Source: an uncultured Acetobacteraceae bacterium (GTDB lineage Bacteria; Pseudomonadota; Alphaproteobacteria; Acetobacterales; Acetobacteraceae). From it: 47,716 nucleotides of DNA. The position numbers and the translations under genes are program-made. Below are positions 1 to 47,716 of this stretch, piece after piece. The stretch is from positions 1 to 47,716 of the forward strand of contig CALMVO010000047.1 of the NCBI GenBank assembly GCA_937873205.1, in the 5' to 3' direction. A model generated the notes under the pieces. It was not told the origin of the DNA. It saw only the letters and a program-made list of their open reading frames with translations, and did no database searches. The stretch's first letter is position 1; every line of letters begins with the position of its first letter.

Positions 1-984
1 GGCGGTCAGGAGGGCGGGGGCGAAGATAGCTTCCGCTTCGTGCTGAGCCGCGACGAGTTCCTGGACGTGTTCTTCGACGACCTGGAGCTGCCCGACCTGG
101 TCAAGCGCCAGATCGCCACGACCGACGCCACGAGCGTCAGCCGCGCAGGGCTCAGCAGCGACGGCTCGCCGTCGCAGCTCGATCTCGGCCGCACCATGCG
201 GCACTCGATGGCGCGCCGCATCGGGTTGAAGCGGCCGAAGCCGGAAGCGGTGACCGAGCTCGAGCTGCGCATCGAGGCCTTGGAGCAGGACGGCTCGGAC
301 GCCGACGCGGAGGCGCTGCTGGCGCTGAAGTCGGAGCTCGCGGTGGCGCTGCGCCGCATGGGCCGGGTGCCGTGGATCGATCCGGTCGACCTGCGCTACC
401 GCCGGTACAACGTCACCCCGCTTCCCTCGACCCGCGCAGTGATGTTCTGCCTGATGGACGTGTCGGGCTCGATGACCGAGCGCATGAAGGACCTCGCCAA
501 ACAGTTCTTCCTGCTGCTGCACGTTTTCCTGGAGCGCCGCTACAAGCGCGTCGACCTGGTCTTCATTCGCCATGCCGAGATCGCCGAGGAGGTGGACGAG
601 GACACCTTCTTCCACGATCCGCGCACCGGCGGCACCGTAGTCTCGTCGGCGCTGATCGAGCTGCTGCGCGTGCAGGGGGAGCGCTACCCGTCCGACGGCT
701 GGAACATCTACGTGGCGCAGGCCTCGGACGGCGACAACTCGGGTTCCGACACGCCAAAATCCTGCGCGCTGCTGCAGGACCAGATCCTGCCCCTGGTGCA
801 ATACTACGCCTATATCGAGATCGTCGGGTCCGGCGCGGTGATCCGCGGCGAGACCGACCTCTGGCGCGGCTACCGTGCCGTCGCCGAGGCCAACGAACGC
901 CTGATGATGCGCCAGGTCGCCGACAAGAAGGACATCTTCCCGGTGTTCCGAGACCTGTTCGCCCGAAGGCCGGAGGTCGCGTGA
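1..984 (+). CDS. yeaH: YeaH/YhbH-family (DUF444) VWA protein, 5' end outside window
   Basis: The frame is open from base 1, and the residues before the first GTG (base 40) already match the family (FRFVLSRDEFLDVFF), so the true start lies upstream and 327 residues are visible. A von Willebrand A domain is recognisable from about residue 142, with the MIDAS motif DVSGSMTER and a later ASDGDN segment. In enterobacteria YeaH is encoded next to the PrkA serine kinase YeaG and acts with it in stationary-phase and nitrogen-starvation stress. Here the stop overlaps the GTG of spoVR by 4 bp (GTGA), so the two are translationally coupled. A prkA gene would be expected just upstream of the window. The family call is firm; the biochemical role is known only by analogy. 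Confidence 0.93.
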   Translation, partial: GGQEGGGEDSFRFVLSRDEFLDVFFDDLELPDLVKRQIATTDATSVSRAGLSSDGSPSQLDLGRTMRHSMARRIGLKRPKPEAVTELELRIEALEQDGSDADAEALLALKSELAVALRRMGRVPWIDPVDLRYRRYNVTPLPSTRAVMFCLMDVSGSMTERMKDLAKQFFLLLHVFLERRYKRVDLVFIRHAEIAEEVDEDTFFHDPRTGGTVVSSALIELLRVQGERYPSDGWNIYVAQASDGDNSGSDTPKSCALLQDQILPLVQYYAYIEIVGSGAVIRGETDLWRGYRAVAEANERLMMRQVADKKDIFPVFRDLFARRPEVA

Positions 985-2552
985 GCCCGCTCGACATCGC
1001 AGGCGACGCGCCACGCACCGCGCCGCAACCCGGCCTGCTCTACAGCGGCTCGGACTGGGACTTCGATATCCTCCGCCGCTCCTACGACGCGATCGAGCGC
1101 ATCGCGCTCGACGAGCTCAAGCTCGACGTCTACCCGAACCGCATCGAGGTCATCACGTCGGAGCAGATGCTCGACGTATACACCTCCCACGGCATGCCGC
1201 TGATCTACAAGCACTGGTCGTTCGGAAAGCGTTTCGTCAGTCATGAGAACGCCTACCGCCGCGGCCTGATGGGGTTGGCCTACGAGGTGGTCATCAATTC
1301 GAGCCCGTGCATCAGCTACCTGATGGAGGAGAACAGCGCCACCATGCAGGCGCTGGTCATCGCGCACGCCGCCTTCGGCCACAACCATTTCTTCAAGAAC
1401 AACCGGCTGTTCCGTGAATGGACCGAGCCGTCCGGCATCCTCGACTACCTGGAGTTCGCGCGCGGCTACATCGCGCGCTGCGAGGAGCGGCATGGCGTGC
1501 GCGCGGTCGAGCGCGTGCTGGATGCGGCTCACGCGCTACAGGGCCAGGGCGTACACCGCCATAGCGGCGCCCGGGTGATGGACCTGAAGGCAGAGCAGCA
1601 GCGCGATCGCGACCGCCGCGACCACGAGGACCGCGTGTTCAACGACCTCTGGCGCACGGTGCCGGGCTCGAAGGCCGAGAAGAGCCTCGACAACGCCGCC
1701 GAGCGCCGCCGCCGGCTTGGCTTGCCGGAAGAGAACCTGCTCTACTTCCTGGAGAAGAACGCACCGCGGCTGGCGCCCTGGGAGCGCGAGATCATCCGCA
1801 TCGTGCGTCTGATCGCGCAATACTTCTATCCGCAGCCGCAGGCCAAGATGATGAACGAGGGCTGCGCCACCTGGGTGCACTACCGCATCATGTCGCGCCT
1901 GCACGAGACCGGGCAGATCGACGACGCCGCATTCCTGGAGACCATCCACTCCACCACCAACGTCATCACCCAGCCCGGCTTCGACAGCGGCGGCGGCCCC
2001 AACTTCAACCCATACGCGCTCGGCTACGCGATCATGACCGACATTGAGCGCGTCTGCACCACGCCCAATGACGAGGACCGCGCCTGGTTCCCCGACATCG
2101 CCGGCAACGGCGACGCGATCGGAACCTTGAAGGAATCCTGGGCGAACTATCGCGACGAGAGCTTCCTGCAGCAGTTCCTGTCGCCCGCGGTGATGCGTCA
2201 GTTCCGGCTGTTCCGGCTGCGCGACGACGCTGAGAAGCCCTATCTGCTGGTGGACGCGATCCACAACCCGGAAGGCTACCGCGACATCCGCCGCAGCGTC
2301 GCGCGCTCCTACGATCCCAGCACCTACTACGTCGATATCGAGATCGTCGACGTCGACATGACCGGCGACCGCTGCCTGCGCCTGCAGCACCGCACCACGC
2401 CCGGTCATCTCCTGGACGAAAAGGACGCCCGCGCCTCGCTGCGCCAGCTCGCCGACCTCTGGGGCTACGAGGTCAAGCTGCTCGAGATCGACACCCAGAC
2501 CGAGAGCGTGCTCGCCACCCATCTGGCCTCGCCACCGCGCGCCGGTACCTGA
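981..2552 (+). CDS. spoVR: SpoVR/YcgB-family protein
   Basis: The product has 523 residues from the GTG that overlaps the yeaH stop, close to the about 510 of E. coli YcgB. The N-terminal part (YSGSDWDFDILRR, then DVYPNRIEVI and YKHWSFGKRF) and the central NEGCATWVHY and GFDSGGGPNFNPYALGYAI segments are diagnostic of SpoVR. The open frame extends further upstream, but that stretch lies inside yeaH in another frame and is a shadow. SpoVR is needed for spore cortex formation in Bacillus; in non-sporing proteobacteria it belongs to the prkA-yeaH-spoVR stress operon, and its biochemical activity is not known. It appears to be the last gene of the operon, as a double hairpin follows within 8 bp of the stop. 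Confidence 0.95.
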   Translation: MSPLDIAGDAPRTAPQPGLLYSGSDWDFDILRRSYDAIERIALDELKLDVYPNRIEVITSEQMLDVYTSHGMPLIYKHWSFGKRFVSHENAYRRGLMGLAYEVVINSSPCISYLMEENSATMQALVIAHAAFGHNHFFKNNRLFREWTEPSGILDYLEFARGYIARCEERHGVRAVERVLDAAHALQGQGVHRHSGARVMDLKAEQQRDRDRRDHEDRVFNDLWRTVPGSKAEKSLDNAAERRRRLGLPEENLLYFLEKNAPRLAPWEREIIRIVRLIAQYFYPQPQAKMMNEGCATWVHYRIMSRLHETGQIDDAAFLETIHSTTNVITQPGFDSGGGPNFNPYALGYAIMTDIERVCTTPNDEDRAWFPDIAGNGDAIGTLKESWANYRDESFLQQFLSPAVMRQFRLFRLRDDAEKPYLLVDAIHNPEGYRDIRRSVARSYDPSTYYVDIEIVDVDMTGDRCLRLQHRTTPGHLLDEKDARASLRQLADLWGYEVKLLEIDTQTESVLATHLASPPRAGT

Positions 2553-2559
2553 GCCAAGG

Positions 2560-2603
2560 CCAGGGGCTTTGCCCCTGGACCCCACCAAAGGCACAGCCTT
2601 TGG
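2560..2603. repeat. Double hairpin: dispersed palindrome (copy 1) plus second palindrome
   Basis: Two perfect 8-bp-stem, 3-nt-loop palindromes lie back to back just after spoVR. The first is ccaggggc-ttt-gcccctgg (2560-2578) and the second is ccaaaggc-aca-gcctttgg (2585-2603). The first, with its flanks aaggcc and accccac, recurs after ispDF at 18678-18696. Position after a stop codon, hairpin form and recurrence fit a REP-like element that may also end transcription or protect the 3' end. No T-run follows, so a classical intrinsic terminator is not shown. Confidence 0.7.
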
Positions 2604-2725
2604 AAACCATCTTTGAGGAAGCCTGGCCGTTCTGACGTCACGTCGATCCGACAAGATCGACCAATCTGAGTTGGCATAATATCTATTATACGGTCTTTGG
2701 ACAAATTGCGTCCGATCGATCGGAC

Positions 2726-3541
2726 TCAATCGTTCACTGACAGCACCATGATCGGATCGGCGATTCGCTCCGGCGCGATCTCCTGGTCCAGCGGCAGCAC
2801 CGCGGTGCCGATCGCGAAGAACTCGATCACGTGGGTCTGCCAGACGTGGCTGTCCTCGCTGATCTCGACCCCCACCACCCCCTCGGCCCTGGCCGTCGCG
2901 GCTTCCTGCTGCATGCGCTCGATGGCGATCTCGCGGGCTTCGTAGAGGGCCCCGGTGAAGTTCTCCAGCTCGACATTGCGTCCCGTCGTCATCAGCCCGG
3001 CCAGCGCGCCGCGATGCGCCACGTGGTAGACGCACACCCCCATCACCATCTCGACCGGCCGGTAGCCGGCATGCAGCAGCGACCAGAAATCCTGGCCGGA
3101 CAGGTCCGAGGTGAACGGGCCGCCGTCATGCGCCCGGAAGCCGCGATGGCCGTCACCATGCACGACGCCGGTGCCGATCGCGATGAACTCCAAGAGCTGC
3201 TGGTCCCATTCCAGCCGCTTGATGGTGAGCTTCACGCCGACGATGCCGTCGGCCCCCATCGCCGTCGCCTCGGCCCGCATCCGCGCCATCGCGAGCTCGC
3301 GCGCGTGATACATCGCCTTCGAGAGCACATCGAGCTCCTGGTTGCGCGACCACGACCCGTACTGGACGCCGACATGGTAGACGCAGCTGCCGACGCAGAG
3401 CCCGATCGGCTCGAAGCCCGCCTTGCGGACGAGCAGGAACTCGTTCACCGAGAAGTCCGAGGTGAACACGCCGGTCGAGTGCGCCGAGCTGCGCAGGCCC
3501 CGCAACCGGTCCCGCGCATGCGGCGGAATCTCGTTGGTCAT
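2726..3541 (-). CDS. Tandem YbjQ-like (DUF74, heavy-metal-binding family) protein
   Basis: The product has 271 residues from the ATG at 3541; longer open reading upstream runs over the neighbouring gene and was rejected. It contains two repeats of about 105 residues. Each has a turn such as VGSCVYHVG or MGVCVYHVA, then a helix of the type ARELAMARMRAEA, then GADGIVGVKL or AEGVVGVEI, then a strand ending in IAIGTGV or FAIGTAV. This is the layout of the YbjQ/DUF74 family, which often carries the Pfam label heavy-metal-binding domain although metal binding is poorly established. It follows the 308-aa gene by 1 bp and ends a four-gene operon with a TelA-like protein. Confidence 0.75.
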   Translation of the reverse strand: MTNEIPPHARDRLRGLRSSAHSTGVFTSDFSVNEFLLVRKAGFEPIGLCVGSCVYHVGVQYGSWSRNQELDVLSKAMYHARELAMARMRAEATAMGADGIVGVKLTIKRLEWDQQLLEFIAIGTGVVHGDGHRGFRAHDGGPFTSDLSGQDFWSLLHAGYRPVEMVMGVCVYHVAHRGALAGLMTTGRNVELENFTGALYEAREIAIERMQQEAATARAEGVVGVEISEDSHVWQTHVIEFFAIGTAVLPLDQEIAPERIADPIMVLSVND

Positions 3542-3542
3542 C

Positions 3543-4469
3543 CTAGATCGCTCCCTCGCCCTCGTTCGATGCATAGGATTGGTGATGGCGCACGCGGCCG
3601 GTAAGCGGCGTCTCCCCCGCCCGCATGTCGAGCGCCATGCCGATCTCGTACGGCACCCAGCCGCCGGGCCGCCCGTCGACGATGCTGGCCACCACGATGT
3701 GACGGCCGAGATAGCGCGTCGGCTGTCCCTCGCCGCTCTCGACCTCGAACATCTGGCTCCAGTCCAGATGCGCCAGCACGCCGTTGCCCTGGTCGCGCGC
3801 GTTGCGGCGCAGCTCGGCATGCGCCGCACGCCGCACCCTGTCCCAGAACTGGCTCAGCGTGCGTGACTCGGTGTTGCCGCGCCAAGCCTGGCGGGCATCG
3901 CCGTACCAGTCCGCCAGCCATTCGTAACGGGCGCCGACGGCGAGGCCGACCGGCACCACGTTCGCCTCCAGCAGCCGCACGAATTCGAGCGCCGGCACCG
4001 TCGCCACCACCGGCTCGGCGCTGGGCGGCAGGCCGTCCACGCGCACCGCGGTGCCGACCAGCGTGAAGTCCATGCTGTTCTCGACGGCGAGCGGGATGGT
4101 GCGCATCTTGACGTCGAGCACCGCATTGGCCCCCGCTGCCCGCGCCTCGTCCCGCAGCCGCTGCAGCGCGAGATGCCAGCCTTGCTGATGCCCCTCGGTC
4201 CAGGAGTGGCCGTAATGCAGCCAGCAGTTCGCCGACACCGCGGCGATCGGCCGCAGCCCATGGCTGCGCGCGATCAAGAGTTCGGCCGGCGTCAACGTCG
4301 CGGTCCAGGGCAGCCGGCCGTCTCGCGTCGCCTGCAGCCGCGCCGCCGTCGCCGCCGGCACCCGCCCCTGCGCAAGGCTCCCGGCGATGTCGGCACGCCG
4401 CCGCAGGCTGGCCTCCTGCAGGTCCCGCGACGCCGGATCCGTGCCACGGAAGAGGTCGAACAGACCCAT
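3543..4469 (-). CDS. Second, divergent tandem YbjQ-like protein
   Basis: The product has 308 residues from the ATG at 4469. It repeats the architecture of the downstream gene in more divergent form: NCWLHYGHSW, then a helix with LQRLRDEARAAGANAVLDV and TLVGTAV in the first repeat, and VGARYEWLADWYG, then RRAAHAELRRNA and GNGVLAHL in the second. A short polar N-terminal region (MGLFDLFRG, about 60 residues) precedes the repeats. No signal peptide or membrane segment is seen, so a cytoplasmic protein is likely. It lies 1 bp after the 128-aa gene and 1 bp before the other YbjQ-repeat gene, which implies co-translation and probably a shared complex. Membership in the YbjQ fold is inferred from the repeat pattern. 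Confidence 0.65.
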   Translation of the reverse strand: MGLFDLFRGTDPASRDLQEASLRRRADIAGSLAQGRVPAATAARLQATRDGRLPWTATLTPAELLIARSHGLRPIAAVSANCWLHYGHSWTEGHQQGWHLALQRLRDEARAAGANAVLDVKMRTIPLAVENSMDFTLVGTAVRVDGLPPSAEPVVATVPALEFVRLLEANVVPVGLAVGARYEWLADWYGDARQAWRGNTESRTLSQFWDRVRRAAHAELRRNARDQGNGVLAHLDWSQMFEVESGEGQPTRYLGRHIVVASIVDGRPGGWVPYEIGMALDMRAGETPLTGRVRHHQSYASNEGEGAI

Positions 4470-4470
4470 C

Positions 4471-4857
4471 TCAACGCGCCATGAAATCGGCCAGCGACCG
4501 GCTCAGCGCCTCCGCGTCGGCGCTGGCCGCCCGGGTCTCCTCCGCCAGCCGCGCGAACCACTCCCCCGGCTCGACCAGGCGGGTGTTGAGCGCGATGCCG
4601 CGCACCACCAACGCGATGCTGGCGCGCAGCCGGCCGCGGCTCAGCTCCAGCAGGTAGCGGTTCTGGCCGAGCTCGACCGACAGCGCCTCGGTCCGTCCCG
4701 TACCCCCGAACAGGCCGCCGCGGCTTCTGCGGATCTCCACCCGGTCCGGCAGCGCCTCCTTCACCCGGAGCGCGAAGGCACCGAGGCTGTCCTGCGCGTT
4801 CCGCTCGAACCGGCGCAGCCAGGCGGCCTGGCCGTCGAAGTCGAGCTGCCCGCTCAC
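4471..4857 (-). CDS. Conserved hypothetical protein in TelA/YbjQ operon
   Basis: The product has 128 residues from a GTG that overlaps the telA-like stop by 4 bp (GTGA). I do not recognise the family. It is soluble, without signal peptide or membrane helix. It opens with MSGQLDFDGQAAWLRRFERN, has a basic, glycine-containing turn (RRSRGGLFGGTGR), a short beta-like stretch (RYLLELSRGRLRASIALVVRGIAL is the region, about residues 67-91) and a C-terminal helix rich in Ala and Glu. Tight coupling on both sides suggests that it works with TelA and the YbjQ-repeat proteins. No function is proposed. Confidence 0.7.
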   Translation of the reverse strand: MSGQLDFDGQAAWLRRFERNAQDSLGAFALRVKEALPDRVEIRRSRGGLFGGTGRTEALSVELGQNRYLLELSRGRLRASIALVVRGIALNTRLVEPGEWFARLAEETRAASADAEALSRSLADFMAR

Positions 4858-6116
4858 GACGCCGCCGTCCCGTCCGCCAGAGCGTGCGTCCGGACGCCCC
4901 GCATGCCCGAGATCAGCCGGGTGCGGATCTCCGACAGCTTTGCCTCGCGCTGGACATCCGCCGCCGCGACCTCGCGCTCGATGTCGATCACCTCGTGCAT
5001 GGTGCGGATGGCCTCGTCCGCCGCCTGGGCCAGCGCGTCGATGTCGCGCTGGTCGCCACCCAGGCTGCGCGCCGCCGACACCGCCGCATCGTGTGCGCCC
5101 TTCGACGCCAGCAGGGTGATCTGCCGCGCCGCCTCGTCGAGCCGGCCTGACTCGTCGGCGGCTCGCCTGATCTCCACCTGCACCACCGCCTGCGACGCCA
5201 CCGCCATCAGGCGCGGGATCACCACCAGCATGCCGTTCGAGATCTTCATCATCCGCGTTTCGGCCGCCTGACGGTTCTGTCCGACGATCGGGATCAGCAG
5301 CGCCGAGCCGACAAGCGTCTCGCGCATCTCGGCGATCTTGCCGCGAAAGTTGGCGATCGCGGCCCGCAGCTCCATCATGTCGGCGGCATCCACCGCGTCG
5401 CCGCTCCGCACCGCCCCCTGCCGGAGCGCCTCCAGCTCGTGCCCGCCACGATCGAGTGCGATCTGGCCGGCGGCGATCTCGATCTTCAGCCCGTGCAGAC
5501 TCTCCCGGATCGCCACCGCCTGCTGGTCCAGCAGCGCGATCGAGACCGCGAGGTCGGCCTTTGTCCGCCGTGCCTTGGCCTGTTCCGCATCCATGAGGTC
5601 GAGGAACTTGCGACGGCCCTCCTCGAACCCCTTGAAGGCGGTGCGCGCGTCGGCGGCAAGCCCGAGCACCCTGCCGATCAGTCCCCGCCGCGGTGGCGGC
5701 AGGCCGCCGGCGGCCTCGGCCTGCAGGTCCTGGATGCGCAGGATCTTGACGCCGTCGATGACGGACGCCGCGATCCGCCCGACCTCCCCGGTATCGCCGA
5801 CCCGGACTCCGGCCAAAAGCTGCCGCGACGCCTGCGCGATCCCGGCCAGCACGCCCTCGCCGTGTGCCAGCAAGCTGGCGCTCTGTCGGAAGTCGATCCG
5901 GGCCGCGGATTGCTCCGCGGCGGCGCGCTCGTCCGGCCGCAATGTCTCGACATCGACCAGCCGCGCCGGCGGGGGTTCCGGCTGCAGCCTGGGATCGACG
6001 GCGCCACCCGGCTGGACGGCGAGCCCGGTCGGCGCCGTGGCAACCGCCGGCTCCTGCAGGTCGAACGACGACAGATCGAGCGGCGCGTCCGGGTCGGTCT
6101 CTGGCAACGATCCCAC
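4854..6116 (-). CDS. telA: TelA-family (toxic anion resistance) protein
   Basis: The product has 420 residues and starts at GTG 6116. After a variable N-terminal third it has the TelA (PF05816) core: a long helical segment around residues 130-230, then LIPIVGQNRQAA, MMKISNGMLVVIPRLMAVAS and a final coiled region (VIDIEREVAAADVQREAKL). TelA proteins were named from plasmid tellurite resistance and also occur with TerD-type stress proteins; the biochemical function is unsettled. This is the first gene of a four-gene operon read leftward with 4-bp and 1-bp junctions. No strong Shine-Dalgarno precedes the GTG, so the exact start is less certain than the family. Confidence 0.85.
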   Translation of the reverse strand: MGSLPETDPDAPLDLSSFDLQEPAVATAPTGLAVQPGGAVDPRLQPEPPPARLVDVETLRPDERAAAEQSAARIDFRQSASLLAHGEGVLAGIAQASRQLLAGVRVGDTGEVGRIAASVIDGVKILRIQDLQAEAAGGLPPPRRGLIGRVLGLAADARTAFKGFEEGRRKFLDLMDAEQAKARRTKADLAVSIALLDQQAVAIRESLHGLKIEIAAGQIALDRGGHELEALRQGAVRSGDAVDAADMMELRAAIANFRGKIAEMRETLVGSALLIPIVGQNRQAAETRMMKISNGMLVVIPRLMAVASQAVVQVEIRRAADESGRLDEAARQITLLASKGAHDAAVSAARSLGGDQRDIDALAQAADEAIRTMHEVIDIEREVAAADVQREAKLSEIRTRLISGMRGVRTHALADGTAAS

Positions 6117-6220
6117 TCCAGGGTGATCGGAAACCGGAGCCTTCGCCAGATCGCCCGGTCCGTCAACCGACGGCCGACCCGGCCTTGCGGTGCCACCATG
6201 CAGCCGTCACCCTTGGCGCC

Positions 6221-7069
6221 ATGCATGATCCCGCCGACACCGTCCCAACGAACGCCACCACCGGGCCCGCCGCCTCGGCCGCCGCGGCGCAGCTGATCCG
6301 GCTGCTGGGGATCATGACGGCGCTGCGCGATCCGCAGGCGGGGTGCCCGTGGGACCAGGCGCAGACGTTCGACAGCATCGCGCCCTACACGATCGAGGAG
6401 GCCTACGAGGTCGCCGACGCCATCGCTCGACGCGATTGGGCGGCGTTGCCGGACGAGCTCGGCGACCTGCTGTTCCAGGTTGTCTACTACGCCAGCCTGG
6501 GCGAGGCCGACGGCCTCTTCGACTTCGCGACCATCGCCCGGCTCGTTGCCGACAAGATGGTGCGCCGCCATCCGCATGTGTTCGGCGATGCTGGCCCCGA
6601 GAGCCGCGACGCGGCGTGGGAGGACGGCAAGGCTGCCGAGCGGCGCAGCCGCGCCGAGCATGGCACCCTCGCTGGCATCCCGGCCGACCTGCCGGCGCTG
6701 CTACGCGCCGCCAAGCTGTGTAGCCGGGCCGCCCGCGTCGGCTTTGATTGGCCGACGCCGGCCCAGGTGCTGGACAAGCTGGACGAGGAGCTGACCGAGC
6801 TGCGCGCCGAATTGGCAGTGGCGGATCCGACGCGACTGCAGGACGAGGTCGGCGACGTGCTGTTCACCATGGCCAACCTGGCACGGTCCCTCGGCCTGAA
6901 CCCGGAGACCTGCCTTCGTCACGCGAACGCTAAATTTCAACGCCGCTTCGAGGCGATGGAACAGGCCATCGAGGCGACAGGACACGGTCTAGCCGAGACG
7001 TCGCTCTCGAAGATGGAAACCGGCTGGCGGGCGGTGAAACGGGACGAACGCGCCGCCCGGTCCGCCTGA
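6221..7069 (+). CDS. mazG: Nucleoside triphosphate pyrophosphohydrolase MazG
   Basis: The product has 282 residues from the ATG at 6221 (E. coli MazG has 263). Two MazG folds are visible. The first has CPWDQAQTF, TIEEAYEV and DELGDLLFQVVYYA, the metal-binding EExxE and ExxD type signature. The second has LDEELTELRAEL and LQDEVGDVLFTMANLARS. MazG hydrolyses NTPs to NMP and pyrophosphate and influences the stringent response and nucleotide-pool cleaning. In-frame open sequence upstream of 6221 overlaps telA on the other strand and shows no family similarity. The gene is divergent from telA (104 bp between starts) and converges on the dioxygenase gene. Confidence 0.94.
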   Translation: MHDPADTVPTNATTGPAASAAAAQLIRLLGIMTALRDPQAGCPWDQAQTFDSIAPYTIEEAYEVADAIARRDWAALPDELGDLLFQVVYYASLGEADGLFDFATIARLVADKMVRRHPHVFGDAGPESRDAAWEDGKAAERRSRAEHGTLAGIPADLPALLRAAKLCSRAARVGFDWPTPAQVLDKLDEELTELRAELAVADPTRLQDEVGDVLFTMANLARSLGLNPETCLRHANAKFQRRFEAMEQAIEATGHGLAETSLSKMETGWRAVKRDERAARSA

Positions 7070-7087
7070 TCGGTCGCTTCGGACCGA
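7070..7087. terminator. Hairpin between convergent mazG and dioxygenase genes
   Basis: The 36-bp gap between the two convergent stops holds a perfect 6-bp stem (tcggtc / gaccga) with the loop gcttcg. Its place fits a bidirectional terminator, but there is no T-tract on either side, so termination is only inferred. Confidence 0.35.
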
Positions 7088-7105
7088 CCAGGACCCGGAA
7101 GGCGA

Positions 7106-8092
7106 TCAGTGCCGGCGGGTGAGGAGCTGCGTGTCCGGCGTCGCCTCGTAGTTGTGGGTGAAATCGGCCGGCGGCTCCGGTCCCCACAAATAGAGGCTGT
7201 TCTCGACGTCGTGCGACTCGCCCTTCCAATCGTGATCCACCGATACATAGTCGATGTCGCACGAATATTCGCAGTAGCTTCCCCAGGGGTCGCGCACGTA
7301 GTGGAAGTAGTTCGAGCCCAGCACGTGGCGGCCGAGGCCCCAGCCGGCGGTGAACCCCTTGTCGGCCATCTGCGCCGCGCCGACGCCGATGTCGTTGATC
7401 TGGCCGACATCCCAGCTGCAGTGGTGGAAGCCGGGACCATCCGATTTAGCGAACGCCACCATGTGGTGGTCGCTGCCATGCACGCCGTGCAGGAACGCGA
7501 TCACGCCGCCCGCCTCGTCCGAGAGCTTGAGGCCGAGCACGCGCTGATAGAACGAGAGCATCTCCGGCACGTCGCGCGCGAACAGCAGCACATGCGCCAT
7601 GCGGCGCGGCCGCACCGCCGACGCCTGGCCCCGCATCGGCGCGCCGCGCAGATTGGCGCCGACCTCGCCGAGCCCGGTGTCCGACTTCGAGCTGGGCGAC
7701 GACTTCTCGGCCACCTTCAGCTCGACCAGCGTCCCGTCCGGGTCGCGGAACCAGAAGCCGTTGCTCTCGGAGCCAGGCGGCGGGTCCAGCCGCTCCACGT
7801 CGCAACGCTGCAGGTGCGCCTGGAACCGCTCCACGTCGTCGGCGAAGATACCGAACGAGACGTGCTGCAGCGACTTCAGCGGACCCTCGGTCAGCACGCC
7901 CCAGCGATGCGGATGACCATAGGTATAGAGCTCCAGCGTGTCGCCGCGCTCGCGAACATCGAGGCCGAACGACTGGTAGTAGCGCTGCGCCTCCTTGAGG
8001 TCCGGAACCACCAGCGCGAAATGGTCGAGCGAATGCACGCCGAGAGTGTCCGGACGCCGGGACGGAGCGATGTAATGGCCGATCTGCGTCAT
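7106..8092 (-). CDS. Type I extradiol (catechol 2,3-dioxygenase-like) ring-cleavage dioxygenase
   Basis: The product has 328 residues made of two vicinal-oxygen-chelate (VOC) modules. The N-terminal module starts LDHFALVVPDL and the C-terminal one MAHVLLFARDVPEM. The expected Fe(II) ligands are His167, His223 (or His224, in GFHHCSWDV) and Glu275 (SYCEYSCDIDY); their spacing resembles that of XylE (153, 214, 265). Such enzymes cleave catechols next to the diol with O2 in aromatic degradation. No other aromatic-degradation gene is nearby, so the substrate is unknown. A strong Shine-Dalgarno (aggaggaa on the coding strand, 8096-8103) sits 3 bases before the ATG, with a promoter-like sequence 60 bp further up. 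Confidence 0.88.
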   Translation of the reverse strand: MTQIGHYIAPSRRPDTLGVHSLDHFALVVPDLKEAQRYYQSFGLDVRERGDTLELYTYGHPHRWGVLTEGPLKSLQHVSFGIFADDVERFQAHLQRCDVERLDPPPGSESNGFWFRDPDGTLVELKVAEKSSPSSKSDTGLGEVGANLRGAPMRGQASAVRPRRMAHVLLFARDVPEMLSFYQRVLGLKLSDEAGGVIAFLHGVHGSDHHMVAFAKSDGPGFHHCSWDVGQINDIGVGAAQMADKGFTAGWGLGRHVLGSNYFHYVRDPWGSYCEYSCDIDYVSVDHDWKGESHDVENSLYLWGPEPPADFTHNYEATPDTQLLTRRH

Positions 8093-8159
8093 GGGTTCCT
8101 CCTTAAGGCAACTTCGTGCCGCGGCTTTGCGCGATCTTGGCAGCTCATGGCTGACCTCT

Positions 8160-8189
8160 ATTATGCTCTATCTTGGCGATCGTCGGCAA
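8160..8189 (-). promoter_or_regulatory. Putative sigma70-type promoter of the dioxygenase gene
   Basis: On the minus strand TTGCCG (8184-8189) and CATAAT (8160-8165) are separated by 18 bp, in a relatively AT-rich gap after hflX. They lie about 67 bp before the dioxygenase ATG and would give a 5' leader of about 60 nt. This suggests that the dioxygenase has its own promoter rather than depending only on hfq-hflX read-through. Confidence 0.4.
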
Positions 8190-8193
8190 AGGT

Positions 8194-9537
8194 TCAAGCC
8201 GGCGGGATCGCCCGCTGCCGGTCGAAGCGGGCCCGATCGGCCGGCAGCAGCCGCACCGTCAGCCTGATCGCCGCCTCCGCATCCACACGATGCACCACCT
8301 CGCCGTGGGCGTAGAGCCAGGCCACCCCTGCCCCATCATCGACCCCCAGCCGATATTCCACCTGCTCCAACGCTTCCAGCAGCTGCCGATCGATCGCCGC
8401 CCGCAGCCGCTCCAGCCCCTCGCCGGTGATCGCCGAGATGACGACGGCATCCTCGCGTGCCGGCGTCGACCCCGCGCCGCCCAGCAGGTCCGCCTTGTTC
8501 AGCACCTCGATCACCCGGTCCGGCCACCCGGCGTCGAGCGTGCCGTCGGCCTCCAGGCCAGCGAGTACCTGGGCGACGTCGCCCCGCTGTGCGGCGCTGT
8601 CCGGGTGCGCGGCATCCCGCACATGCAGGATCACGTCGGCCTCCGCCACCTCTTCCAGCGTCGCTCGGAAGGCGGCGACCAGCTCGGTCGGCAGCTCGCT
8701 GATGAAGCCCACGGTATCGGAGAGGATCACCCGGCGTCCCGACGGCAGCTCCAGCCCGCGCATGGTGGGGTCGAGCGTCGCGAACAGCTGGTCCTGCGCG
8801 TGCACGGCGGCCCCGGTGAGCGCGTTGAACAGCGTCGACTTCCCGGCGTTTGTATAGCCGACCAGCGCCACCACCGGGAACGGCACGCGGCGGCGGGCGT
8901 CCCGGTGCAGCCCGCGGGTCCGCCGCACCTGCTCCAGGTCGCGCCGGAGGCGGACGATCCGGTCGCCGATCAGCCGGCGGTCGGCCTCGATCTGCGTCTC
9001 GCCCGGGCCGCCCAGGAAGCCGAAGCCGCCGCGCTGGCGTTCCAGATGGGTCCAGGACCGCACCAGGCGCGACCTCTGGTAGTCGAGGTGCGCCAGCTCG
9101 ACCTGCAGCGTGCCCTCCCGCGTCACCGCCCGCTCGCCGAAGATGTCGAGGATGAGCCCAGTGCGGTCGATCACCTTGGCGCCGAGCGCCCGCTCCAGGT
9201 TGCGCTGCTGCACCGGGCTCAGTCGGCCGTCGACCACCACCACCCCCACCGCATCGGCCGCGACAGCCGCGGCGAGCGCCTGCACCTGTCCGCTGCCGAG
9301 CAGCGTCGCCGGCCGGCGGCCGCGGATCGGCAGCACCGCCTGGTGCACGACCGCAAGCCCGATCGAGGCGGCCAGCCCGACCGCCTCCTCCAGCCGCGCC
9401 GCCGCCGCCCGCATCTCCAGGCGACGCGGCGCACCGGCTTCGGTTTCCACTCCGGCCTCGCCGTGTCGGTCCCGGCGATCCCATGGCAGGATAACGGCCG
9501 CGCGGATCGGCATGACCGCCACCGCGTGCGACGTCAC
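8194..9537 (-). CDS. hflX: Ribosome-associated GTPase HflX
   Basis: The product has 447 residues from GTG 9537, 8 bp after the hfq stop. The N-terminal HflX domain (ending GGPGETQIEADRR) is followed by a GTPase domain with Walker A GYTNAGKSTLFN, switch II DTVGFISELP and NKAD. HflX splits stalled or hibernating 70S ribosomes under stress. The hfq-hflX order is the one also found in gammaproteobacteria. An alternative ATG lies in frame 24 bp downstream (9513); neither start has a clear Shine-Dalgarno, so the N-terminus is uncertain by 8 residues. Confidence 0.95.
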   Translation of the reverse strand: MTSHAVAVMPIRAAVILPWDRRDRHGEAGVETEAGAPRRLEMRAAAARLEEAVGLAASIGLAVVHQAVLPIRGRRPATLLGSGQVQALAAAVAADAVGVVVVDGRLSPVQQRNLERALGAKVIDRTGLILDIFGERAVTREGTLQVELAHLDYQRSRLVRSWTHLERQRGGFGFLGGPGETQIEADRRLIGDRIVRLRRDLEQVRRTRGLHRDARRRVPFPVVALVGYTNAGKSTLFNALTGAAVHAQDQLFATLDPTMRGLELPSGRRVILSDTVGFISELPTELVAAFRATLEEVAEADVILHVRDAAHPDSAAQRGDVAQVLAGLEADGTLDAGWPDRVIEVLNKADLLGGAGSTPAREDAVVISAITGEGLERLRAAIDRQLLEALEQVEYRLGVDDGAGVAWLYAHGEVVHRVDAEAAIRLTVRLLPADRARFDRQRAIPPA

Positions 9538-9545
9538 GGCGGTGG

Positions 9546-9827
9546 CTAGAGCGAGCTCAGCTCCGGGTCGGCTGCCAGACTGCCGGCTTCTCCTTTGCCC
9601 TGATCAAACAGCGCGATCGGCGCCGCCGGCATCACCGTGCTGATCGCGTGCTTGTAGACCAGCTGCGTGTGGCCATCGCGGCGCAACAGCACCGAGAAGT
9701 TGTCGAACCAGGTGATGATGCCCTGCAGCTTCACTCCGTTGACGAGAAAGATCGTGACCGGGGTCTTGGAGCGGCGAACGTGATTGAGGAACACGTCCTG
9801 CACGTTCTGCGAGGTATCCTTAGCCAA
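9546..9827 (-). CDS. hfq: RNA chaperone Hfq, TTG start
   Basis: The product has 93 residues. Sm1 and Sm2 motifs are intact ([20 protein letters not shown] and [12 protein letters not shown], with the family KH pair). Hfq is a hexameric chaperone for sRNA-mRNA pairing. No ATG or GTG lies at the expected place. The TTG at 9827 gives an N-terminus typical of the family ([17 protein letters not shown]) and has aaaaaggg 8 nt upstream. The longer open frame reaching to 10301 runs antiparallel through ntrX and was rejected. The C-terminal tail beyond the Sm fold is short and acidic (DPELSSL). Confidence 0.93.
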
Positions 9828-9967
9828 GGCTATGGCCCTTTTTCTTCTTGTTCGCGGCGCCGACGGGCGCCACCGCGCGGAATGGACCCGCATCGATGCA
9901 TTTAAATCGTATTGATGCATTGCAAAAACAAGACGCCTGCACCGGAACAAGTCCCGGGTCCGGCACC
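9828..9967 (-). promoter_or_regulatory. Leader/promoter region of hfq
   Basis: This 140-bp gap between ntrX and hfq is locally AT-rich (about 9895-9935). It contains the palindrome gcatcgatgc, and gatgcatt occurs twice about 18 bp apart. A GC-rich palindromic pair (ggcgcc, 4-nt gap, ggcgcc) lies nearer hfq and could form a 5'-UTR hairpin. Its composition and position suggest an independent hfq promoter, but I could not place -35/-10 boxes with confidence. Confidence 0.35.
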
Positions 9968-11377
9968 CTACCCCTGCATGCGGTCCTCCGAGTTGACGCC
10001 GAGCTGCTTCAGCTTCCGGTGCAACGCGCTGCGCTCCATGCCGACGAAGCCCGCCGTGCGGCTGATGTTGCCGCCGAACCGCAGCAGCTGCGCCTGTAGA
10101 TACTGCGTCTCGAACAGGTCGCGCGCCTCGCGCAGCGGCAGCCCCATGACATCGGCGGCCGGGTCGAAGCGCAGCAGCGCCGGCGCGCCCTGGCCGATTG
10201 AGGGCGGCAGCATCTCGGCACGGATGGTCTCCGAGCCGCCCGGCACCATGATCAGCAGCCAATCCATCAGGTTGCGCAGTTCGCGCGAGTTGCCCGGCCA
10301 CTCGTAGCTCTGCAACGCCGCCAGAGCATCGGCGGACAGCTCGCGCGCCGGCAATCCGGCGCTGTCGGCCGAATGCGTCAGGAACAGGCGCGCCAGGTCG
10401 GGGATGTCCTCGCGGCGCTCGCGCAGGCTGGGCACCCGCAGCGGCACCACCGCCAGCCGGTAGTACAGATCCTCGCGCAGCCGCCCGGCGGCGATCTCGG
10501 CCTGGAGGTCGCGGTTGGTGGTGGCGAGCACGCGCACGTCGACCTTGACGCGGGTGGCGCCACCCAGGCGTTCGAAGGTCTGGTCCTGCAGCGCGCGGAC
10601 GATCTTGCCCTGGGTTTCGATCGGCATGTCGGCGACCTCGTCGAGCAGCAGCGTGCCGCCGTGCGCCCGCTCCAGCAGACCGGTGCGCCGCCCGACGCCC
10701 GGCCCCTGGCTGGCCCCGGTCTCGACCGTGCCTTCGATGCCGAACAGCTCCTCCTCGAACCGGCCCGGTGCCAGGGCGGCGCAGTTCAGCGCCACGAACG
10801 GTCCCTCGGCCCGCCGCGAGCGGGCATGGATCATGCGGGCCGCGACTTCCTTGCCGGAGCCGGCGCCACCCGAGATCAGCACGCGCGAGCCGGTCGGCGC
10901 CACCCGCTCGATCTGGGCCCGCACCGCGACGATGGCGGCACTGTCGCCGTCCAGCGTGGTCTCGGGGCCGGCGCGCAGCCGCAACTCGGCGTTCTCGCGC
11001 GCCAGCCGCGCCGCCTCCAGCGCGCGGCGCACCACCACCAGCAGCCGATCCGACTTGAACGGCTTCTCGATGAAGTCGTAGGCGCCGAGCTGCAGCGCCG
11101 CCACCGCGGTCTCGATGGTGCCGTGGCCCGAGATCATGATTGTGGGCACCGCGGGCTCCTCGCCCTGCATCGCCTTCAGGATGCCGAGCCCGTCCAGCCG
11201 CGAGCCCTGCAGCCAGATGTCGAGAATCACGAGTGCAGGGCGACGGGCGCGGAAGGCGGCAACCGCCTGGTCGGAATCACCGGCCAGGCGCGTATCGTAG
11301 CCCTCGTCGCGCAGGATTCCCTCGATCAGCAACCGGATGTCCGGCTCGTCGTCGACGATCAGGATCTCATGCGGCAT
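9968..11377 (-). CDS. ntrX: Nitrogen response regulator NtrX
   Basis: The product has 469 residues: a receiver domain (DD at 9-10, phospho-acceptor Asp53 in VILDIWLQG, Lys in EKPFKSD), an AAA+ domain (Walker A GGAGSGKE, Walker [15 protein letters not shown] segment) and a C-terminal Fis-type HTH ([19 protein letters not shown]). The sigma54-contacting GAFTGA loop is absent, as is usual for NtrX, so it is expected to act without sigma54 activation in the classical sense. It pairs with NtrY to control nitrogen and respiratory or redox genes in alphaproteobacteria. Its ATG overlaps the ntrY stop by 11 bp. Confidence 0.95.
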
Positions 11378-13628
11378 CAGGCAGCTTCACCGGCAATATC
11401 AACGTCGCAACCGCTCCAGAACCCTCGATCCGATCGTCCAGCATGACCGAGCCCGCGTGGTCCTCCATGATCTTCTTGACGATGGCAAGCCCCAACCCGG
11501 TCCCCTTCGGCTTGTGGGTGACATAGGGCTCCACCAGCCGCTCGCGGTCGTTCGCCGGCAGGCCGACGCCGTCGTCGGCGACCGCGATCCGGACCGTCCC
11601 GCCCTGCTCCTCGACCGAAACCCGGATCGTGCCCGCGACCGGCGGCACCGTCCCCTCCGCCGCCGCGGCCTCCGCGCCGGAGCGAGGCCGCATGGCGATG
11701 CCGTCGGCGGCGTTCTGCAGCAGGTTGGTCAGCGCCTGCCCGATCAGCCGCCGATCGCAGGCCACCGTCGGGCCGCGATCGGGCAACAGGGTTTCGAACA
11801 CGATCTCGGGATGGGCGCTCTTCTGCAGCACCAGCGTCTCGCGCGCGATCCGCGACAGGTCCTCGGGCCGGATCATCGGCTGCGGCATGCGGGCGAAGGC
11901 GGAGAACTCGTCCACCATGCGGCCGATATCCTCGACATGCCGCACGATCGTGTCGGCGCACTGGCTGAACGTCTCCGGATCGCTGGTGATCTCGCGCAGG
12001 AAGCGTCGCTTCAGCCGCTCGGCCGACAGCTGGATGGGCGTCAGCGGGTTCTTGATCTCGTGCGCGATCCGCCGCGCGACATCGGCCCAGGCGGCCTTGC
12101 GCTGCGCCGACTGCAGCTCGGTGATGTCGTCGAAGGTGACGACGTAGCCCTCTGTCACCGCACCCCGCATCTCCGGCCCGATCCGCACCAGCAGCGTGCG
12201 GCGGGCGCTGGCGGCGCCGCGCTGCACCTCCGCGGTCTGCGCCCGCTCCGGGTGCGCGCCCGATCGCGCCAGCAACGGGCCGAACTCCGGCACGATGTCG
12301 GCCAGCCGGTGCCCCACCGCGGCCACGAGGTCGCTGTCCAGCAGCGCGCTCGCGGTGCGGTTGGGCAGCTCGACCCGCTGCTCGGCATCGAGCCCGATCA
12401 CGCCGGCCGACACGCCGGACAGCACCGCCTCGGTAAAGCGCCGGCGCTCGTTGATCTGGCTGTAGGCCGACATCAGCTCGCGGCGCTGCGCGGAGAGCTG
12501 GTCGGTCATCCGGTTGAAGGCGCGGCTGAGCCCCGCCACCTCGTCGTCACGCTCGGCTTCCGGCACCCGGACGGCGAGGTCGCCGTCGCGCACCCGCTCG
12601 GCCGCCAGGATCAGCAGCCCGACCGGACGCGCGATCTGGGTCGCCAGCACCAACCCGATCAGCACCGCGGCCGCCAGCACCAGCAGCGCCACCAGCGCGA
12701 AGATCATCACGAACGTGCCCTGCAGCGCCGAGCGGTTGTGGTCGAGCCGCCTGTATTCGGCGACCACGCTCTGCGTGTGCCGCGCATGCTCGAGGATCAC
12801 CGGATCGACCGGCTTCGAGATCGTCAGCATCAGCGCCGGGTCGGGCTCGTCGCCGATCCGGACCACCGCACTCACCGTGCGGCTGTCCGGGCTGTCCAGG
12901 ATCGCGACGTCGCCGTTCTGGGCCAGCAGAGTGGCCGCACTCGGCGGCGCGGTGACGCCGAGCCCGCCCAGCATGCCGGTCGAGACCACCACTTCGTTGG
13001 TGCGCGGATCGTAGATCGCCGCCTCGTCGAGACCGCGGCTGTAGCGCGCATCGGCCAGCACCTGACCCAGCGCGGTGGGATCGGTGTATTGCAGGGTGGC
13101 GGCCTGGGCGAGGTCGGTCGCCATCGCGATCGCGTCGGCGCGGATATTGTTGTTGTGCTCCTGCAGGTAGCCCTGGCTCGCCTGCACCGCCTCCTCGAGC
13201 GCGGTCCGCACCCGGTCGTTGAACCAGATCTGGATGCCGAGGTGGAAGAACACGCCGGCAAATACGCCGACGACGATGGTCGGCGTCACCGCCACCACGC
13301 TGAACAGCAGCACCAGCCGGACGTGCAGCCGCGCACCGGCGAGGCCGCGGCGGCGGTCGGCGACCATGCGCGCCAGTCGCCCGGCGAGTGCCGCCGCCAG
13401 CATCAGCAGCACCACCAGGTTGGCGATGAACAGCCCGGCCTCGACGTGCGGCCGCCGGGTCAGCGACATGCCGCGCGACAGCACCGCGAAGGTGGCGATG
13501 CCGAGCGCCAGCGCGGTCGCCGCCATGATCAGCGTGGCCATCCTGCCCAGCAGCATGTCGACCAGGCGCGGCCGGCCGCGGCGGGGCGCCGCCCCGCGCG
13601 ACCGGGTGAAGGATAGCCGGGCGCTCAC
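11367..13628 (-). CDS. ntrY: Membrane sensor histidine kinase NtrY
   Basis: The product has 753 residues from GTG 13628. Several N-terminal membrane helices (about residues 28-130) are followed by a periplasmic domain and another helix (VMIFALVALLVLAAAVLIGL) leading into HAMP. A PAS-like region, the H-box IAHEIKNPLTPIQL, the N-box ALTNLLQNAADGI and the ATP lid motifs DDGVGLP and GTGLGLAIV follow. This is the standard NtrY architecture, signalling to the downstream-coupled NtrX. It begins 4 bp after the ntrC stop, so the two nitrogen two-component pairs are probably co-transcribed. Confidence 0.95.
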   Translation of the reverse strand: MSARLSFTRSRGAAPRRGRPRLVDMLLGRMATLIMAATALALGIATFAVLSRGMSLTRRPHVEAGLFIANLVVLLMLAAALAGRLARMVADRRRGLAGARLHVRLVLLFSVVAVTPTIVVGVFAGVFFHLGIQIWFNDRVRTALEEAVQASQGYLQEHNNNIRADAIAMATDLAQAATLQYTDPTALGQVLADARYSRGLDEAAIYDPRTNEVVVSTGMLGGLGVTAPPSAATLLAQNGDVAILDSPDSRTVSAVVRIGDEPDPALMLTISKPVDPVILEHARHTQSVVAEYRRLDHNRSALQGTFVMIFALVALLVLAAAVLIGLVLATQIARPVGLLILAAERVRDGDLAVRVPEAERDDEVAGLSRAFNRMTDQLSAQRRELMSAYSQINERRRFTEAVLSGVSAGVIGLDAEQRVELPNRTASALLDSDLVAAVGHRLADIVPEFGPLLARSGAHPERAQTAEVQRGAASARRTLLVRIGPEMRGAVTEGYVVTFDDITELQSAQRKAAWADVARRIAHEIKNPLTPIQLSAERLKRRFLREITSDPETFSQCADTIVRHVEDIGRMVDEFSAFARMPQPMIRPEDLSRIARETLVLQKSAHPEIVFETLLPDRGPTVACDRRLIGQALTNLLQNAADGIAMRPRSGAEAAAAEGTVPPVAGTIRVSVEEQGGTVRIAVADDGVGLPANDRERLVEPYVTHKPKGTGLGLAIVKKIMEDHAGSVMLDDRIEGSGAVATLILPVKLPDAA

Positions 13629-13632
13629 TTGC

Positions 13633-15081
<1,449 letters not shown>

Positions 15082-15158
15082 GGGAGGACTGACGCTTTCA
15101 CTCTCGCTGCCGCTCGGCAGGTGTTCTCGCTCGGCCGCCGGGCTTGAGCAGCCTGGGG

Positions 15159-16337
15159 CTACGGCTGACCGGAGTCCTCGACCAGCACCGGCAGGTGCAG
15201 CCGGACCTCGGTGCGGCCGGGATGGCTGTCGATCTCGATCAGCCCCCCGTGGTCGCCAACGATCTTCGCCGCCAACGCCAGCCCGAGCCCGCTGCCGCTC
15301 ACCTTGGTGGTGAGGAACGGCTCGAACAGATGCGGCCGGATCGACTCCGAGATGCCCGGCCCGCTGTCCCGCACCGTGACCAGAAGCGGCAGGTGCATGC
15401 GCTGGTCGGAGCCCTTCACCGCCAGCCGGACGCTGTTGTGGTAGGCGGTGCCCAGGGTGATCTCGCCCCCCCCCCCGCTGCCATCCTCTCCGGTGATGGC
15501 CTCGGCGGCGTTCTTGACCAGGTTCAGCAGCACCTGCACCAGCTGATCGCGGTTGCCCCAGACCGGCGGTAGCGACGGGTCGTACTGCTCGACGAAGCGG
15601 ATGCGCGCGGCGAAGCCCTGCTGCGCCAGCATCCGCACGTGCTCCAGCACCCGGTGGATGTTGACCGGCCGGCGGTCGATCGGCTTCTCGTTGAACATCT
15701 CCATGCGTTCGACCAGCGCCCGGATGCGGTCGGCCTCCTCGCGGATCAGCACCGCCAGTTCGCGATCGGGCTCCGCGACCGTGCCTTCCAGCAGCTGCGC
15801 GGCCCCGCGTATGCCCGACAGCGGGTTCTTCACCTCGTGCGCCAGGATCGCCGCCATCCCCGACACGCTGCGGGCGGCGTTGCGGAAGGTGAGCTGCCGA
15901 TCCAGCGCGCGCGCCGCCGAGGCGTCATGCAGGGTGAGCAGCACGAATTCCGACTCGTCGTTCACCAGCGTCCCCTGCACGGTGATGCCTTGCCGGCTGA
16001 GCCGCGGGCCCTCCAGCATCAGCTCGTGCTCGACGATGGTGACGCCGTGCGCACGCACGTGCTCCAGCAGCTGGAACAGCGGATGATCGAGCGGCACCAG
16101 GTCCGCCAGCCGGAGCAACCGCAGCTGCGACTTCGACATGCCGAAGAACGGCTCGGCGGCCCCGTTGGCGTATCGGATGCAGTGCCGGCGATCGAGCATC
16201 AGCACCGGGATCGGCAGGCTCTCCATCATCGCCCCGGCATCCGGCAGCGTCGACGGCCGCGGCGGCAGCTCGGGCGTCGGCCGCGCGGCTCCACGCCGCG
16301 GCTTGCCGGCCGCCTCGGGCACGATCGCCGCGGTCAC
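15159..16337 (-). CDS. ntrB: Nitrogen regulation sensor kinase NtrB (GlnL)
   Basis: The product has 392 residues from a GTG that overlaps the dusB stop by 4 bp. There is no membrane helix, as expected for cytosolic NtrB. A PAS domain (about residues 37-145: [27 protein letters not shown]) precedes the H-box (His167, [14 protein letters not shown]), the N-box [12 protein letters not shown] and the ATP motifs DSGPGI and [13 protein letters not shown]. NtrB phosphorylates NtrC under PII control. The coding strand contains eleven consecutive G residues between the N-box and the rest of the ATPase domain (SGGGGE), a possible slippage site described separately. Confidence 0.95.
15466..15476. repeat. 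11-bp homopolymeric C tract (G11 on ntrB coding strand)
   Basis: Eleven consecutive C on the plus strand encode the Gly run in SGGGGE of NtrB. It is the longest mononucleotide run I noticed in the window. A one-base change would shift ntrB out of frame within its ATPase domain. Confidence 0.9.
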
Positions 16338-17419
16338 GCCGCGAGCTCGCCCAGCGGCTCGGAACGACGCTCGCGCCGGGCGCCCGTCTCGATCTGGCGG
16401 TCGTAGAACGCCTCGATCATCGCGATCGCCGCCGGAGCCTCGTCGACCCGATTGATCGCCGCCCGGAACGTGGCCGAGCCGGGCAGCCCGGCTGAGTACC
16501 AGGACACGTGCTTACGGGCCAGCCGCAGGCCCGGGTGAATGCCGAAATGCGACAGCATCGCCCGGTAGTGCTCGAGCACGATCGCCCGCTCGGCGCCGAG
16601 CCCCGGTTCGGCCGGCGCGGCCTCGCCGGCCAGTGCCGCCGCCACCTGGGCCGGCAGCCACGGCCGGCCGTAACAGCCGCGGCCGATCATCACCCCGTCA
16701 GCGCCCGACGCGGCCAGCGCCGCCCGCGCATCCTCGATGCCCTGGATGTCGCCGTTGACGATCACCGGCAGCGTCACCGCCGCCTTCACCCGCGCCACGA
16801 AGCCCCAGTCCGCCTGGCCGTTGTAGAACTGCTGCCGAGTCCGCCCGTGCACCGTGATCATGCGAATGCCGGATTCCTGCGCGATCCGCGCCAGCGCCGG
16901 CGCATTCAGGCTGGCGTGGTCCCAGCCCATCCGCATCTTCAGCGTGACCGGCACCCGCACCGCTCCCACCGTCGCCTCCAGCAGCCGCGCCGCCAGGCGC
17001 TCGTCGCGCATCAGCGCCGAGCCGGCCTGCTGGCCCACCGCCACCTTCTTGGCCGGGCAGCCGAAGTTGATGTCCACGAGGTCGGCGCCGCGATCCACCG
17101 CGATGCGCGCCGCCTCGGCCATCGCGTCCGGCTCGCATCCCGCCAGCTGCACGGCGTTCGGACCCTCGTCGTCCGCGGTCTGCGCCATGCGCAGCGTGGC
17201 CTGGTTCTCCCGCACCATCGCCCACGACGCGATCATCTCCGAGACCACCAGCCCGGCGCCCAGGCGGCGCGCCAGCCGGCGATACGGCAGGTCGGTGACA
17301 CCCGACATCGGCGCCAGGATCACCGGCCGCTCGATCACCACCCCGCCGAGATCGATCGGACGCAGCCGTACGCCGTCCTGCGGGCCGGTCGTCGTCTGCG
17401 GGGCAAGAGAGTTGCTCAT
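16334..17419 (-). CDS. dusB: tRNA-dihydrouridine synthase DusB
   Basis: The product has 361 residues from ATG 17419; longer open sequence upstream crosses into ispDF antisense and was rejected. The TIM-barrel FMN enzyme motifs are all present: [33 protein letters not shown] with the catalytic Cys, [20 protein letters not shown] and [11 protein letters not shown]. It reduces uridines in the tRNA D-loop using NADPH. The dusB-ntrB-ntrC-ntrY-ntrX order is a long-standing alphaproteobacterial arrangement, and dusB-ntrB overlap by 4 bp here. It is transcribed divergently from ispDF. Confidence 0.95.
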
Positions 17420-17507
17420 GATTTGGGCAAAATACTCGCCCGCGTGACGGGGCGCAATCATCCGTCGCCGACTTGACGAGGGCACGCCTCCACCGCATTC
17501 AGCGGCG

Positions 17508-18668
17508 CTGCGCATCGCCGCCCTCCTCCTGGCCGCCGGCAGCGGCCGGCGCTTCGGCGCCGACACGCCCAAGCAGTTCGCCCGGCTCGGCGGCCGCGCC
17601 ATCATCCACCACGCCGCCAAGTGCCTGCTGCCGCACGTCTCGGTGCTGCAGCCGGTCGGCGATGTCACCCTGCTGGACCCGGCGCTGGCGGGCCTCGACG
17701 CGGCGGGCGTCATCATCCGTCCCGTCGTTCCCGGCGGCGCCACCCGCCAGGCCAGCGTGCGCGCCGGGCTGGAGGCGCTGGACGCCCTGCCGGAGCCGAT
17801 GCGGCCGGAGCTGGTGCTGGTGCATGACGGCGCCCGCCCCTTCGTGCCGGATGCGCTGGTCGGCGGCGTCCTCGGCGCCCTCGCCCACCATCCTGGCGCC
17901 ATCCCGGCGGTCGCCGTCGCCGACACGCTGAAGCAGGGCCAGGACGGGCTGGTCGCTGGCACGGTGCCTCGCGACGGCCTCTATCGGGCACAGACCCCGC
18001 AGGGCTTCCGCTTCGAGCTGCTGCGCGACCTGCATCGCGCCGCCGCGGCCGGCGGCGACCTGACTGATGACGCCGCCCTGCTGGAGCGCGCCGGCCACGC
18101 GGTGGCGCTCGTGCCGGGCTCCGACGACAACATCAAGCTGACCCATCCGGAGGATCTCGTGCGACTGGAGCGGCTGATCGGCCCGTCGATGCTGCCCCGA
18201 ATCGGCACCGGCTTCGACGTGCACGCCTTCGCGGACGGCCGTGCGCTGGTGCTGTGCGGCATCACGGTGCCGTTCGAGCGCGGCCTGGCCGGCCATTCCG
18301 ATGCAGACGTCGGCATCCACGCACTGTGCGACGCGATCTACGGCGCCCTGGCCGAAGGCGATATCGGCCGGCACTTCCCGCCCAGCGAGGACGAGTGGCG
18401 CGACGCCGACAGCGCGCGCTTCCTGGTCCATGCCGGCGATCGAGTCGCCGCCCGCGGCGGCCTGCTGGTCAATGCCGACGTCACCTTGATCTGTGAACGA
18501 CCAAAGATCGGCCCGCACGCGGCGGAGATGCGGCAACGGCTGGCTGGGCTGCTGCGGGTCGAGCCGGATCGGATCTCGGTCAAGGCCACGACCACCGAGC
18601 GGCTCGGCTTCACCGGCCGCGGCGAGGGGATCGCCGCCATGGCATCGGTGAGCCTGATGGTTCCCTGA
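17508..18668 (+). CDS. ispDF: Bifunctional IspD/IspF (MEP isoprenoid pathway), start unclear
   Basis: This is one ORF of about 386 residues. The N-terminal IspD cytidylyltransferase has [27 protein letters not shown] and [11 protein letters not shown]; the C-terminal IspF cyclase has [23 protein letters not shown] and [15 protein letters not shown]. It makes CDP-ME and MEcPP, two steps of isoprenoid precursor synthesis. The frame is open from 17448 but holds no ATG, GTG or TTG before the catalytic motif. The first in-frame GTG (17643) would remove the nucleotide-binding region. I give CTG 17508 as a placeholder; a one-base sequence error, with a TTG start at 17473 in another frame, is an alternative. 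Confidence 0.88.
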
Positions 18669-18677
18669 GGATCAAGG

Positions 18678-18696
18678 CCAGGGGCGTTGCCCCTGG
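18678..18696. repeat. Dispersed palindrome, copy 2
   Basis: The sequence ccaggggc-gtt-gcccctgg, with flanks aagg and acccc, matches the copy after spoVR (2560-2578) except for one loop base. It starts 10 bp after the ispDF stop. Stem conservation with loop change supports a hairpin function such as REP-like 3'-end element or terminator. Confidence 0.7.
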
Positions 18697-18715
18697 ACCC
18701 CGCTGGGGCCGTCGT

Positions 18716-18787
18716 GCGCAGCACGCCATCGCGTGACATGCGCAGCACGCCATCGCGTGACGGCCGCAGCACGCCATCGCGTGACGG
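18716..18787. repeat. 24-bp tandem repeat, three units
   Basis: Three consecutive 24-bp units (core cgcagcacgccatcgcgtga) occupy 18716-18739, 18740-18763 and 18764-18787, differing at a few bases at the unit ends; a partial fourth (ccgcag) follows. The array lies in the gap after ispDF and the hairpin repeat. There are no spacers, so it is not a CRISPR. Function is unknown. Confidence 0.85.
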
Positions 18788-18817
18788 CCGCAGACCCGCG
18801 TCCGTGGGACGTGGCGG

Positions 18818-18982
18818 TCAGCTCAGCGCGCAGACCAGCACGACGATCGGCATCGCCGCCAGCACCAGCCACGATCCCATCGCGCACCGGGCGGCGAGCT
18901 GGGCAGCCCGGCGCTGCAGCCGGCGACCGAGCGGCCTGTCGTTGCGTTCCATGGCGAGAGCCTCGACCGGCGCGTCAGTCAT
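18818..18982 (-). CDS. Small membrane protein, 54 aa
   Basis: This is a 54-residue ORF from ATG 18982 with agga 9 nt upstream. The first half is polar and basic (ERNDRPLGRRLQRRAAQ) and the second half is a single hydrophobic helix (GSWLVLAAMPIVVLVCALS) reaching the C-terminus. A basic N-terminus followed by one helix predicts an N-in, tail-anchored type topology. I do not recognise the family. It stands alone between the repeats and the ATP12-acylphosphatase gene. A coding call rests on the ribosome-binding site and the coherent membrane helix. Confidence 0.5.
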   Translation of the reverse strand: MTDAPVEALAMERNDRPLGRRLQRRAAQLAARCAMGSWLVLAAMPIVVLVCALS

Positions 18983-19148
18983 CGCTGAAATCCTGTTCCG
19001 TGGCCCGAGACAGGTAGCAAGTCACGGCGGGCGGCGGGTGTAACCAATGATCACAATCTCGACCGTCCCGGCAAATGAGGCGACAGACCTCCGCCATCGG
19101 CAGCATCGACTTGGTCCAGAGCCGGTGATTATTACGGAAAGCAGACGT

Positions 19149-20171
19149 TTATGCTGTCGGCGGCTCCGGCGCCGCTGCGTCGGGGCGCCGGTCGACGCCC
19201 TCCTCCGGCACCGGCCCCACCCAGCCCGATGCCGCCACGCGGTCGACCTTGGCCAATGCTGGCCCCCGCAGCGCCGCCAGCCGCAGCTCGGCCAGCCGGT
19301 CCGGCGGCCCGGACAGCATTGCCTCGACCCGTCCGTCCAGCAGGTTCCGCACCCAGCCGCGCAGATCGAGCGCGCGCGCCGTATCCTGCAGCCATATCCG
19401 GTAGCCAACCCCCTGCACGCGGCCCTCGATCAGCCAGCGCTCCGCCGCGGCCGGGCGCATCAGCACCACGAAACGCCGCACCTCCGACGCCTCCTGCGCC
19501 AACCGCGCTCGGCGCGCAGTGACCTCCGCATCGACGCCCCATCGCTCGCCCTGGTGCAGCGCATCGAGCAGCGAGAGGTCGGATGCGGCCTCCGGCGCCA
19601 GCGCCCCCTCGGCCACCGCGAACCCCAGCACCAGGCTGCCCAGCAGCGGCGCCAGCACGGCGAGAGCGGTCAGCGTCGCGTCGTCCTGCCGCGCCAGCGC
19701 CACCCGCATCGCAGCCCGCACCGGCTCCGGCTGCGCCGTCGGCATCACCCCGGTCCGGACCACGAAGTCCGCCCCGTGCACGCGCCGGCACCAGTCCAGC
19801 CAGGGCTGCCAACCCCCGTCCTGCAGCAGCACCAGCGAGGCCGGATGCGCTGCCCGGTAGCAGAGCAGGTCGCCATCGATCCCCGCCAGCAGCGTCGCCG
19901 CCACCGCCGCCCTGGCCGGCGCCACCCGCTCCTGCAGCGTCGCCGCCAACCGCGTCAGCCCCAGCGCCTCCGGCCCGAACGGACTGCCGACGCCACCGCC
20001 GGCCGCGTCCCACTCGGCCGCCACCGCCTCCGCAAGCGCCCGCGGCCGCAGCGAAAGCACCGCGCCGCCCGGCAGACGCAGCGGCCGCTCGTCGAGCATG
20101 ATCCGATAGCCGTCCTCGTGCGCCCGCGCCCGCGCCCGCTGCCAGACCCGCGCGCGCGGCCCGACGCTCAC
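19149..20171 (-). CDS. ATP12-family F1-ATPase assembly chaperone fused to acylphosphatase
   Basis: The product has 340 residues. Residues 1-240 resemble ATP12 (ARVWQRARARAHEDGYRIMLDERPLR is the opening region; then PFGPEALGLTRLAATL, DGDLLCYRA, WDWCRRV-like WLDWCRRVHG), the chaperone for the F1 alpha subunit. Residues 245-315 form a complete acylphosphatase: EGRVQGVGYRIWLQDTA with catalytic Arg258, and GWVRNLLDGRVEA with catalytic Asn276. These are normally separate proteins of about 240 and 90 residues. The frame is uninterrupted across the junction, so this is a true fusion in this sequence. The GTG start overlaps the AsmA-like stop by 4 bp. Confidence 0.85.
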   Translation of the reverse strand: MSVGPRARVWQRARARAHEDGYRIMLDERPLRLPGGAVLSLRPRALAEAVAAEWDAAGGGVGSPFGPEALGLTRLAATLQERVAPARAAVAATLLAGIDGDLLCYRAAHPASLVLLQDGGWQPWLDWCRRVHGADFVVRTGVMPTAQPEPVRAAMRVALARQDDATLTALAVLAPLLGSLVLGFAVAEGALAPEAASDLSLLDALHQGERWGVDAEVTARRARLAQEASEVRRFVVLMRPAAAERWLIEGRVQGVGYRIWLQDTARALDLRGWVRNLLDGRVEAMLSGPPDRLAELRLAALRGPALAKVDRVAASGWVGPVPEEGVDRRPDAAAPEPPTA

Positions 20172-22678
20172 CGGAACAGGCCGAGCCCGCGCAGGATGTC
20201 GAGGCCTTTCGGTCCCTTGCGCGGTCGCCCGGCCGCCTCCGGACCCGGTGACGGCCCGGGCGCCCCGAACCGCGCCGCCGCCAGCGCCGGCCCGCAGGAG
20301 TCCGTGGCCGAAGCCGCCGGTCCGATGGTGAGCGCGAAGCGGCCTCCCGGTGCGGCCGGATCGAGCCCGGCCTGCGGCCCCCCCAGCGTCCCAGCGACAT
20401 GCACCGGGATCGAGGCGCCGGTGCCGCCGATCGCGATCCGCGGCAGCAGGTGCAGGTCGAGCCCGCCGTCGCGCAGCCGGACGGTGCCGTGGCCCTGCAC
20501 TTCGAGCCGCGCCGTCTGCAGCTCGATCGGCGCGATCGTCGCCACCCCGCCGGTGATCCGCGCCGGCAGAGCCAGGCAGCGCACCGCCGCCTGGCCACCC
20601 GCATCGAGGCCGGGCCCCTTCAGCTGCGGCAGCCGCCCCAGCACCTGCTCAAGCGCGGCGTCGGCGACGCGCCCGTCCACCATGGAGAGGCCGGCGCGGC
20701 CGGTGAGGCTCGCCAGCAGCGCCGCAGTGCCGCCGCCGGTCGCGGTCAGGTCGCCGACCAGCTCGACCGACCCCTGTGCCGCACCGGGCCGGCCGAGCAG
20801 GGTTGCCAGCATGCCGGCCTGCACCATCGAGGGTCGCACCGTCAGCGTCAGGCTGTGGTCCGCGGCGCTGGCGGCGAGGCTGCCGGCGATCGCCCCGGCC
20901 GGGCCGGTGACGCCGAACGGCGCCAGTGTCAGCGTGCCGTCATGCACCGCCAGCTCCGCCGCCAGGTCGTGATAGTCGGCGCCGCCGAACCGCAGATGCT
21001 GGCCGTCGACGCGGATCGCCAGGTCGGCCAGCCGCAGCGCCGCGAACGGCACCGTCGCGCCGCCGTTCACGGCGACGACCGTGGGCGCCACAGTTGTGGA
21101 AGCCGGAGTCGTGGAAGCCGGGGTCGTGGAAGCCGGCGTCGCGGGAGCCGGTGCCGCGGGCGCCGCCGGAGTTCGCCATCCGGCGGCCAGCGCGTCGAGG
21201 TCGGCATGCGCGACCACCAGCGAGGCGGTCAGGGTCGGGTGCGCCCGCCCCAGCAGCGTCGCCGTCCCGCTCGCCCCGAGCTCGTGCGAAGCGAGGGCCA
21301 GCTGCGACACGGTCACGGCGGCGGGCCACTGCACCTGCACCCGCGCGGATGCGGTGACGCCCGTGAGCGCCGGGCCGACCGCCAGCAGCGTCCGCAGCGC
21401 CGGTGCCGTCACCTTCACCCGCAGGTCGGAGACCGTCCCGGCGCCGCCGTCGACGGCCACGTGCGCAGCACCCGCCGCGAGCTCGAGCGCCACCGGCATC
21501 GAGCCCGATGCCGCGGACGGCAAATCCTGCCAGCCCGCCAGCGTCCCCAGCGTGCCGTGCAGCGTGACCGGCTGACCAGTCCAATGCCCGGCCAGCGTGA
21601 CCGCCAGGGGTGCGGCAGGCTCGGCCGCGTGCAGCGACAGGCTCTCCACCGCCAGCCCGGACGCGCGCCGCGCATGCGGCAGGCTGCCGGCGTCGAACGC
21701 CCCGGTGCGTAGGTCGAGGCTGGCGAGGCGCGGCCGGCCCGCCGCCGCCACGGGCGCCGCGTCCACGACCCGCGCGTGCAGCACGAGATCGGCCACCGCC
21801 GGCAGCGCCGCATGCGGGAACAGCGCGTCCAGCGCATCCAGCCGCTCCGCCCGCGCCTCGACGTCGAGCGCATAGCCGCGCAGCCGTGCCGGATCGTCGA
21901 TCGTGCCCGTGATCCCGATCCGGCCGATCGCCCGCCCGTCCTGCCGCTCGCCGGCCTCAATCCGCAGCCGCCACGGCGCCCGCGACGGGCTCGCCGGGTC
22001 CAGCCGCGACAGCGCGCCCGTGCTCACCTCGGCCTCGAACGCGGCTGCGCCATGCCGCCCGGACAGGCTGGCGGACGGCGCGTCGCCGGCCAATCCGCTG
22101 GCCTCCAGCCGCAGCCCGTCGACCGCGCCGGTCCAGCCGGCCCGCGCATCCGACCAGGCCAGCCTTCCGTCCAACAGCCGGACCGATCCGACCTCGACCC
22201 GCCAGCGCGCACCGCCGCCGACGGTGGTCCCATCAACCCCCGCGGGCCGCGCCGGGGCATGGAGCTGCCAGTTGGCGTTGCCATCCGCCGCCCGCTCCAG
22301 AACGATGTCCGGCTGCGTCAGCGTCACGCCCTCCAGCCTGACCACGTGGCGCAGCAGCGGCAGCAGCGCCAGGTGCGCCTGCAGCCGCGAAGCGGTCGCC
22401 ATCTGTGGCCGCGGCCCCCGCGTCCAGTTGCCCAACGCGACGTCGTCCGCCTCGACCGTCGGCAGCGGCAGCAGCCGCACCCGCAGGTTGGTCAGGGTGA
22501 GCGTGCGTCCAGTCTGCCGCAGCACGTCCCGCTCGATCCGCGCGGTCAGCGCCACCGGATCGAGCCGACGCTGCACCACCAGCGCCGCTGCCGCCAGCCC
22601 GGCGCACGCCAGCAGCGCCAGCACCAGGATCGCCCCCAGCAGCGCCCGCAGCGGACCTCGCCTCGTCCGTCCCGCCAT
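20168..22678 (-). CDS. AsmA-family outer-membrane/lipid-homeostasis protein
   Basis: The product has 836 residues. An N-terminal membrane anchor (ALLGAILVLALLACAGLAAAALVV, about residues 12-35) is followed by an AsmA domain (LTLTNLRVRLLPLPTVEADDV region) and long beta-rich repeats. The C-terminal part has the AsmA_2-like stretch GRAGLSMVDGRVADAALEQVL. AsmA-like proteins are bridge-like or membrane-anchored periplasmic proteins linked to phospholipid transport. A low-complexity Pro/Ala/Ser/Thr linker (about residues 509-530) comes from a 15-bp tandem repeat. The gene starts 6 bp after the pseudouridine synthase stop and is coupled to the ATP12 fusion. Confidence 0.88.
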   Translation of the reverse strand: MAGRTRRGPLRALLGAILVLALLACAGLAAAALVVQRRLDPVALTARIERDVLRQTGRTLTLTNLRVRLLPLPTVEADDVALGNWTRGPRPQMATASRLQAHLALLPLLRHVVRLEGVTLTQPDIVLERAADGNANWQLHAPARPAGVDGTTVGGGARWRVEVGSVRLLDGRLAWSDARAGWTGAVDGLRLEASGLAGDAPSASLSGRHGAAAFEAEVSTGALSRLDPASPSRAPWRLRIEAGERQDGRAIGRIGITGTIDDPARLRGYALDVEARAERLDALDALFPHAALPAVADLVLHARVVDAAPVAAAGRPRLASLDLRTGAFDAGSLPHARRASGLAVESLSLHAAEPAAPLAVTLAGHWTGQPVTLHGTLGTLAGWQDLPSAASGSMPVALELAAGAAHVAVDGGAGTVSDLRVKVTAPALRTLLAVGPALTGVTASARVQVQWPAAVTVSQLALASHELGASGTATLLGRAHPTLTASLVVAHADLDALAAGWRTPAAPAAPAPATPASTTPASTTPASTTVAPTVVAVNGGATVPFAALRLADLAIRVDGQHLRFGGADYHDLAAELAVHDGTLTLAPFGVTGPAGAIAGSLAASAADHSLTLTVRPSMVQAGMLATLLGRPGAAQGSVELVGDLTATGGGTAALLASLTGRAGLSMVDGRVADAALEQVLGRLPQLKGPGLDAGGQAAVRCLALPARITGGVATIAPIELQTARLEVQGHGTVRLRDGGLDLHLLPRIAIGGTGASIPVHVAGTLGGPQAGLDPAAPGGRFALTIGPAASATDSCGPALAAARFGAPGPSPGPEAAGRPRKGPKGLDILRGLGLFR
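21093..21152. repeat. 15-bp tandem repeat inside the AsmA-like gene, four units
   Basis: Four 15-bp units (consensus gtcgtggaagccggg on the plus strand) encode a TPAST-type linker in the AsmA-like protein. The period is a multiple of three, so unit gain or loss would keep frame. Confidence 0.85.
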
Positions 22679-22684
22679 CGCCGC

Positions 22685-23656
22685 CTAGCTCCGCCGGCCG
22701 GCCGGCAGCGGCCCCGTCTCGAAGCCCAGCGTACGAAAGGTCTCGCGCATGTGCGGCGGCAGCTCGGCCGCCACCGTGAGCCGGCCGCCGGCCGGATGCG
22801 GCAGATGCAGCATCCAGGCGTGCAGGTGGAGCTGGTCCGGGAACCCGTCCAGATGCGCCGCCTCGCCGCCATATTTTGGGTCGCCCAGGATCGGCGTGCC
22901 GAGCGCCTCGCAGTGCACCCGCAGCTGGTGGGTGCGGCCGGTGTGCGGCGACAGCTCAAGCCAGGACAGGCGTCGCGCCGCCGCGTCGCGTACGACGTAT
23001 TCGGTGCGGGCGTGCGCGCCGTCCTCCTCGTCGCGCCCGGCGGCGATGGTGAGCGCGCCGGGCCCGGAGCCCAGCCGCGCCAGGGGCAGGTCGATCACCC
23101 CCTCGGCGGGCGTCGGGCGGCCGACCACCACCGCCCAATAGGTCTTGACCACGTCGCGCGTGCGGAACGACGCCGCCAGCTTGGCCGCCACCCCTGGCGT
23201 ACGCGCCAGCAGCAGCAGCCCCGAGGTGTCACGGTCGATCCGGTGCACCAGCCGCGGCCGGTGTTCGGCCTCGCCGCGCAGCGCGTCCAGCAGGCCGTCG
23301 ACGTGCCGCGTGATGCCCGGGCCGCCCTGCACCGGCAGTCCGGCCGGCTTGTTCAGCACGATCACCTGCTCGTCGCGATACACCACCATGCGCTCGAGCT
23401 CGCGCGCGTCGCGGACGTCAACCACGGGCACGATCGGCGCCGGCCGCGCCGCCTGCGGGATCGGCGGCACTCGCACCGTCTGCCCGGCGCTGAGCCGCGT
23501 CGAGGTCTCCGCTCGGGCGCCGTCGACCCTCACCTGGCCGGTCCGGCACAGCTTCTGCAGCGCACCCTGGGTCAGATGCGGATAGTGGCGGCGGAACCAG
23601 CGGTCGAGCCGGATCTCGGCCTCGTCCTCGGTGACGGCAAGGGTGACGACGCTCAT
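22685..23656 (-). CDS. RluA-family 23S rRNA pseudouridine synthase (RluC/RluD-like)
   Basis: The product has 323 residues from ATG 23656, overlapping the rarA stop by 4 bp. An S4 RNA-binding domain (IRLDRWFRRHYPHLTQGALQKL region, then GQVRVDGARAE) precedes the synthase core with the catalytic Asp in HRIDRDTSGLLLLAR, TYWAVVVG, and HTGRTHQLRVH. It converts uridines of 23S rRNA to pseudouridine. The sequence alone does not decide between RluC and RluD specificity. Open frame further upstream is rarA in the wrong frame. Confidence 0.92.
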   Translation of the reverse strand: MSVVTLAVTEDEAEIRLDRWFRRHYPHLTQGALQKLCRTGQVRVDGARAETSTRLSAGQTVRVPPIPQAARPAPIVPVVDVRDARELERMVVYRDEQVIVLNKPAGLPVQGGPGITRHVDGLLDALRGEAEHRPRLVHRIDRDTSGLLLLARTPGVAAKLAASFRTRDVVKTYWAVVVGRPTPAEGVIDLPLARLGSGPGALTIAAGRDEEDGAHARTEYVVRDAAARRLSWLELSPHTGRTHQLRVHCEALGTPILGDPKYGGEAAHLDGFPDQLHLHAWMLHLPHPAGGRLTVAAELPPHMRETFRTLGFETGPLPAGRRS

Positions 23657-24987
23657 GACCGCCGGCTGTCCCTCAGCGCGGCCCAGCTGTCCAGCCTCCG
23701 CGCGATCTCGGCTTCGTGGCCGCGCCGGGTCGGACGGTAGTAGCGCTCCCGCTCCATCCCGGCGGGCATGTAGTCCTGGCCCGAGAACCCGTCCTCGGCG
23801 TCGTGGTCGTATTCGTAGCCCTCGCCGTAGCCGATCCGCTTCATCAGCGCGGTCGGCGCGTTCAGGATGTGCGTTGGCGGCGCCAGGCTGCCGGTCGCCT
23901 TCGCCGCCCGCATCGCCGCCTTGAAGGCCGCATACACCGCGTTCGATTTCGGCGCGGTGCCGAGATGCACCACCAGCTGCGCCAGTGCCAGTTCGCCCTC
24001 CGGGCTGCCCAGCCGCTCGTAGGTCTCCCAGGCGGCGATCGCCAGCGGCAGCGCCTGCGGATCGGCCAGGCCCACATCCTCCGCCGCGAACCGGGTCAGC
24101 CGGCGCGCGATGAAGCGCGGGTCCTCGCCGCCGGCCAGCATGCGCGCGAACCAATAGAGCGCCGCGTCCGGATCGGAGCCGCGCAGCGATTTGTGCAGCG
24201 CCGAGATCAGGTTGTAGTGCTCCTCGCGGTCGCGGTCGTAGAGCCCGGCGCGCCGCGCCAGCAGCGCCGACAGCCCGCCCGGGTCCAGCACCTCGGAGCC
24301 CTCCAGGCTCAGCAGCTGCTCGACCATGTTGAGCAGGTAGCGGCCGTCGCCGTCCGCCATCGCCCGCAGCGTCGCCCGTGCCTCCGGGGTCAGGGGCAGC
24401 GGCGCGCCGGTCTCCCGCCCGGCTCGCGCCAGCAGCGCCTCGAGCGCCGCGTCGTCCAGCCGGCGCAGCACCAGCACCTGGCAGCGCGACAGCAGCGCCC
24501 CGTTCAGCGCGAAGGACGGGTTCTCGGTCGTTGCCCCCACCAGCACCACGGTGCCGGTCTCCACCACCGGCAGGAAGCCGTCCTGCTGCGCGCGGTTGAA
24601 GCGGTGGATCTCGTCGACGAACAGCAGCGTCGCCTCGGCCGTCGCCGCCAGCCGCCGCGCCGCCTCGTCGAACGCGCGCTTCAGGTCGGCGACGCCCGAG
24701 AACACCGCCGAAAGCTGTACGAAGCGAAGCCCCGCCGCCTCGGCCAACAGCCGGGCGATCGTGGTCTTGCCGACTCCGGGGCCGCCCCACAGGATCAGGC
24801 TGGCCAGCGCGCCCCGCTCCAGCATCCTGCTGAGCGCGCCCTCGGCGCCGAGCAGATGCGGCTGCCCGACCACCTCTCCCAGCGTCGCCGGCCGCAGCCG
24901 ATCCGCGAGCGGCCGCCGCGCCGCTCCCCTATCGGACGCGGCCGGCCGGGGCGCCTCATCGCCGAACAGGTCGCTGGACGTGGTCAT
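23653..24987 (-). CDS. rarA: Replication-associated recombination ATPase RarA (MgsA)
   Basis: The product has 444 residues. The AAA+ ATPase has Walker A WGGPGVGKTTIARLL, Walker B LLFVDEIHRFNRAQQD and sensor ATTENPSFALN. The C-terminal domain has ALYWFARMLAGGEDPRFIARRL, QLVVHLGTAPKSNAVY and the family end GYGEGYEYDHDAEDGFSGQ. RarA/WRNIP1 proteins act at stalled replication forks and single-strand gaps. It is the first gene of the four-gene run rarA, rluA-type synthase, asmA-like, ATP12-acylphosphatase, joined by overlaps or a 6-bp gap. Confidence 0.95.
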   Translation of the reverse strand: MTTSSDLFGDEAPRPAASDRGAARRPLADRLRPATLGEVVGQPHLLGAEGALSRMLERGALASLILWGGPGVGKTTIARLLAEAAGLRFVQLSAVFSGVADLKRAFDEAARRLAATAEATLLFVDEIHRFNRAQQDGFLPVVETGTVVLVGATTENPSFALNGALLSRCQVLVLRRLDDAALEALLARAGRETGAPLPLTPEARATLRAMADGDGRYLLNMVEQLLSLEGSEVLDPGGLSALLARRAGLYDRDREEHYNLISALHKSLRGSDPDAALYWFARMLAGGEDPRFIARRLTRFAAEDVGLADPQALPLAIAAWETYERLGSPEGELALAQLVVHLGTAPKSNAVYAAFKAAMRAAKATGSLAPPTHILNAPTALMKRIGYGEGYEYDHDAEDGFSGQDYMPAGMERERYYRPTRRGHEAEIARRLDSWAALRDSRRS

Positions 24988-25072
24988 CGTCCTTCCATAG
25001 CAGAAGTCACCCCGATCATCGGCAGCCTTCGCGGGGCGATCGCAGGCCGCCGCAACCTGCTAGGAAGTCGGC

Positions 25073-26362
25073 ATGCCAAAGCCGCTGCATCCGCTCGTCC
25101 TATTCCTGGCCGCGCTGCTGGCGTCGGCGCCGTTCTGGACGGCGGCGGCCGCGCCATCGCCGCACGCCGCCCCAAAGGCACCGCAGCATGCGTCGACGCC
25201 GGGCTCCGCAACGCCCCTGCCGCCGCCCGCGCGGCCGGCCGGCCCGCTCGACACGCCCTCGCGGCCGGTCGCGCATCCCGAGCGGCAGTTCATCGAGACG
25301 CTGGCAACGGCGGGCAGCCGGCTGGTCGGCGGCGGGCTGGACGGGCTGCTGATCCTCTCCGACGACGACGGCCTCACCTGGCGCCAGGTGCAGATGCCGG
25401 TCTCCGCCACGCTTACCGACATCCGCTTCACCGACGAGCGCACCGGCTGGGCAGTCGGCCATTTGGGCGCCGTGCTGCGCACGGACGACGGCGGCGAGCA
25501 CTGGACCCTGCTCTACGATGGCGCCCGCGCCGCGCAGGCGACCCTCGAGGCGGCGCGGGTGGCCAATGCTGCCGACAGCGTGCGCGAGCGCCAGGTTGCC
25601 GCGGCCCAGGCGCTGATGCGCGACGACCCGGACCGGCCGTTCCTGCTGATCCAGGCCCGCGGCCTCGACACCGTGCGGCTGCTCGGCGCCGACGGGCTGG
25701 CGGTCGAGAGCCTGGATGGCGGCCGGCACTGGCTGCCCTGGTCGAACGCCATCGACAGCCCGGACCGCCTGCCGCTTGACGGGCTCGCCGAGCGCAACGG
25801 CTACGTGCTGGTCGCGGGCGCGCGCGGAATCCTGCTCGGTGGCCTGCCCGCCGACGGGCTGCACGGGATGAAGTCCCCCTACGACGGCAGCTTCTTCGGC
25901 GTCGTCGATGCCGGCCGCTACGGCTTCGTGCCGTTCGGGCAGCAGGGCCACGCCTTCGCCAGCACCGATCCCGGCCCCGACCTTGCCGGTCGCGAGGTGG
26001 GCTGGCACCGCATCGCCGGGCCGTCGCCGACGGCGCTCACGGCCGGGCTGCTGCGCCAGGACGGCAGCGTGCTGCTGGGCGACGCCTCCGGCGCCACCTG
26101 GCAGATCGCCGGCAAGCCGGACAGTCCCCGGCTGGAGCCGGCGCATGCCGAGGCCGCGTTCCCGATCCTCGCCATGGCCGAGGCCGCCGACCACTCCGTC
26201 ATCCTCGCCGGTCCCGGCGGCGTCGTACGGTTTGGCCCCGAACCCGCGGGCCCGCCCCCGGTCCAGTCCGCGCCACCGCCACCGGCCCAGCCTGCACCGC
26301 CAGCGCCGCCACCGGCCGCCGCCTTGCATCCCACGACGCCCGAGCCGTCGCCCAGGCCCTGA
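25073..26362 (+). CDS. Secreted YCF48/BNR-type beta-propeller protein
   Basis: The product has 429 residues. An N-terminal signal peptide (LHPLVLFLAALLASAPFWTAAAAP, cleavage near residue 27) and a Pro/Ala-rich spacer precede repeats of the Ycf48/BNR type: LILSDDDGLTWRQV, DERTGWAVGHLGAVLRTDDG with GEHWTLLYDG, and SLDGGRHWLPW. The C-terminal 45 residues are again proline-rich. Ycf48-like proteins in non-photosynthetic bacteria are often encoded beside RND transporters, which is not the case here. The start is supported by taggaa 7 nt before the ATG. It is likely a periplasmic or surface beta-propeller of unknown ligand. Confidence 0.8.
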   Translation: MPKPLHPLVLFLAALLASAPFWTAAAAPSPHAAPKAPQHASTPGSATPLPPPARPAGPLDTPSRPVAHPERQFIETLATAGSRLVGGGLDGLLILSDDDGLTWRQVQMPVSATLTDIRFTDERTGWAVGHLGAVLRTDDGGEHWTLLYDGARAAQATLEAARVANAADSVRERQVAAAQALMRDDPDRPFLLIQARGLDTVRLLGADGLAVESLDGGRHWLPWSNAIDSPDRLPLDGLAERNGYVLVAGARGILLGGLPADGLHGMKSPYDGSFFGVVDAGRYGFVPFGQQGHAFASTDPGPDLAGREVGWHRIAGPSPTALTAGLLRQDGSVLLGDASGATWQIAGKPDSPRLEPAHAEAAFPILAMAEAADHSVILAGPGGVVRFGPEPAGPPPVQSAPPPPAQPAPPAPPPAAALHPTTPEPSPRP

Positions 26363-26417
26363 CGCGGCTGGCATGCGGCTTGCTGCGCCGAGCCGCGCGC
26401 AGCCACGGGGAGCGACG

Positions 26418-27836
26418 ATGTCGGCCACCACCACCCCGGCCCTGCCGGAAACCGCGATCGCGTCCAGGGCGCCGGTGCCGCTTCGGGGCATCGAGCGCTA
26501 CGGCATCGAGCCGGTGCCGGCGGCGTTGAAGACGGTGCGCTGGCAGGACCTGTTCTGCATCATCGTCAACTTCCAGCTCAATCCCGGCCAGATCCTGGTC
26601 GCCGGGCTCTCGGTGGTGACCGGTCTATCGGTCGGCCAGGCGATCCTGGCGCAGACCGCCGGCACGCTGATCGCCTTCCTGGCCTACCTGGTGATGGCGA
26701 CCGTGGGCGTGGATCACGGCATTCCCGGCCAGACCGCCACCCGCATGGCGTTCGGGTTGCGCGGCGCCAAACTGGTGCCGTCCACGCTGCGCACGATCGC
26801 CTCGATCTACTGGTTCGGGTTCCAAACCGTGGCCGGCTCGCTCGCCATCGTCGCCGTGCTCGACCGCTGGACCGGCACCCCGCACGCGCTGCTGCCGATC
26901 AGCCTGGCGTTCGGGCTGCTGCAGGCGCTGGTCGCCGCCTTCGGCTACGGCTCGCTGCGGATCCTGTCGCGGATCGCGCTGCCGCTGAAGCTCGCCATCA
27001 TGGGCTGGATGCTGGTGACGATGGCCACCCATCCCGACCCGCGTTTCGCGCCCGCCGCGGTGTTCGGCTTCCGCGGCGGCGGCTGGCTGCTGTTCGTCGG
27101 CTGGTTCAATGCGGCGGTCGCCACCTGGCTCACCATGATCACCGACGCCGCCGACTTCTGCCGCTACTCGCGCTCGCGCCGCGACATGTGGCTGGGCACG
27201 CTGCTGGCGGCCGGCAGCGGCACCCTCCTGGTCAGCACCGTCGGCGCCTACGCCGCCGCCGCCAGCCTGGGCCACGTCGCCAACGCCTTCCAGCTCGTCG
27301 CCGGCATCACCGGCGGCTCGCTGTCGCTGGCCCTGCTGCTGCTGGTCATCGTGTTCGACAACTGGACCATCAACGTCCTCAACCTCTACACCGGCGGGCT
27401 GTCGCTGCTGAACGTGTTCGAGCGGCTGGGGCGTTTCCGCGCCACCGTCCTGGTCAGCGCCGCGGGGATCGCGCTGTCCGCCTTCCCGTCGCTGGCGCAA
27501 GGCTATACCGGCTGGCTCACCCTGCTCGGCACCGCCTTCGCGCCGCTGGCGGGCATCCTGGTCGCCGACTACCTGGTCCTGCACCGCATGCGCCTCGACG
27601 TGCCCGCCCTGTTCGAGCCGCACGGCCGCTACTGGTACTGGTCCGGTTACAACCTGGTCGCGATCGGCTGGACCGCGTTGGGCGTGCTGCTCTCCACGCT
27701 GGTGCTGCCGCCCTCATGGCCGGTGCCGGTCGCGGCGCTGTTGCTGTCCGCGTGCGGCTACCTGGCGACGATGCTGCTGCTGCGCTCCCGTAGCGGCCCG
27801 CTATCCCGAGCCACCGACCGCATCCCCGCTAGCTGA
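26418..27836 (+). CDS. NCS1-family cytosine/purine/thiamine-type permease
   Basis: The product has 472 residues with about 12 membrane helices. The first NCS1 helix motif (FQLNPGQILVAGLSVVTGLS region), GIPGQTATRMAFGLRGA and the mid-protein ITDAADFCRYSRSRRDM are typical of the CodB/allantoin/thiamine permease group. A cggggag Shine-Dalgarno lies before ATG 26418. Open frame upstream of that ATG is read through the preceding gene and is not used. Substrate cannot be set from sequence alone. The 3' end overlaps the convergent lipoprotein gene by 8 bp. Confidence 0.88.
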   Translation: MSATTTPALPETAIASRAPVPLRGIERYGIEPVPAALKTVRWQDLFCIIVNFQLNPGQILVAGLSVVTGLSVGQAILAQTAGTLIAFLAYLVMATVGVDHGIPGQTATRMAFGLRGAKLVPSTLRTIASIYWFGFQTVAGSLAIVAVLDRWTGTPHALLPISLAFGLLQALVAAFGYGSLRILSRIALPLKLAIMGWMLVTMATHPDPRFAPAAVFGFRGGGWLLFVGWFNAAVATWLTMITDAADFCRYSRSRRDMWLGTLLAAGSGTLLVSTVGAYAAAASLGHVANAFQLVAGITGGSLSLALLLLVIVFDNWTINVLNLYTGGLSLLNVFERLGRFRATVLVSAAGIALSAFPSLAQGYTGWLTLLGTAFAPLAGILVADYLVLHRMRLDVPALFEPHGRYWYWSGYNLVAIGWTALGVLLSTLVLPPSWPVPVAALLLSACGYLATMLLLRSRSGPLSRATDRIPAS

Positions 27837-28077
27837 TCCGGCCGAACGACGGCGCGCCGATCCCTGGGCAGCTGCACCGCGTGCCGACCGGGATCTGCTG
27901 CGGCACCCGGCAGACATAGACGCCGGCGTAGCAGGTATAGCCGTAGCCGGGTGCCGCCCCCGCCGAGGCGGTGGGCGTCACCACGCAGCCGCCGAGCGAC
28001 AGGCCGGCAAGCGCCAGGGCGATCAGGGCGGCGACCCTGCCGGCGACCCGGCCAAACGGCCGGATGGGATGTGTCAT
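27829..28077 (-). CDS. Small Cys-rich lipoprotein
   Basis: The product has 82 residues from ATG 28077. A basic start and hydrophobic helix (VAALIALALAGLSLGGC) end in a lipobox with lipid-modified Cys31. The mature part is short, with four further Cys (YTCYAGVYVCRVP and RCSCPGIG), which could form two disulfides in the periplasm. Only the lipoprotein nature can be supported; no enzyme motif is seen. An upstream GTG (28098) would add 7 residues, but the ATG with gggag before it is the better start. Its 3' end overlaps the permease gene by 8 bp tail to tail. Confidence 0.7.
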   Translation of the reverse strand: MTHPIRPFGRVAGRVAALIALALAGLSLGGCVVTPTASAGAAPGYGYTCYAGVYVCRVPQQIPVGTRCSCPGIGAPSFGRIS

Positions 28078-28178
28078 TGTTCGGTTACTCCCGTGCACGA
28101 TGGTCGGCTCGCCTTGGTGCCGCCGTCATTGGCGACGTAACTGCGCCCCCGTGCGGCGATCCAGATCGGGAACACGTT

Positions 28179-29741
28179 TTGAGCCTCACCGTTCCACGAC
28201 TGGACGACGCCGTGCCCGCCTGGCGCCGCCTGACCTGGTGGGCTGCCGTGGCACGCCGCGTCGGGCCATTGCTGCCGCTGCTGCTGATCGGACTGCTGGC
28301 GCTGATCGTCCGGCTCCATGCGCTCGACGCCAAGCCATACTGGCTCGACGAGATCACCACACTGCGCCGCTCTTCGCTGGGCCTGTGGCCGCTGATGCGC
28401 GACAGCCTGTCCAACCATCACCTGCCGCTCTACTTCGTGCTGACCTCCCTGCTGGTGCCGCTCGGCTTCGACGAGAGCGTGATGCGGCTGCCGGCCGCCC
28501 TGTTCGGCGCCACCTCCTGCGCGGTGCTGTTCCTGCTCGGCCGCAGCCTGGGCGGCTGGCGTAGCGGGCTGGGCGCGTCGCTGCTGCTGGCGCTGGCGCC
28601 GTTCCAGGTCCAGTACGGGCAGGAGGCGCGCTCCTACACCCTGGTCACCACCCTGATCCTGGTCGGACTCTGGGGCCTGGTGCTGCTGGCCGGCGACCCG
28701 CCTGCCGCAGCGCGGCGCCTGCGCGATCCCGGCCCGGCGCGGACGGCCTGGCTGCTCTACGGTGTCGGTACGGCGCTCGCACTCGACACGCTGGGCGTCG
28801 CCCTGTTCTGGCTGCTGGCAGCCAATATCGGCGGCGGGTTGATCGCGCTTCGCGCCACCGAGGCGCGGCGCGGCTTCCTGCGCAACTGGGCGCTGGTGCA
28901 GGCCATGGTGCTGGCCGCCTACCTGCCGTTCCTCGCCGGCATGGCGGTGCTGACAGGCGGCGACATGGGCTCCGGCCTCGACTGGGTGCCGCCGCTCGAC
29001 GCGCACAACGTCTGGGACACGCTGCAGACCGTCTATCTGATGCGCATCTCCAGCCTGATCGCATTCCGGATCTTCCCGACCCCGCTCGACCTGCTCGGCA
29101 TCGGCTGGCTCGGCTGGCTGGTGGCGCTGCTGGCACTGGCCGGGCTGGTCTCGGCGATGCGCCGCGGGCTGGTCGGCATCGTGGTGGCGGTCGGGCTGTT
29201 CACGCTGCCGATCGGGCTCGCCGCCTCCTCGCTGCTGTCTTCGATCTGGATGCCGCGCTACCTGTTGTGGAGCGGCCCGGTGTTCTTCCTGCTGGCCGGC
29301 CTCGGCCTCGGCAGGCTGCCGCCGCGCGCCTGCGGCCCGGCGCTGGCGCTGCTGGCGGTCCTGGCCGTCGCCAACCTGCTGCCCTACTACACCACCGAGA
29401 CCAAGCCGCTCTGGAACCAGGCCGCCGCCGAGCTCCTGCGCGACCACCGCCCCGGCGACCTGCTGGTCACCGACAACCCGGCCACGGTCGGCATGATGAA
29501 CGTCTACCTGGCCCGCAGCGGCTACCACCTGACCACCGACGACTGGACCACCGACGTCGCCGCTGCCAGCGCCCGCCTCGCCGCCGGCGCGCGGGTATTG
29601 GCGGTGCACGGCACCGTCGGCCAGAACGACCCCTACACGCTGTCCAGCTTCCTGGGCAGCCTGGCGTCGCTCGGACCGGCATCGTCGATGCACCGCGTCG
29701 GCATCGACATCACCATGCTGGTCTTCGCGCCGCCGGGCTGA
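28179..29741 (+). CDS. GT-C membrane glycosyltransferase (ArnT/PMT-like)
   Basis: The product has 520 residues from TTG 28179 (cggga just upstream); GTG 28212 is an alternative. About 10-12 membrane helices are predicted. The first extracytoplasmic loop carries the GT-C acidic motif (KPYWLDEITTLR) and NHHLPLYFVL, as in dolichyl/undecaprenyl-phosphate-sugar dependent transferases such as ArnT or PMT. The C-terminal soluble region has RDHRPGDLLVTDNPATV. It would use a polyprenyl-phosphate sugar on the periplasmic side. It is divergent from the lipoprotein gene, and no polysaccharide cluster adjoins it. Confidence 0.8.
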   Translation: MSLTVPRLDDAVPAWRRLTWWAAVARRVGPLLPLLLIGLLALIVRLHALDAKPYWLDEITTLRRSSLGLWPLMRDSLSNHHLPLYFVLTSLLVPLGFDESVMRLPAALFGATSCAVLFLLGRSLGGWRSGLGASLLLALAPFQVQYGQEARSYTLVTTLILVGLWGLVLLAGDPPAAARRLRDPGPARTAWLLYGVGTALALDTLGVALFWLLAANIGGGLIALRATEARRGFLRNWALVQAMVLAAYLPFLAGMAVLTGGDMGSGLDWVPPLDAHNVWDTLQTVYLMRISSLIAFRIFPTPLDLLGIGWLGWLVALLALAGLVSAMRRGLVGIVVAVGLFTLPIGLAASSLLSSIWMPRYLLWSGPVFFLLAGLGLGRLPPRACGPALALLAVLAVANLLPYYTTETKPLWNQAAAELLRDHRPGDLLVTDNPATVGMMNVYLARSGYHLTTDDWTTDVAAASARLAAGARVLAVHGTVGQNDPYTLSSFLGSLASLGPASSMHRVGIDITMLVFAPPG

Positions 29742-29766
29742 GCTGATCCGGACGGCGTTGTCGCCT

Positions 29767-30720
29767 TTAGGGTGCGGCCGGATCGATCCCGTAGGAGCGG
29801 GCCAGCGTGTAAGTGTCGGGGTTGTAGAGGTTCATCTGGTGGTTCGGAGTGAGCAGGTCGTAGTACTCGCCCTCGACCACCGCGACCTGGTCCGCAGGGA
29901 CCGGCAGCGTGCCGGCGAAGAACTCCGGCAGCGTGAAGCCGGTGATGTTCGACGTGAACTGCATCTCCTCCGCGCCCGGCGCTTCCATGACAATTACTGT
30001 CCCGTAATGGTCCATGTGCGGGTTCGCCACCTTCGAGCTGGCGCTCTCGAGCGTGTCGGTGCCGTACTGGGCGACCGGATCGTTCGCCTCGACGAAGCTG
30101 ATGAAGTTGTTGGCGACGGTCGCCGGCGCCGTATAGTCAGGGATGCCGCACGCGGCATAGGCAACGCCCGGCAGCCCGGTCTGCGACCCGACATACGAGG
30201 CCAGCATGGCGCCCAGAGAGAAGCCGGTCAGGTAGATCTTCGAGACTGGAATGCCCTGGGCCGCCGCGGCGGCCTCAGCCGTCTTCAGGAACGTCACCGC
30301 GTCTCCGTAGCCCGGGGCCATCGACGGGCCGTAGCCGGAGATGATCGCCGTGCTGAGGTTGTCCTCCGCCGGCGTCTCGTCCCAGGCATAGGCGACGATG
30401 ACGTTGCCGACCGGATCGAGGTAGGCGGTCGCGCCGACACCGGTCGCGGTCGCCTCCGTCACCTCGTTGCCGGCGGCGTCGGTCAGCGGCACAAGCCCGT
30501 AATCCGTCGCATAGATCGGGTTGTTGGTGCCGATCGCGGCGGCCTGGAACGACAGCAGGCTCGGCGCATTGGACGGGATCGCCAGCGAGATGCCATCCGC
30601 ATGCGACGCACGCAGCGGAACCGCCACCGCCGCGAGGACCAGGGCCGCGCCACCGACTTGCGCGATCGCCGAGGTACAGGTTCGCGACGTCTTGCGTCCG
30701 ATTGAGAATGTACGGTTCAT
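29767..30720 (-). CDS. Secreted alpha/beta-hydrolase (lipase-like)
   Basis: The product has 317 residues. A signal peptide (VGGAALVLAAVAVPLRASHA, cleavage near residue 41) suggests export. The nucleophile elbow LTGFSLGAML (GxSxG, Ser168) and a late NHQMNLYN segment, which may carry the catalytic His, resemble serine lipases. A start with cgagga just upstream (ATG 30720) is well supported. The gene is read toward the GT-C gene and lies downstream of a 260-bp gap with tandem hairpins after the M3 peptidase. Substrate is unknown; esterase or depolymerase activity is possible. Confidence 0.72.
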   Translation of the reverse strand: MNRTFSIGRKTSRTCTSAIAQVGGAALVLAAVAVPLRASHADGISLAIPSNAPSLLSFQAAAIGTNNPIYATDYGLVPLTDAAGNEVTEATATGVGATAYLDPVGNVIVAYAWDETPAEDNLSTAIISGYGPSMAPGYGDAVTFLKTAEAAAAAQGIPVSKIYLTGFSLGAMLASYVGSQTGLPGVAYAACGIPDYTAPATVANNFISFVEANDPVAQYGTDTLESASSKVANPHMDHYGTVIVMEAPGAEEMQFTSNITGFTLPEFFAGTLPVPADQVAVVEGEYYDLLTPNHQMNLYNPDTYTLARSYGIDPAAP

Positions 30721-30856
30721 CCAGATCCTCGATCTCTATAATCGCGCAAGGCCTTAGCAGACTCGTTGCGGGGCTTGCCACATCATTCGGACCCGTGAGT
30801 CACGACGATATCGACCCTATTCCGGTCGCATCGTGAGTAGACCGTGATTATCGGGT

Positions 30857-30914
30857 GCGGACGGCCGACCCGTCCGAGGGCGATTGCGGACGGCCGACCC
30901 GTCCGACGGCGATC
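30857..30914. repeat. 29-bp tandem hairpin repeat, two units
   Basis: Units 30857-30885 and 30886-30914 differ at only two positions. Each holds the perfect palindrome cggacgg-ccgac-ccgtccg (7-bp stem, 5-nt loop). They lie in the 260-bp gap between the M3 peptidase stop and the lipase-like gene start, both on the minus strand. Termination after the peptidase gene or control of the hydrolase gene are both possible. Confidence 0.8.
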
Positions 30915-30980
30915 GTCGCGGACCGCGTCGGACGATCCAGCGACGTGATGTCGCCCCCGTGACCGGGGCCGGGATCGGGA

Positions 30981-33020
30981 TCACGCCGCGATCAGATCAC
31001 GACCCTCCAATAGTGCCGCCAGGCTCGGCGGCCTGCCGCGGAAGCCGACATAGAGCCGCATCGGATCTTCCGTGTCGCCGGCGCTCAGCACCGTCCGCAG
31101 GCGGGCCGCCACCAGCGGATCGAACGGGTCGGCCGCCTCCCGGAAGGCGTCGAAGCCGTCCGCATCCAGCACTTCCGACCACATGTAGGAGTAGTAGCCG
31201 GCCGCGTAGCCGCCGCCCGCGAACAGGTGCTGGAAGTGCGCCGGACGATGCCGGAGGCCGATCTCGGGCGGCATGCCGATCTCCTCGAGAAACGTTCGCT
31301 CGAACGCCTCGATGTCGATGCCGGCCGGATCCTGGTGGCGGTGCAGCGCCAGATCGATGAGCGCCGAGGCGGTGAACTCGACGGTGCCGAAACCCTGGTT
31401 GTGGCCCCGTGCCGCCAGCAGCCGCTCGATCATCGCGTCGGGCAGCGGGGCCGCGGTCTCGTGGTGCAGCGCGTGAGTCCGCAGCGTCTCGGGCAGCTCC
31501 ATCCAGTGCTCGAACACCTGCGAGGGGAACTCGACGAAATCGCGCTTCACCGACGTGCCGGACTGCAGCGGATAGCGCACCTGGCTCAGCAGCCCGTGCA
31601 GGGCGTGTCCGAATTCGTGGAACAGGGTGCGGGCGTCGTCGAAGCTCAGCAGCGTCGGCGTTGATTTCACGAAATTATTGTTGTTGACGATGATCGGCGC
31701 CACCGCGCCGTCGAACGCCTCCTGGTCCCTGTAGCTGCTCATCCACGCGCCGGACCGCTTGTCGCCACGGGCGTAGTGATCGGCCAGGAACAGCCCGACA
31801 TGGCCGGCCGCGTCCCGGACCTCGTAGGCGTGCACGTCCGGATGATAGACTGGCACGTCCGGCCGCGGCATGAACTCCAGCCCGAACAGCCGGCCGGCGG
31901 TGTCGAACGCCGCCTGCTGGATGCGCTCCAGCACGAAGTACGGCTTGATCGCCGCTGAATCGACGGCATAGTCGGCTGCGCGCACGCGCTCTGCGTAGTA
32001 GCGCCAGTCCCAGGCCTCCAGTGTGCCGTTGTGACCCTCCGACCGCGCCACGGCCAGCAGCCGGTCCCGCTCGGCTGCCGCCTTGCGCCGTGCCGGCTCC
32101 CAGACCTCCCGCAGCAGTCCCTCCGCCGCCTCGGGCGTGCCGGCCATGGTGTCGGCGAGCCGGAAGGCGGCGAAGTCCGGATAGCCGAGCAGGCGCGCCT
32201 GCTCGGCCCGCAGCGCCAGGATCTCAGGGATCAGCACGCGGTTGTCGTGCGGCCCCTCATGCATGCCGCGTCGCGTCCAGGCCTCGTAGGCCACGCGCCG
32301 CAGGTCGCGCCGGTCTGAGTAGGTGAGGAACGGCTCGATCAACGACCGCGACAGCGTGATCGCATGACCGTCCAGCCCGCGATCCGCCGCCGCCTGCCGG
32401 GCGCCGTCGCGCACGAAGTCCGGCAGTCCGGCGAGGTCGCCCGCACCGACGCCGAGATGCCACGCCTTCTCGTCGTGCAGCACGTTCTGGCCGAACTGCG
32501 TGTGCAGCATCGCCAGCCGCTCCGAGATGGCGCTCATCCGTGCCCGCGCCGCCGGCGCCAGCCCGGCGCCGCTACGCAGGTGGCCGCGATGCATCCGCTC
32601 CAGCAGCCGCATCTGGTCGGTCTCCAGCCCAAGTGCCGCGCGGCCGGCATGCAGGGCGTCGACCCGCGCGAACAGACCGGCATCGAGCGAGACCCGCATG
32701 CCGTGCTGCGCCAGCAGCGGCGACATCTCGCGGTCGACCGCCTCCAGCTCGGGCCCGCCCAGGCTCAGCACCAGGTTGGAGAACACCGCCCCCACCCGCC
32801 CCAGCGCGCGGCCGCTGCGCTCCAGCGCCTCGATGGTGTTGGCGAAGTCGGGCGGCTCGGGGCTGTCGGCGATCGCGGCGACCTCCGCCAGGTGCGTCCG
32901 CATCGCCACCGCGAACGCGGGCACGAACTGCTCCGGCCGAATCAGGTCGAAGGGCGGCGCCTCGAACGGCGTGGTCCAGGGGGCGAGCAGGATGTCGGGC
33001 GCGGCGTCGGGGAGCGTCAT
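30981..33020 (-). CDS. M3-family zinc oligopeptidase (Dcp/OpdA-like)
   Basis: The product has 679 residues from ATG 33020; a longer frame upstream overlaps the divergent deacetylase gene and is rejected. The metal site FHEFGHALHGLLS (His468, Glu469, His472) and the following SGTSVKRDFVEFPSQVFEHW, with the third ligand Glu, are complete, and the substrate-loop region AGGGYAAGYYSYMWSEVLDAD is typical. The family includes the dipeptidyl carboxypeptidase Dcp and oligopeptidase A, cytosolic peptide-degrading enzymes. No signal peptide is seen. Dcp versus OpdA specificity cannot be decided from the motifs. Confidence 0.93.
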   Translation of the reverse strand: MTLPDAAPDILLAPWTTPFEAPPFDLIRPEQFVPAFAVAMRTHLAEVAAIADSPEPPDFANTIEALERSGRALGRVGAVFSNLVLSLGGPELEAVDREMSPLLAQHGMRVSLDAGLFARVDALHAGRAALGLETDQMRLLERMHRGHLRSGAGLAPAARARMSAISERLAMLHTQFGQNVLHDEKAWHLGVGAGDLAGLPDFVRDGARQAAADRGLDGHAITLSRSLIEPFLTYSDRRDLRRVAYEAWTRRGMHEGPHDNRVLIPEILALRAEQARLLGYPDFAAFRLADTMAGTPEAAEGLLREVWEPARRKAAAERDRLLAVARSEGHNGTLEAWDWRYYAERVRAADYAVDSAAIKPYFVLERIQQAAFDTAGRLFGLEFMPRPDVPVYHPDVHAYEVRDAAGHVGLFLADHYARGDKRSGAWMSSYRDQEAFDGAVAPIIVNNNNFVKSTPTLLSFDDARTLFHEFGHALHGLLSQVRYPLQSGTSVKRDFVEFPSQVFEHWMELPETLRTHALHHETAAPLPDAMIERLLAARGHNQGFGTVEFTASALIDLALHRHQDPAGIDIEAFERTFLEEIGMPPEIGLRHRPAHFQHLFAGGGYAAGYYSYMWSEVLDADGFDAFREAADPFDPLVAARLRTVLSAGDTEDPMRLYVGFRGRPPSLAALLEGRDLIAA

Positions 33021-33117
33021 GCGCGAACTCGGGCAGATGTGTCGACTCCGGTCAAGCTCGTCCGCGACCGGCCGACTCGCTTGCGCCGGCGCGCCCGCCC
33101 CCGTCATGCTGCGGGCG

Positions 33118-34068
33118 ATGATCGTTGCCCTGCTCTCCAGCCCCGCCTGCGCTGACCACGACCCGGGTCCGGGCCATCCGGAATGTCCGGCGCGGCTGCA
33201 GGCGGCGTTGGACGCCCTAGCCGGCCCAGAGTTCGCGCCGCTGCGCCGTCTCGACGCGGCCTCCGCGACGTCGGCGCAGTTGGAGCGCGCCCATTCGCCA
33301 CGGTATGTGAGGCGCATCCTGTCGATCCTGCCCGAGGTTGGGGACGCCGTGCGTCTCGATCCAGACACCGTGATGAGCCGGGGCAGCGCCGAGGCCGCGC
33401 GCCGGGCCGCCGGCGCCGCCTGCGCCGCGGTGGACGCTGTGATGGACGGCACCGCCGGTGCCGCCTTCGCCGCCATCCGCCCGCCCGGCCATCATGCCGA
33501 GCCGGCGCAGGCGATGGGGTTCTGCCTGTTCGGCAGCGCCGCCGTCGCGGCATTTCATGCCCGCGACCGCTGGGGCCTGCGCCGGATCGCGATCGCCGAT
33601 TTCGACGTGCATCACGGCAACGGCACCCAGGCGATCATGCAGTCCGACCCCGACCTGTTCTTCGCCAGCAGCCACCAGTCGCCCTGCTATCCCGGCACCG
33701 GGGCTGCCTCCGAGCGGGGCGTTGCGGGCAACGTCGCCAACCTGCCGCTGGCACCGGGGACCGGCGGCGCCGGGTTCCGCGCCGGCTGGACCGAGCGGCT
33801 GCTGCCCGCCCTGGACCGCTTCGCGCCCGAGCTGCTGATCGTTTCCGCCGGCTTCGACGCGCATCGCGACGACCTGCTGGCCCAGCTTGAGCTGGACGAG
33901 GACGATTTCGTCTGGATCACCGAGCGCCTGCAGGCGCTGGCCGCGCGCCATTGCGGCGGGCGCCTCGTCTCGCTGCTGGAGGGCGGCTACGACCTGCCGG
34001 CCCTGGGCCGCTGCGTCGCCGCCCACGTCCGCACGCTGATGCGGACGGCGGCGGCGTCCGACGTGTAA
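33118..34068 (+). CDS. Histone-deacetylase-family (AcuC/AphA-like) deacetylase
   Basis: The product has 316 residues from ATG 33118, which places the family opening (PACADHDPGPGHPECPARL) at the normal distance; ATG 33106 would add four residues. The catalytic His pair is in RPPGHHAEP (125-126). Zn ligands are Asp163 and His165 (ADFDVHHGNGTQ) plus the Asp in VSAGFDAHRDD. The GGYDLPALGR loop is present. Bacterial members deacetylate proteins, acetylpolyamines or small amides. The gene is divergent from the M3 peptidase, with 97 bp between starts. Confidence 0.9.
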   Translation: MIVALLSSPACADHDPGPGHPECPARLQAALDALAGPEFAPLRRLDAASATSAQLERAHSPRYVRRILSILPEVGDAVRLDPDTVMSRGSAEAARRAAGAACAAVDAVMDGTAGAAFAAIRPPGHHAEPAQAMGFCLFGSAAVAAFHARDRWGLRRIAIADFDVHHGNGTQAIMQSDPDLFFASSHQSPCYPGTGAASERGVAGNVANLPLAPGTGGAGFRAGWTERLLPALDRFAPELLIVSAGFDAHRDDLLAQLELDEDDFVWITERLQALAARHCGGRLVSLLEGGYDLPALGRCVAAHVRTLMRTAAASDV

Positions 34069-34202
34069 CCGGTCCCGCCTGCCGACGAAGGACCGTCGCT
34101 GGAGGCCTCGAGGGAAGCCGCAATACTGCCGCTTTTGCCGGGTTTGCTGCACCTTGCCGGCACGGGTTCGATGCCCTGCCCAGCCGCCCCGGAGGTCCTG
34201 CG

Positions 34203-34283
34203 ATGAGCGCCGCCCAGCCCGAACGTCAGCGCCTCCTGGCATCCGGACGCTGCTCATGGGGCGCCCGCGCGGCCGTGCCGTGA
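34203..34283 (+). CDS. Possible 26-aa leader peptide ORF
   Basis: This short ORF has a perfect ggagg 8 nt before its ATG, better than any site before the next gene. Its stop TGA overlaps the ATG of the DUF2064 gene (TGATG). It encodes a basic peptide (MSAAQPERQRLLASGRC, then 9 residues). It could be a translated leader that couples ribosomes into the cluster, or a decayed start of the next gene, since both begin ATGAGCGCCG. Confidence 0.4.
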   Translation: MSAAQPERQRLLASGRCSWGARAAVP

Positions 34284-35029
34284 TGAGCGCCGATCTCGGT
34301 GCGCATTGCGCGATCGCCGTGATGGCGAAGGTGCCCCAGGCCGGCCGGTCCAAGACCCGGCTCAGCCCGACGGTGCCGCCCGAGACCGCTGCGGCACTGA
34401 GTGCCGCGTTCCTGCGGGACACCACGGAGAACATTGCCCTGGCCGCGGCACGGGCGCCGATCCACGCCTACGTCGCCTATGCGCCGGCCGGGCTGGAGGC
34501 GCTGTTCGACGGCCATCTGGCAGCGGGAACACGACTCGTGCTGGCCGATGGCAGCGGCGAGATGCCGCCCGGCATCGCCGGCTTCGGCAGCTGCCTGTTC
34601 GACGTCACCCGCGCGCTGCTCGCCCGCGGCTACGGCGCCGTCTGCGTGCTGAACTCGGACGGACCGACGCTACCCACCGACTACCTGCTGCGGGCGCAGG
34701 CGCTCCTGGCGCGCTCGGGCGAACGCGTCGTGCTGGGGCCGGCCGAGGATGGCGGCTACTACCTGCTCGGCATGAAGCGGGCGCACGCCGCACTGTTCGC
34801 CGGCGTCGCCTGGAGCACCGAGGACGTCGCCGAACAGACCCGGGCGCGGATCGCCGGAGCCGGCCTTGAGCTGGCGCAGCTTCCCGCCTGGTTCGACGTC
34901 GACGACGGGCCGTCGCTGCTGCGGCTGCTGCGCACGCTGGATGCGAACGATGGCGGCCATCCCGCCCCCGCCACCCGCGCCGTGATCGAACGGCTCGGCC
35001 TCCGCGAACGCCTGGCGGCGGCCGCGTGA
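34283..35029 (+). CDS. DUF2064/TIGR04282-type glycosyltransferase-like protein
   Basis: The product has 248 residues from ATG 34283. The nucleotide-sugar type fold is shown by AIAVMAKVPQAGRSKTRLSP, VCVLNSDGPTLPTDYLL, GPAEDGGYYLLGMK and WFDVDDGPSLLRLL. The family has a GT-A/cobinamide-guanylyltransferase-like fold, and some members sit in arsenosugar clusters. GTG 34280 is a one-codon-longer alternative. Its stop overlaps the next gene by 4 bp (GTGA). It is the first full-size gene of a coupled series with GT-C, radical SAM and GT2 proteins. Activity has not been settled for most members. Confidence 0.8.
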   Translation: MSADLGAHCAIAVMAKVPQAGRSKTRLSPTVPPETAAALSAAFLRDTTENIALAAARAPIHAYVAYAPAGLEALFDGHLAAGTRLVLADGSGEMPPGIAGFGSCLFDVTRALLARGYGAVCVLNSDGPTLPTDYLLRAQALLARSGERVVLGPAEDGGYYLLGMKRAHAALFAGVAWSTEDVAEQTRARIAGAGLELAQLPAWFDVDDGPSLLRLLRTLDANDGGHPAPATRAVIERLGLRERLAAAA

Positions 35030-36411
35030 GCACCGCCGTCCTGGGCGCGCCGGCCCGACTGGCGATGCCGGAGCGCCTGCTGACGGCGCTCGGCCTGCTG
35101 CTGCTGGCTCTGGTGGGCGCCGGCCTGCTGGTGCACCGGCCGGGCGCGCCCAGCATCGGCTCCGGCTGGCGGGTCCGGGTCTTCGTCGAGCTGCTGGCCG
35201 CGGCCAGCCTGGTGTACTTCCTGGCCTGCGCCGTCGTGCTTCGCCGGCCCGGCAGACCCGGCACGATCTGGCTGGTGCTGGGCGTGGCGCTGGCCATGCG
35301 CCTGCCGCTGCTGCCGGTGCCGCCGTTCCTGTCCAGCGACCTCTATCGCTATGTCTGGGACGGCCGCGTGCAGCTGGCCGGCATCAACCCCTACCGCTAC
35401 ATCCCGGCCGATCCGGCGCTGGCCCGCCTGCGCGACCAAGCGATCTACCCGCACGTGAACCGCCGTGAATACGCGCCCACGATCTATCCGCCGACGACGC
35501 AGCTGGTGTTCCGCGCCGTGGCGGCGATCGCCCAGACGCCGCTCGCCATCAAGACGGTCATGGTCGCCTTCGAATTGCTGGCGGTTGCCTGCCTGTGGCG
35601 GCTGACCGTGCTGGCTGGCCTGCCGCCGGCGCGCGTGCTGATCTACGCCTGGAACCCGCTGGCGGCCTGGTGCTACGCCGGCAACGGCCACGTCGACGCG
35701 CTGGCGATCGGGCTGCTGGGCGTGACCCTGCTCTGCCGGGCACTCCGCCTGGACGGCTGGGCCGGCGCGATGCTGGGTGCGGCCATCCTGGTCAAGTTCC
35801 TTCCGGTGGTGGTGGCGCCCGCGATCTGGCGGCCCTGGCGCTGGCGCATGCCGATCGCCGCAGCCGCCATCATGGTCTTGTTCTACGCATTCTATCTCGA
35901 TGTCGGCGCCAAGGTGCTCGGCTTCCTGTCCAGCTACGGCAGGGAGGAGGGCTTGAGCCACGGCAGCGGCATCTGGCTGCTGGCCGGGCTGCAGCGCCTG
36001 CTGCCGTTGCCAGGCTGGGCCAATGCCGCCTACTTGGCGCTCGGCACCGCGGCGCTCGGTCTCTACGCGCTACGGGTGGCGCTTCCGGGCCGTCTGCCGG
36101 GCCACCATGCTAGGCGCATGGAGACCGATATCGTCCAGGTCTGCCAACGCGCCGGCGTGCTGGCGATCGGCTTCATGCTGCTGCTGACCCCGCATTACCC
36201 GTGGTACTTCCCCTACCTCGCGATGTTCGCGGTGGTGGCACCCGCGCGCAGCCTGATCTGGATGTCGGCGGCGCCGCTTTTGCTCTATCTCAGCCCGTGG
36301 AACGAGTTCTTCTTTTGGCCGTCTCTGATCTACGGGCCGGCGCTTGCCCTGGCGGCGCTCGACCTGTGCCGCCCCATGCTTCCCGCCCTTGATTCAAGGA
36401 ACCTCGCATGA
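35026..36411 (+). CDS. GT-C polyprenyl-phosphate-mannose-type glycosyltransferase (GT87/MptB-like)
   Basis: The product has 461 residues with about 10 membrane helices. The first outer loop has the acidic motif SSDLYRYVWDGRVQLAGINPYRY, and YAPTIYPPTTQLVFR follows, as in GT87/MptA-MptB type mannosyltransferases. Later YAWNPLAAWCYAGNGHVDAL and TPHYPWYFPY are also typical. The enzyme would use a polyprenyl-phosphate sugar outside the membrane; the DPM1-like GT2 two genes downstream could make that donor. The GTG start overlaps the DUF2064 stop, and the end overlaps the radical SAM ATG by 4 bp. Confidence 0.82.
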   Translation: MSTAVLGAPARLAMPERLLTALGLLLLALVGAGLLVHRPGAPSIGSGWRVRVFVELLAAASLVYFLACAVVLRRPGRPGTIWLVLGVALAMRLPLLPVPPFLSSDLYRYVWDGRVQLAGINPYRYIPADPALARLRDQAIYPHVNRREYAPTIYPPTTQLVFRAVAAIAQTPLAIKTVMVAFELLAVACLWRLTVLAGLPPARVLIYAWNPLAAWCYAGNGHVDALAIGLLGVTLLCRALRLDGWAGAMLGAAILVKFLPVVVAPAIWRPWRWRMPIAAAAIMVLFYAFYLDVGAKVLGFLSSYGREEGLSHGSGIWLLAGLQRLLPLPGWANAAYLALGTAALGLYALRVALPGRLPGHHARRMETDIVQVCQRAGVLAIGFMLLLTPHYPWYFPYLAMFAVVAPARSLIWMSAAPLLLYLSPWNEFFFWPSLIYGPALALAALDLCRPMLPALDSRNLA

Positions 36412-37472
36412 CCGTCATCACCCCGATCGCCGCGGCGGCTGACCCGCGCCGCTATTTCGAGCAGGTGGCGCCCGAGCGCTCGGTCGATGCGGTGGCGCCC
36501 CCCGTCTGCCTCTATCTGGAGGTCACCAACCGCTGCAACCTGCTGTGCGAGACCTGCCCGCGCACCTTCGAGGAGCTGGAGCCGCCGGCGGACATGAGTT
36601 GGGAGCTGTTCACCAAGATCGTGGACCAGGTTCCGGGCCTGAAGCGGGCGGTGCTGCACGGCGTCGGCGAGCCGATGCTGGTGCGCGAGCTGCCGCAGAT
36701 GGTGCGCTACCTGAAGGATCGCGGCGTCTACGTGCTGTTCAACACCAACGGTACTTTGATGAACCCGCGCAAGTTTCCCGAGCTGGTGTCGACCGGCCTC
36801 GACGAGCTGCGCGTCTCGCTCGACGCAGCCGACGCCAAGACTTACGAGCAGGTACGCGGCAAGGACTTCTTCGACCGCATCGTGCGCGACGTGCGGCTGT
36901 TTACCGACTACCAGCGCAGCGCCGGCGCCACCACGCCCCGCGTCTCGCTGTGGCTCACCGGCCTCAAGGAGACCGTGCAGCAGCTGCCCGAGTTCGTACG
37001 CCTCGCCGCCGAGATGGGCGTGCGCGAGGTGCACCTGCAGCGGCTGGTGTTCGACGAGACCGGCTTTGGCATGGCGCGCGCCGACAACTCGCTGTTCGAG
37101 CAGACCGTGGCCGAGGAGCAGGCGATCATCGCCGCCGCCGAGGCGGTGGGTGCGGAGCTCGGCGTCACCATCGACGCGTCGGGCGCCACCGAGCCCGGCC
37201 TCAGCCTGAAGCGCGCCGACGACAGCCAGCCCTGGTCGCTGTGCCGCCGGCCCTGGTCGCTGATGTATTTCACCGCGCATGGCCGGTCGCTGCCCTGCTG
37301 CATCGCGCCGTTCTCGGCCCGCGGCTACGAGAGCTACACGCTCGGCAACGCCAGCCAGCAGACGCTGCGCGAGATCTGGAACGGCGACGCTTACAAGAGC
37401 TTCCGCGAGAACCTGCTCGGCGACGAACCGCCGAAGCCCTGCCAGGGCTGCGGGCTGCGCTGGAGCCTCTGA
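36408..37472 (+). CDS. Radical SAM / SPASM-domain protein
   Basis: The product has 354 residues. The radical SAM [4Fe-4S] motif is CNLLCETCP (Cys43, 47, 50), followed by HGVGEPML and LFNTNGTLM. The C-terminal part has a SPASM-like Cys set: LCRRPW, LPCCIAPF and PCQGCGLRW, which would hold auxiliary clusters. The HTLGN-like element is YTLGNASQQTLREIWNG. SPASM enzymes modify peptides or other substrates by radical chemistry. No precursor peptide is obvious except the 26-aa ORF upstream, which lacks usual features. Shine-Dalgarno aagga lies 8 nt before the ATG. Substrate unknown. Confidence 0.88.
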   Translation: MTVITPIAAAADPRRYFEQVAPERSVDAVAPPVCLYLEVTNRCNLLCETCPRTFEELEPPADMSWELFTKIVDQVPGLKRAVLHGVGEPMLVRELPQMVRYLKDRGVYVLFNTNGTLMNPRKFPELVSTGLDELRVSLDAADAKTYEQVRGKDFFDRIVRDVRLFTDYQRSAGATTPRVSLWLTGLKETVQQLPEFVRLAAEMGVREVHLQRLVFDETGFGMARADNSLFEQTVAEEQAIIAAAEAVGAELGVTIDASGATEPGLSLKRADDSQPWSLCRRPWSLMYFTAHGRSLPCCIAPFSARGYESYTLGNASQQTLREIWNGDAYKSFRENLLGDEPPKPCQGCGLRWSL

Positions 37473-37473
37473 C

Positions 37474-38184
37474 TTGGCCGAGCCGACGCAGATCGCCGCC
37501 GTCATCCCGACCTGGAACGAGGCGGGCGCCATCGGCCCCACGGTGGCGCGGCTGCCGCGCGGCTTGGTCGGGCACGTGATCGTCGTCGATGGCGGCAGCA
37601 CCGACGGTACCATCGCCGAGGCCGAGGCCGGCGGCGCCGAAGTGCTGCGGGAGGCCCGCCGCGGCTACGGCCGCGCCTGCCTGAGCGGTGCGGAGCGTGC
37701 GAAAGCGCTGGGTGCGGAGATCGTGCTGTTCCTGGATGGCGACGGCAGCGATTGCGGCGAGCTCGCCGGCCGCATCGCCGGCCCGGTCGCGGACGGCAGC
37801 GCCGACTTCGTGCTGGCCTGGCGCAGCCGCGCCGGCCGCGCGCCCGGTAGCATGGGCCCGCACCAGGTCCTGGCCGGTCATGCCGTCGGCCTGGCGGTCG
37901 GCCTGCTCACCGGCACCCGGTACCGCGACATGTGCGCGTTCCGGGCACTCCGCATCGAGACGCTGGAGCGGCTCGGCATGCGCGAGATGACCTATGGCTG
38001 GAACCTCGAGATGCAGATCCGGGCCGCCGCGGCAGGCTTGCGCATCCGCGAGGTGCCGGTGCCCTATCGATGCCGCATCGCCGGCAACTCGAAGGTCGCC
38101 GGCAACCTGTCCGGCTCGCTCCGCGCGGGCTCGCGCATCCTGCGCACGCTGATCGGCACCGGTCTTCGGGTCCGCAGCACCTGA
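37474..38184 (+). CDS. Family 2 glycosyltransferase (DPM1-like)
   Basis: The product has 236 residues from TTG 37474, 1 bp after the radical SAM stop. A GT-A fold is shown by AAVIPTWNEAGAIGPTV, VIVVDGGSTDGT, the metal site LFLDGDGSD and YGWNLEMQIRAAAAG with VPVPYRCRIAGNSKVAGN. This resembles enzymes that transfer a sugar from a nucleotide to polyprenyl phosphate. No membrane helix is evident at the C-terminus. Upstream in-frame sequence is read inside the radical SAM gene and was excluded. It plausibly supplies the lipid-linked donor for the GT-C gene 35026-36411. Confidence 0.87.
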   Translation: MAEPTQIAAVIPTWNEAGAIGPTVARLPRGLVGHVIVVDGGSTDGTIAEAEAGGAEVLREARRGYGRACLSGAERAKALGAEIVLFLDGDGSDCGELAGRIAGPVADGSADFVLAWRSRAGRAPGSMGPHQVLAGHAVGLAVGLLTGTRYRDMCAFRALRIETLERLGMREMTYGWNLEMQIRAAAAGLRIREVPVPYRCRIAGNSKVAGNLSGSLRAGSRILRTLIGTGLRVRST

Positions 38185-38263
38185 TCCCGACGCCGGGATT
38201 TCTCGTTGACCGCGATCTCCCTGACCAGCATCTTGCCCATTCATGATGCAGGCGAGGATCGCG

Positions 38264-39457
38264 ATGACGACATTGCTCTCGAAAGACGCAAAAGACGACC
38301 TGCTGGAGCGGGGCTATTCCCGCCGGCAGCTTGGGCGCGTCTCCGCCCTGCTCGGTCTTCAGGCAGTGGCCGCCAGCAGCGCGCTCGCGGTGCCGGGCCG
38401 CGCCGCCCTCGCCACGACGACTCCCACCATCGCCGGCAGCAAGCCGGACAAGGCGGGCATGATCCGGATCGGCAGCAACGAGTGCTGGACCGGCCCCTTC
38501 CCCAAGGCTGCCGCCGCCGGCGCCGCGATGGTCCAGCACGGCAACCGCTACGAGCCCGGCGACCTGCGGCAGACCCTGATCGCCAACGTGTCCGCGGTCG
38601 AGCAGGTGCCGATCAGCCACATCCTGCCCTGGCCCGGCTCCAGCGACCCGTTGGCCCGCACGGTGGTGACGTTCTGCTCACCGGGGCGCGGCCTGGTGAC
38701 CGCCGACCCCACCTTCGAGGAAGCCTGGAAGGTCGGCGAGTATCTCAAGATCAAGGTCACCAGGGTGCCACTGCGGCCGGAGAACCGCTACGCGGTCGAC
38801 GTCCGCGCGATGGTGGCGGCCGACCCGAACGCCGGCCTCTACTACGTGTGTTCGCCCAACAACCCGACCGGCACGATCACCCCGCTCGCGGACATCGCCT
38901 GGCTGGTCGAGAACAAGCCGGCCGGCTCGATGGTGCTGGTGGACGAGGCCTACCTGCACTTCGCCGGCGCCCCGAGTGCGGCCTACCTGGTGGCGCAGAA
39001 CAAGGACGTCGTGGTGCTGCGCACCTTCTCGAAGATCTTCGGGATGGCCGGCCTCCGGCTCGGCCTCAGCATGGCCCGCCCCGACCTGCACGCGAGGATG
39101 ATGCGCTATGACGGCCAGATGCAGAGCGGGGCGCTCTCGGTGGTGGCGCTGGCCACCGGCGGCACCGGCGTCCTACTCGCCTCCGATATCGCCGCCCGGC
39201 GCCAGGAGATGATCGAGGTCCGCCAGGCGACCATGGCGCACCTGGCCTCGCGCGGCCTGCACACCCTGCCGAGCGACGCCAACATGTTCATGGTCGACTG
39301 GCAGAAGCCGGCCGCGCAGATGAAGACCGCGTTCGCGGCCCGTCAGATTGACATCGGCCGCAGCTGGCCGATCTGGCCCACCCGCTCGCGCATCACCGTC
39401 GGTTCCGCCTCCGATATGAAGGCGTTCTGCGCGGCAACCGACAGTATCATGGTGTAG
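38264..39457 (+). CDS. HisC-like PLP aminotransferase with Tat signal peptide
   Basis: The product has 397 residues from ATG 38264 (gagga 6-10 nt upstream; ATG 38243 is a weaker option). The N-terminus has a twin-arginine motif SRRQLGR (Arg20-Arg21), a hydrophobic stretch [18 protein letters not shown] and an AxA-type site near residue 50. The rest is a class I/II fold-type I aminotransferase: [17 protein letters not shown], Schiff-base Lys257 in [14 protein letters not shown] and [10 protein letters not shown]. HisC and relatives are cytosolic; Tat export of a folded PLP-loaded enzyme would place it in the periplasm. It is 79 bp after the GT2 gene on the same strand. Confidence 0.88.
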
Positions 39458-39486
39458 CCGCCTCCTGCGGAGGTCTCCGCGGGTCA

Positions 39487-39506
39487 ACCAATCCTTCACC
39501 AATCCT
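39487..39506 (+). promoter_or_regulatory. Direct repeat accaatcct x2, 11-bp period
   Basis: The 9-mer accaatcct occurs at 39487-39495 and again at 39498-39506. The period of 11 bp is about one helical turn, which suits binding of a regulator to one DNA face. It lies immediately upstream of, and overlaps, the inverted repeat in front of the chemoreceptor gene. Confidence 0.45.
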
Positions 39507-39535
39507 GTTCATGCTCGCCGAGATCATGAACAGGA
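39503..39535 (+). promoter_or_regulatory. 11-bp perfect inverted repeat covering the chemoreceptor ribosome-binding site
   Basis: The arms tcctgttcatg (39503-39513) and catgaacagga (39525-39535) are exactly complementary around an 11-nt loop. The right arm contains agga of the Shine-Dalgarno aggag (39532-39536) and an in-frame ATG at 39526. In RNA the hairpin would hide the ribosome-binding site of the ATG at 39544; in DNA the palindrome could be an operator. Confidence 0.6.
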
Positions 39536-39543
39536 GCCGTACG

Positions 39544-41274
39544 ATGCAGAGCAATCCGGTAGAAGCGGCGGGGACTCGGCCCAGTGGTATCAGATTGAGT
39601 CTGGGCTCTAAACTCACTGCCGGATTTGCCTTCCTCACGGTGCTGTCGATGGGCATCGCGGCTCTGACACTGGAGCGGATGCAGGCGATGGACAACGCAA
39701 CGGCCGAGGTGCGCGACAACTATCTGCCGAGCACCATGTCCGCGGCGACCCTGGGGATGGCAGTCGGCACCGTCCGCCGTTGGGAGGCCAGGGACATGTT
39801 GAGCCTCCCGTCTGATCTGGCCGAGCGACGGACGGTGGCGGACGGCCTCCGCGCCGCGGTCGCGGCGGTCGACGCGGCACGCGCCAACTACGAGAAAAGC
39901 ATCGACGCGGGCGAGGAGCGCCAGCAGTACAACACCGTCTTTGACAGGGTGTGGCCGGAATACAAGCAGGACCTGCAGCAAATCACCGCCGAAAAGGATG
40001 CCAACCAGGAGAGGGCGGCGCATGAGCTGTATTCTGGAAAGTCCATGGCCGATTTCCAGGCTCTGTCACAGTTCGCGGGCTGGGACCTGTCCTACAACCA
40101 GAAATACGGCACGGCCGCCGGTCAGCGCAGCCGCGACGTCTATCACTCGACCTGGTGGATGGTCGTGGTCGGCAGCCTGCTGGTGCTGGCGCTCAGCCTG
40201 ATCACGGCGTTCGGGCTGATCCGCAACATCGCGCGGCCGATCGCCGGCATGACGGCCGCCATGCGCCGCCTGGCCGAGCGTGATTTCGCGACGGTCATCC
40301 CCTGCGTCGGTCGCGGCGACGAGATCGGCGCCATGGCCGGCGCCGTGCAGGTGTTCAAGGACAACATGATCAAGGCCGACCGCATGGCGGCCGAGCATGC
40401 GTCCGAGCAGCAGGTCCGGCAGCAGCGCTCGAACCAGCTCGAAGGCCTGATCGGCGACTTCGAGCGCCAGATCAGCGGCACCGTGACCATCCTCGCGTCC
40501 GCCGCGACCGAGATGGAGGCGACCGCCCGCTCCATGACCGGGAGTGCGGCGCAGACCGACCAGCAGGCCTCCGCGGTGGCGCGCGCGGCCGAGGAGTCCG
40601 GCATCGGCGTGCAGACGGTGGCGTCCGCCTCGGAGCAGCTCGCCTCGTCCATCACCGAGATCAACCGACAGGTCACGGCATCGGCGACACTGACCGACAA
40701 GGTCGTCGTCAGCGTTCGGCGCACCGACGACACCGTGCAGGCGCTGGCCGAAAGCGCCGACCGGATCGGCCACGTGGTGGCGCTGATCAACAGCATCGCC
40801 AGCCAGACCAACCTGCTGGCGCTGAACGCCACCATCGAGGCCGCCCGCGCCGGCGACGCCGGCAAGGGCTTCGCCGTGGTCGCCTCCGAGGTGAAGAGCC
40901 TGGCGCAGCAGACAGCGAAGGCGACCGACGAGATCGGCGGCCAGATCGCCCAGGTGCAGCAGGCGACCAACAGCGCCGTCGAGGCGATCAGGCAGATCTC
41001 CGGCATGATCGAGGAGGTGGGCGCCATCACCACCTCGATCGCCGCCGCGGTCGAGGAGCAGGGGGCCGCCACCGCCGAGATCGCCCGCAACGTGCAGCAG
41101 ACGGCGTCCAGCACCCAGACCGTCAGCAGCAACATCGCCGGCGTCAGCCGGGCAGCCAACGATACAGGGGCCGCCGCCACCCAGGTCCTGGGCGCCGCTG
41201 GAGACCTGTCGCGGCAGGCGGAGGCCCTGTCCTCGGAGGTGAACAGCTTCATCGCCAAGGTCCGCGTCGCCTGA
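39544..41274 (+). CDS. Methyl-accepting chemotaxis protein
   Basis: The product has 576 residues from ATG 39544 (aggag 7 nt upstream; ATG 39526 and 39511 are earlier in-frame options). The layout is a first membrane helix (about 22-41), a periplasmic four-helix-type sensor region (to about 200), a second helix ([20 protein letters not shown]), HAMP ([20 protein letters not shown]) and a signalling domain with the conserved hairpin tip [20 protein letters not shown]. There is no C-terminal NWETF-type CheR-docking peptide. No che or flagellar genes lie nearby. The ligand is unknown. Confidence 0.93.
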
Positions 41275-41287
41275 CGCGGATCATGCT

Positions 41288-41716
41288 TCAGGCCTGGCCG
41301 ATATAGGCGGTCAGGCTCTCCACCGTGGCGCTCTTGCGGTCCAGCAGCTCGGCGACGACGTCGCCGATGCTGACCACGCCGACCAGCAAGCCGGCATCGA
41401 ATACCGGCAGGTAGCGCACATGGTGCTCGGTCATCAGCCGAAGCGCATCCTCGAGCGTGGCCGACGGCGTGGTCTCGTATCGGCGGGGCTTCATCGCCTG
41501 CTCCGCCGGCATCGCCCTGACGCCGGCGGGATTCAGCGCCATCGCGCGGACGATGCCGCGGTCCGACAGCACGCCCAGCAGCTCCTCGCCGCGCATGACC
41601 AGCACCGCACCGATATTGTTCCTGTGCAGGATCTCGGTCACGGCGGCGATCGGGGTCTCGGGGCTGACCCGAACGAGCGCATTGCCCTTCGCCGCAAGGA
41701 TCGATGCTATCGGCAT
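41288..41716 (-). CDS. Tandem CBS-domain protein
   Basis: The product has 142 residues from ATG 41716 (cgggagtgggg upstream); an in-frame longer start lacks support. Two CBS motifs are visible: VSPETPIAAVTEILHRNNIGAVLV with GVLSDRGIVRA, and TTPSATLEDALRLMTEHHVRYLPV with GVVSIGDVV. Stand-alone CBS pairs bind adenine nucleotides or NAD-type ligands and regulate partners. The gene lies 116 bp after the 59-aa ORF, on the same strand as the SPFH/ATPase operon, and could be its last member. It converges on the chemoreceptor gene with 13 bp between stops. Confidence 0.88.
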   Translation of the reverse strand: MPIASILAAKGNALVRVSPETPIAAVTEILHRNNIGAVLVMRGEELLGVLSDRGIVRAMALNPAGVRAMPAEQAMKPRRYETTPSATLEDALRLMTEHHVRYLPVFDAGLLVGVVSIGDVVAELLDRKSATVESLTAYIGQA

Positions 41717-41832
41717 GGCCCCACTCCCGTTCCCGGCTCGATTAGGCCGGCAAGACGGCATCGGGAGCAATCGCAATCTCGCAGTGCCGCGCTCGGTGAT
41801 CAGTGAGCCACGCGGCGAAGCCCCTGGCCTCC

Positions 41833-42012
41833 CTACTCCAGCGGATCAGTCGAGAAGATCGGCGCCCCGTCCGACGACGGCGCCGGCGCCGGGTCTCCCG
41901 GGCGACGGGCGGCCGAGCCGTCCCGCGCGGTCTCCGCCGGCTCGGCCGTCGGCGCCACGTCCGGCCGTATAACGAGATCCGGTACACCGATCGGAGAGTC
42001 TGACATGCTCAT
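41833..42012 (-). CDS. 59-aa Pro/Ala-rich acidic peptide, coupled to the P-type ATPase
   Basis: This ORF starts at ATG 42012, whose first base is shared with the TAA of the ATPase gene (TAATG). A strong caggaggc lies just upstream inside the ATPase 3' end; ATG 42006 is a second start at better spacing. The peptide is soluble and probably disordered (DVAPTAEPAETARDG, then PGDPAPAPSSDGAP), ending FSTDPLE. Coupling and the consensus ribosome-binding site support translation. I recognise no family. It could be an accessory or regulatory peptide for the ATPase. Confidence 0.55.
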   Translation of the reverse strand: MSMSDSPIGVPDLVIRPDVAPTAEPAETARDGSAARRPGDPAPAPSSDGAPIFSTDPLE

Positions 42013-43928
42013 TATGCCTCCTGAAACTTGAGCAGCCGGCCGGCATTCGCCATCACCGCCAGCGTGCCGACGTTATGCGCGACCGCCGCGATCAATGCAC
42101 CGCTTGGTCCCAGCACACCGGCTGCAGCCAAACCGATGATCGCCGCGGTCCAGCCGAGCCCGAGCCCGACATTGACGTGGATGGTGGTGCGGCAGCGCCG
42201 GCTCAGCCGCACGCAGGTCGCCAGGCGGCGCAGGTTGCTGGTCATCAGCACCAGGTCGGCCGAGGCCAGCGCCGCATCGGTGCCGTGGCCGCCCATGGCG
42301 ACGCCGACCGCGCCGGCCTTCAGCGCCAGGCTGTCGTTGATGCCGTCGCCCACCACCATCGGCCGGAACCCGGCCCTGGTTTCGGCCAGCACGCGGTCGA
42401 GCTTCTCGTGCGGCAGCGCCTCGGCGCGGAACTCGGGGATCCGCAGCAGCGAGGCGATGCGCCGCGCGACCGGCGTCCGGTCGCCCGTGAGCAGCAGCAT
42501 TCGACGCAGCCCGAGTTGGCGCAGATCCTCCAGCGCCGCCTCCGCCTCCGGACGCGGCTCATCCGCCAGCAGCATCCAGCCGATGAAGCGGCCGTCCTCC
42601 GCCAGGCCGGCGATCGGCCCGTCATGATCGGGCGGCGGCGGGGCCGCGATGCCGAGATCGTCGAACAGCTCCGGCCGTCCCATAGCCAGCGATCCGCCGG
42701 CACCCTCGGCGGCCACCCCGAAGCCCGGCAGCTCGCGCAGCTCGCGCAGCGGGAGGCGCTCCCCCTCCGGCACCAGCGCCGCCAGCGCTCGCGACGCCGG
42801 ATGCGTGCTGGCCGACCCCAGCGCTGCCGCCCGCGCCACCAGCGCCTCCTGCGTCACCCCCGGTTCGGCTGCCATCCCGACCAGGCGAAGCTCGCCCAGC
42901 GTGACCGTGCCCGTCTTGTCCAGCACCACCGAATTCACCGTGGCCAGCTGCTCCAGGAAGGCGGCGCTCTTCACCAGGATGCCGTGCCGCGCCGCCACCG
43001 CCAGTGCCGCCACCGAGGTTGCCGGCGCCGCCAGCACCACCGCGCACGGGCAGGCCGCGACCAGCACCGCCAGCGATGTGGAAACCAGCCCGGTGGCGAA
43101 CCACACCCCAGCCGCGATCAGCAGCACCAGCACCATGTAGGCGCCGGCATAGCGCTCCAGCAGCCGCGTCACCGGCGGCTTGGCCCGCTCCGCCTGCTGC
43201 ATCAGCCCGATCACCCGGCCCAGCGTGGTGCTGTCGCCGATCCGCTCGACCTCGACCAGCAGCAGCCCGGACAGGTTGATCGAGCCCTCAAACACCGCCG
43301 ATCCCGGCGCCACCTCCTCCGGTACGGACTCACCGGTGATCGGCGCGTTGTCCATGCTCGACTGCCCGTCGCGCACGACGCCGTCCGCCGGCATGCGGTC
43401 GCCAGCGCGAAGCTGGACGACATCGCCGACGCGAAGCGCCGCGGTCCCCACCTCCTCCACGCCGCCGTCCGCCAGCACCCGGCGGGCGCTGGTCTGGGTC
43501 AGCCGGCGCAGCGCCCGCAGCGCCTCCTGGCCGCCGATCAGCGACCGCTCCTCCAGCACGTGGCCCACCGTCATCACCAGCGGCAACAGGGCGGCGGTGA
43601 ACAGGTCGCCCTCCGCCCAGCAGGCCAGCACGGCGAGCGCCACGAGCTGGTCGGTCAGCCCGTGCAGGTCCGGATGGCGCAGGCTGTGCCAGGCCGCCGC
43701 CAGCGCCGGCACCGCCACCAGCAGGGCCGCCAGCCCGGCCACCAGCGCTACCAGCTCGCCGCGCCCCGGCAGCAGCACCTGCAGGCCAGCCGCCATCACC
43801 AGCAGGCCGGCGGTGAACATCGACAGCGTCAGCTGCACGCCGAGCGTACGCCGCTCGCCAAGGCTGAGCAGTCCGCCCAGCGACGGGCCGGAAGCGGGGC
43901 CGCCGCCCTCGATCGCCACTCCGCTCAT
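42012..43928 (-). CDS. P1B-type heavy-metal ATPase without N-terminal HMA domain
   Basis: The product has 638 residues. All P-type ATPase motifs are present: actuator TGES, membrane metal site CPC (293-295), phosphorylation site DKTGTVT (Asp337), SxxHP (STHPASRAL) and hinge VGDGINDSLAL. The N-terminus is only a short polar stretch with no HMA fold, CxxC or His-rich segment. The last helix pair carries AAVAHNVGTLAVMANAG, unlike the usual Cu+ or Zn2+ signatures. Metal export is likely but the metal is undecided. The gene follows the third SPFH gene by 10 bp and is coupled to the 59-aa ORF. Confidence 0.88.
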   Translation of the reverse strand: MSGVAIEGGGPASGPSLGGLLSLGERRTLGVQLTLSMFTAGLLVMAAGLQVLLPGRGELVALVAGLAALLVAVPALAAAWHSLRHPDLHGLTDQLVALAVLACWAEGDLFTAALLPLVMTVGHVLEERSLIGGQEALRALRRLTQTSARRVLADGGVEEVGTAALRVGDVVQLRAGDRMPADGVVRDGQSSMDNAPITGESVPEEVAPGSAVFEGSINLSGLLLVEVERIGDSTTLGRVIGLMQQAERAKPPVTRLLERYAGAYMVLVLLIAAGVWFATGLVSTSLAVLVAACPCAVVLAAPATSVAALAVAARHGILVKSAAFLEQLATVNSVVLDKTGTVTLGELRLVGMAAEPGVTQEALVARAAALGSASTHPASRALAALVPEGERLPLRELRELPGFGVAAEGAGGSLAMGRPELFDDLGIAAPPPPDHDGPIAGLAEDGRFIGWMLLADEPRPEAEAALEDLRQLGLRRMLLLTGDRTPVARRIASLLRIPEFRAEALPHEKLDRVLAETRAGFRPMVVGDGINDSLALKAGAVGVAMGGHGTDAALASADLVLMTSNLRRLATCVRLSRRCRTTIHVNVGLGLGWTAAIIGLAAAGVLGPSGALIAAVAHNVGTLAVMANAGRLLKFQEA

Positions 43929-43938
43929 CGCCCGCTCC

Positions 43939-44985
43939 TCACGGCGTCCGCCCAGGCAGCAGCAGCCGGGCCCCAGTCGCGGGATCGTAGGCCTCGACCG
44001 AGCCGGCGCGATGCAGGATCGCCTGCATGCGGTCGTTGTAGAGCTTGGTCAGCAGCGCGTCGCCGGACAGCCCGCCCGTCGCCGTGGCCAACGTATCTAT
44101 GGAGGCGGTGCGCGCCGTCGCGGCGCTGGTGCGCTCGGCGGCCGCCGCGTTGGCGTCGGCCAGGATCGTGGCAGAGTCCTGCTGCGCCTTCTGCTGGATC
44201 CGGATCGCCTTGCTGCGCGCCTCCGCCACCCCGGCATCCGCCTGCTGGCCAGCGACGAGTACGCCGTCGAAGGCGGTCTTGACATCGCCGGGCAGCGCGA
44301 TGCCGAGATCGACCCGCGTCACCTCGACGCCGATCCCGGCCCCCTGGTCCTGCAGCGCCAGCAGCCGGCGGTCGATGCCGGCGACCAGGTCGGAGCGGAT
44401 GCGCTCGCGCCGGCCGCGGTCGGCGTCGCTGAGCTCGCTGTCGCTGCGCGTGACCACAAGGGTGTCGGTATCGCGCGCGGCAACCAGCGAGACCAGGCTG
44501 GCCATGGTCAGCGCGCTCAGAGCGGCCGGCACGTGCACCACCTGCCGCATATAGTCGGCCGGGTCGGTGATCCGGTAGAACAAGGTCGCGGTCAGGTGCA
44601 CGATGCCGTCCGCGGTCATGAAGAACGCCGCGTCCTCGCGGATGTCGTCGACGACGGTCCATTGCGCAGCCGCCGACCCGCTGTCGGCCGGCGGCCGCAG
44701 CGGCCCGAACGAATATTCCAGCTGCCGCTCCGGTGCCGGCAGGAACACCACGCGCTCGATCGGACGCGGCCAGGCCAGCAGCAGCCCGGCCCCCTGCACC
44801 TGCACGACGCGCCCGAACCGCAGCACCACCGCCCGGCTGTTCGACGAGACCTGGCGGATGTTCGAGAACGGCCAGGCCAGTGCTGCCAGCAGCACCAGCG
44901 CGAAGATCACCCGGAAGGCGAGCCCGATCGCCTGCGCCCACGGGCCGGCGACGTCCGCCGCCCCGGCCCGGGCGGCGCCGCTCAT
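43939..44985 (-). CDS. SPFH/Band-7 protein, HflK/HflC-like (third of three)
   Basis: The product has 348 residues from an ATG that overlaps the preceding SPFH stop by 4 bp. One N-terminal membrane helix (FRVIFALVLLAALAWPF, about 26-42) is followed by the SPFH domain (SSNSRAVVLRFGRVV, GAGLLLAWPRPIERV, LTATLFYRITDPADY) and an Ala/Glu-rich helical region (VAEARSKAIRIQQKAQQDSATIL). HflK/HflC form a membrane cage around FtsH in E. coli. No ftsH or usual hflKC neighbours are seen here, so this looks like a paralogous, ATPase-linked set. Confidence 0.85.
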   Translation of the reverse strand: MSGAARAGAADVAGPWAQAIGLAFRVIFALVLLAALAWPFSNIRQVSSNSRAVVLRFGRVVQVQGAGLLLAWPRPIERVVFLPAPERQLEYSFGPLRPPADSGSAAAQWTVVDDIREDAAFFMTADGIVHLTATLFYRITDPADYMRQVVHVPAALSALTMASLVSLVAARDTDTLVVTRSDSELSDADRGRRERIRSDLVAGIDRRLLALQDQGAGIGVEVTRVDLGIALPGDVKTAFDGVLVAGQQADAGVAEARSKAIRIQQKAQQDSATILADANAAAAERTSAATARTASIDTLATATGGLSGDALLTKLYNDRMQAILHRAGSVEAYDPATGARLLLPGRTP

Positions 44986-46067
44986 TGCACCCTACCGGGA
45001 CCGGGCGCCCTTCCCGGGGCGGTCGGCGCGACCAGGGGCGGCTGCGGCGGCGTCCCCGGCTCCTCGACGAAGGCGCGGAAGGGGGCCGCGTCGGTACGCA
45101 GGATCAGCCGCGTGTTGTCGCCGACAATGCTGCCCAGCGTGTCGAGCGAACGCAGCAGCGTGTAGAGCTCGGGCGACGCCGCATAGGCCCGGGCGTAGAT
45201 GGTGGCGGCGTCCAGGCGGGACTTGGCCTCGATGCGGGCCGCCTCCGCATGCGCGTCCGCCACCACGATGCGGGCGTCGCGGTCGGCGTCGGACCGGATC
45301 CTGGACGCGGCGCGGTCGCCCTCGGCGGTGACCCGGTCGGCCACGGTGTTGCGCTCGGCGGTCATGCGCGTGACGGTCGCCTCCAGCGTATCGCTCGGCA
45401 GCGTGAGCCGCTCGATGCCGACCTGCACGATGTCGATGCCGTAGGTCGCCAGCACCTGCGGCGCCAGCCGCGCCCGCAGCGCCCCCTCGAAGGCGTCGAG
45501 CCGCACCTTGCCCGGATCGGTGTTGACCAGCTGCGCCAAGTCGAACTGCGCCGACACCACCTCGAGCGAGGAGCCAGCATAGCTGCGCAGCTGCTCCGCC
45601 GCCTCGTCCGGCGTGTTGCGCACCGAGCGCAGGTATTGCACCAGGTGCACCGGGTCGCGCGGCACCCGCCACTCGACGTAGGCCTGCACCAGGATGCGCA
45701 GCCCGTCCCGGGTGCCGACGTCGTGCAGCCCGGTCGACGTGGTGCGCAGCCGGACGTCGATCGGCACCACGGACTCGAACGGCGCCGGCCAGCGCAGGGC
45801 CAGGCCGGGCGCGGTCAGCACCCGCACCGGGTCGCCGAACGCCGTCACCACCAGCGCCTCGCCGGGCTCGACCACGGTGAGGCAGGCCGCCGCAAACGCC
45901 ACTGCGACGATCAGCCCGGCGAGCCCGAAGCGCCCATAGCGGCGCAGACGGAGCACGCCGCGATCCGGCCCGGCCGCCTCCCCGTGCGGGCCGTGATCGT
46001 GGCCGTGCCCATGATCATGCCCGTGGCCATGCCCGTCCTCATGGCCGTGGTGATGGTGACCGAACAC
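44982..46067 (-). CDS. HflC-like SPFH protein with histidine-rich N-terminus (second of three)
   Basis: The product has 361 residues from GTG 46067 with agggag 6 nt upstream. Residues 1-30 are extremely His-rich (GHHHHGHEDGHGHGHDHG and further His/Asp/Gly), a typical Zn/Ni/Cu/Co-binding composition. A membrane helix (GLAGLIVAVAFAAACLTVV, about 50-68) leads to an SPFH domain (EPGEALVVTAFGDPVRV, APGLALRWPAPFESV, LVQAYVEWRVPRDP) and a long helix ending YASPEL-like YAASPELYTLLRSL. In E. coli HflC the N-terminus faces the cytosol, which would put the His tract on the metal-entry side of the ATPase. Confidence 0.86.
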   Translation of the reverse strand: MFGHHHHGHEDGHGHGHDHGHGHDHGPHGEAAGPDRGVLRLRRYGRFGLAGLIVAVAFAAACLTVVEPGEALVVTAFGDPVRVLTAPGLALRWPAPFESVVPIDVRLRTTSTGLHDVGTRDGLRILVQAYVEWRVPRDPVHLVQYLRSVRNTPDEAAEQLRSYAGSSLEVVSAQFDLAQLVNTDPGKVRLDAFEGALRARLAPQVLATYGIDIVQVGIERLTLPSDTLEATVTRMTAERNTVADRVTAEGDRAASRIRSDADRDARIVVADAHAEAARIEAKSRLDAATIYARAYAASPELYTLLRSLDTLGSIVGDNTRLILRTDAAPFRAFVEEPGTPPQPPLVAPTAPGRAPGPGRVQ

Positions 46068-46138
46068 GCACGCTCCCTAAAAAACCGTCAGGCCCGACGC
46101 CGTGGCAGGGACATATCCGGGCGAACGACGGCGCGCCA

Positions 46139-47701
46139 TCAGTCGGTTCCCGACCCGGCACGGTCCGCGGCCGGCGCCAGCTCGGCGGGCGCGGTGCCGG
46201 AGTCCCCGGCCCGGAGATCGATGAGGGGCGCCACGGCTCCCGGCCCACCCAGGCGATGATCGACGATCAGCACGTGCCGGTGCGCCAGCCCGGCGACCAG
46301 TCGGTCCAGCCGGCGCTCCAGCAGGAACGGCACCGGACCGGCGGCGTCGGCGGCGCGGTCGGCGGCAAAGCCGGTCGAGCGCGCGTCCGCATCCGCCACA
46401 ACCTCGTGCGCCAGCGCCGCCGCAGCGTCGACGTCGGTCCCGGCCTGGCGCTGCGCGTCGCTCTCGCGGCTGACCGCATAGCCGCTGCCCTCGGCGATCG
46501 CGGTGTGCGCGCCGACCGCGGCGGTCTGCACCGCGTGGTAGGCGACGGCGGCACCGGGAGGCGGATGGATCGCCTCAACCACCACCGCCATCACCTGCAG
46601 CCCGGCCGGCACCGCATCCAGCTCCGCCTGCAGCGCGTTCCCGATGTCGCGCGAGAAGCTGGCGCGGTCGGCGCCGAGCACGCCGGCCAGCGTGTGCCGG
46701 GCGAAATAGTGCGCCAGCAGCCGGCTGGTGCGCGCCTGCACCTGCTTCTGCGGGTCCTGCGCGGCATAGGCCGCCGCCAGCGCCGACGCATCGCCGAGCC
46801 CCACCCGGTACACCACGCGCAGGTCGATGTTGACGCTCTCGAAGCTCTGTCGCCCGCGCGACAGGCTGGCGACCAGGTAGGCCGCCTCGGAGGGGTGCGT
46901 CTCGTCCCACAGACGGTCCTCGGACGGTCCCGGCAGCGCCTCCGCATCGGGCAGGGCGGCCAGGGCCGGACCGCCCGCATCGGCCGGACTGAAGGTGATC
47001 GGCACGTCGTGCAGCACGCCCAGCTCCATCCGCCGGAGCCGGCCCAGCGGCCAGGGCAGGAACAGGTGCAGCCCCGGCCCGAACACCGCGACCGGCCGGC
47101 CGAGCCGCTCGTAGATCGCGCGCTGGTCGACCCGCAGCGCCTCGACCCCACTCAAGCCCCAGCCGAACAGCACCAGCACCACCAGGACCGGCGCCGCCGC
47201 GGCGCGCACGAAGGCGATCGCCCAGCTGCGCGACAGGTCGATGCCGAACCAGTCGCGCACCGTCGTTGCGACCGGCCGCGGCCGTCGCAGCACCAGTGCA
47301 CCGGCCAGCGCGCTGCGCGCCACCGAACGCGCCTCGGACAGCGGCGGGAACGGCACGAACAGCGTCGCCAGCGCGCGCACCGTGATCTCGGCCGACACCA
47401 GCGCGCAGAGCGCCGCCGCCAGCAAGGCGGCATAGGCGCCGGCGCCGAGGCCGCCATACAGCAGCAGCCCGCCCACCCCATCCAGCAGCAGCACCGCCAC
47501 CGGCAGCCGCGACAGCATCGCCAGCCCAGGCGCCTCGGGCGCTCCCTCCGGGTCCATCGCCGCCAGATGCCGCTCGACCACCAGGAGCGCGAACGCTCCG
47601 ATCAGGCTGGCGACCGCCAGTGCCGCCGTCACCCCGGGCGTGGGCATGTCCTCGTCCACCCCGCCGGCCCGGCCGGTGGAGGGGTTCGCCGCCGGCAGCA
47701 T
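46139..47701 (-). CDS. HflK-like SPFH protein with extra membrane helices (first of three)
   Basis: The product has 520 residues from ATG 47701; the frame stays open to the window edge, so the true start may lie outside, and ATG 47647 is a shorter option. Three or four N-terminal helices (ALAVASLIGAFALLVV; LLLYGGLGAGAYAALLAAAL; APVLVVLVLFGWGLSGV) come before the SPFH core (VDQRAIYERLGRPVAVFGPGL, WPLGRLRRMELG, NIDLRVVYRVGLGD). E. coli HflK has one helix before SPFH. The tail has Ala-rich helices. It lies 71 bp before the His-rich HflC-like gene. Confidence 0.82.
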   Translation of the reverse strand: MLPAANPSTGRAGGVDEDMPTPGVTAALAVASLIGAFALLVVERHLAAMDPEGAPEAPGLAMLSRLPVAVLLLDGVGGLLLYGGLGAGAYAALLAAALCALVSAEITVRALATLFVPFPPLSEARSVARSALAGALVLRRPRPVATTVRDWFGIDLSRSWAIAFVRAAAAPVLVVLVLFGWGLSGVEALRVDQRAIYERLGRPVAVFGPGLHLFLPWPLGRLRRMELGVLHDVPITFSPADAGGPALAALPDAEALPGPSEDRLWDETHPSEAAYLVASLSRGRQSFESVNIDLRVVYRVGLGDASALAAAYAAQDPQKQVQARTSRLLAHYFARHTLAGVLGADRASFSRDIGNALQAELDAVPAGLQVMAVVVEAIHPPPGAAVAYHAVQTAAVGAHTAIAEGSGYAVSRESDAQRQAGTDVDAAAALAHEVVADADARSTGFAADRAADAAGPVPFLLERRLDRLVAGLAHRHVLIVDHRLGGPGAVAPLIDLRAGDSGTAPAELAPAADRAGSGTD

Positions 47702-47716
47702 GCCAAGGGGCCCGGC

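Follow-up and report, generated by a model that had tools for sequence, protein, structure and literature searches.

A conserved four-gene cassette that places a radical SAM gene among genes of a putative lipid-linked sugar pathway

Several described systems share parts with the locus analysed here. The GT-C enzymes ALG3, GPI mannosyltransferase I, ALG6, ArnT and PimE use polyprenyl-phosphate sugars, and both in aminoarabinose transfer by ArnC/ArnT and in the pathways that pair PimE or GPI mannosyltransferase I with dolichyl-phosphate mannose (DPM) synthase, a lipid-loading GT2 enzyme works together with a GT-C enzyme on such a donor. DesII, BtrN and BlsE are radical SAM enzymes that act on small molecules in sugar, cyclitol and nucleoside-sugar pathways; these antibiotic pathways are not known to have polyprenyl-phosphate GT2 and GT-C partners. 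The arsenosugar set (ArsS, TIGR04282, TIGR04283) unites a GT2 enzyme and a TIGR04282 protein with the radical SAM enzyme in one neighbourhood, and in the mycofactocin cluster a SPASM radical SAM enzyme (MftC) adjoins a GT2 enzyme (MftF). The cassette described here has the same glycosyltransferase folds as the aminoarabinose and DPM-dependent pathways, but adds to them a nucleotidyltransferase-like DUF2064 protein and a radical SAM step.

The locus lies on the plus strand of the window, by which we mean the whole 47,716-nucleotide stretch analysed (contig CALMVO010000047.1 of an uncultured Acetobacteraceae bacterium). A DUF2064 / TIGR04282 gene of the CofC-like nucleotidyltransferase fold family (34283–35029) is followed, at a junction of −4 bp, by a gene for a GT-C membrane glycosyltransferase with a GTG start (35026–36411). 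This in turn is joined at −4 bp to a gene of the radical SAM and SPASM families (36408–37472), and at +1 bp follows a DPM1/AglJ-like GT2 gene with a TTG start (37474–38184). Next to this cassette stands a gene for a Tat-exported PLP aminotransferase of the PRK09105 subfamily (38243–39457), 58 bp from the GT2 gene if counted from ATG 38243 and 79 bp if counted from the internal ATG 38264. An earlier, sequence-only reading had described these five families as one coupled cluster. All five open reading frames are indeed present with the junctions it gave, but its first start is out of frame: ATG 34203 opens a frame of 26 codons, whose TGA (34281–34283) overlaps the in-frame ATG 34283 of the DUF2064 gene. 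Promoter and terminator scans of the locus found none.

To see the cassette in other organisms, we scanned 84,980 species genomes, obtained 286 loci with a relative and read the best 80 of these 286. Where no less than 2.7 kb of upstream sequence was available (69 loci), DUF2064 was present in 64 and the GT-C gene in 60, and a GT2 gene lay within 1 kb downstream in 63 of the 72 loci with at least 0.9 kb on that side. The order DUF2064, GT-C, radical SAM, GT2 is kept in about 60 loci. With start codons picked by script, DUF2064 and GT-C usually overlap at −4 and GT-C and radical SAM at −4 or −1, while the usual distance from radical SAM to GT2 is −13 to +16. About 60 orthologous loci show the −4 and −1 overlaps at these very junctions, so the coupling of these genes is not a matter of chance.

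Among the named carriers of the cassette are Lichenicoccus, Acidisoma, Acidisphaera, Rhodovastum, Methylobacterium and Methylorubrum, together with metagenome-assembled genomes labelled Rhodopila or Acidocella. A restriction of the families to close relatives was therefore not seen; the set occurs in many Acetobacteraceae, in Methylobacteriaceae and in a second phylum. Within the first 36 family genomes, the window genome counted, 10 have a radical SAM orthologue, and the gene is rare in broad samples (3 of 398 phylum genomes and 2 of 385 class genomes, the window's own included). When a profile of the cassette DUF2064 protein was run against 299 genomes of the order, the scores were distributed bimodally. 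Among 56 genomes tested, the radical SAM gene was found in 20 of 20 with a DUF2064 match at E ≤ 1e-90 (the copy in G788 being in three pieces), and in 1 of 26 with lower scores (G979), the other 25 having none. Additionally, copies sit on plasmids in Methylobacterium radiotolerans and M. aquaticum. The patchy distribution of the radical SAM gene and these plasmid copies suggest horizontal spread, and we read the four genes at 34283–38184 as the core of a probably horizontally spread pathway.

The first four genes are a conserved cassette, and the Tat aminotransferase is a bystander. This protein passes the PRK09105 cut-off (466 bits, cut-off 444), stays below that of the PtaA pyoverdine transaminase (288.6 vs 500 bits) and occurs in 0 of the 80 orthologous loci. 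Its orthologues are found in 5 of 36 family genomes; G012, G026 and G029 carry the gene without the radical SAM gene, and in the congener G001 it lies 2.57 Mb away from that genome's own cassette. On the grounds of synteny we reject the unit of five genes, and the periplasmic transamination that the sequence-only reading had drawn is not supported. One could still imagine that, in this lineage at least, the Tat enzyme has replaced a cytosolic aminotransferase and carries out the transamination in the periplasm, since it is encoded on the same strand after a gap of 58–79 bp with no terminator-like site found, and since a PLP aminotransferase gene comes next after GT2 in 14 of 63 loci (best 80 of 286). 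That recurrent aminotransferase is, however, a different, cytosolic protein, 31% identical to the Tat enzyme over 113 residues and without a Tat leader, and a homologue of this cytosolic protein, at 52% identity, is retained on another contig of the window genome (G000:C36:4805-5896). We consider such a replacement very improbable.

The two glycosyltransferases point to a lipid-linked sugar. The AlphaFold model of the GT-C protein (pLDDT 91.8) has a confident GT-C fold in VIA and Foldseek searches, with VIA Z scores of 23.9 for ALG3 (3.7 Å rmsd, 336 residues), 22.1 for GPI mannosyltransferase I, 18.2 for ArnT and 18.1 for PimE. Its best alignments also include ALG6 and the GPI-transamidase GT-C-like subunit, which is the exception among them in not using such a sugar. 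The first 44 VIA matches are all of the GT-C fold, and nearly all of them are enzymes with lipid-linked donors. The invariant acidic residues are D105, D112, D224 and E308, and the protein scores below the GT87 (PF09594) gathering cut-off (19.6 bits vs 25). Its structure argues strongly for a putative periplasmic transferase that uses a polyprenyl-phosphate sugar. For the GT2 protein, the best solved match is the dolichyl-phosphate mannose synthase 5mlz (E 1.4e-13), while it remains under the equivalog cut-off of AglJ (97.7 of 325 bits) and under the cut-offs of TIGR04283 (40.9 of 182) and MftF (20.7 of 280); its family strongly suggests a putative polyprenyl-phosphate sugar synthase. A polytopic protein, TM654, which is encoded in 6 of 9 loci without the GT-C gene and in 0 of 60 with it (best 80 of 286), was rejected as a homologous GT-C enzyme because hhalign found no sequence homology; it is a possible stand-in at most.

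A direct connection of the two activities is found in Miltoncostaea oceani (Actinomycetota), where the cassette is rearranged and a megaplasmid encodes a radical SAM protein 47% identical to the cassette enzyme. About 4 kb upstream of it lies a gene for a 651-residue fusion of a GT87-type GT-C protein with a GT2 protein, which passes the GT87 cut-off (PF09594, 32.4 bits), and the next gene encodes DUF2064 fused to a NUDIX domain. Nearby there are also a DoxX gene and a second radical SAM gene. From the fusion we argue that the GT-C and GT2 enzymes handle one and the same lipid-linked sugar.

The DUF2064 protein exceeds both curated cut-offs, with 135.9 bits for TIGR04282 (cut-off 134) and 82.3 for DUF2064 (cut-off 25.8). 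Its nearest solved structure is 3cgx, a 'putative nucleotide-diphospho-sugar transferase' (E 1.3e-30), and the family belongs to the CofC-like group. K24-T-R-L, D126, D156-G-G-Y-Y and D205-V-D are invariant. The curated model is named as an arsenosugar glycosyltransferase, a name that describes a presumed function; we propose that the cassette protein is a putative sugar-1-phosphate nucleotidyltransferase. If this is true, the DUF2064/TIGR04282 family, now named after a presumed pathway, gains a function that can be tested.

The radical SAM enzyme has the CxxxCxxC motif (C43/C47/C50) and a twitch-like C-terminal domain with the invariant pattern C279-x17-C297-C298-x46-C345-x2-C348, in which the set C279, C297, C345 and C348 is invariant in 65 orthologues and aligns with BtrN. 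BtrN is also the best sequence match of the radical SAM profile among solved structures. It is a twitch enzyme that carries one four-cysteine auxiliary cluster and oxidises an aminocyclitol (PMC9012708). By its cysteine pattern, the cassette enzyme has the same kind of auxiliary site, and we propose that it is a twitch-type enzyme with one predicted four-cysteine auxiliary [4Fe-4S] cluster and a putative sugar-modifying role. Its identity to the DesII, BtrN and BlsE group in structural alignments is 18–23%. The fold search was dropped as an arbiter between a sugar and a peptide substrate, since the scores are tied (SkfB Z 22.1, SuiB 22.0, DesII 21.8).

This tie with SuiB and SkfB, together with the closest curated models, which are metalloenzyme maturases (TIGR04317, 141.9 bits; TIGR04311, 126.6 bits; both far below cut-offs), would fit a protein or peptide maturase whose place among glycosyltransferase genes is incidental. 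A client could be the linked Tat molybdoenzyme (PF00174, MsrP/sulfite-oxidase-like) or cytochrome b, given that 40 of 51 loci have the molybdoenzyme gene at a distance of up to 6 kb, and 38 of 51 a cytochrome b561 gene (best 80 of 286). Yet the single four-cysteine set is the twitch pattern of BtrN and not the two-cluster SPASM pattern (PMC9012708), and the presence of the radical SAM gene follows DUF2064 and not the molybdoenzyme. At locus L181 (genome G1034) the run reads GT-C, DUF2064, GT2, SDR epimerase, cytochrome b, molybdoenzyme and aminotransferase: this genome has no cassette-type radical SAM gene, the epimerase gene sits in its slot, and the molybdoenzyme and cytochrome b genes remain. 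A maturase is for these reasons improbable. The epimerase matches the Pfam Epimerase family, with a GalE match below cut-off, and it stands where a sugar-editing enzyme would be expected, which supports, but does not prove, that the radical SAM enzyme acts on a sugar. L181 is the one operon that shows this exchange clearly; locus L147 has another gene order and no GT-C gene.

Beyond the five genes described above, recurrent partners, which lay out of sight of the sequence-only reading, are the molybdoenzyme, the cytochrome b, a nucleoside phosphorylase, a DoxX-like protein and the cytosolic aminotransferase. Within 10 kb, a PNP_UDP_1 phosphorylase is encoded in 13 and a DoxX-like protein in 12 of 51 loci (best 80 of 286), and in the divergent loci L130 and L131 the phosphorylase gene is directly upstream of DUF2064. 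In the window genome, two molybdoenzyme/cytochrome b pairs and the one homologue of the cytosolic aminotransferase lie on other contigs, and a phosphorylase is absent. The wider module is thus not gathered in a single locus there, and the phosphorylase is ruled out as a required partner.

The linked phosphorylase and the TIGR04282 score bring to mind a logic of adenosyl transfer, in which the radical SAM enzyme, like ArsS or HpnH, would add a 5'-deoxyadenosyl radical to an acceptor, the phosphorylase would remove adenine, DUF2064 would activate the resulting 5-substituted ribose-1-phosphate, and GT2 and GT-C would place the sugar. Such radical SAM adenosylation is established for arsenic (PMC12159101) and for diploptene (PMC12583986). 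The phosphorylase is, however, also missing from half of the family genomes that have a radical SAM gene. Three genomes encode the phosphorylase but lack the radical SAM gene, and the GT2 protein is not of the TIGR04283 type. We give this route a low probability. The arsenosugar set has no counterpart of the GT-C protein. When the radical SAM enzyme was compared with NCBIfam, no ArsS model was among the best 25 of 44 matches, so that any match would be below 37.5 bits. The HpnH and HpnJ models are likewise absent from these best 25 of 44, and we see no sign of a hopanoid radical SAM identity among them. For mycofactocin, the enzyme is far under the MftC cut-off (65.5 bits, cut-off 265), as the GT2 protein is for MftF, and an unsystematic look noticed no small precursor peptide gene. 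The curated cut-offs rule out both the arsenosugar and the mycofactocin identity, in agreement with the sequence-only reading, which could match the genes to neither pathway.

With moderate confidence, we favour a pathway in which a sugar is activated, edited by radical chemistry, loaded onto a membrane lipid and attached outside the cell to give a modified-sugar glycoconjugate. The chemistry of each step, as we infer it, would run as follows. Judging from its fold family, the DUF2064 protein would act as a CofC-type nucleotidyltransferase and turn a sugar-1-phosphate into an NDP-sugar, for which the nucleoside phosphorylase is a possible sugar-1-phosphate source in a subset of genomes. The radical SAM enzyme, whose cluster ligands are predicted from its sequence, would take a hydrogen off the sugar, leading to oxidation, epimerisation or deoxygenation. 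The GT2 enzyme would then put the sugar on polyprenyl phosphate at the cytosolic face, a step for which its family is strong evidence, and after flipping of the lipid-sugar the GT-C enzyme would move the sugar to a periplasmic acceptor, as its structure strongly suggests. In most genomes, the Tat molybdoenzyme and cytochrome b561 may add a periplasmic redox step. Counting against this pathway, no acceptor gene is evident. The exported glycoconjugate built via a polyprenyl-phosphate sugar, which the sequence-only reading had proposed, gains support from the fold neighbours of GT-C, the nearest match of GT2 to DPM synthase and the GT-C/GT2 fusion, and its radical SAM step in the cytosol is supported as well.

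We suggest only tentatively that these genes stand for a class of envelope glycosylation that has not been described before. In it, a radical SAM enzyme would remodel an activated sugar, which would then be loaded on polyprenyl phosphate and transferred by a GT-C enzyme, with a periplasmic molybdoenzyme redox step to follow, in alphaproteobacteria (in some on megaplasmids) and one actinobacterium. Within 5.39 million open papers, we found no paper naming DUF2064, be it alone or with radical SAM, nor any that brings radical SAM together with polyprenyl phosphate and SPASM; a description of a lipid-linked sugar pathway combined with radical sugar chemistry was not found there either. If true, such a pathway, in which radical chemistry alters the sugar, would be conserved in many environmental and plant-associated bacteria. 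A culturable Methylobacterium with a defined operon on one of its megaplasmids offers a place to test it. On pNYY1_1 of Methylobacterium radiotolerans, the genes are annotated in the order cytochrome b, molybdoenzyme, hypothetical protein, DUF2064, GT87, radical SAM, GT2, aminotransferase and patatin.

Two copies of the cassette (DUF2064, GT-C, radical SAM and GT2 genes) were detected in Methylobacterium hispanicum (loci L053 and L060), in Acidisphaera rubrifaciens (L072 and L101) and in one Rhodopila MAG (L044 and L055). On a plasmid of Miltoncostaea oceani we found the cassette rearranged: one gene fuses GT-C to GT2 and the following one DUF2064 to NUDIX (L191, 1789-4952), and a second radical SAM gene lies at 935-1768.

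The radical SAM gene is missing from the cassette at L181, where a run of eight genes (5417-12261) encodes, in this order, GT-C, DUF2064, GT2, an SDR epimerase, cytochrome b, the molybdoenzyme, an aminotransferase and a PRC-like protein. In genome G788 (contig C1, 1916217-1926875) the radical SAM orthologue is broken into three separate fragments, one of them containing an in-frame TGA, an apparent case of gene decay; the DUF2064, GT-C and GT2 genes nearby look intact. L052, L064, L075, L082, L099, L100 and L147, which lack GT-C, encode a polytopic protein some 654 residues long; it gave no Pfam match and is absent from all 60 loci that have GT-C.

The window genome carries, on contig C36 (4805-5896) and unlinked to the cassette, a 52% homologue of the cassette-linked cytosolic aminotransferase. 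At L121, L122, L123, L124, L103 and L120 the nucleoside phosphorylase gene is paired with the DoxX-like gene at a site away from the cassette, also in genomes that lack the radical SAM. In the window, a frame of 26 codons (34203-34283; MSAAQPERQRLLASGRCSWGARAAVP) ends in a TGA that overlaps the ATG at which DUF2064 starts; this frame may be due to chance or may be a leader frame.

Follow-up and report, generated by a model that had tools for sequence, protein, structure and literature searches.

The analyzed window comprises the entire contig C47 of an uncultured Acetobacteraceae bacterium (47,716 nucleotides, ending at position 47716). Near its end lie five minus-strand open reading frames (46139-47701, 44982-46067, 43939-44985, 42012-43928, and 41833-42012), which confirms the five genes of the initial annotation. 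The first three encode proteins with the Band_7/SPFH domain (PF01145; E values of 4e-15, 2.8e-30, and 1.4e-13, respectively), referred to here as SPFH1, SPFH2, and SPFH3; they are followed by the genes for a P1B-type ATPase and for a 59-aa product, so that the earlier reading of the locus as three HflK/HflC-like proteins and a CPC-type metal pump is borne out. Along this run, the first three junctions measure 71, -4, and 10 bp, as previously given, but the last is a 1-bp and not a 3-bp overlap, shared by the stop codon of the ATPase gene and the start codon of the peptide (..GAGGCATAATG..).

SPFH1 (46139..47716, minus strand) is an HflK-like protein with a polytopic N-terminal membrane domain followed by the SPFH domain (residues 191-405). 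It scores 42.8 bits against the TIGR01933 (hflK) profile, below the cut-off of 159.4, and its structure model aligns to HflK (7vhq_E) with a Z score of 16.0. The reading frame stays open as far as the contig end, and SPFH1 orthologs are mostly 614 to 750 aa long with ∼7 hydrophobic segments versus 4 in the contig copy. The gene is therefore almost certainly cut by the contig end, with about three transmembrane (TM) helices fewer than its orthologs, which places ∼100 to 200 N-terminal residues and any promoter off the contig. The N-terminal domain comprises six helices, and its model superposes on the membrane domain of CDF/ZnT transporters (Z scores up to 14.6, 3.8 Å over 198 residues), although the top score, to YiiP, comes from a 24-sequence model, and helical bundles may score so by chance. 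Comparison of this domain with the CDF profile revealed no similarity (hhalign probability of 0.2%), no conserved Asp/His metal site was found in its TM2 or TM5, and a Pfam scan over all SPFH1 members detected no second family. The possibility that it is a working CDF transporter was accordingly rejected, the resemblance being one of predicted fold and not of profile or metal site.

The HflC-like SPFH2 (44982..46067, minus strand; 49 to 65% identity to its orthologs) matches HflC (7vhp_G) by sequence with an E value of 4.3e-20 and scores 100.8 bits against TIGR01932 (hflC), under the cut-off of 134.4. Its gene starts with GTG, and its N-terminal tail, predicted to be cytosolic, has 13 His residues among the 47 that precede the TM helix (45927..46067, minus strand); this tail had not been mentioned in the initial annotation. 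At least 6 His residues in the 45 positions before the TM helix are found in 84 of 89 SPFH2 orthologs (median, 15), and the tail is missing from a Klebsiella plasmid copy, from three relatives belonging to the contig's own family, and from one further locus (L041). The HflK-like SPFH3 (43939..44985, minus strand), whose gene overlaps that of SPFH2 by 4 bp, likewise stays under the TIGR01933 cut-off (79.1 bits versus 159.4).

The ATPase (42012..43928, minus strand) scores 484 bits against TIGR01525 (cut-off, 346) and carries both the CPC motif (C293-P-C295) and the DKTGT motif (residues 337-341), whereas a Pfam and NCBIfam profile search produced no match to an HMA domain. Compared with the P1B-2 pumps, the CPC and P-type core motifs are present, but the transmembrane Lys693/Asp714 pair is absent, with T594 and H618 found there instead. 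The CPC and DKTGT motifs, N586/W593/T594, and H618-N619-x-x-T622 are nearly invariant across 90 orthologs. These form a discrete subfamily, scoring at least 600 bits where other P1B pumps of the same genomes reach at most 260. The contig ATPase belongs to it, being 53 to 65% identical to the Pseudomonas members encoded in cassettes of this kind. A class-wide search for the ATPase returned only the contig's own genome at E values of 1e-100 or lower, but, with no more than three candidates scored per genome, this need not mean that the ATPase is rare in the class. A second cassette in that genome, on contig C36, encodes an ATPase that is 61% identical.

The 59-aa ORF (41833..42012, minus strand), coupled to the ATPase gene through TAATG and preceded by AGGAGG, lies outside the conserved unit. 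It matches no Pfam or NCBIfam family, is missing behind the second cassette, and yielded no tblastn match in any of the 80 related loci described below. Its GC content by codon position (0.72/0.63/0.82, versus 0.78/0.52/0.91 for the ATPase gene) is ambiguous. On these three grounds the peptide was rejected as a conserved partner, and its inclusion in the unit, as first suggested, is not upheld. Since tblastn performs poorly on short low-complexity sequences, the peptide may have diverged fast.

The four larger genes, by contrast, form a cassette that recurs in the same order, SPFH1-SPFH2-SPFH3-P1B ATPase, in all 80 loci retained from 477 relatives in a scan with SPFH2 as bait. This recurrence at every orthologous locus examined indicates that the arrangement is more than chance. 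The cassette is also carried by four plasmids, two of them predicted to be conjugative. With the ATPase as bait, SPFH3 was found upstream in 12 of 12 and 11 of 11 loci, and the linkage is further supported by 19 ATPase-bait loci from genomes that were not picked via SPFH2. Among 25 genomes of one Pseudomonas genus, 13 encode both the ATPase and SPFH2 and 12 encode neither, and a canonical HflC (∼30%, 81 to 99 bits) is present in all 25. Together, these data strongly support a single functional unit made up of SPFH triplet and ATPase, as put forward in the initial annotation.

By gene order and published annotation, the cassette matches the hmtA cluster (PA2434-PA2439) of Pseudomonas aeruginosa, the order on the contig agreeing with that annotated for PA2439-2437-2435 (PMC4542158). 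The claim that no such unit had been functionally described thus does not hold for the cluster, for which zinc starvation regulation and import of zinc or copper by HmtA have been published or proposed (PMC4542158, PMC8531726, PMC11761036, PMC8456098); what the SPFH proteins contribute to metal transport is not described in the papers found. In a znuA mutant, PA2435 and PA2437-2439 are upregulated 5.6- to 14.4-fold (PMC4542158), and zinc depletion raises the levels of HmtA, PA2438, and PA2439 (PMC11761036). Zur shifts the PA2439 promoter in an electrophoretic mobility shift assay (EMSA); in the same study, the hmtA mRNA remained at a low level, and zinc addition did not repress it (both PMC8531726). 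Despite that EMSA, a 2022 review does not count hmtA among the genes bound by Zur; the same review considers that the proposed Zn/Cu importer function needs confirmation. Overexpression of HmtA increased the cellular levels of zinc and copper, a result that PMC10393844 cites. The SPFH genes of the cluster, named PaFlo5, PaFlo6, and PaFlo7, have been deleted (PaFlo5-7) and gave no strong phenotype in standard conditions (PMC13086221).

In most Pseudomonas loci, the palindrome CGTTATATCGTAACG or a near variant is located upstream of SPFH1 and stands above most shuffled controls. Another GTTATANNGTAAC site, in a P. protegens genome, precedes the gene for type B ribosomal protein L31, which is known to be controlled by Zur. 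Genome-wide, the palindrome core is no more common than its reversed control; its conservation among Pseudomonas owes partly to descent, and the upstream regions of the alphaproteobacterial and Burkholderia copies yielded no Zur-like site.

The cassette probably functions in zinc/copper homeostasis, and the balance of evidence tips slightly toward acquisition, so that an HmtA-type module for the uptake of zinc, and possibly also of copper, is the reading that we cautiously favor. The gene order, 4-bp overlaps, and co-occurrence suggest that the four genes would be made as one unit, which Pseudomonas would express under zinc scarcity through a Zur site upstream of SPFH1, as published for P. aeruginosa and as suggested here by the conserved Zur-like palindrome (the promoter of the contig copy lies beyond the contig end). 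The ATPase would then move Zn2+ or copper across the inner membrane, probably inward, as claimed for HmtA. The pump has no metal-binding domain of its own, and the His-rich tail of SPFH2 may bind or buffer the metal in trans and so stand in for the missing HMA domain, a conceivable but somewhat doubtful role. To a similarly limited degree, SPFH1-3 may form an HflK/C-like assembly, anchored by the six-helix domain of SPFH1, that physically surrounds and houses or stabilizes the pump; a hetero-oligomeric assembly around the ATPase would be compatible with HflK/C-like structure. The full combination, with an SPFH cage around the HMA-less ATPase, the His tail as its metal domain in trans, and the CDF-like domain of SPFH1 as a docking base, is rather unlikely to be correct in every part.

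Export is the usual direction of P1B ATPases, and metal import is unusual for them. The ATPase could thus be an exporter that loads periplasmic metalloenzymes with zinc or copper, with the SPFH proteins organizing the delivery. The gene neighborhoods, which were picked by hand and not tallied, speak on both sides of this unlikely alternative. A PF04185-type phosphoesterase is encoded two genes upstream in same-family relatives (confirmed by Pfam in L018), and the second cassette begins 19 bp after the gene for a secreted calcineurin-like phosphoesterase, whereas uptake genes adjoin other copies: a ZIP transporter directly downstream in L048 (with ABC-MacB-DUF3299-DUF2946 upstream) and ZnuA with an ABC ATPase in L021. 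P. sprentiae has a metal ABC transporter and PCu(A)C next to the cassette. Export also fits poorly with the zinc starvation induction and Zur control of the Pseudomonas cassette and with the cited rise in cell zinc and copper upon HmtA overexpression. A quite improbable alternative is that SPFH1-3 act on the FtsH protease in the manner of HflK/HflC, tuning that zinc enzyme in zinc shortage, with the ATPase merely coregulated. Such a link has been proposed by published authors; it agrees with the HflK/HflC-like sequences and predicted fold and with the contig's genome, which, apart from both cassettes and a single stomatin-like gene, shows no canonical HflK/HflC. However, the SPFH genes of the cassette are tied to the ATPase as tightly as to one another, all three products fall under the NCBIfam hflK/hflC cut-offs, SPFH1 has its additional six-helix domain, and Pseudomonas hosts retain a separate canonical HflC. 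Finally, a general membrane microdomain with the pump as a passenger, modeled on SPFH proteins that organize microdomains elsewhere (PMC13086221), is highly improbable given that the ATPase found with the triplet is in every case from one discrete subfamily and that SPFH2 bears a metal-binding-type tail.

The cassette would also bear on the possibility of metal import by P1B ATPases like HmtA, with the SPFH partners potentially mattering for direction or specificity; no paper testing this effect was found in the literature searched. That literature, which covered few subscription journals, offered nothing beyond the cited papers on an SPFH-ATPase unit or a His-rich HflC, nor did it describe the obligate linkage, the His-rich SPFH2 tail beside an HMA-less ATPase, the non-ZntA signature, or the six-helix domain of SPFH1. 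SPFH proteins occur in every domain of life, and, proteases apart, it is largely unsettled what they enclose. In the loci sampled, a complete SPFH triplet goes with a single kind of metal pump in what seems to be every case, which makes this question directly testable in harmless Pseudomonas strains.

Among known systems, the CDF/ZnT transporters (YiiP, ZnT1, and ZnT3) have a membrane domain on which the SPFH1 model superposes but differ in profile and in the TM2/TM5 Asp/His site. The ZntA-type (P1B-2) exporters, such as 4umv, share the P1B architecture with CPC (∼28% identity over the model alignment), whereas the cassette ATPase lacks HMA and has K693 replaced by T594 and D714 by H618 in 89 to 90 of 90 orthologs. 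Escherichia coli HflK/HflC-FtsH shares the SPFH fold, with the SPFH1 model pointing to HflK and the SPFH2 sequence to HflC; the cassette differs in having three SPFH proteins instead of two, all under the hflK/hflC cut-offs, in the His tail of SPFH2 and the polytopic N terminus of SPFH1, and in having a P1B ATPase gene as its linked partner in place of hfq-hflX. The hmtA cluster has, per its published annotation, the same three SPFH genes (HflK family, HflC, and HflC family) followed by the P1B ATPase, an order shared by the Pseudomonas loci read here. In that cluster, PA2436 sits between SPFH3 and hmtA, where the contig has nothing, and several Pseudomonas genomes encode a 150-aa secreted-type protein at this position (L116), the hmtA cluster gene order plus this protein being seen in L116, L130, and L134; the 59-aa ORF after the ATPase gene is a feature of the contig.

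The five minus-strand open reading frames (ORFs) reported in the initial annotation are all present in the window: SPFH1 (46139 to the contig end), SPFH2 (44982-46067) and SPFH3 (43939-44985), three Band_7 proteins according to Pfam and NCBIfam; the P1B ATPase gene (42012-43928), recognized by the same databases as a heavy-metal P-type ATPase; and a 59-aa ORF (41833-42012) that overlaps the ATPase gene by a single base. The window is an entire contig of a 3.73-Mb draft genome. Since the SPFH1 frame is open up to the contig end and full-length orthologues have ∼100 to 200 extra N-terminal residues with approximately three extra hydrophobic segments, the SPFH1 start previously placed at 47701 is probably not real, and the promoter is not visible. 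A protein with two CBS domains (PF00571, 2.7e-19) is encoded on the same strand just 3' of the 59-aa ORF (41288-41776, minus strand). The same genome carries on contig C36 a second full cassette (SPFH1, a His-rich SPFH2, SPFH3, and an ATPase 61% identical to that of the window; positions 8130-14069 of the fetched locus L008), located 19 bp behind the gene for a secreted calcineurin-like phosphoesterase (PF00149). That cassette is followed by a convergent gene at the place of the 59-aa ORF. The proposed coupled micropeptide should be dropped from the unit. The genome has only seven Band_7 matches, namely, both triplets and one stomatin-like gene on contig C31, and no canonical HflK/HflC pair was seen among these whole-genome matches.

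The four-gene cassette is a real and fixed unit that is widely conserved and horizontally mobile. Three other genomes from the same bacterial family also have the four genes in the same order. When SPFH2 was used as bait against 84,980 species genomes of bacteria and archaea, 477 relatives were found, and the SPFH1-SPFH2-SPFH3-ATPase order was found in all of the best 80 (in one of these, L047, the contig end falls within the ATPase gene), which span Pseudomonas, Burkholderia, Paraburkholderia, Bradyrhizobium, other Hyphomicrobiales, and Acetobacteraceae; as these are the loci most similar to the window, exceptions may occur among the other 397. Junctions between cassette genes in the fetched loci are mostly 4-bp overlaps. 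Four plasmid copies, two of them on predicted conjugative plasmids, share this gene order. With the ATPase as bait, SPFH3 was found upstream in 12 of 12 and then in 11 of 11 additional loci, 19 of which came from genomes not picked via SPFH2. Within a 25-genome Pseudomonas genus, cassette-type SPFH2 (at least 385 bits) and the ATPase (at least 733 bits) are found together, a few kilobases apart, in the same 13 genomes and are both missing from the other 12; canonical HflC (∼30% identity, 81 to 99 bits) is present in all 25. Under independent placement, such a pattern would arise in ∼1 in 5 million arrangements; these genomes are related, however. In one Pseudomonas locus (L089, 10933-11990), SPFH3 appears broken or frameshifted, with a 216-aa ORF and a 409-bp gap before the ATPase gene.

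Judged by sequence, the cassette ATPase forms a separate subfamily among P1B pumps, scoring 600 to 832 bits in eight genomes versus at most 260 bits for the next P1B pump. It keeps the CPC motif and the P-type core, with no HMA domain in a Pfam scan, and at least four His residues are found at its N terminus in 19 loci. The positions of ZntA K693 and D714 (numbering from the 4umv alignment), a pair whose role in ZntA is well established, are occupied by T594 (90 of 90 orthologues) and H618 (89 of 90), and N586, W593, and N619-x-x-T622 are likewise conserved in these 90 orthologues. Superposition of the AlphaFold2 model with 7qbz, 4umw, and CopA structures shows that the predicted fold is ordinary.

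SPFH2 is HflC-like and SPFH1 and SPFH3 are HflK-like, although none of them meets the NCBIfam equivalog cutoffs for HflK or HflC proper. In the window SPFH2, 13 of the 47 residues N-terminal of the transmembrane (TM) helix are His, and 84 of 89 orthologous loci have at least 6 His (median, 15) in the final 45 residues ahead of this helix. Most BLAST matches used to rank the loci begin past the tail, so the way in which the loci were chosen is unlikely to explain this enrichment. By analogy with E. coli HflC, whose TM helix lies within its first residues, and given the arginines on the N-terminal flank of the SPFH2 helix, the tail is predicted to be cytosolic; no paper on it was found in the literature searched. 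SPFH1 carries an added six-helix membrane domain. In a model built from 24 sequences (mean pLDDT, 73), its SPFH part matches HflK (7vhq_E, Z 16.0), and the six-helix part matches the CDF transporter YiiP (8f6k_B, Z 14.6, 3.8 Å over 198 residues) and, with lower scores, ZnT1 and ZnT3. A profile comparison of this domain with CDF gave a probability of 0.2%, and no conserved CDF-type metal site was found in it, so the likeness is taken as a resemblance in shape.

Other cassette copies have varied neighbors, the metal-related ones having been picked by eye. In L048, genes for an ABC ATPase, a MacB/FtsX permease, DUF3299, and DUF2946 lie upstream (4614-7863) and a ZIP transporter gene lies directly downstream (13865-14596); ZnuA adjoins the copy in L021, and the P. 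sprentiae copy neighbors a metal ABC transporter and PCu(A)C. In two Pseudomonas loci (L078, 14333-15987; L118, 10910-12576), an MbnB/TglH/ChrH-type RiPP-modifying enzyme and its DUF2063 partner, possibly a metal-binding peptide system, are encoded just 3' of the cassette. A 150-aa protein with a signal-like N terminus and no Pfam match lies between SPFH3 and the ATPase in L116 (9142-9594), and also in L130 and L134, in the place of PA2436. In L017, L018, and L019, secreted-type proteins of up to ∼170 aa (the one in L018 with no Pfam match) show 4-bp coupling to the stop of the ATPase gene, and phosphoesterase (PF04185) and PKHD hydroxylase genes lie upstream, as confirmed in L018; L017 has two prepilin-like ORFs farther upstream.

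The earlier idea of an SPFH assembly holding the ATPase is reasonable as a proposal: the SPFH proteins may form a cage around the pump and the SPFH2 tail may act in trans, and any direction of metal transport assigned to the ATPase would be provisional. No paper on a physical SPFH-ATPase complex was found in the literature searched. In most Pseudomonas loci, the palindrome CGTTATATCGTAACG or a close variant lies just 5' of SPFH1; four Pseudomonas genomes contain only 1 to 5 copies each of GTTATANNGTAAC, a frequency similar to that of its reversed control. Besides the cassette, one GTTATANNGTAAC site precedes the gene for type B ribosomal protein L31, a zinc-independent paralogue with established Zur control; the remaining sites precede genes with no clear role in zinc metabolism. 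The window organism carries a znuA gene elsewhere, and zinc regulation there may be suggested by analogy only.

By gene order and subfamily, the cassette is assigned to the known type of the P. aeruginosa hmtA cluster (PA2434-PA2439), which makes the earlier statement that such a unit has no functional description outdated. In a znuA mutant, PA2437, PA2438, PA2439, and PA2435 (HmtA) were upregulated 14.4-, 10.6-, 9.0-, and 5.6-fold, respectively (PMC4542158), and purified Zur shifted the PA2439 promoter when zinc was present (PMC8531726). Proteins of the cluster were raised under Zn depletion, some without significance (PMC11761036), and exposure to N-acetylcysteine increased expression of PA2437 to PA2439 along with other zur-regulon genes (PMC9431628). 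In a 2026 study that covered the full set of nine P. aeruginosa SPFH proteins, those of this cluster (PaFlo5-7) had no strong phenotype; a text search of that study turned up no ATPase partner, and zinc came up only where FtsH is described. HmtA has been described as a Zn/Cu importer, with confirmation said to be needed (PMC8456098, PMC10393844). On this published work, the P. aeruginosa counterpart belongs to the response to zinc starvation, and by analogy a similar role is probable for the cassette.
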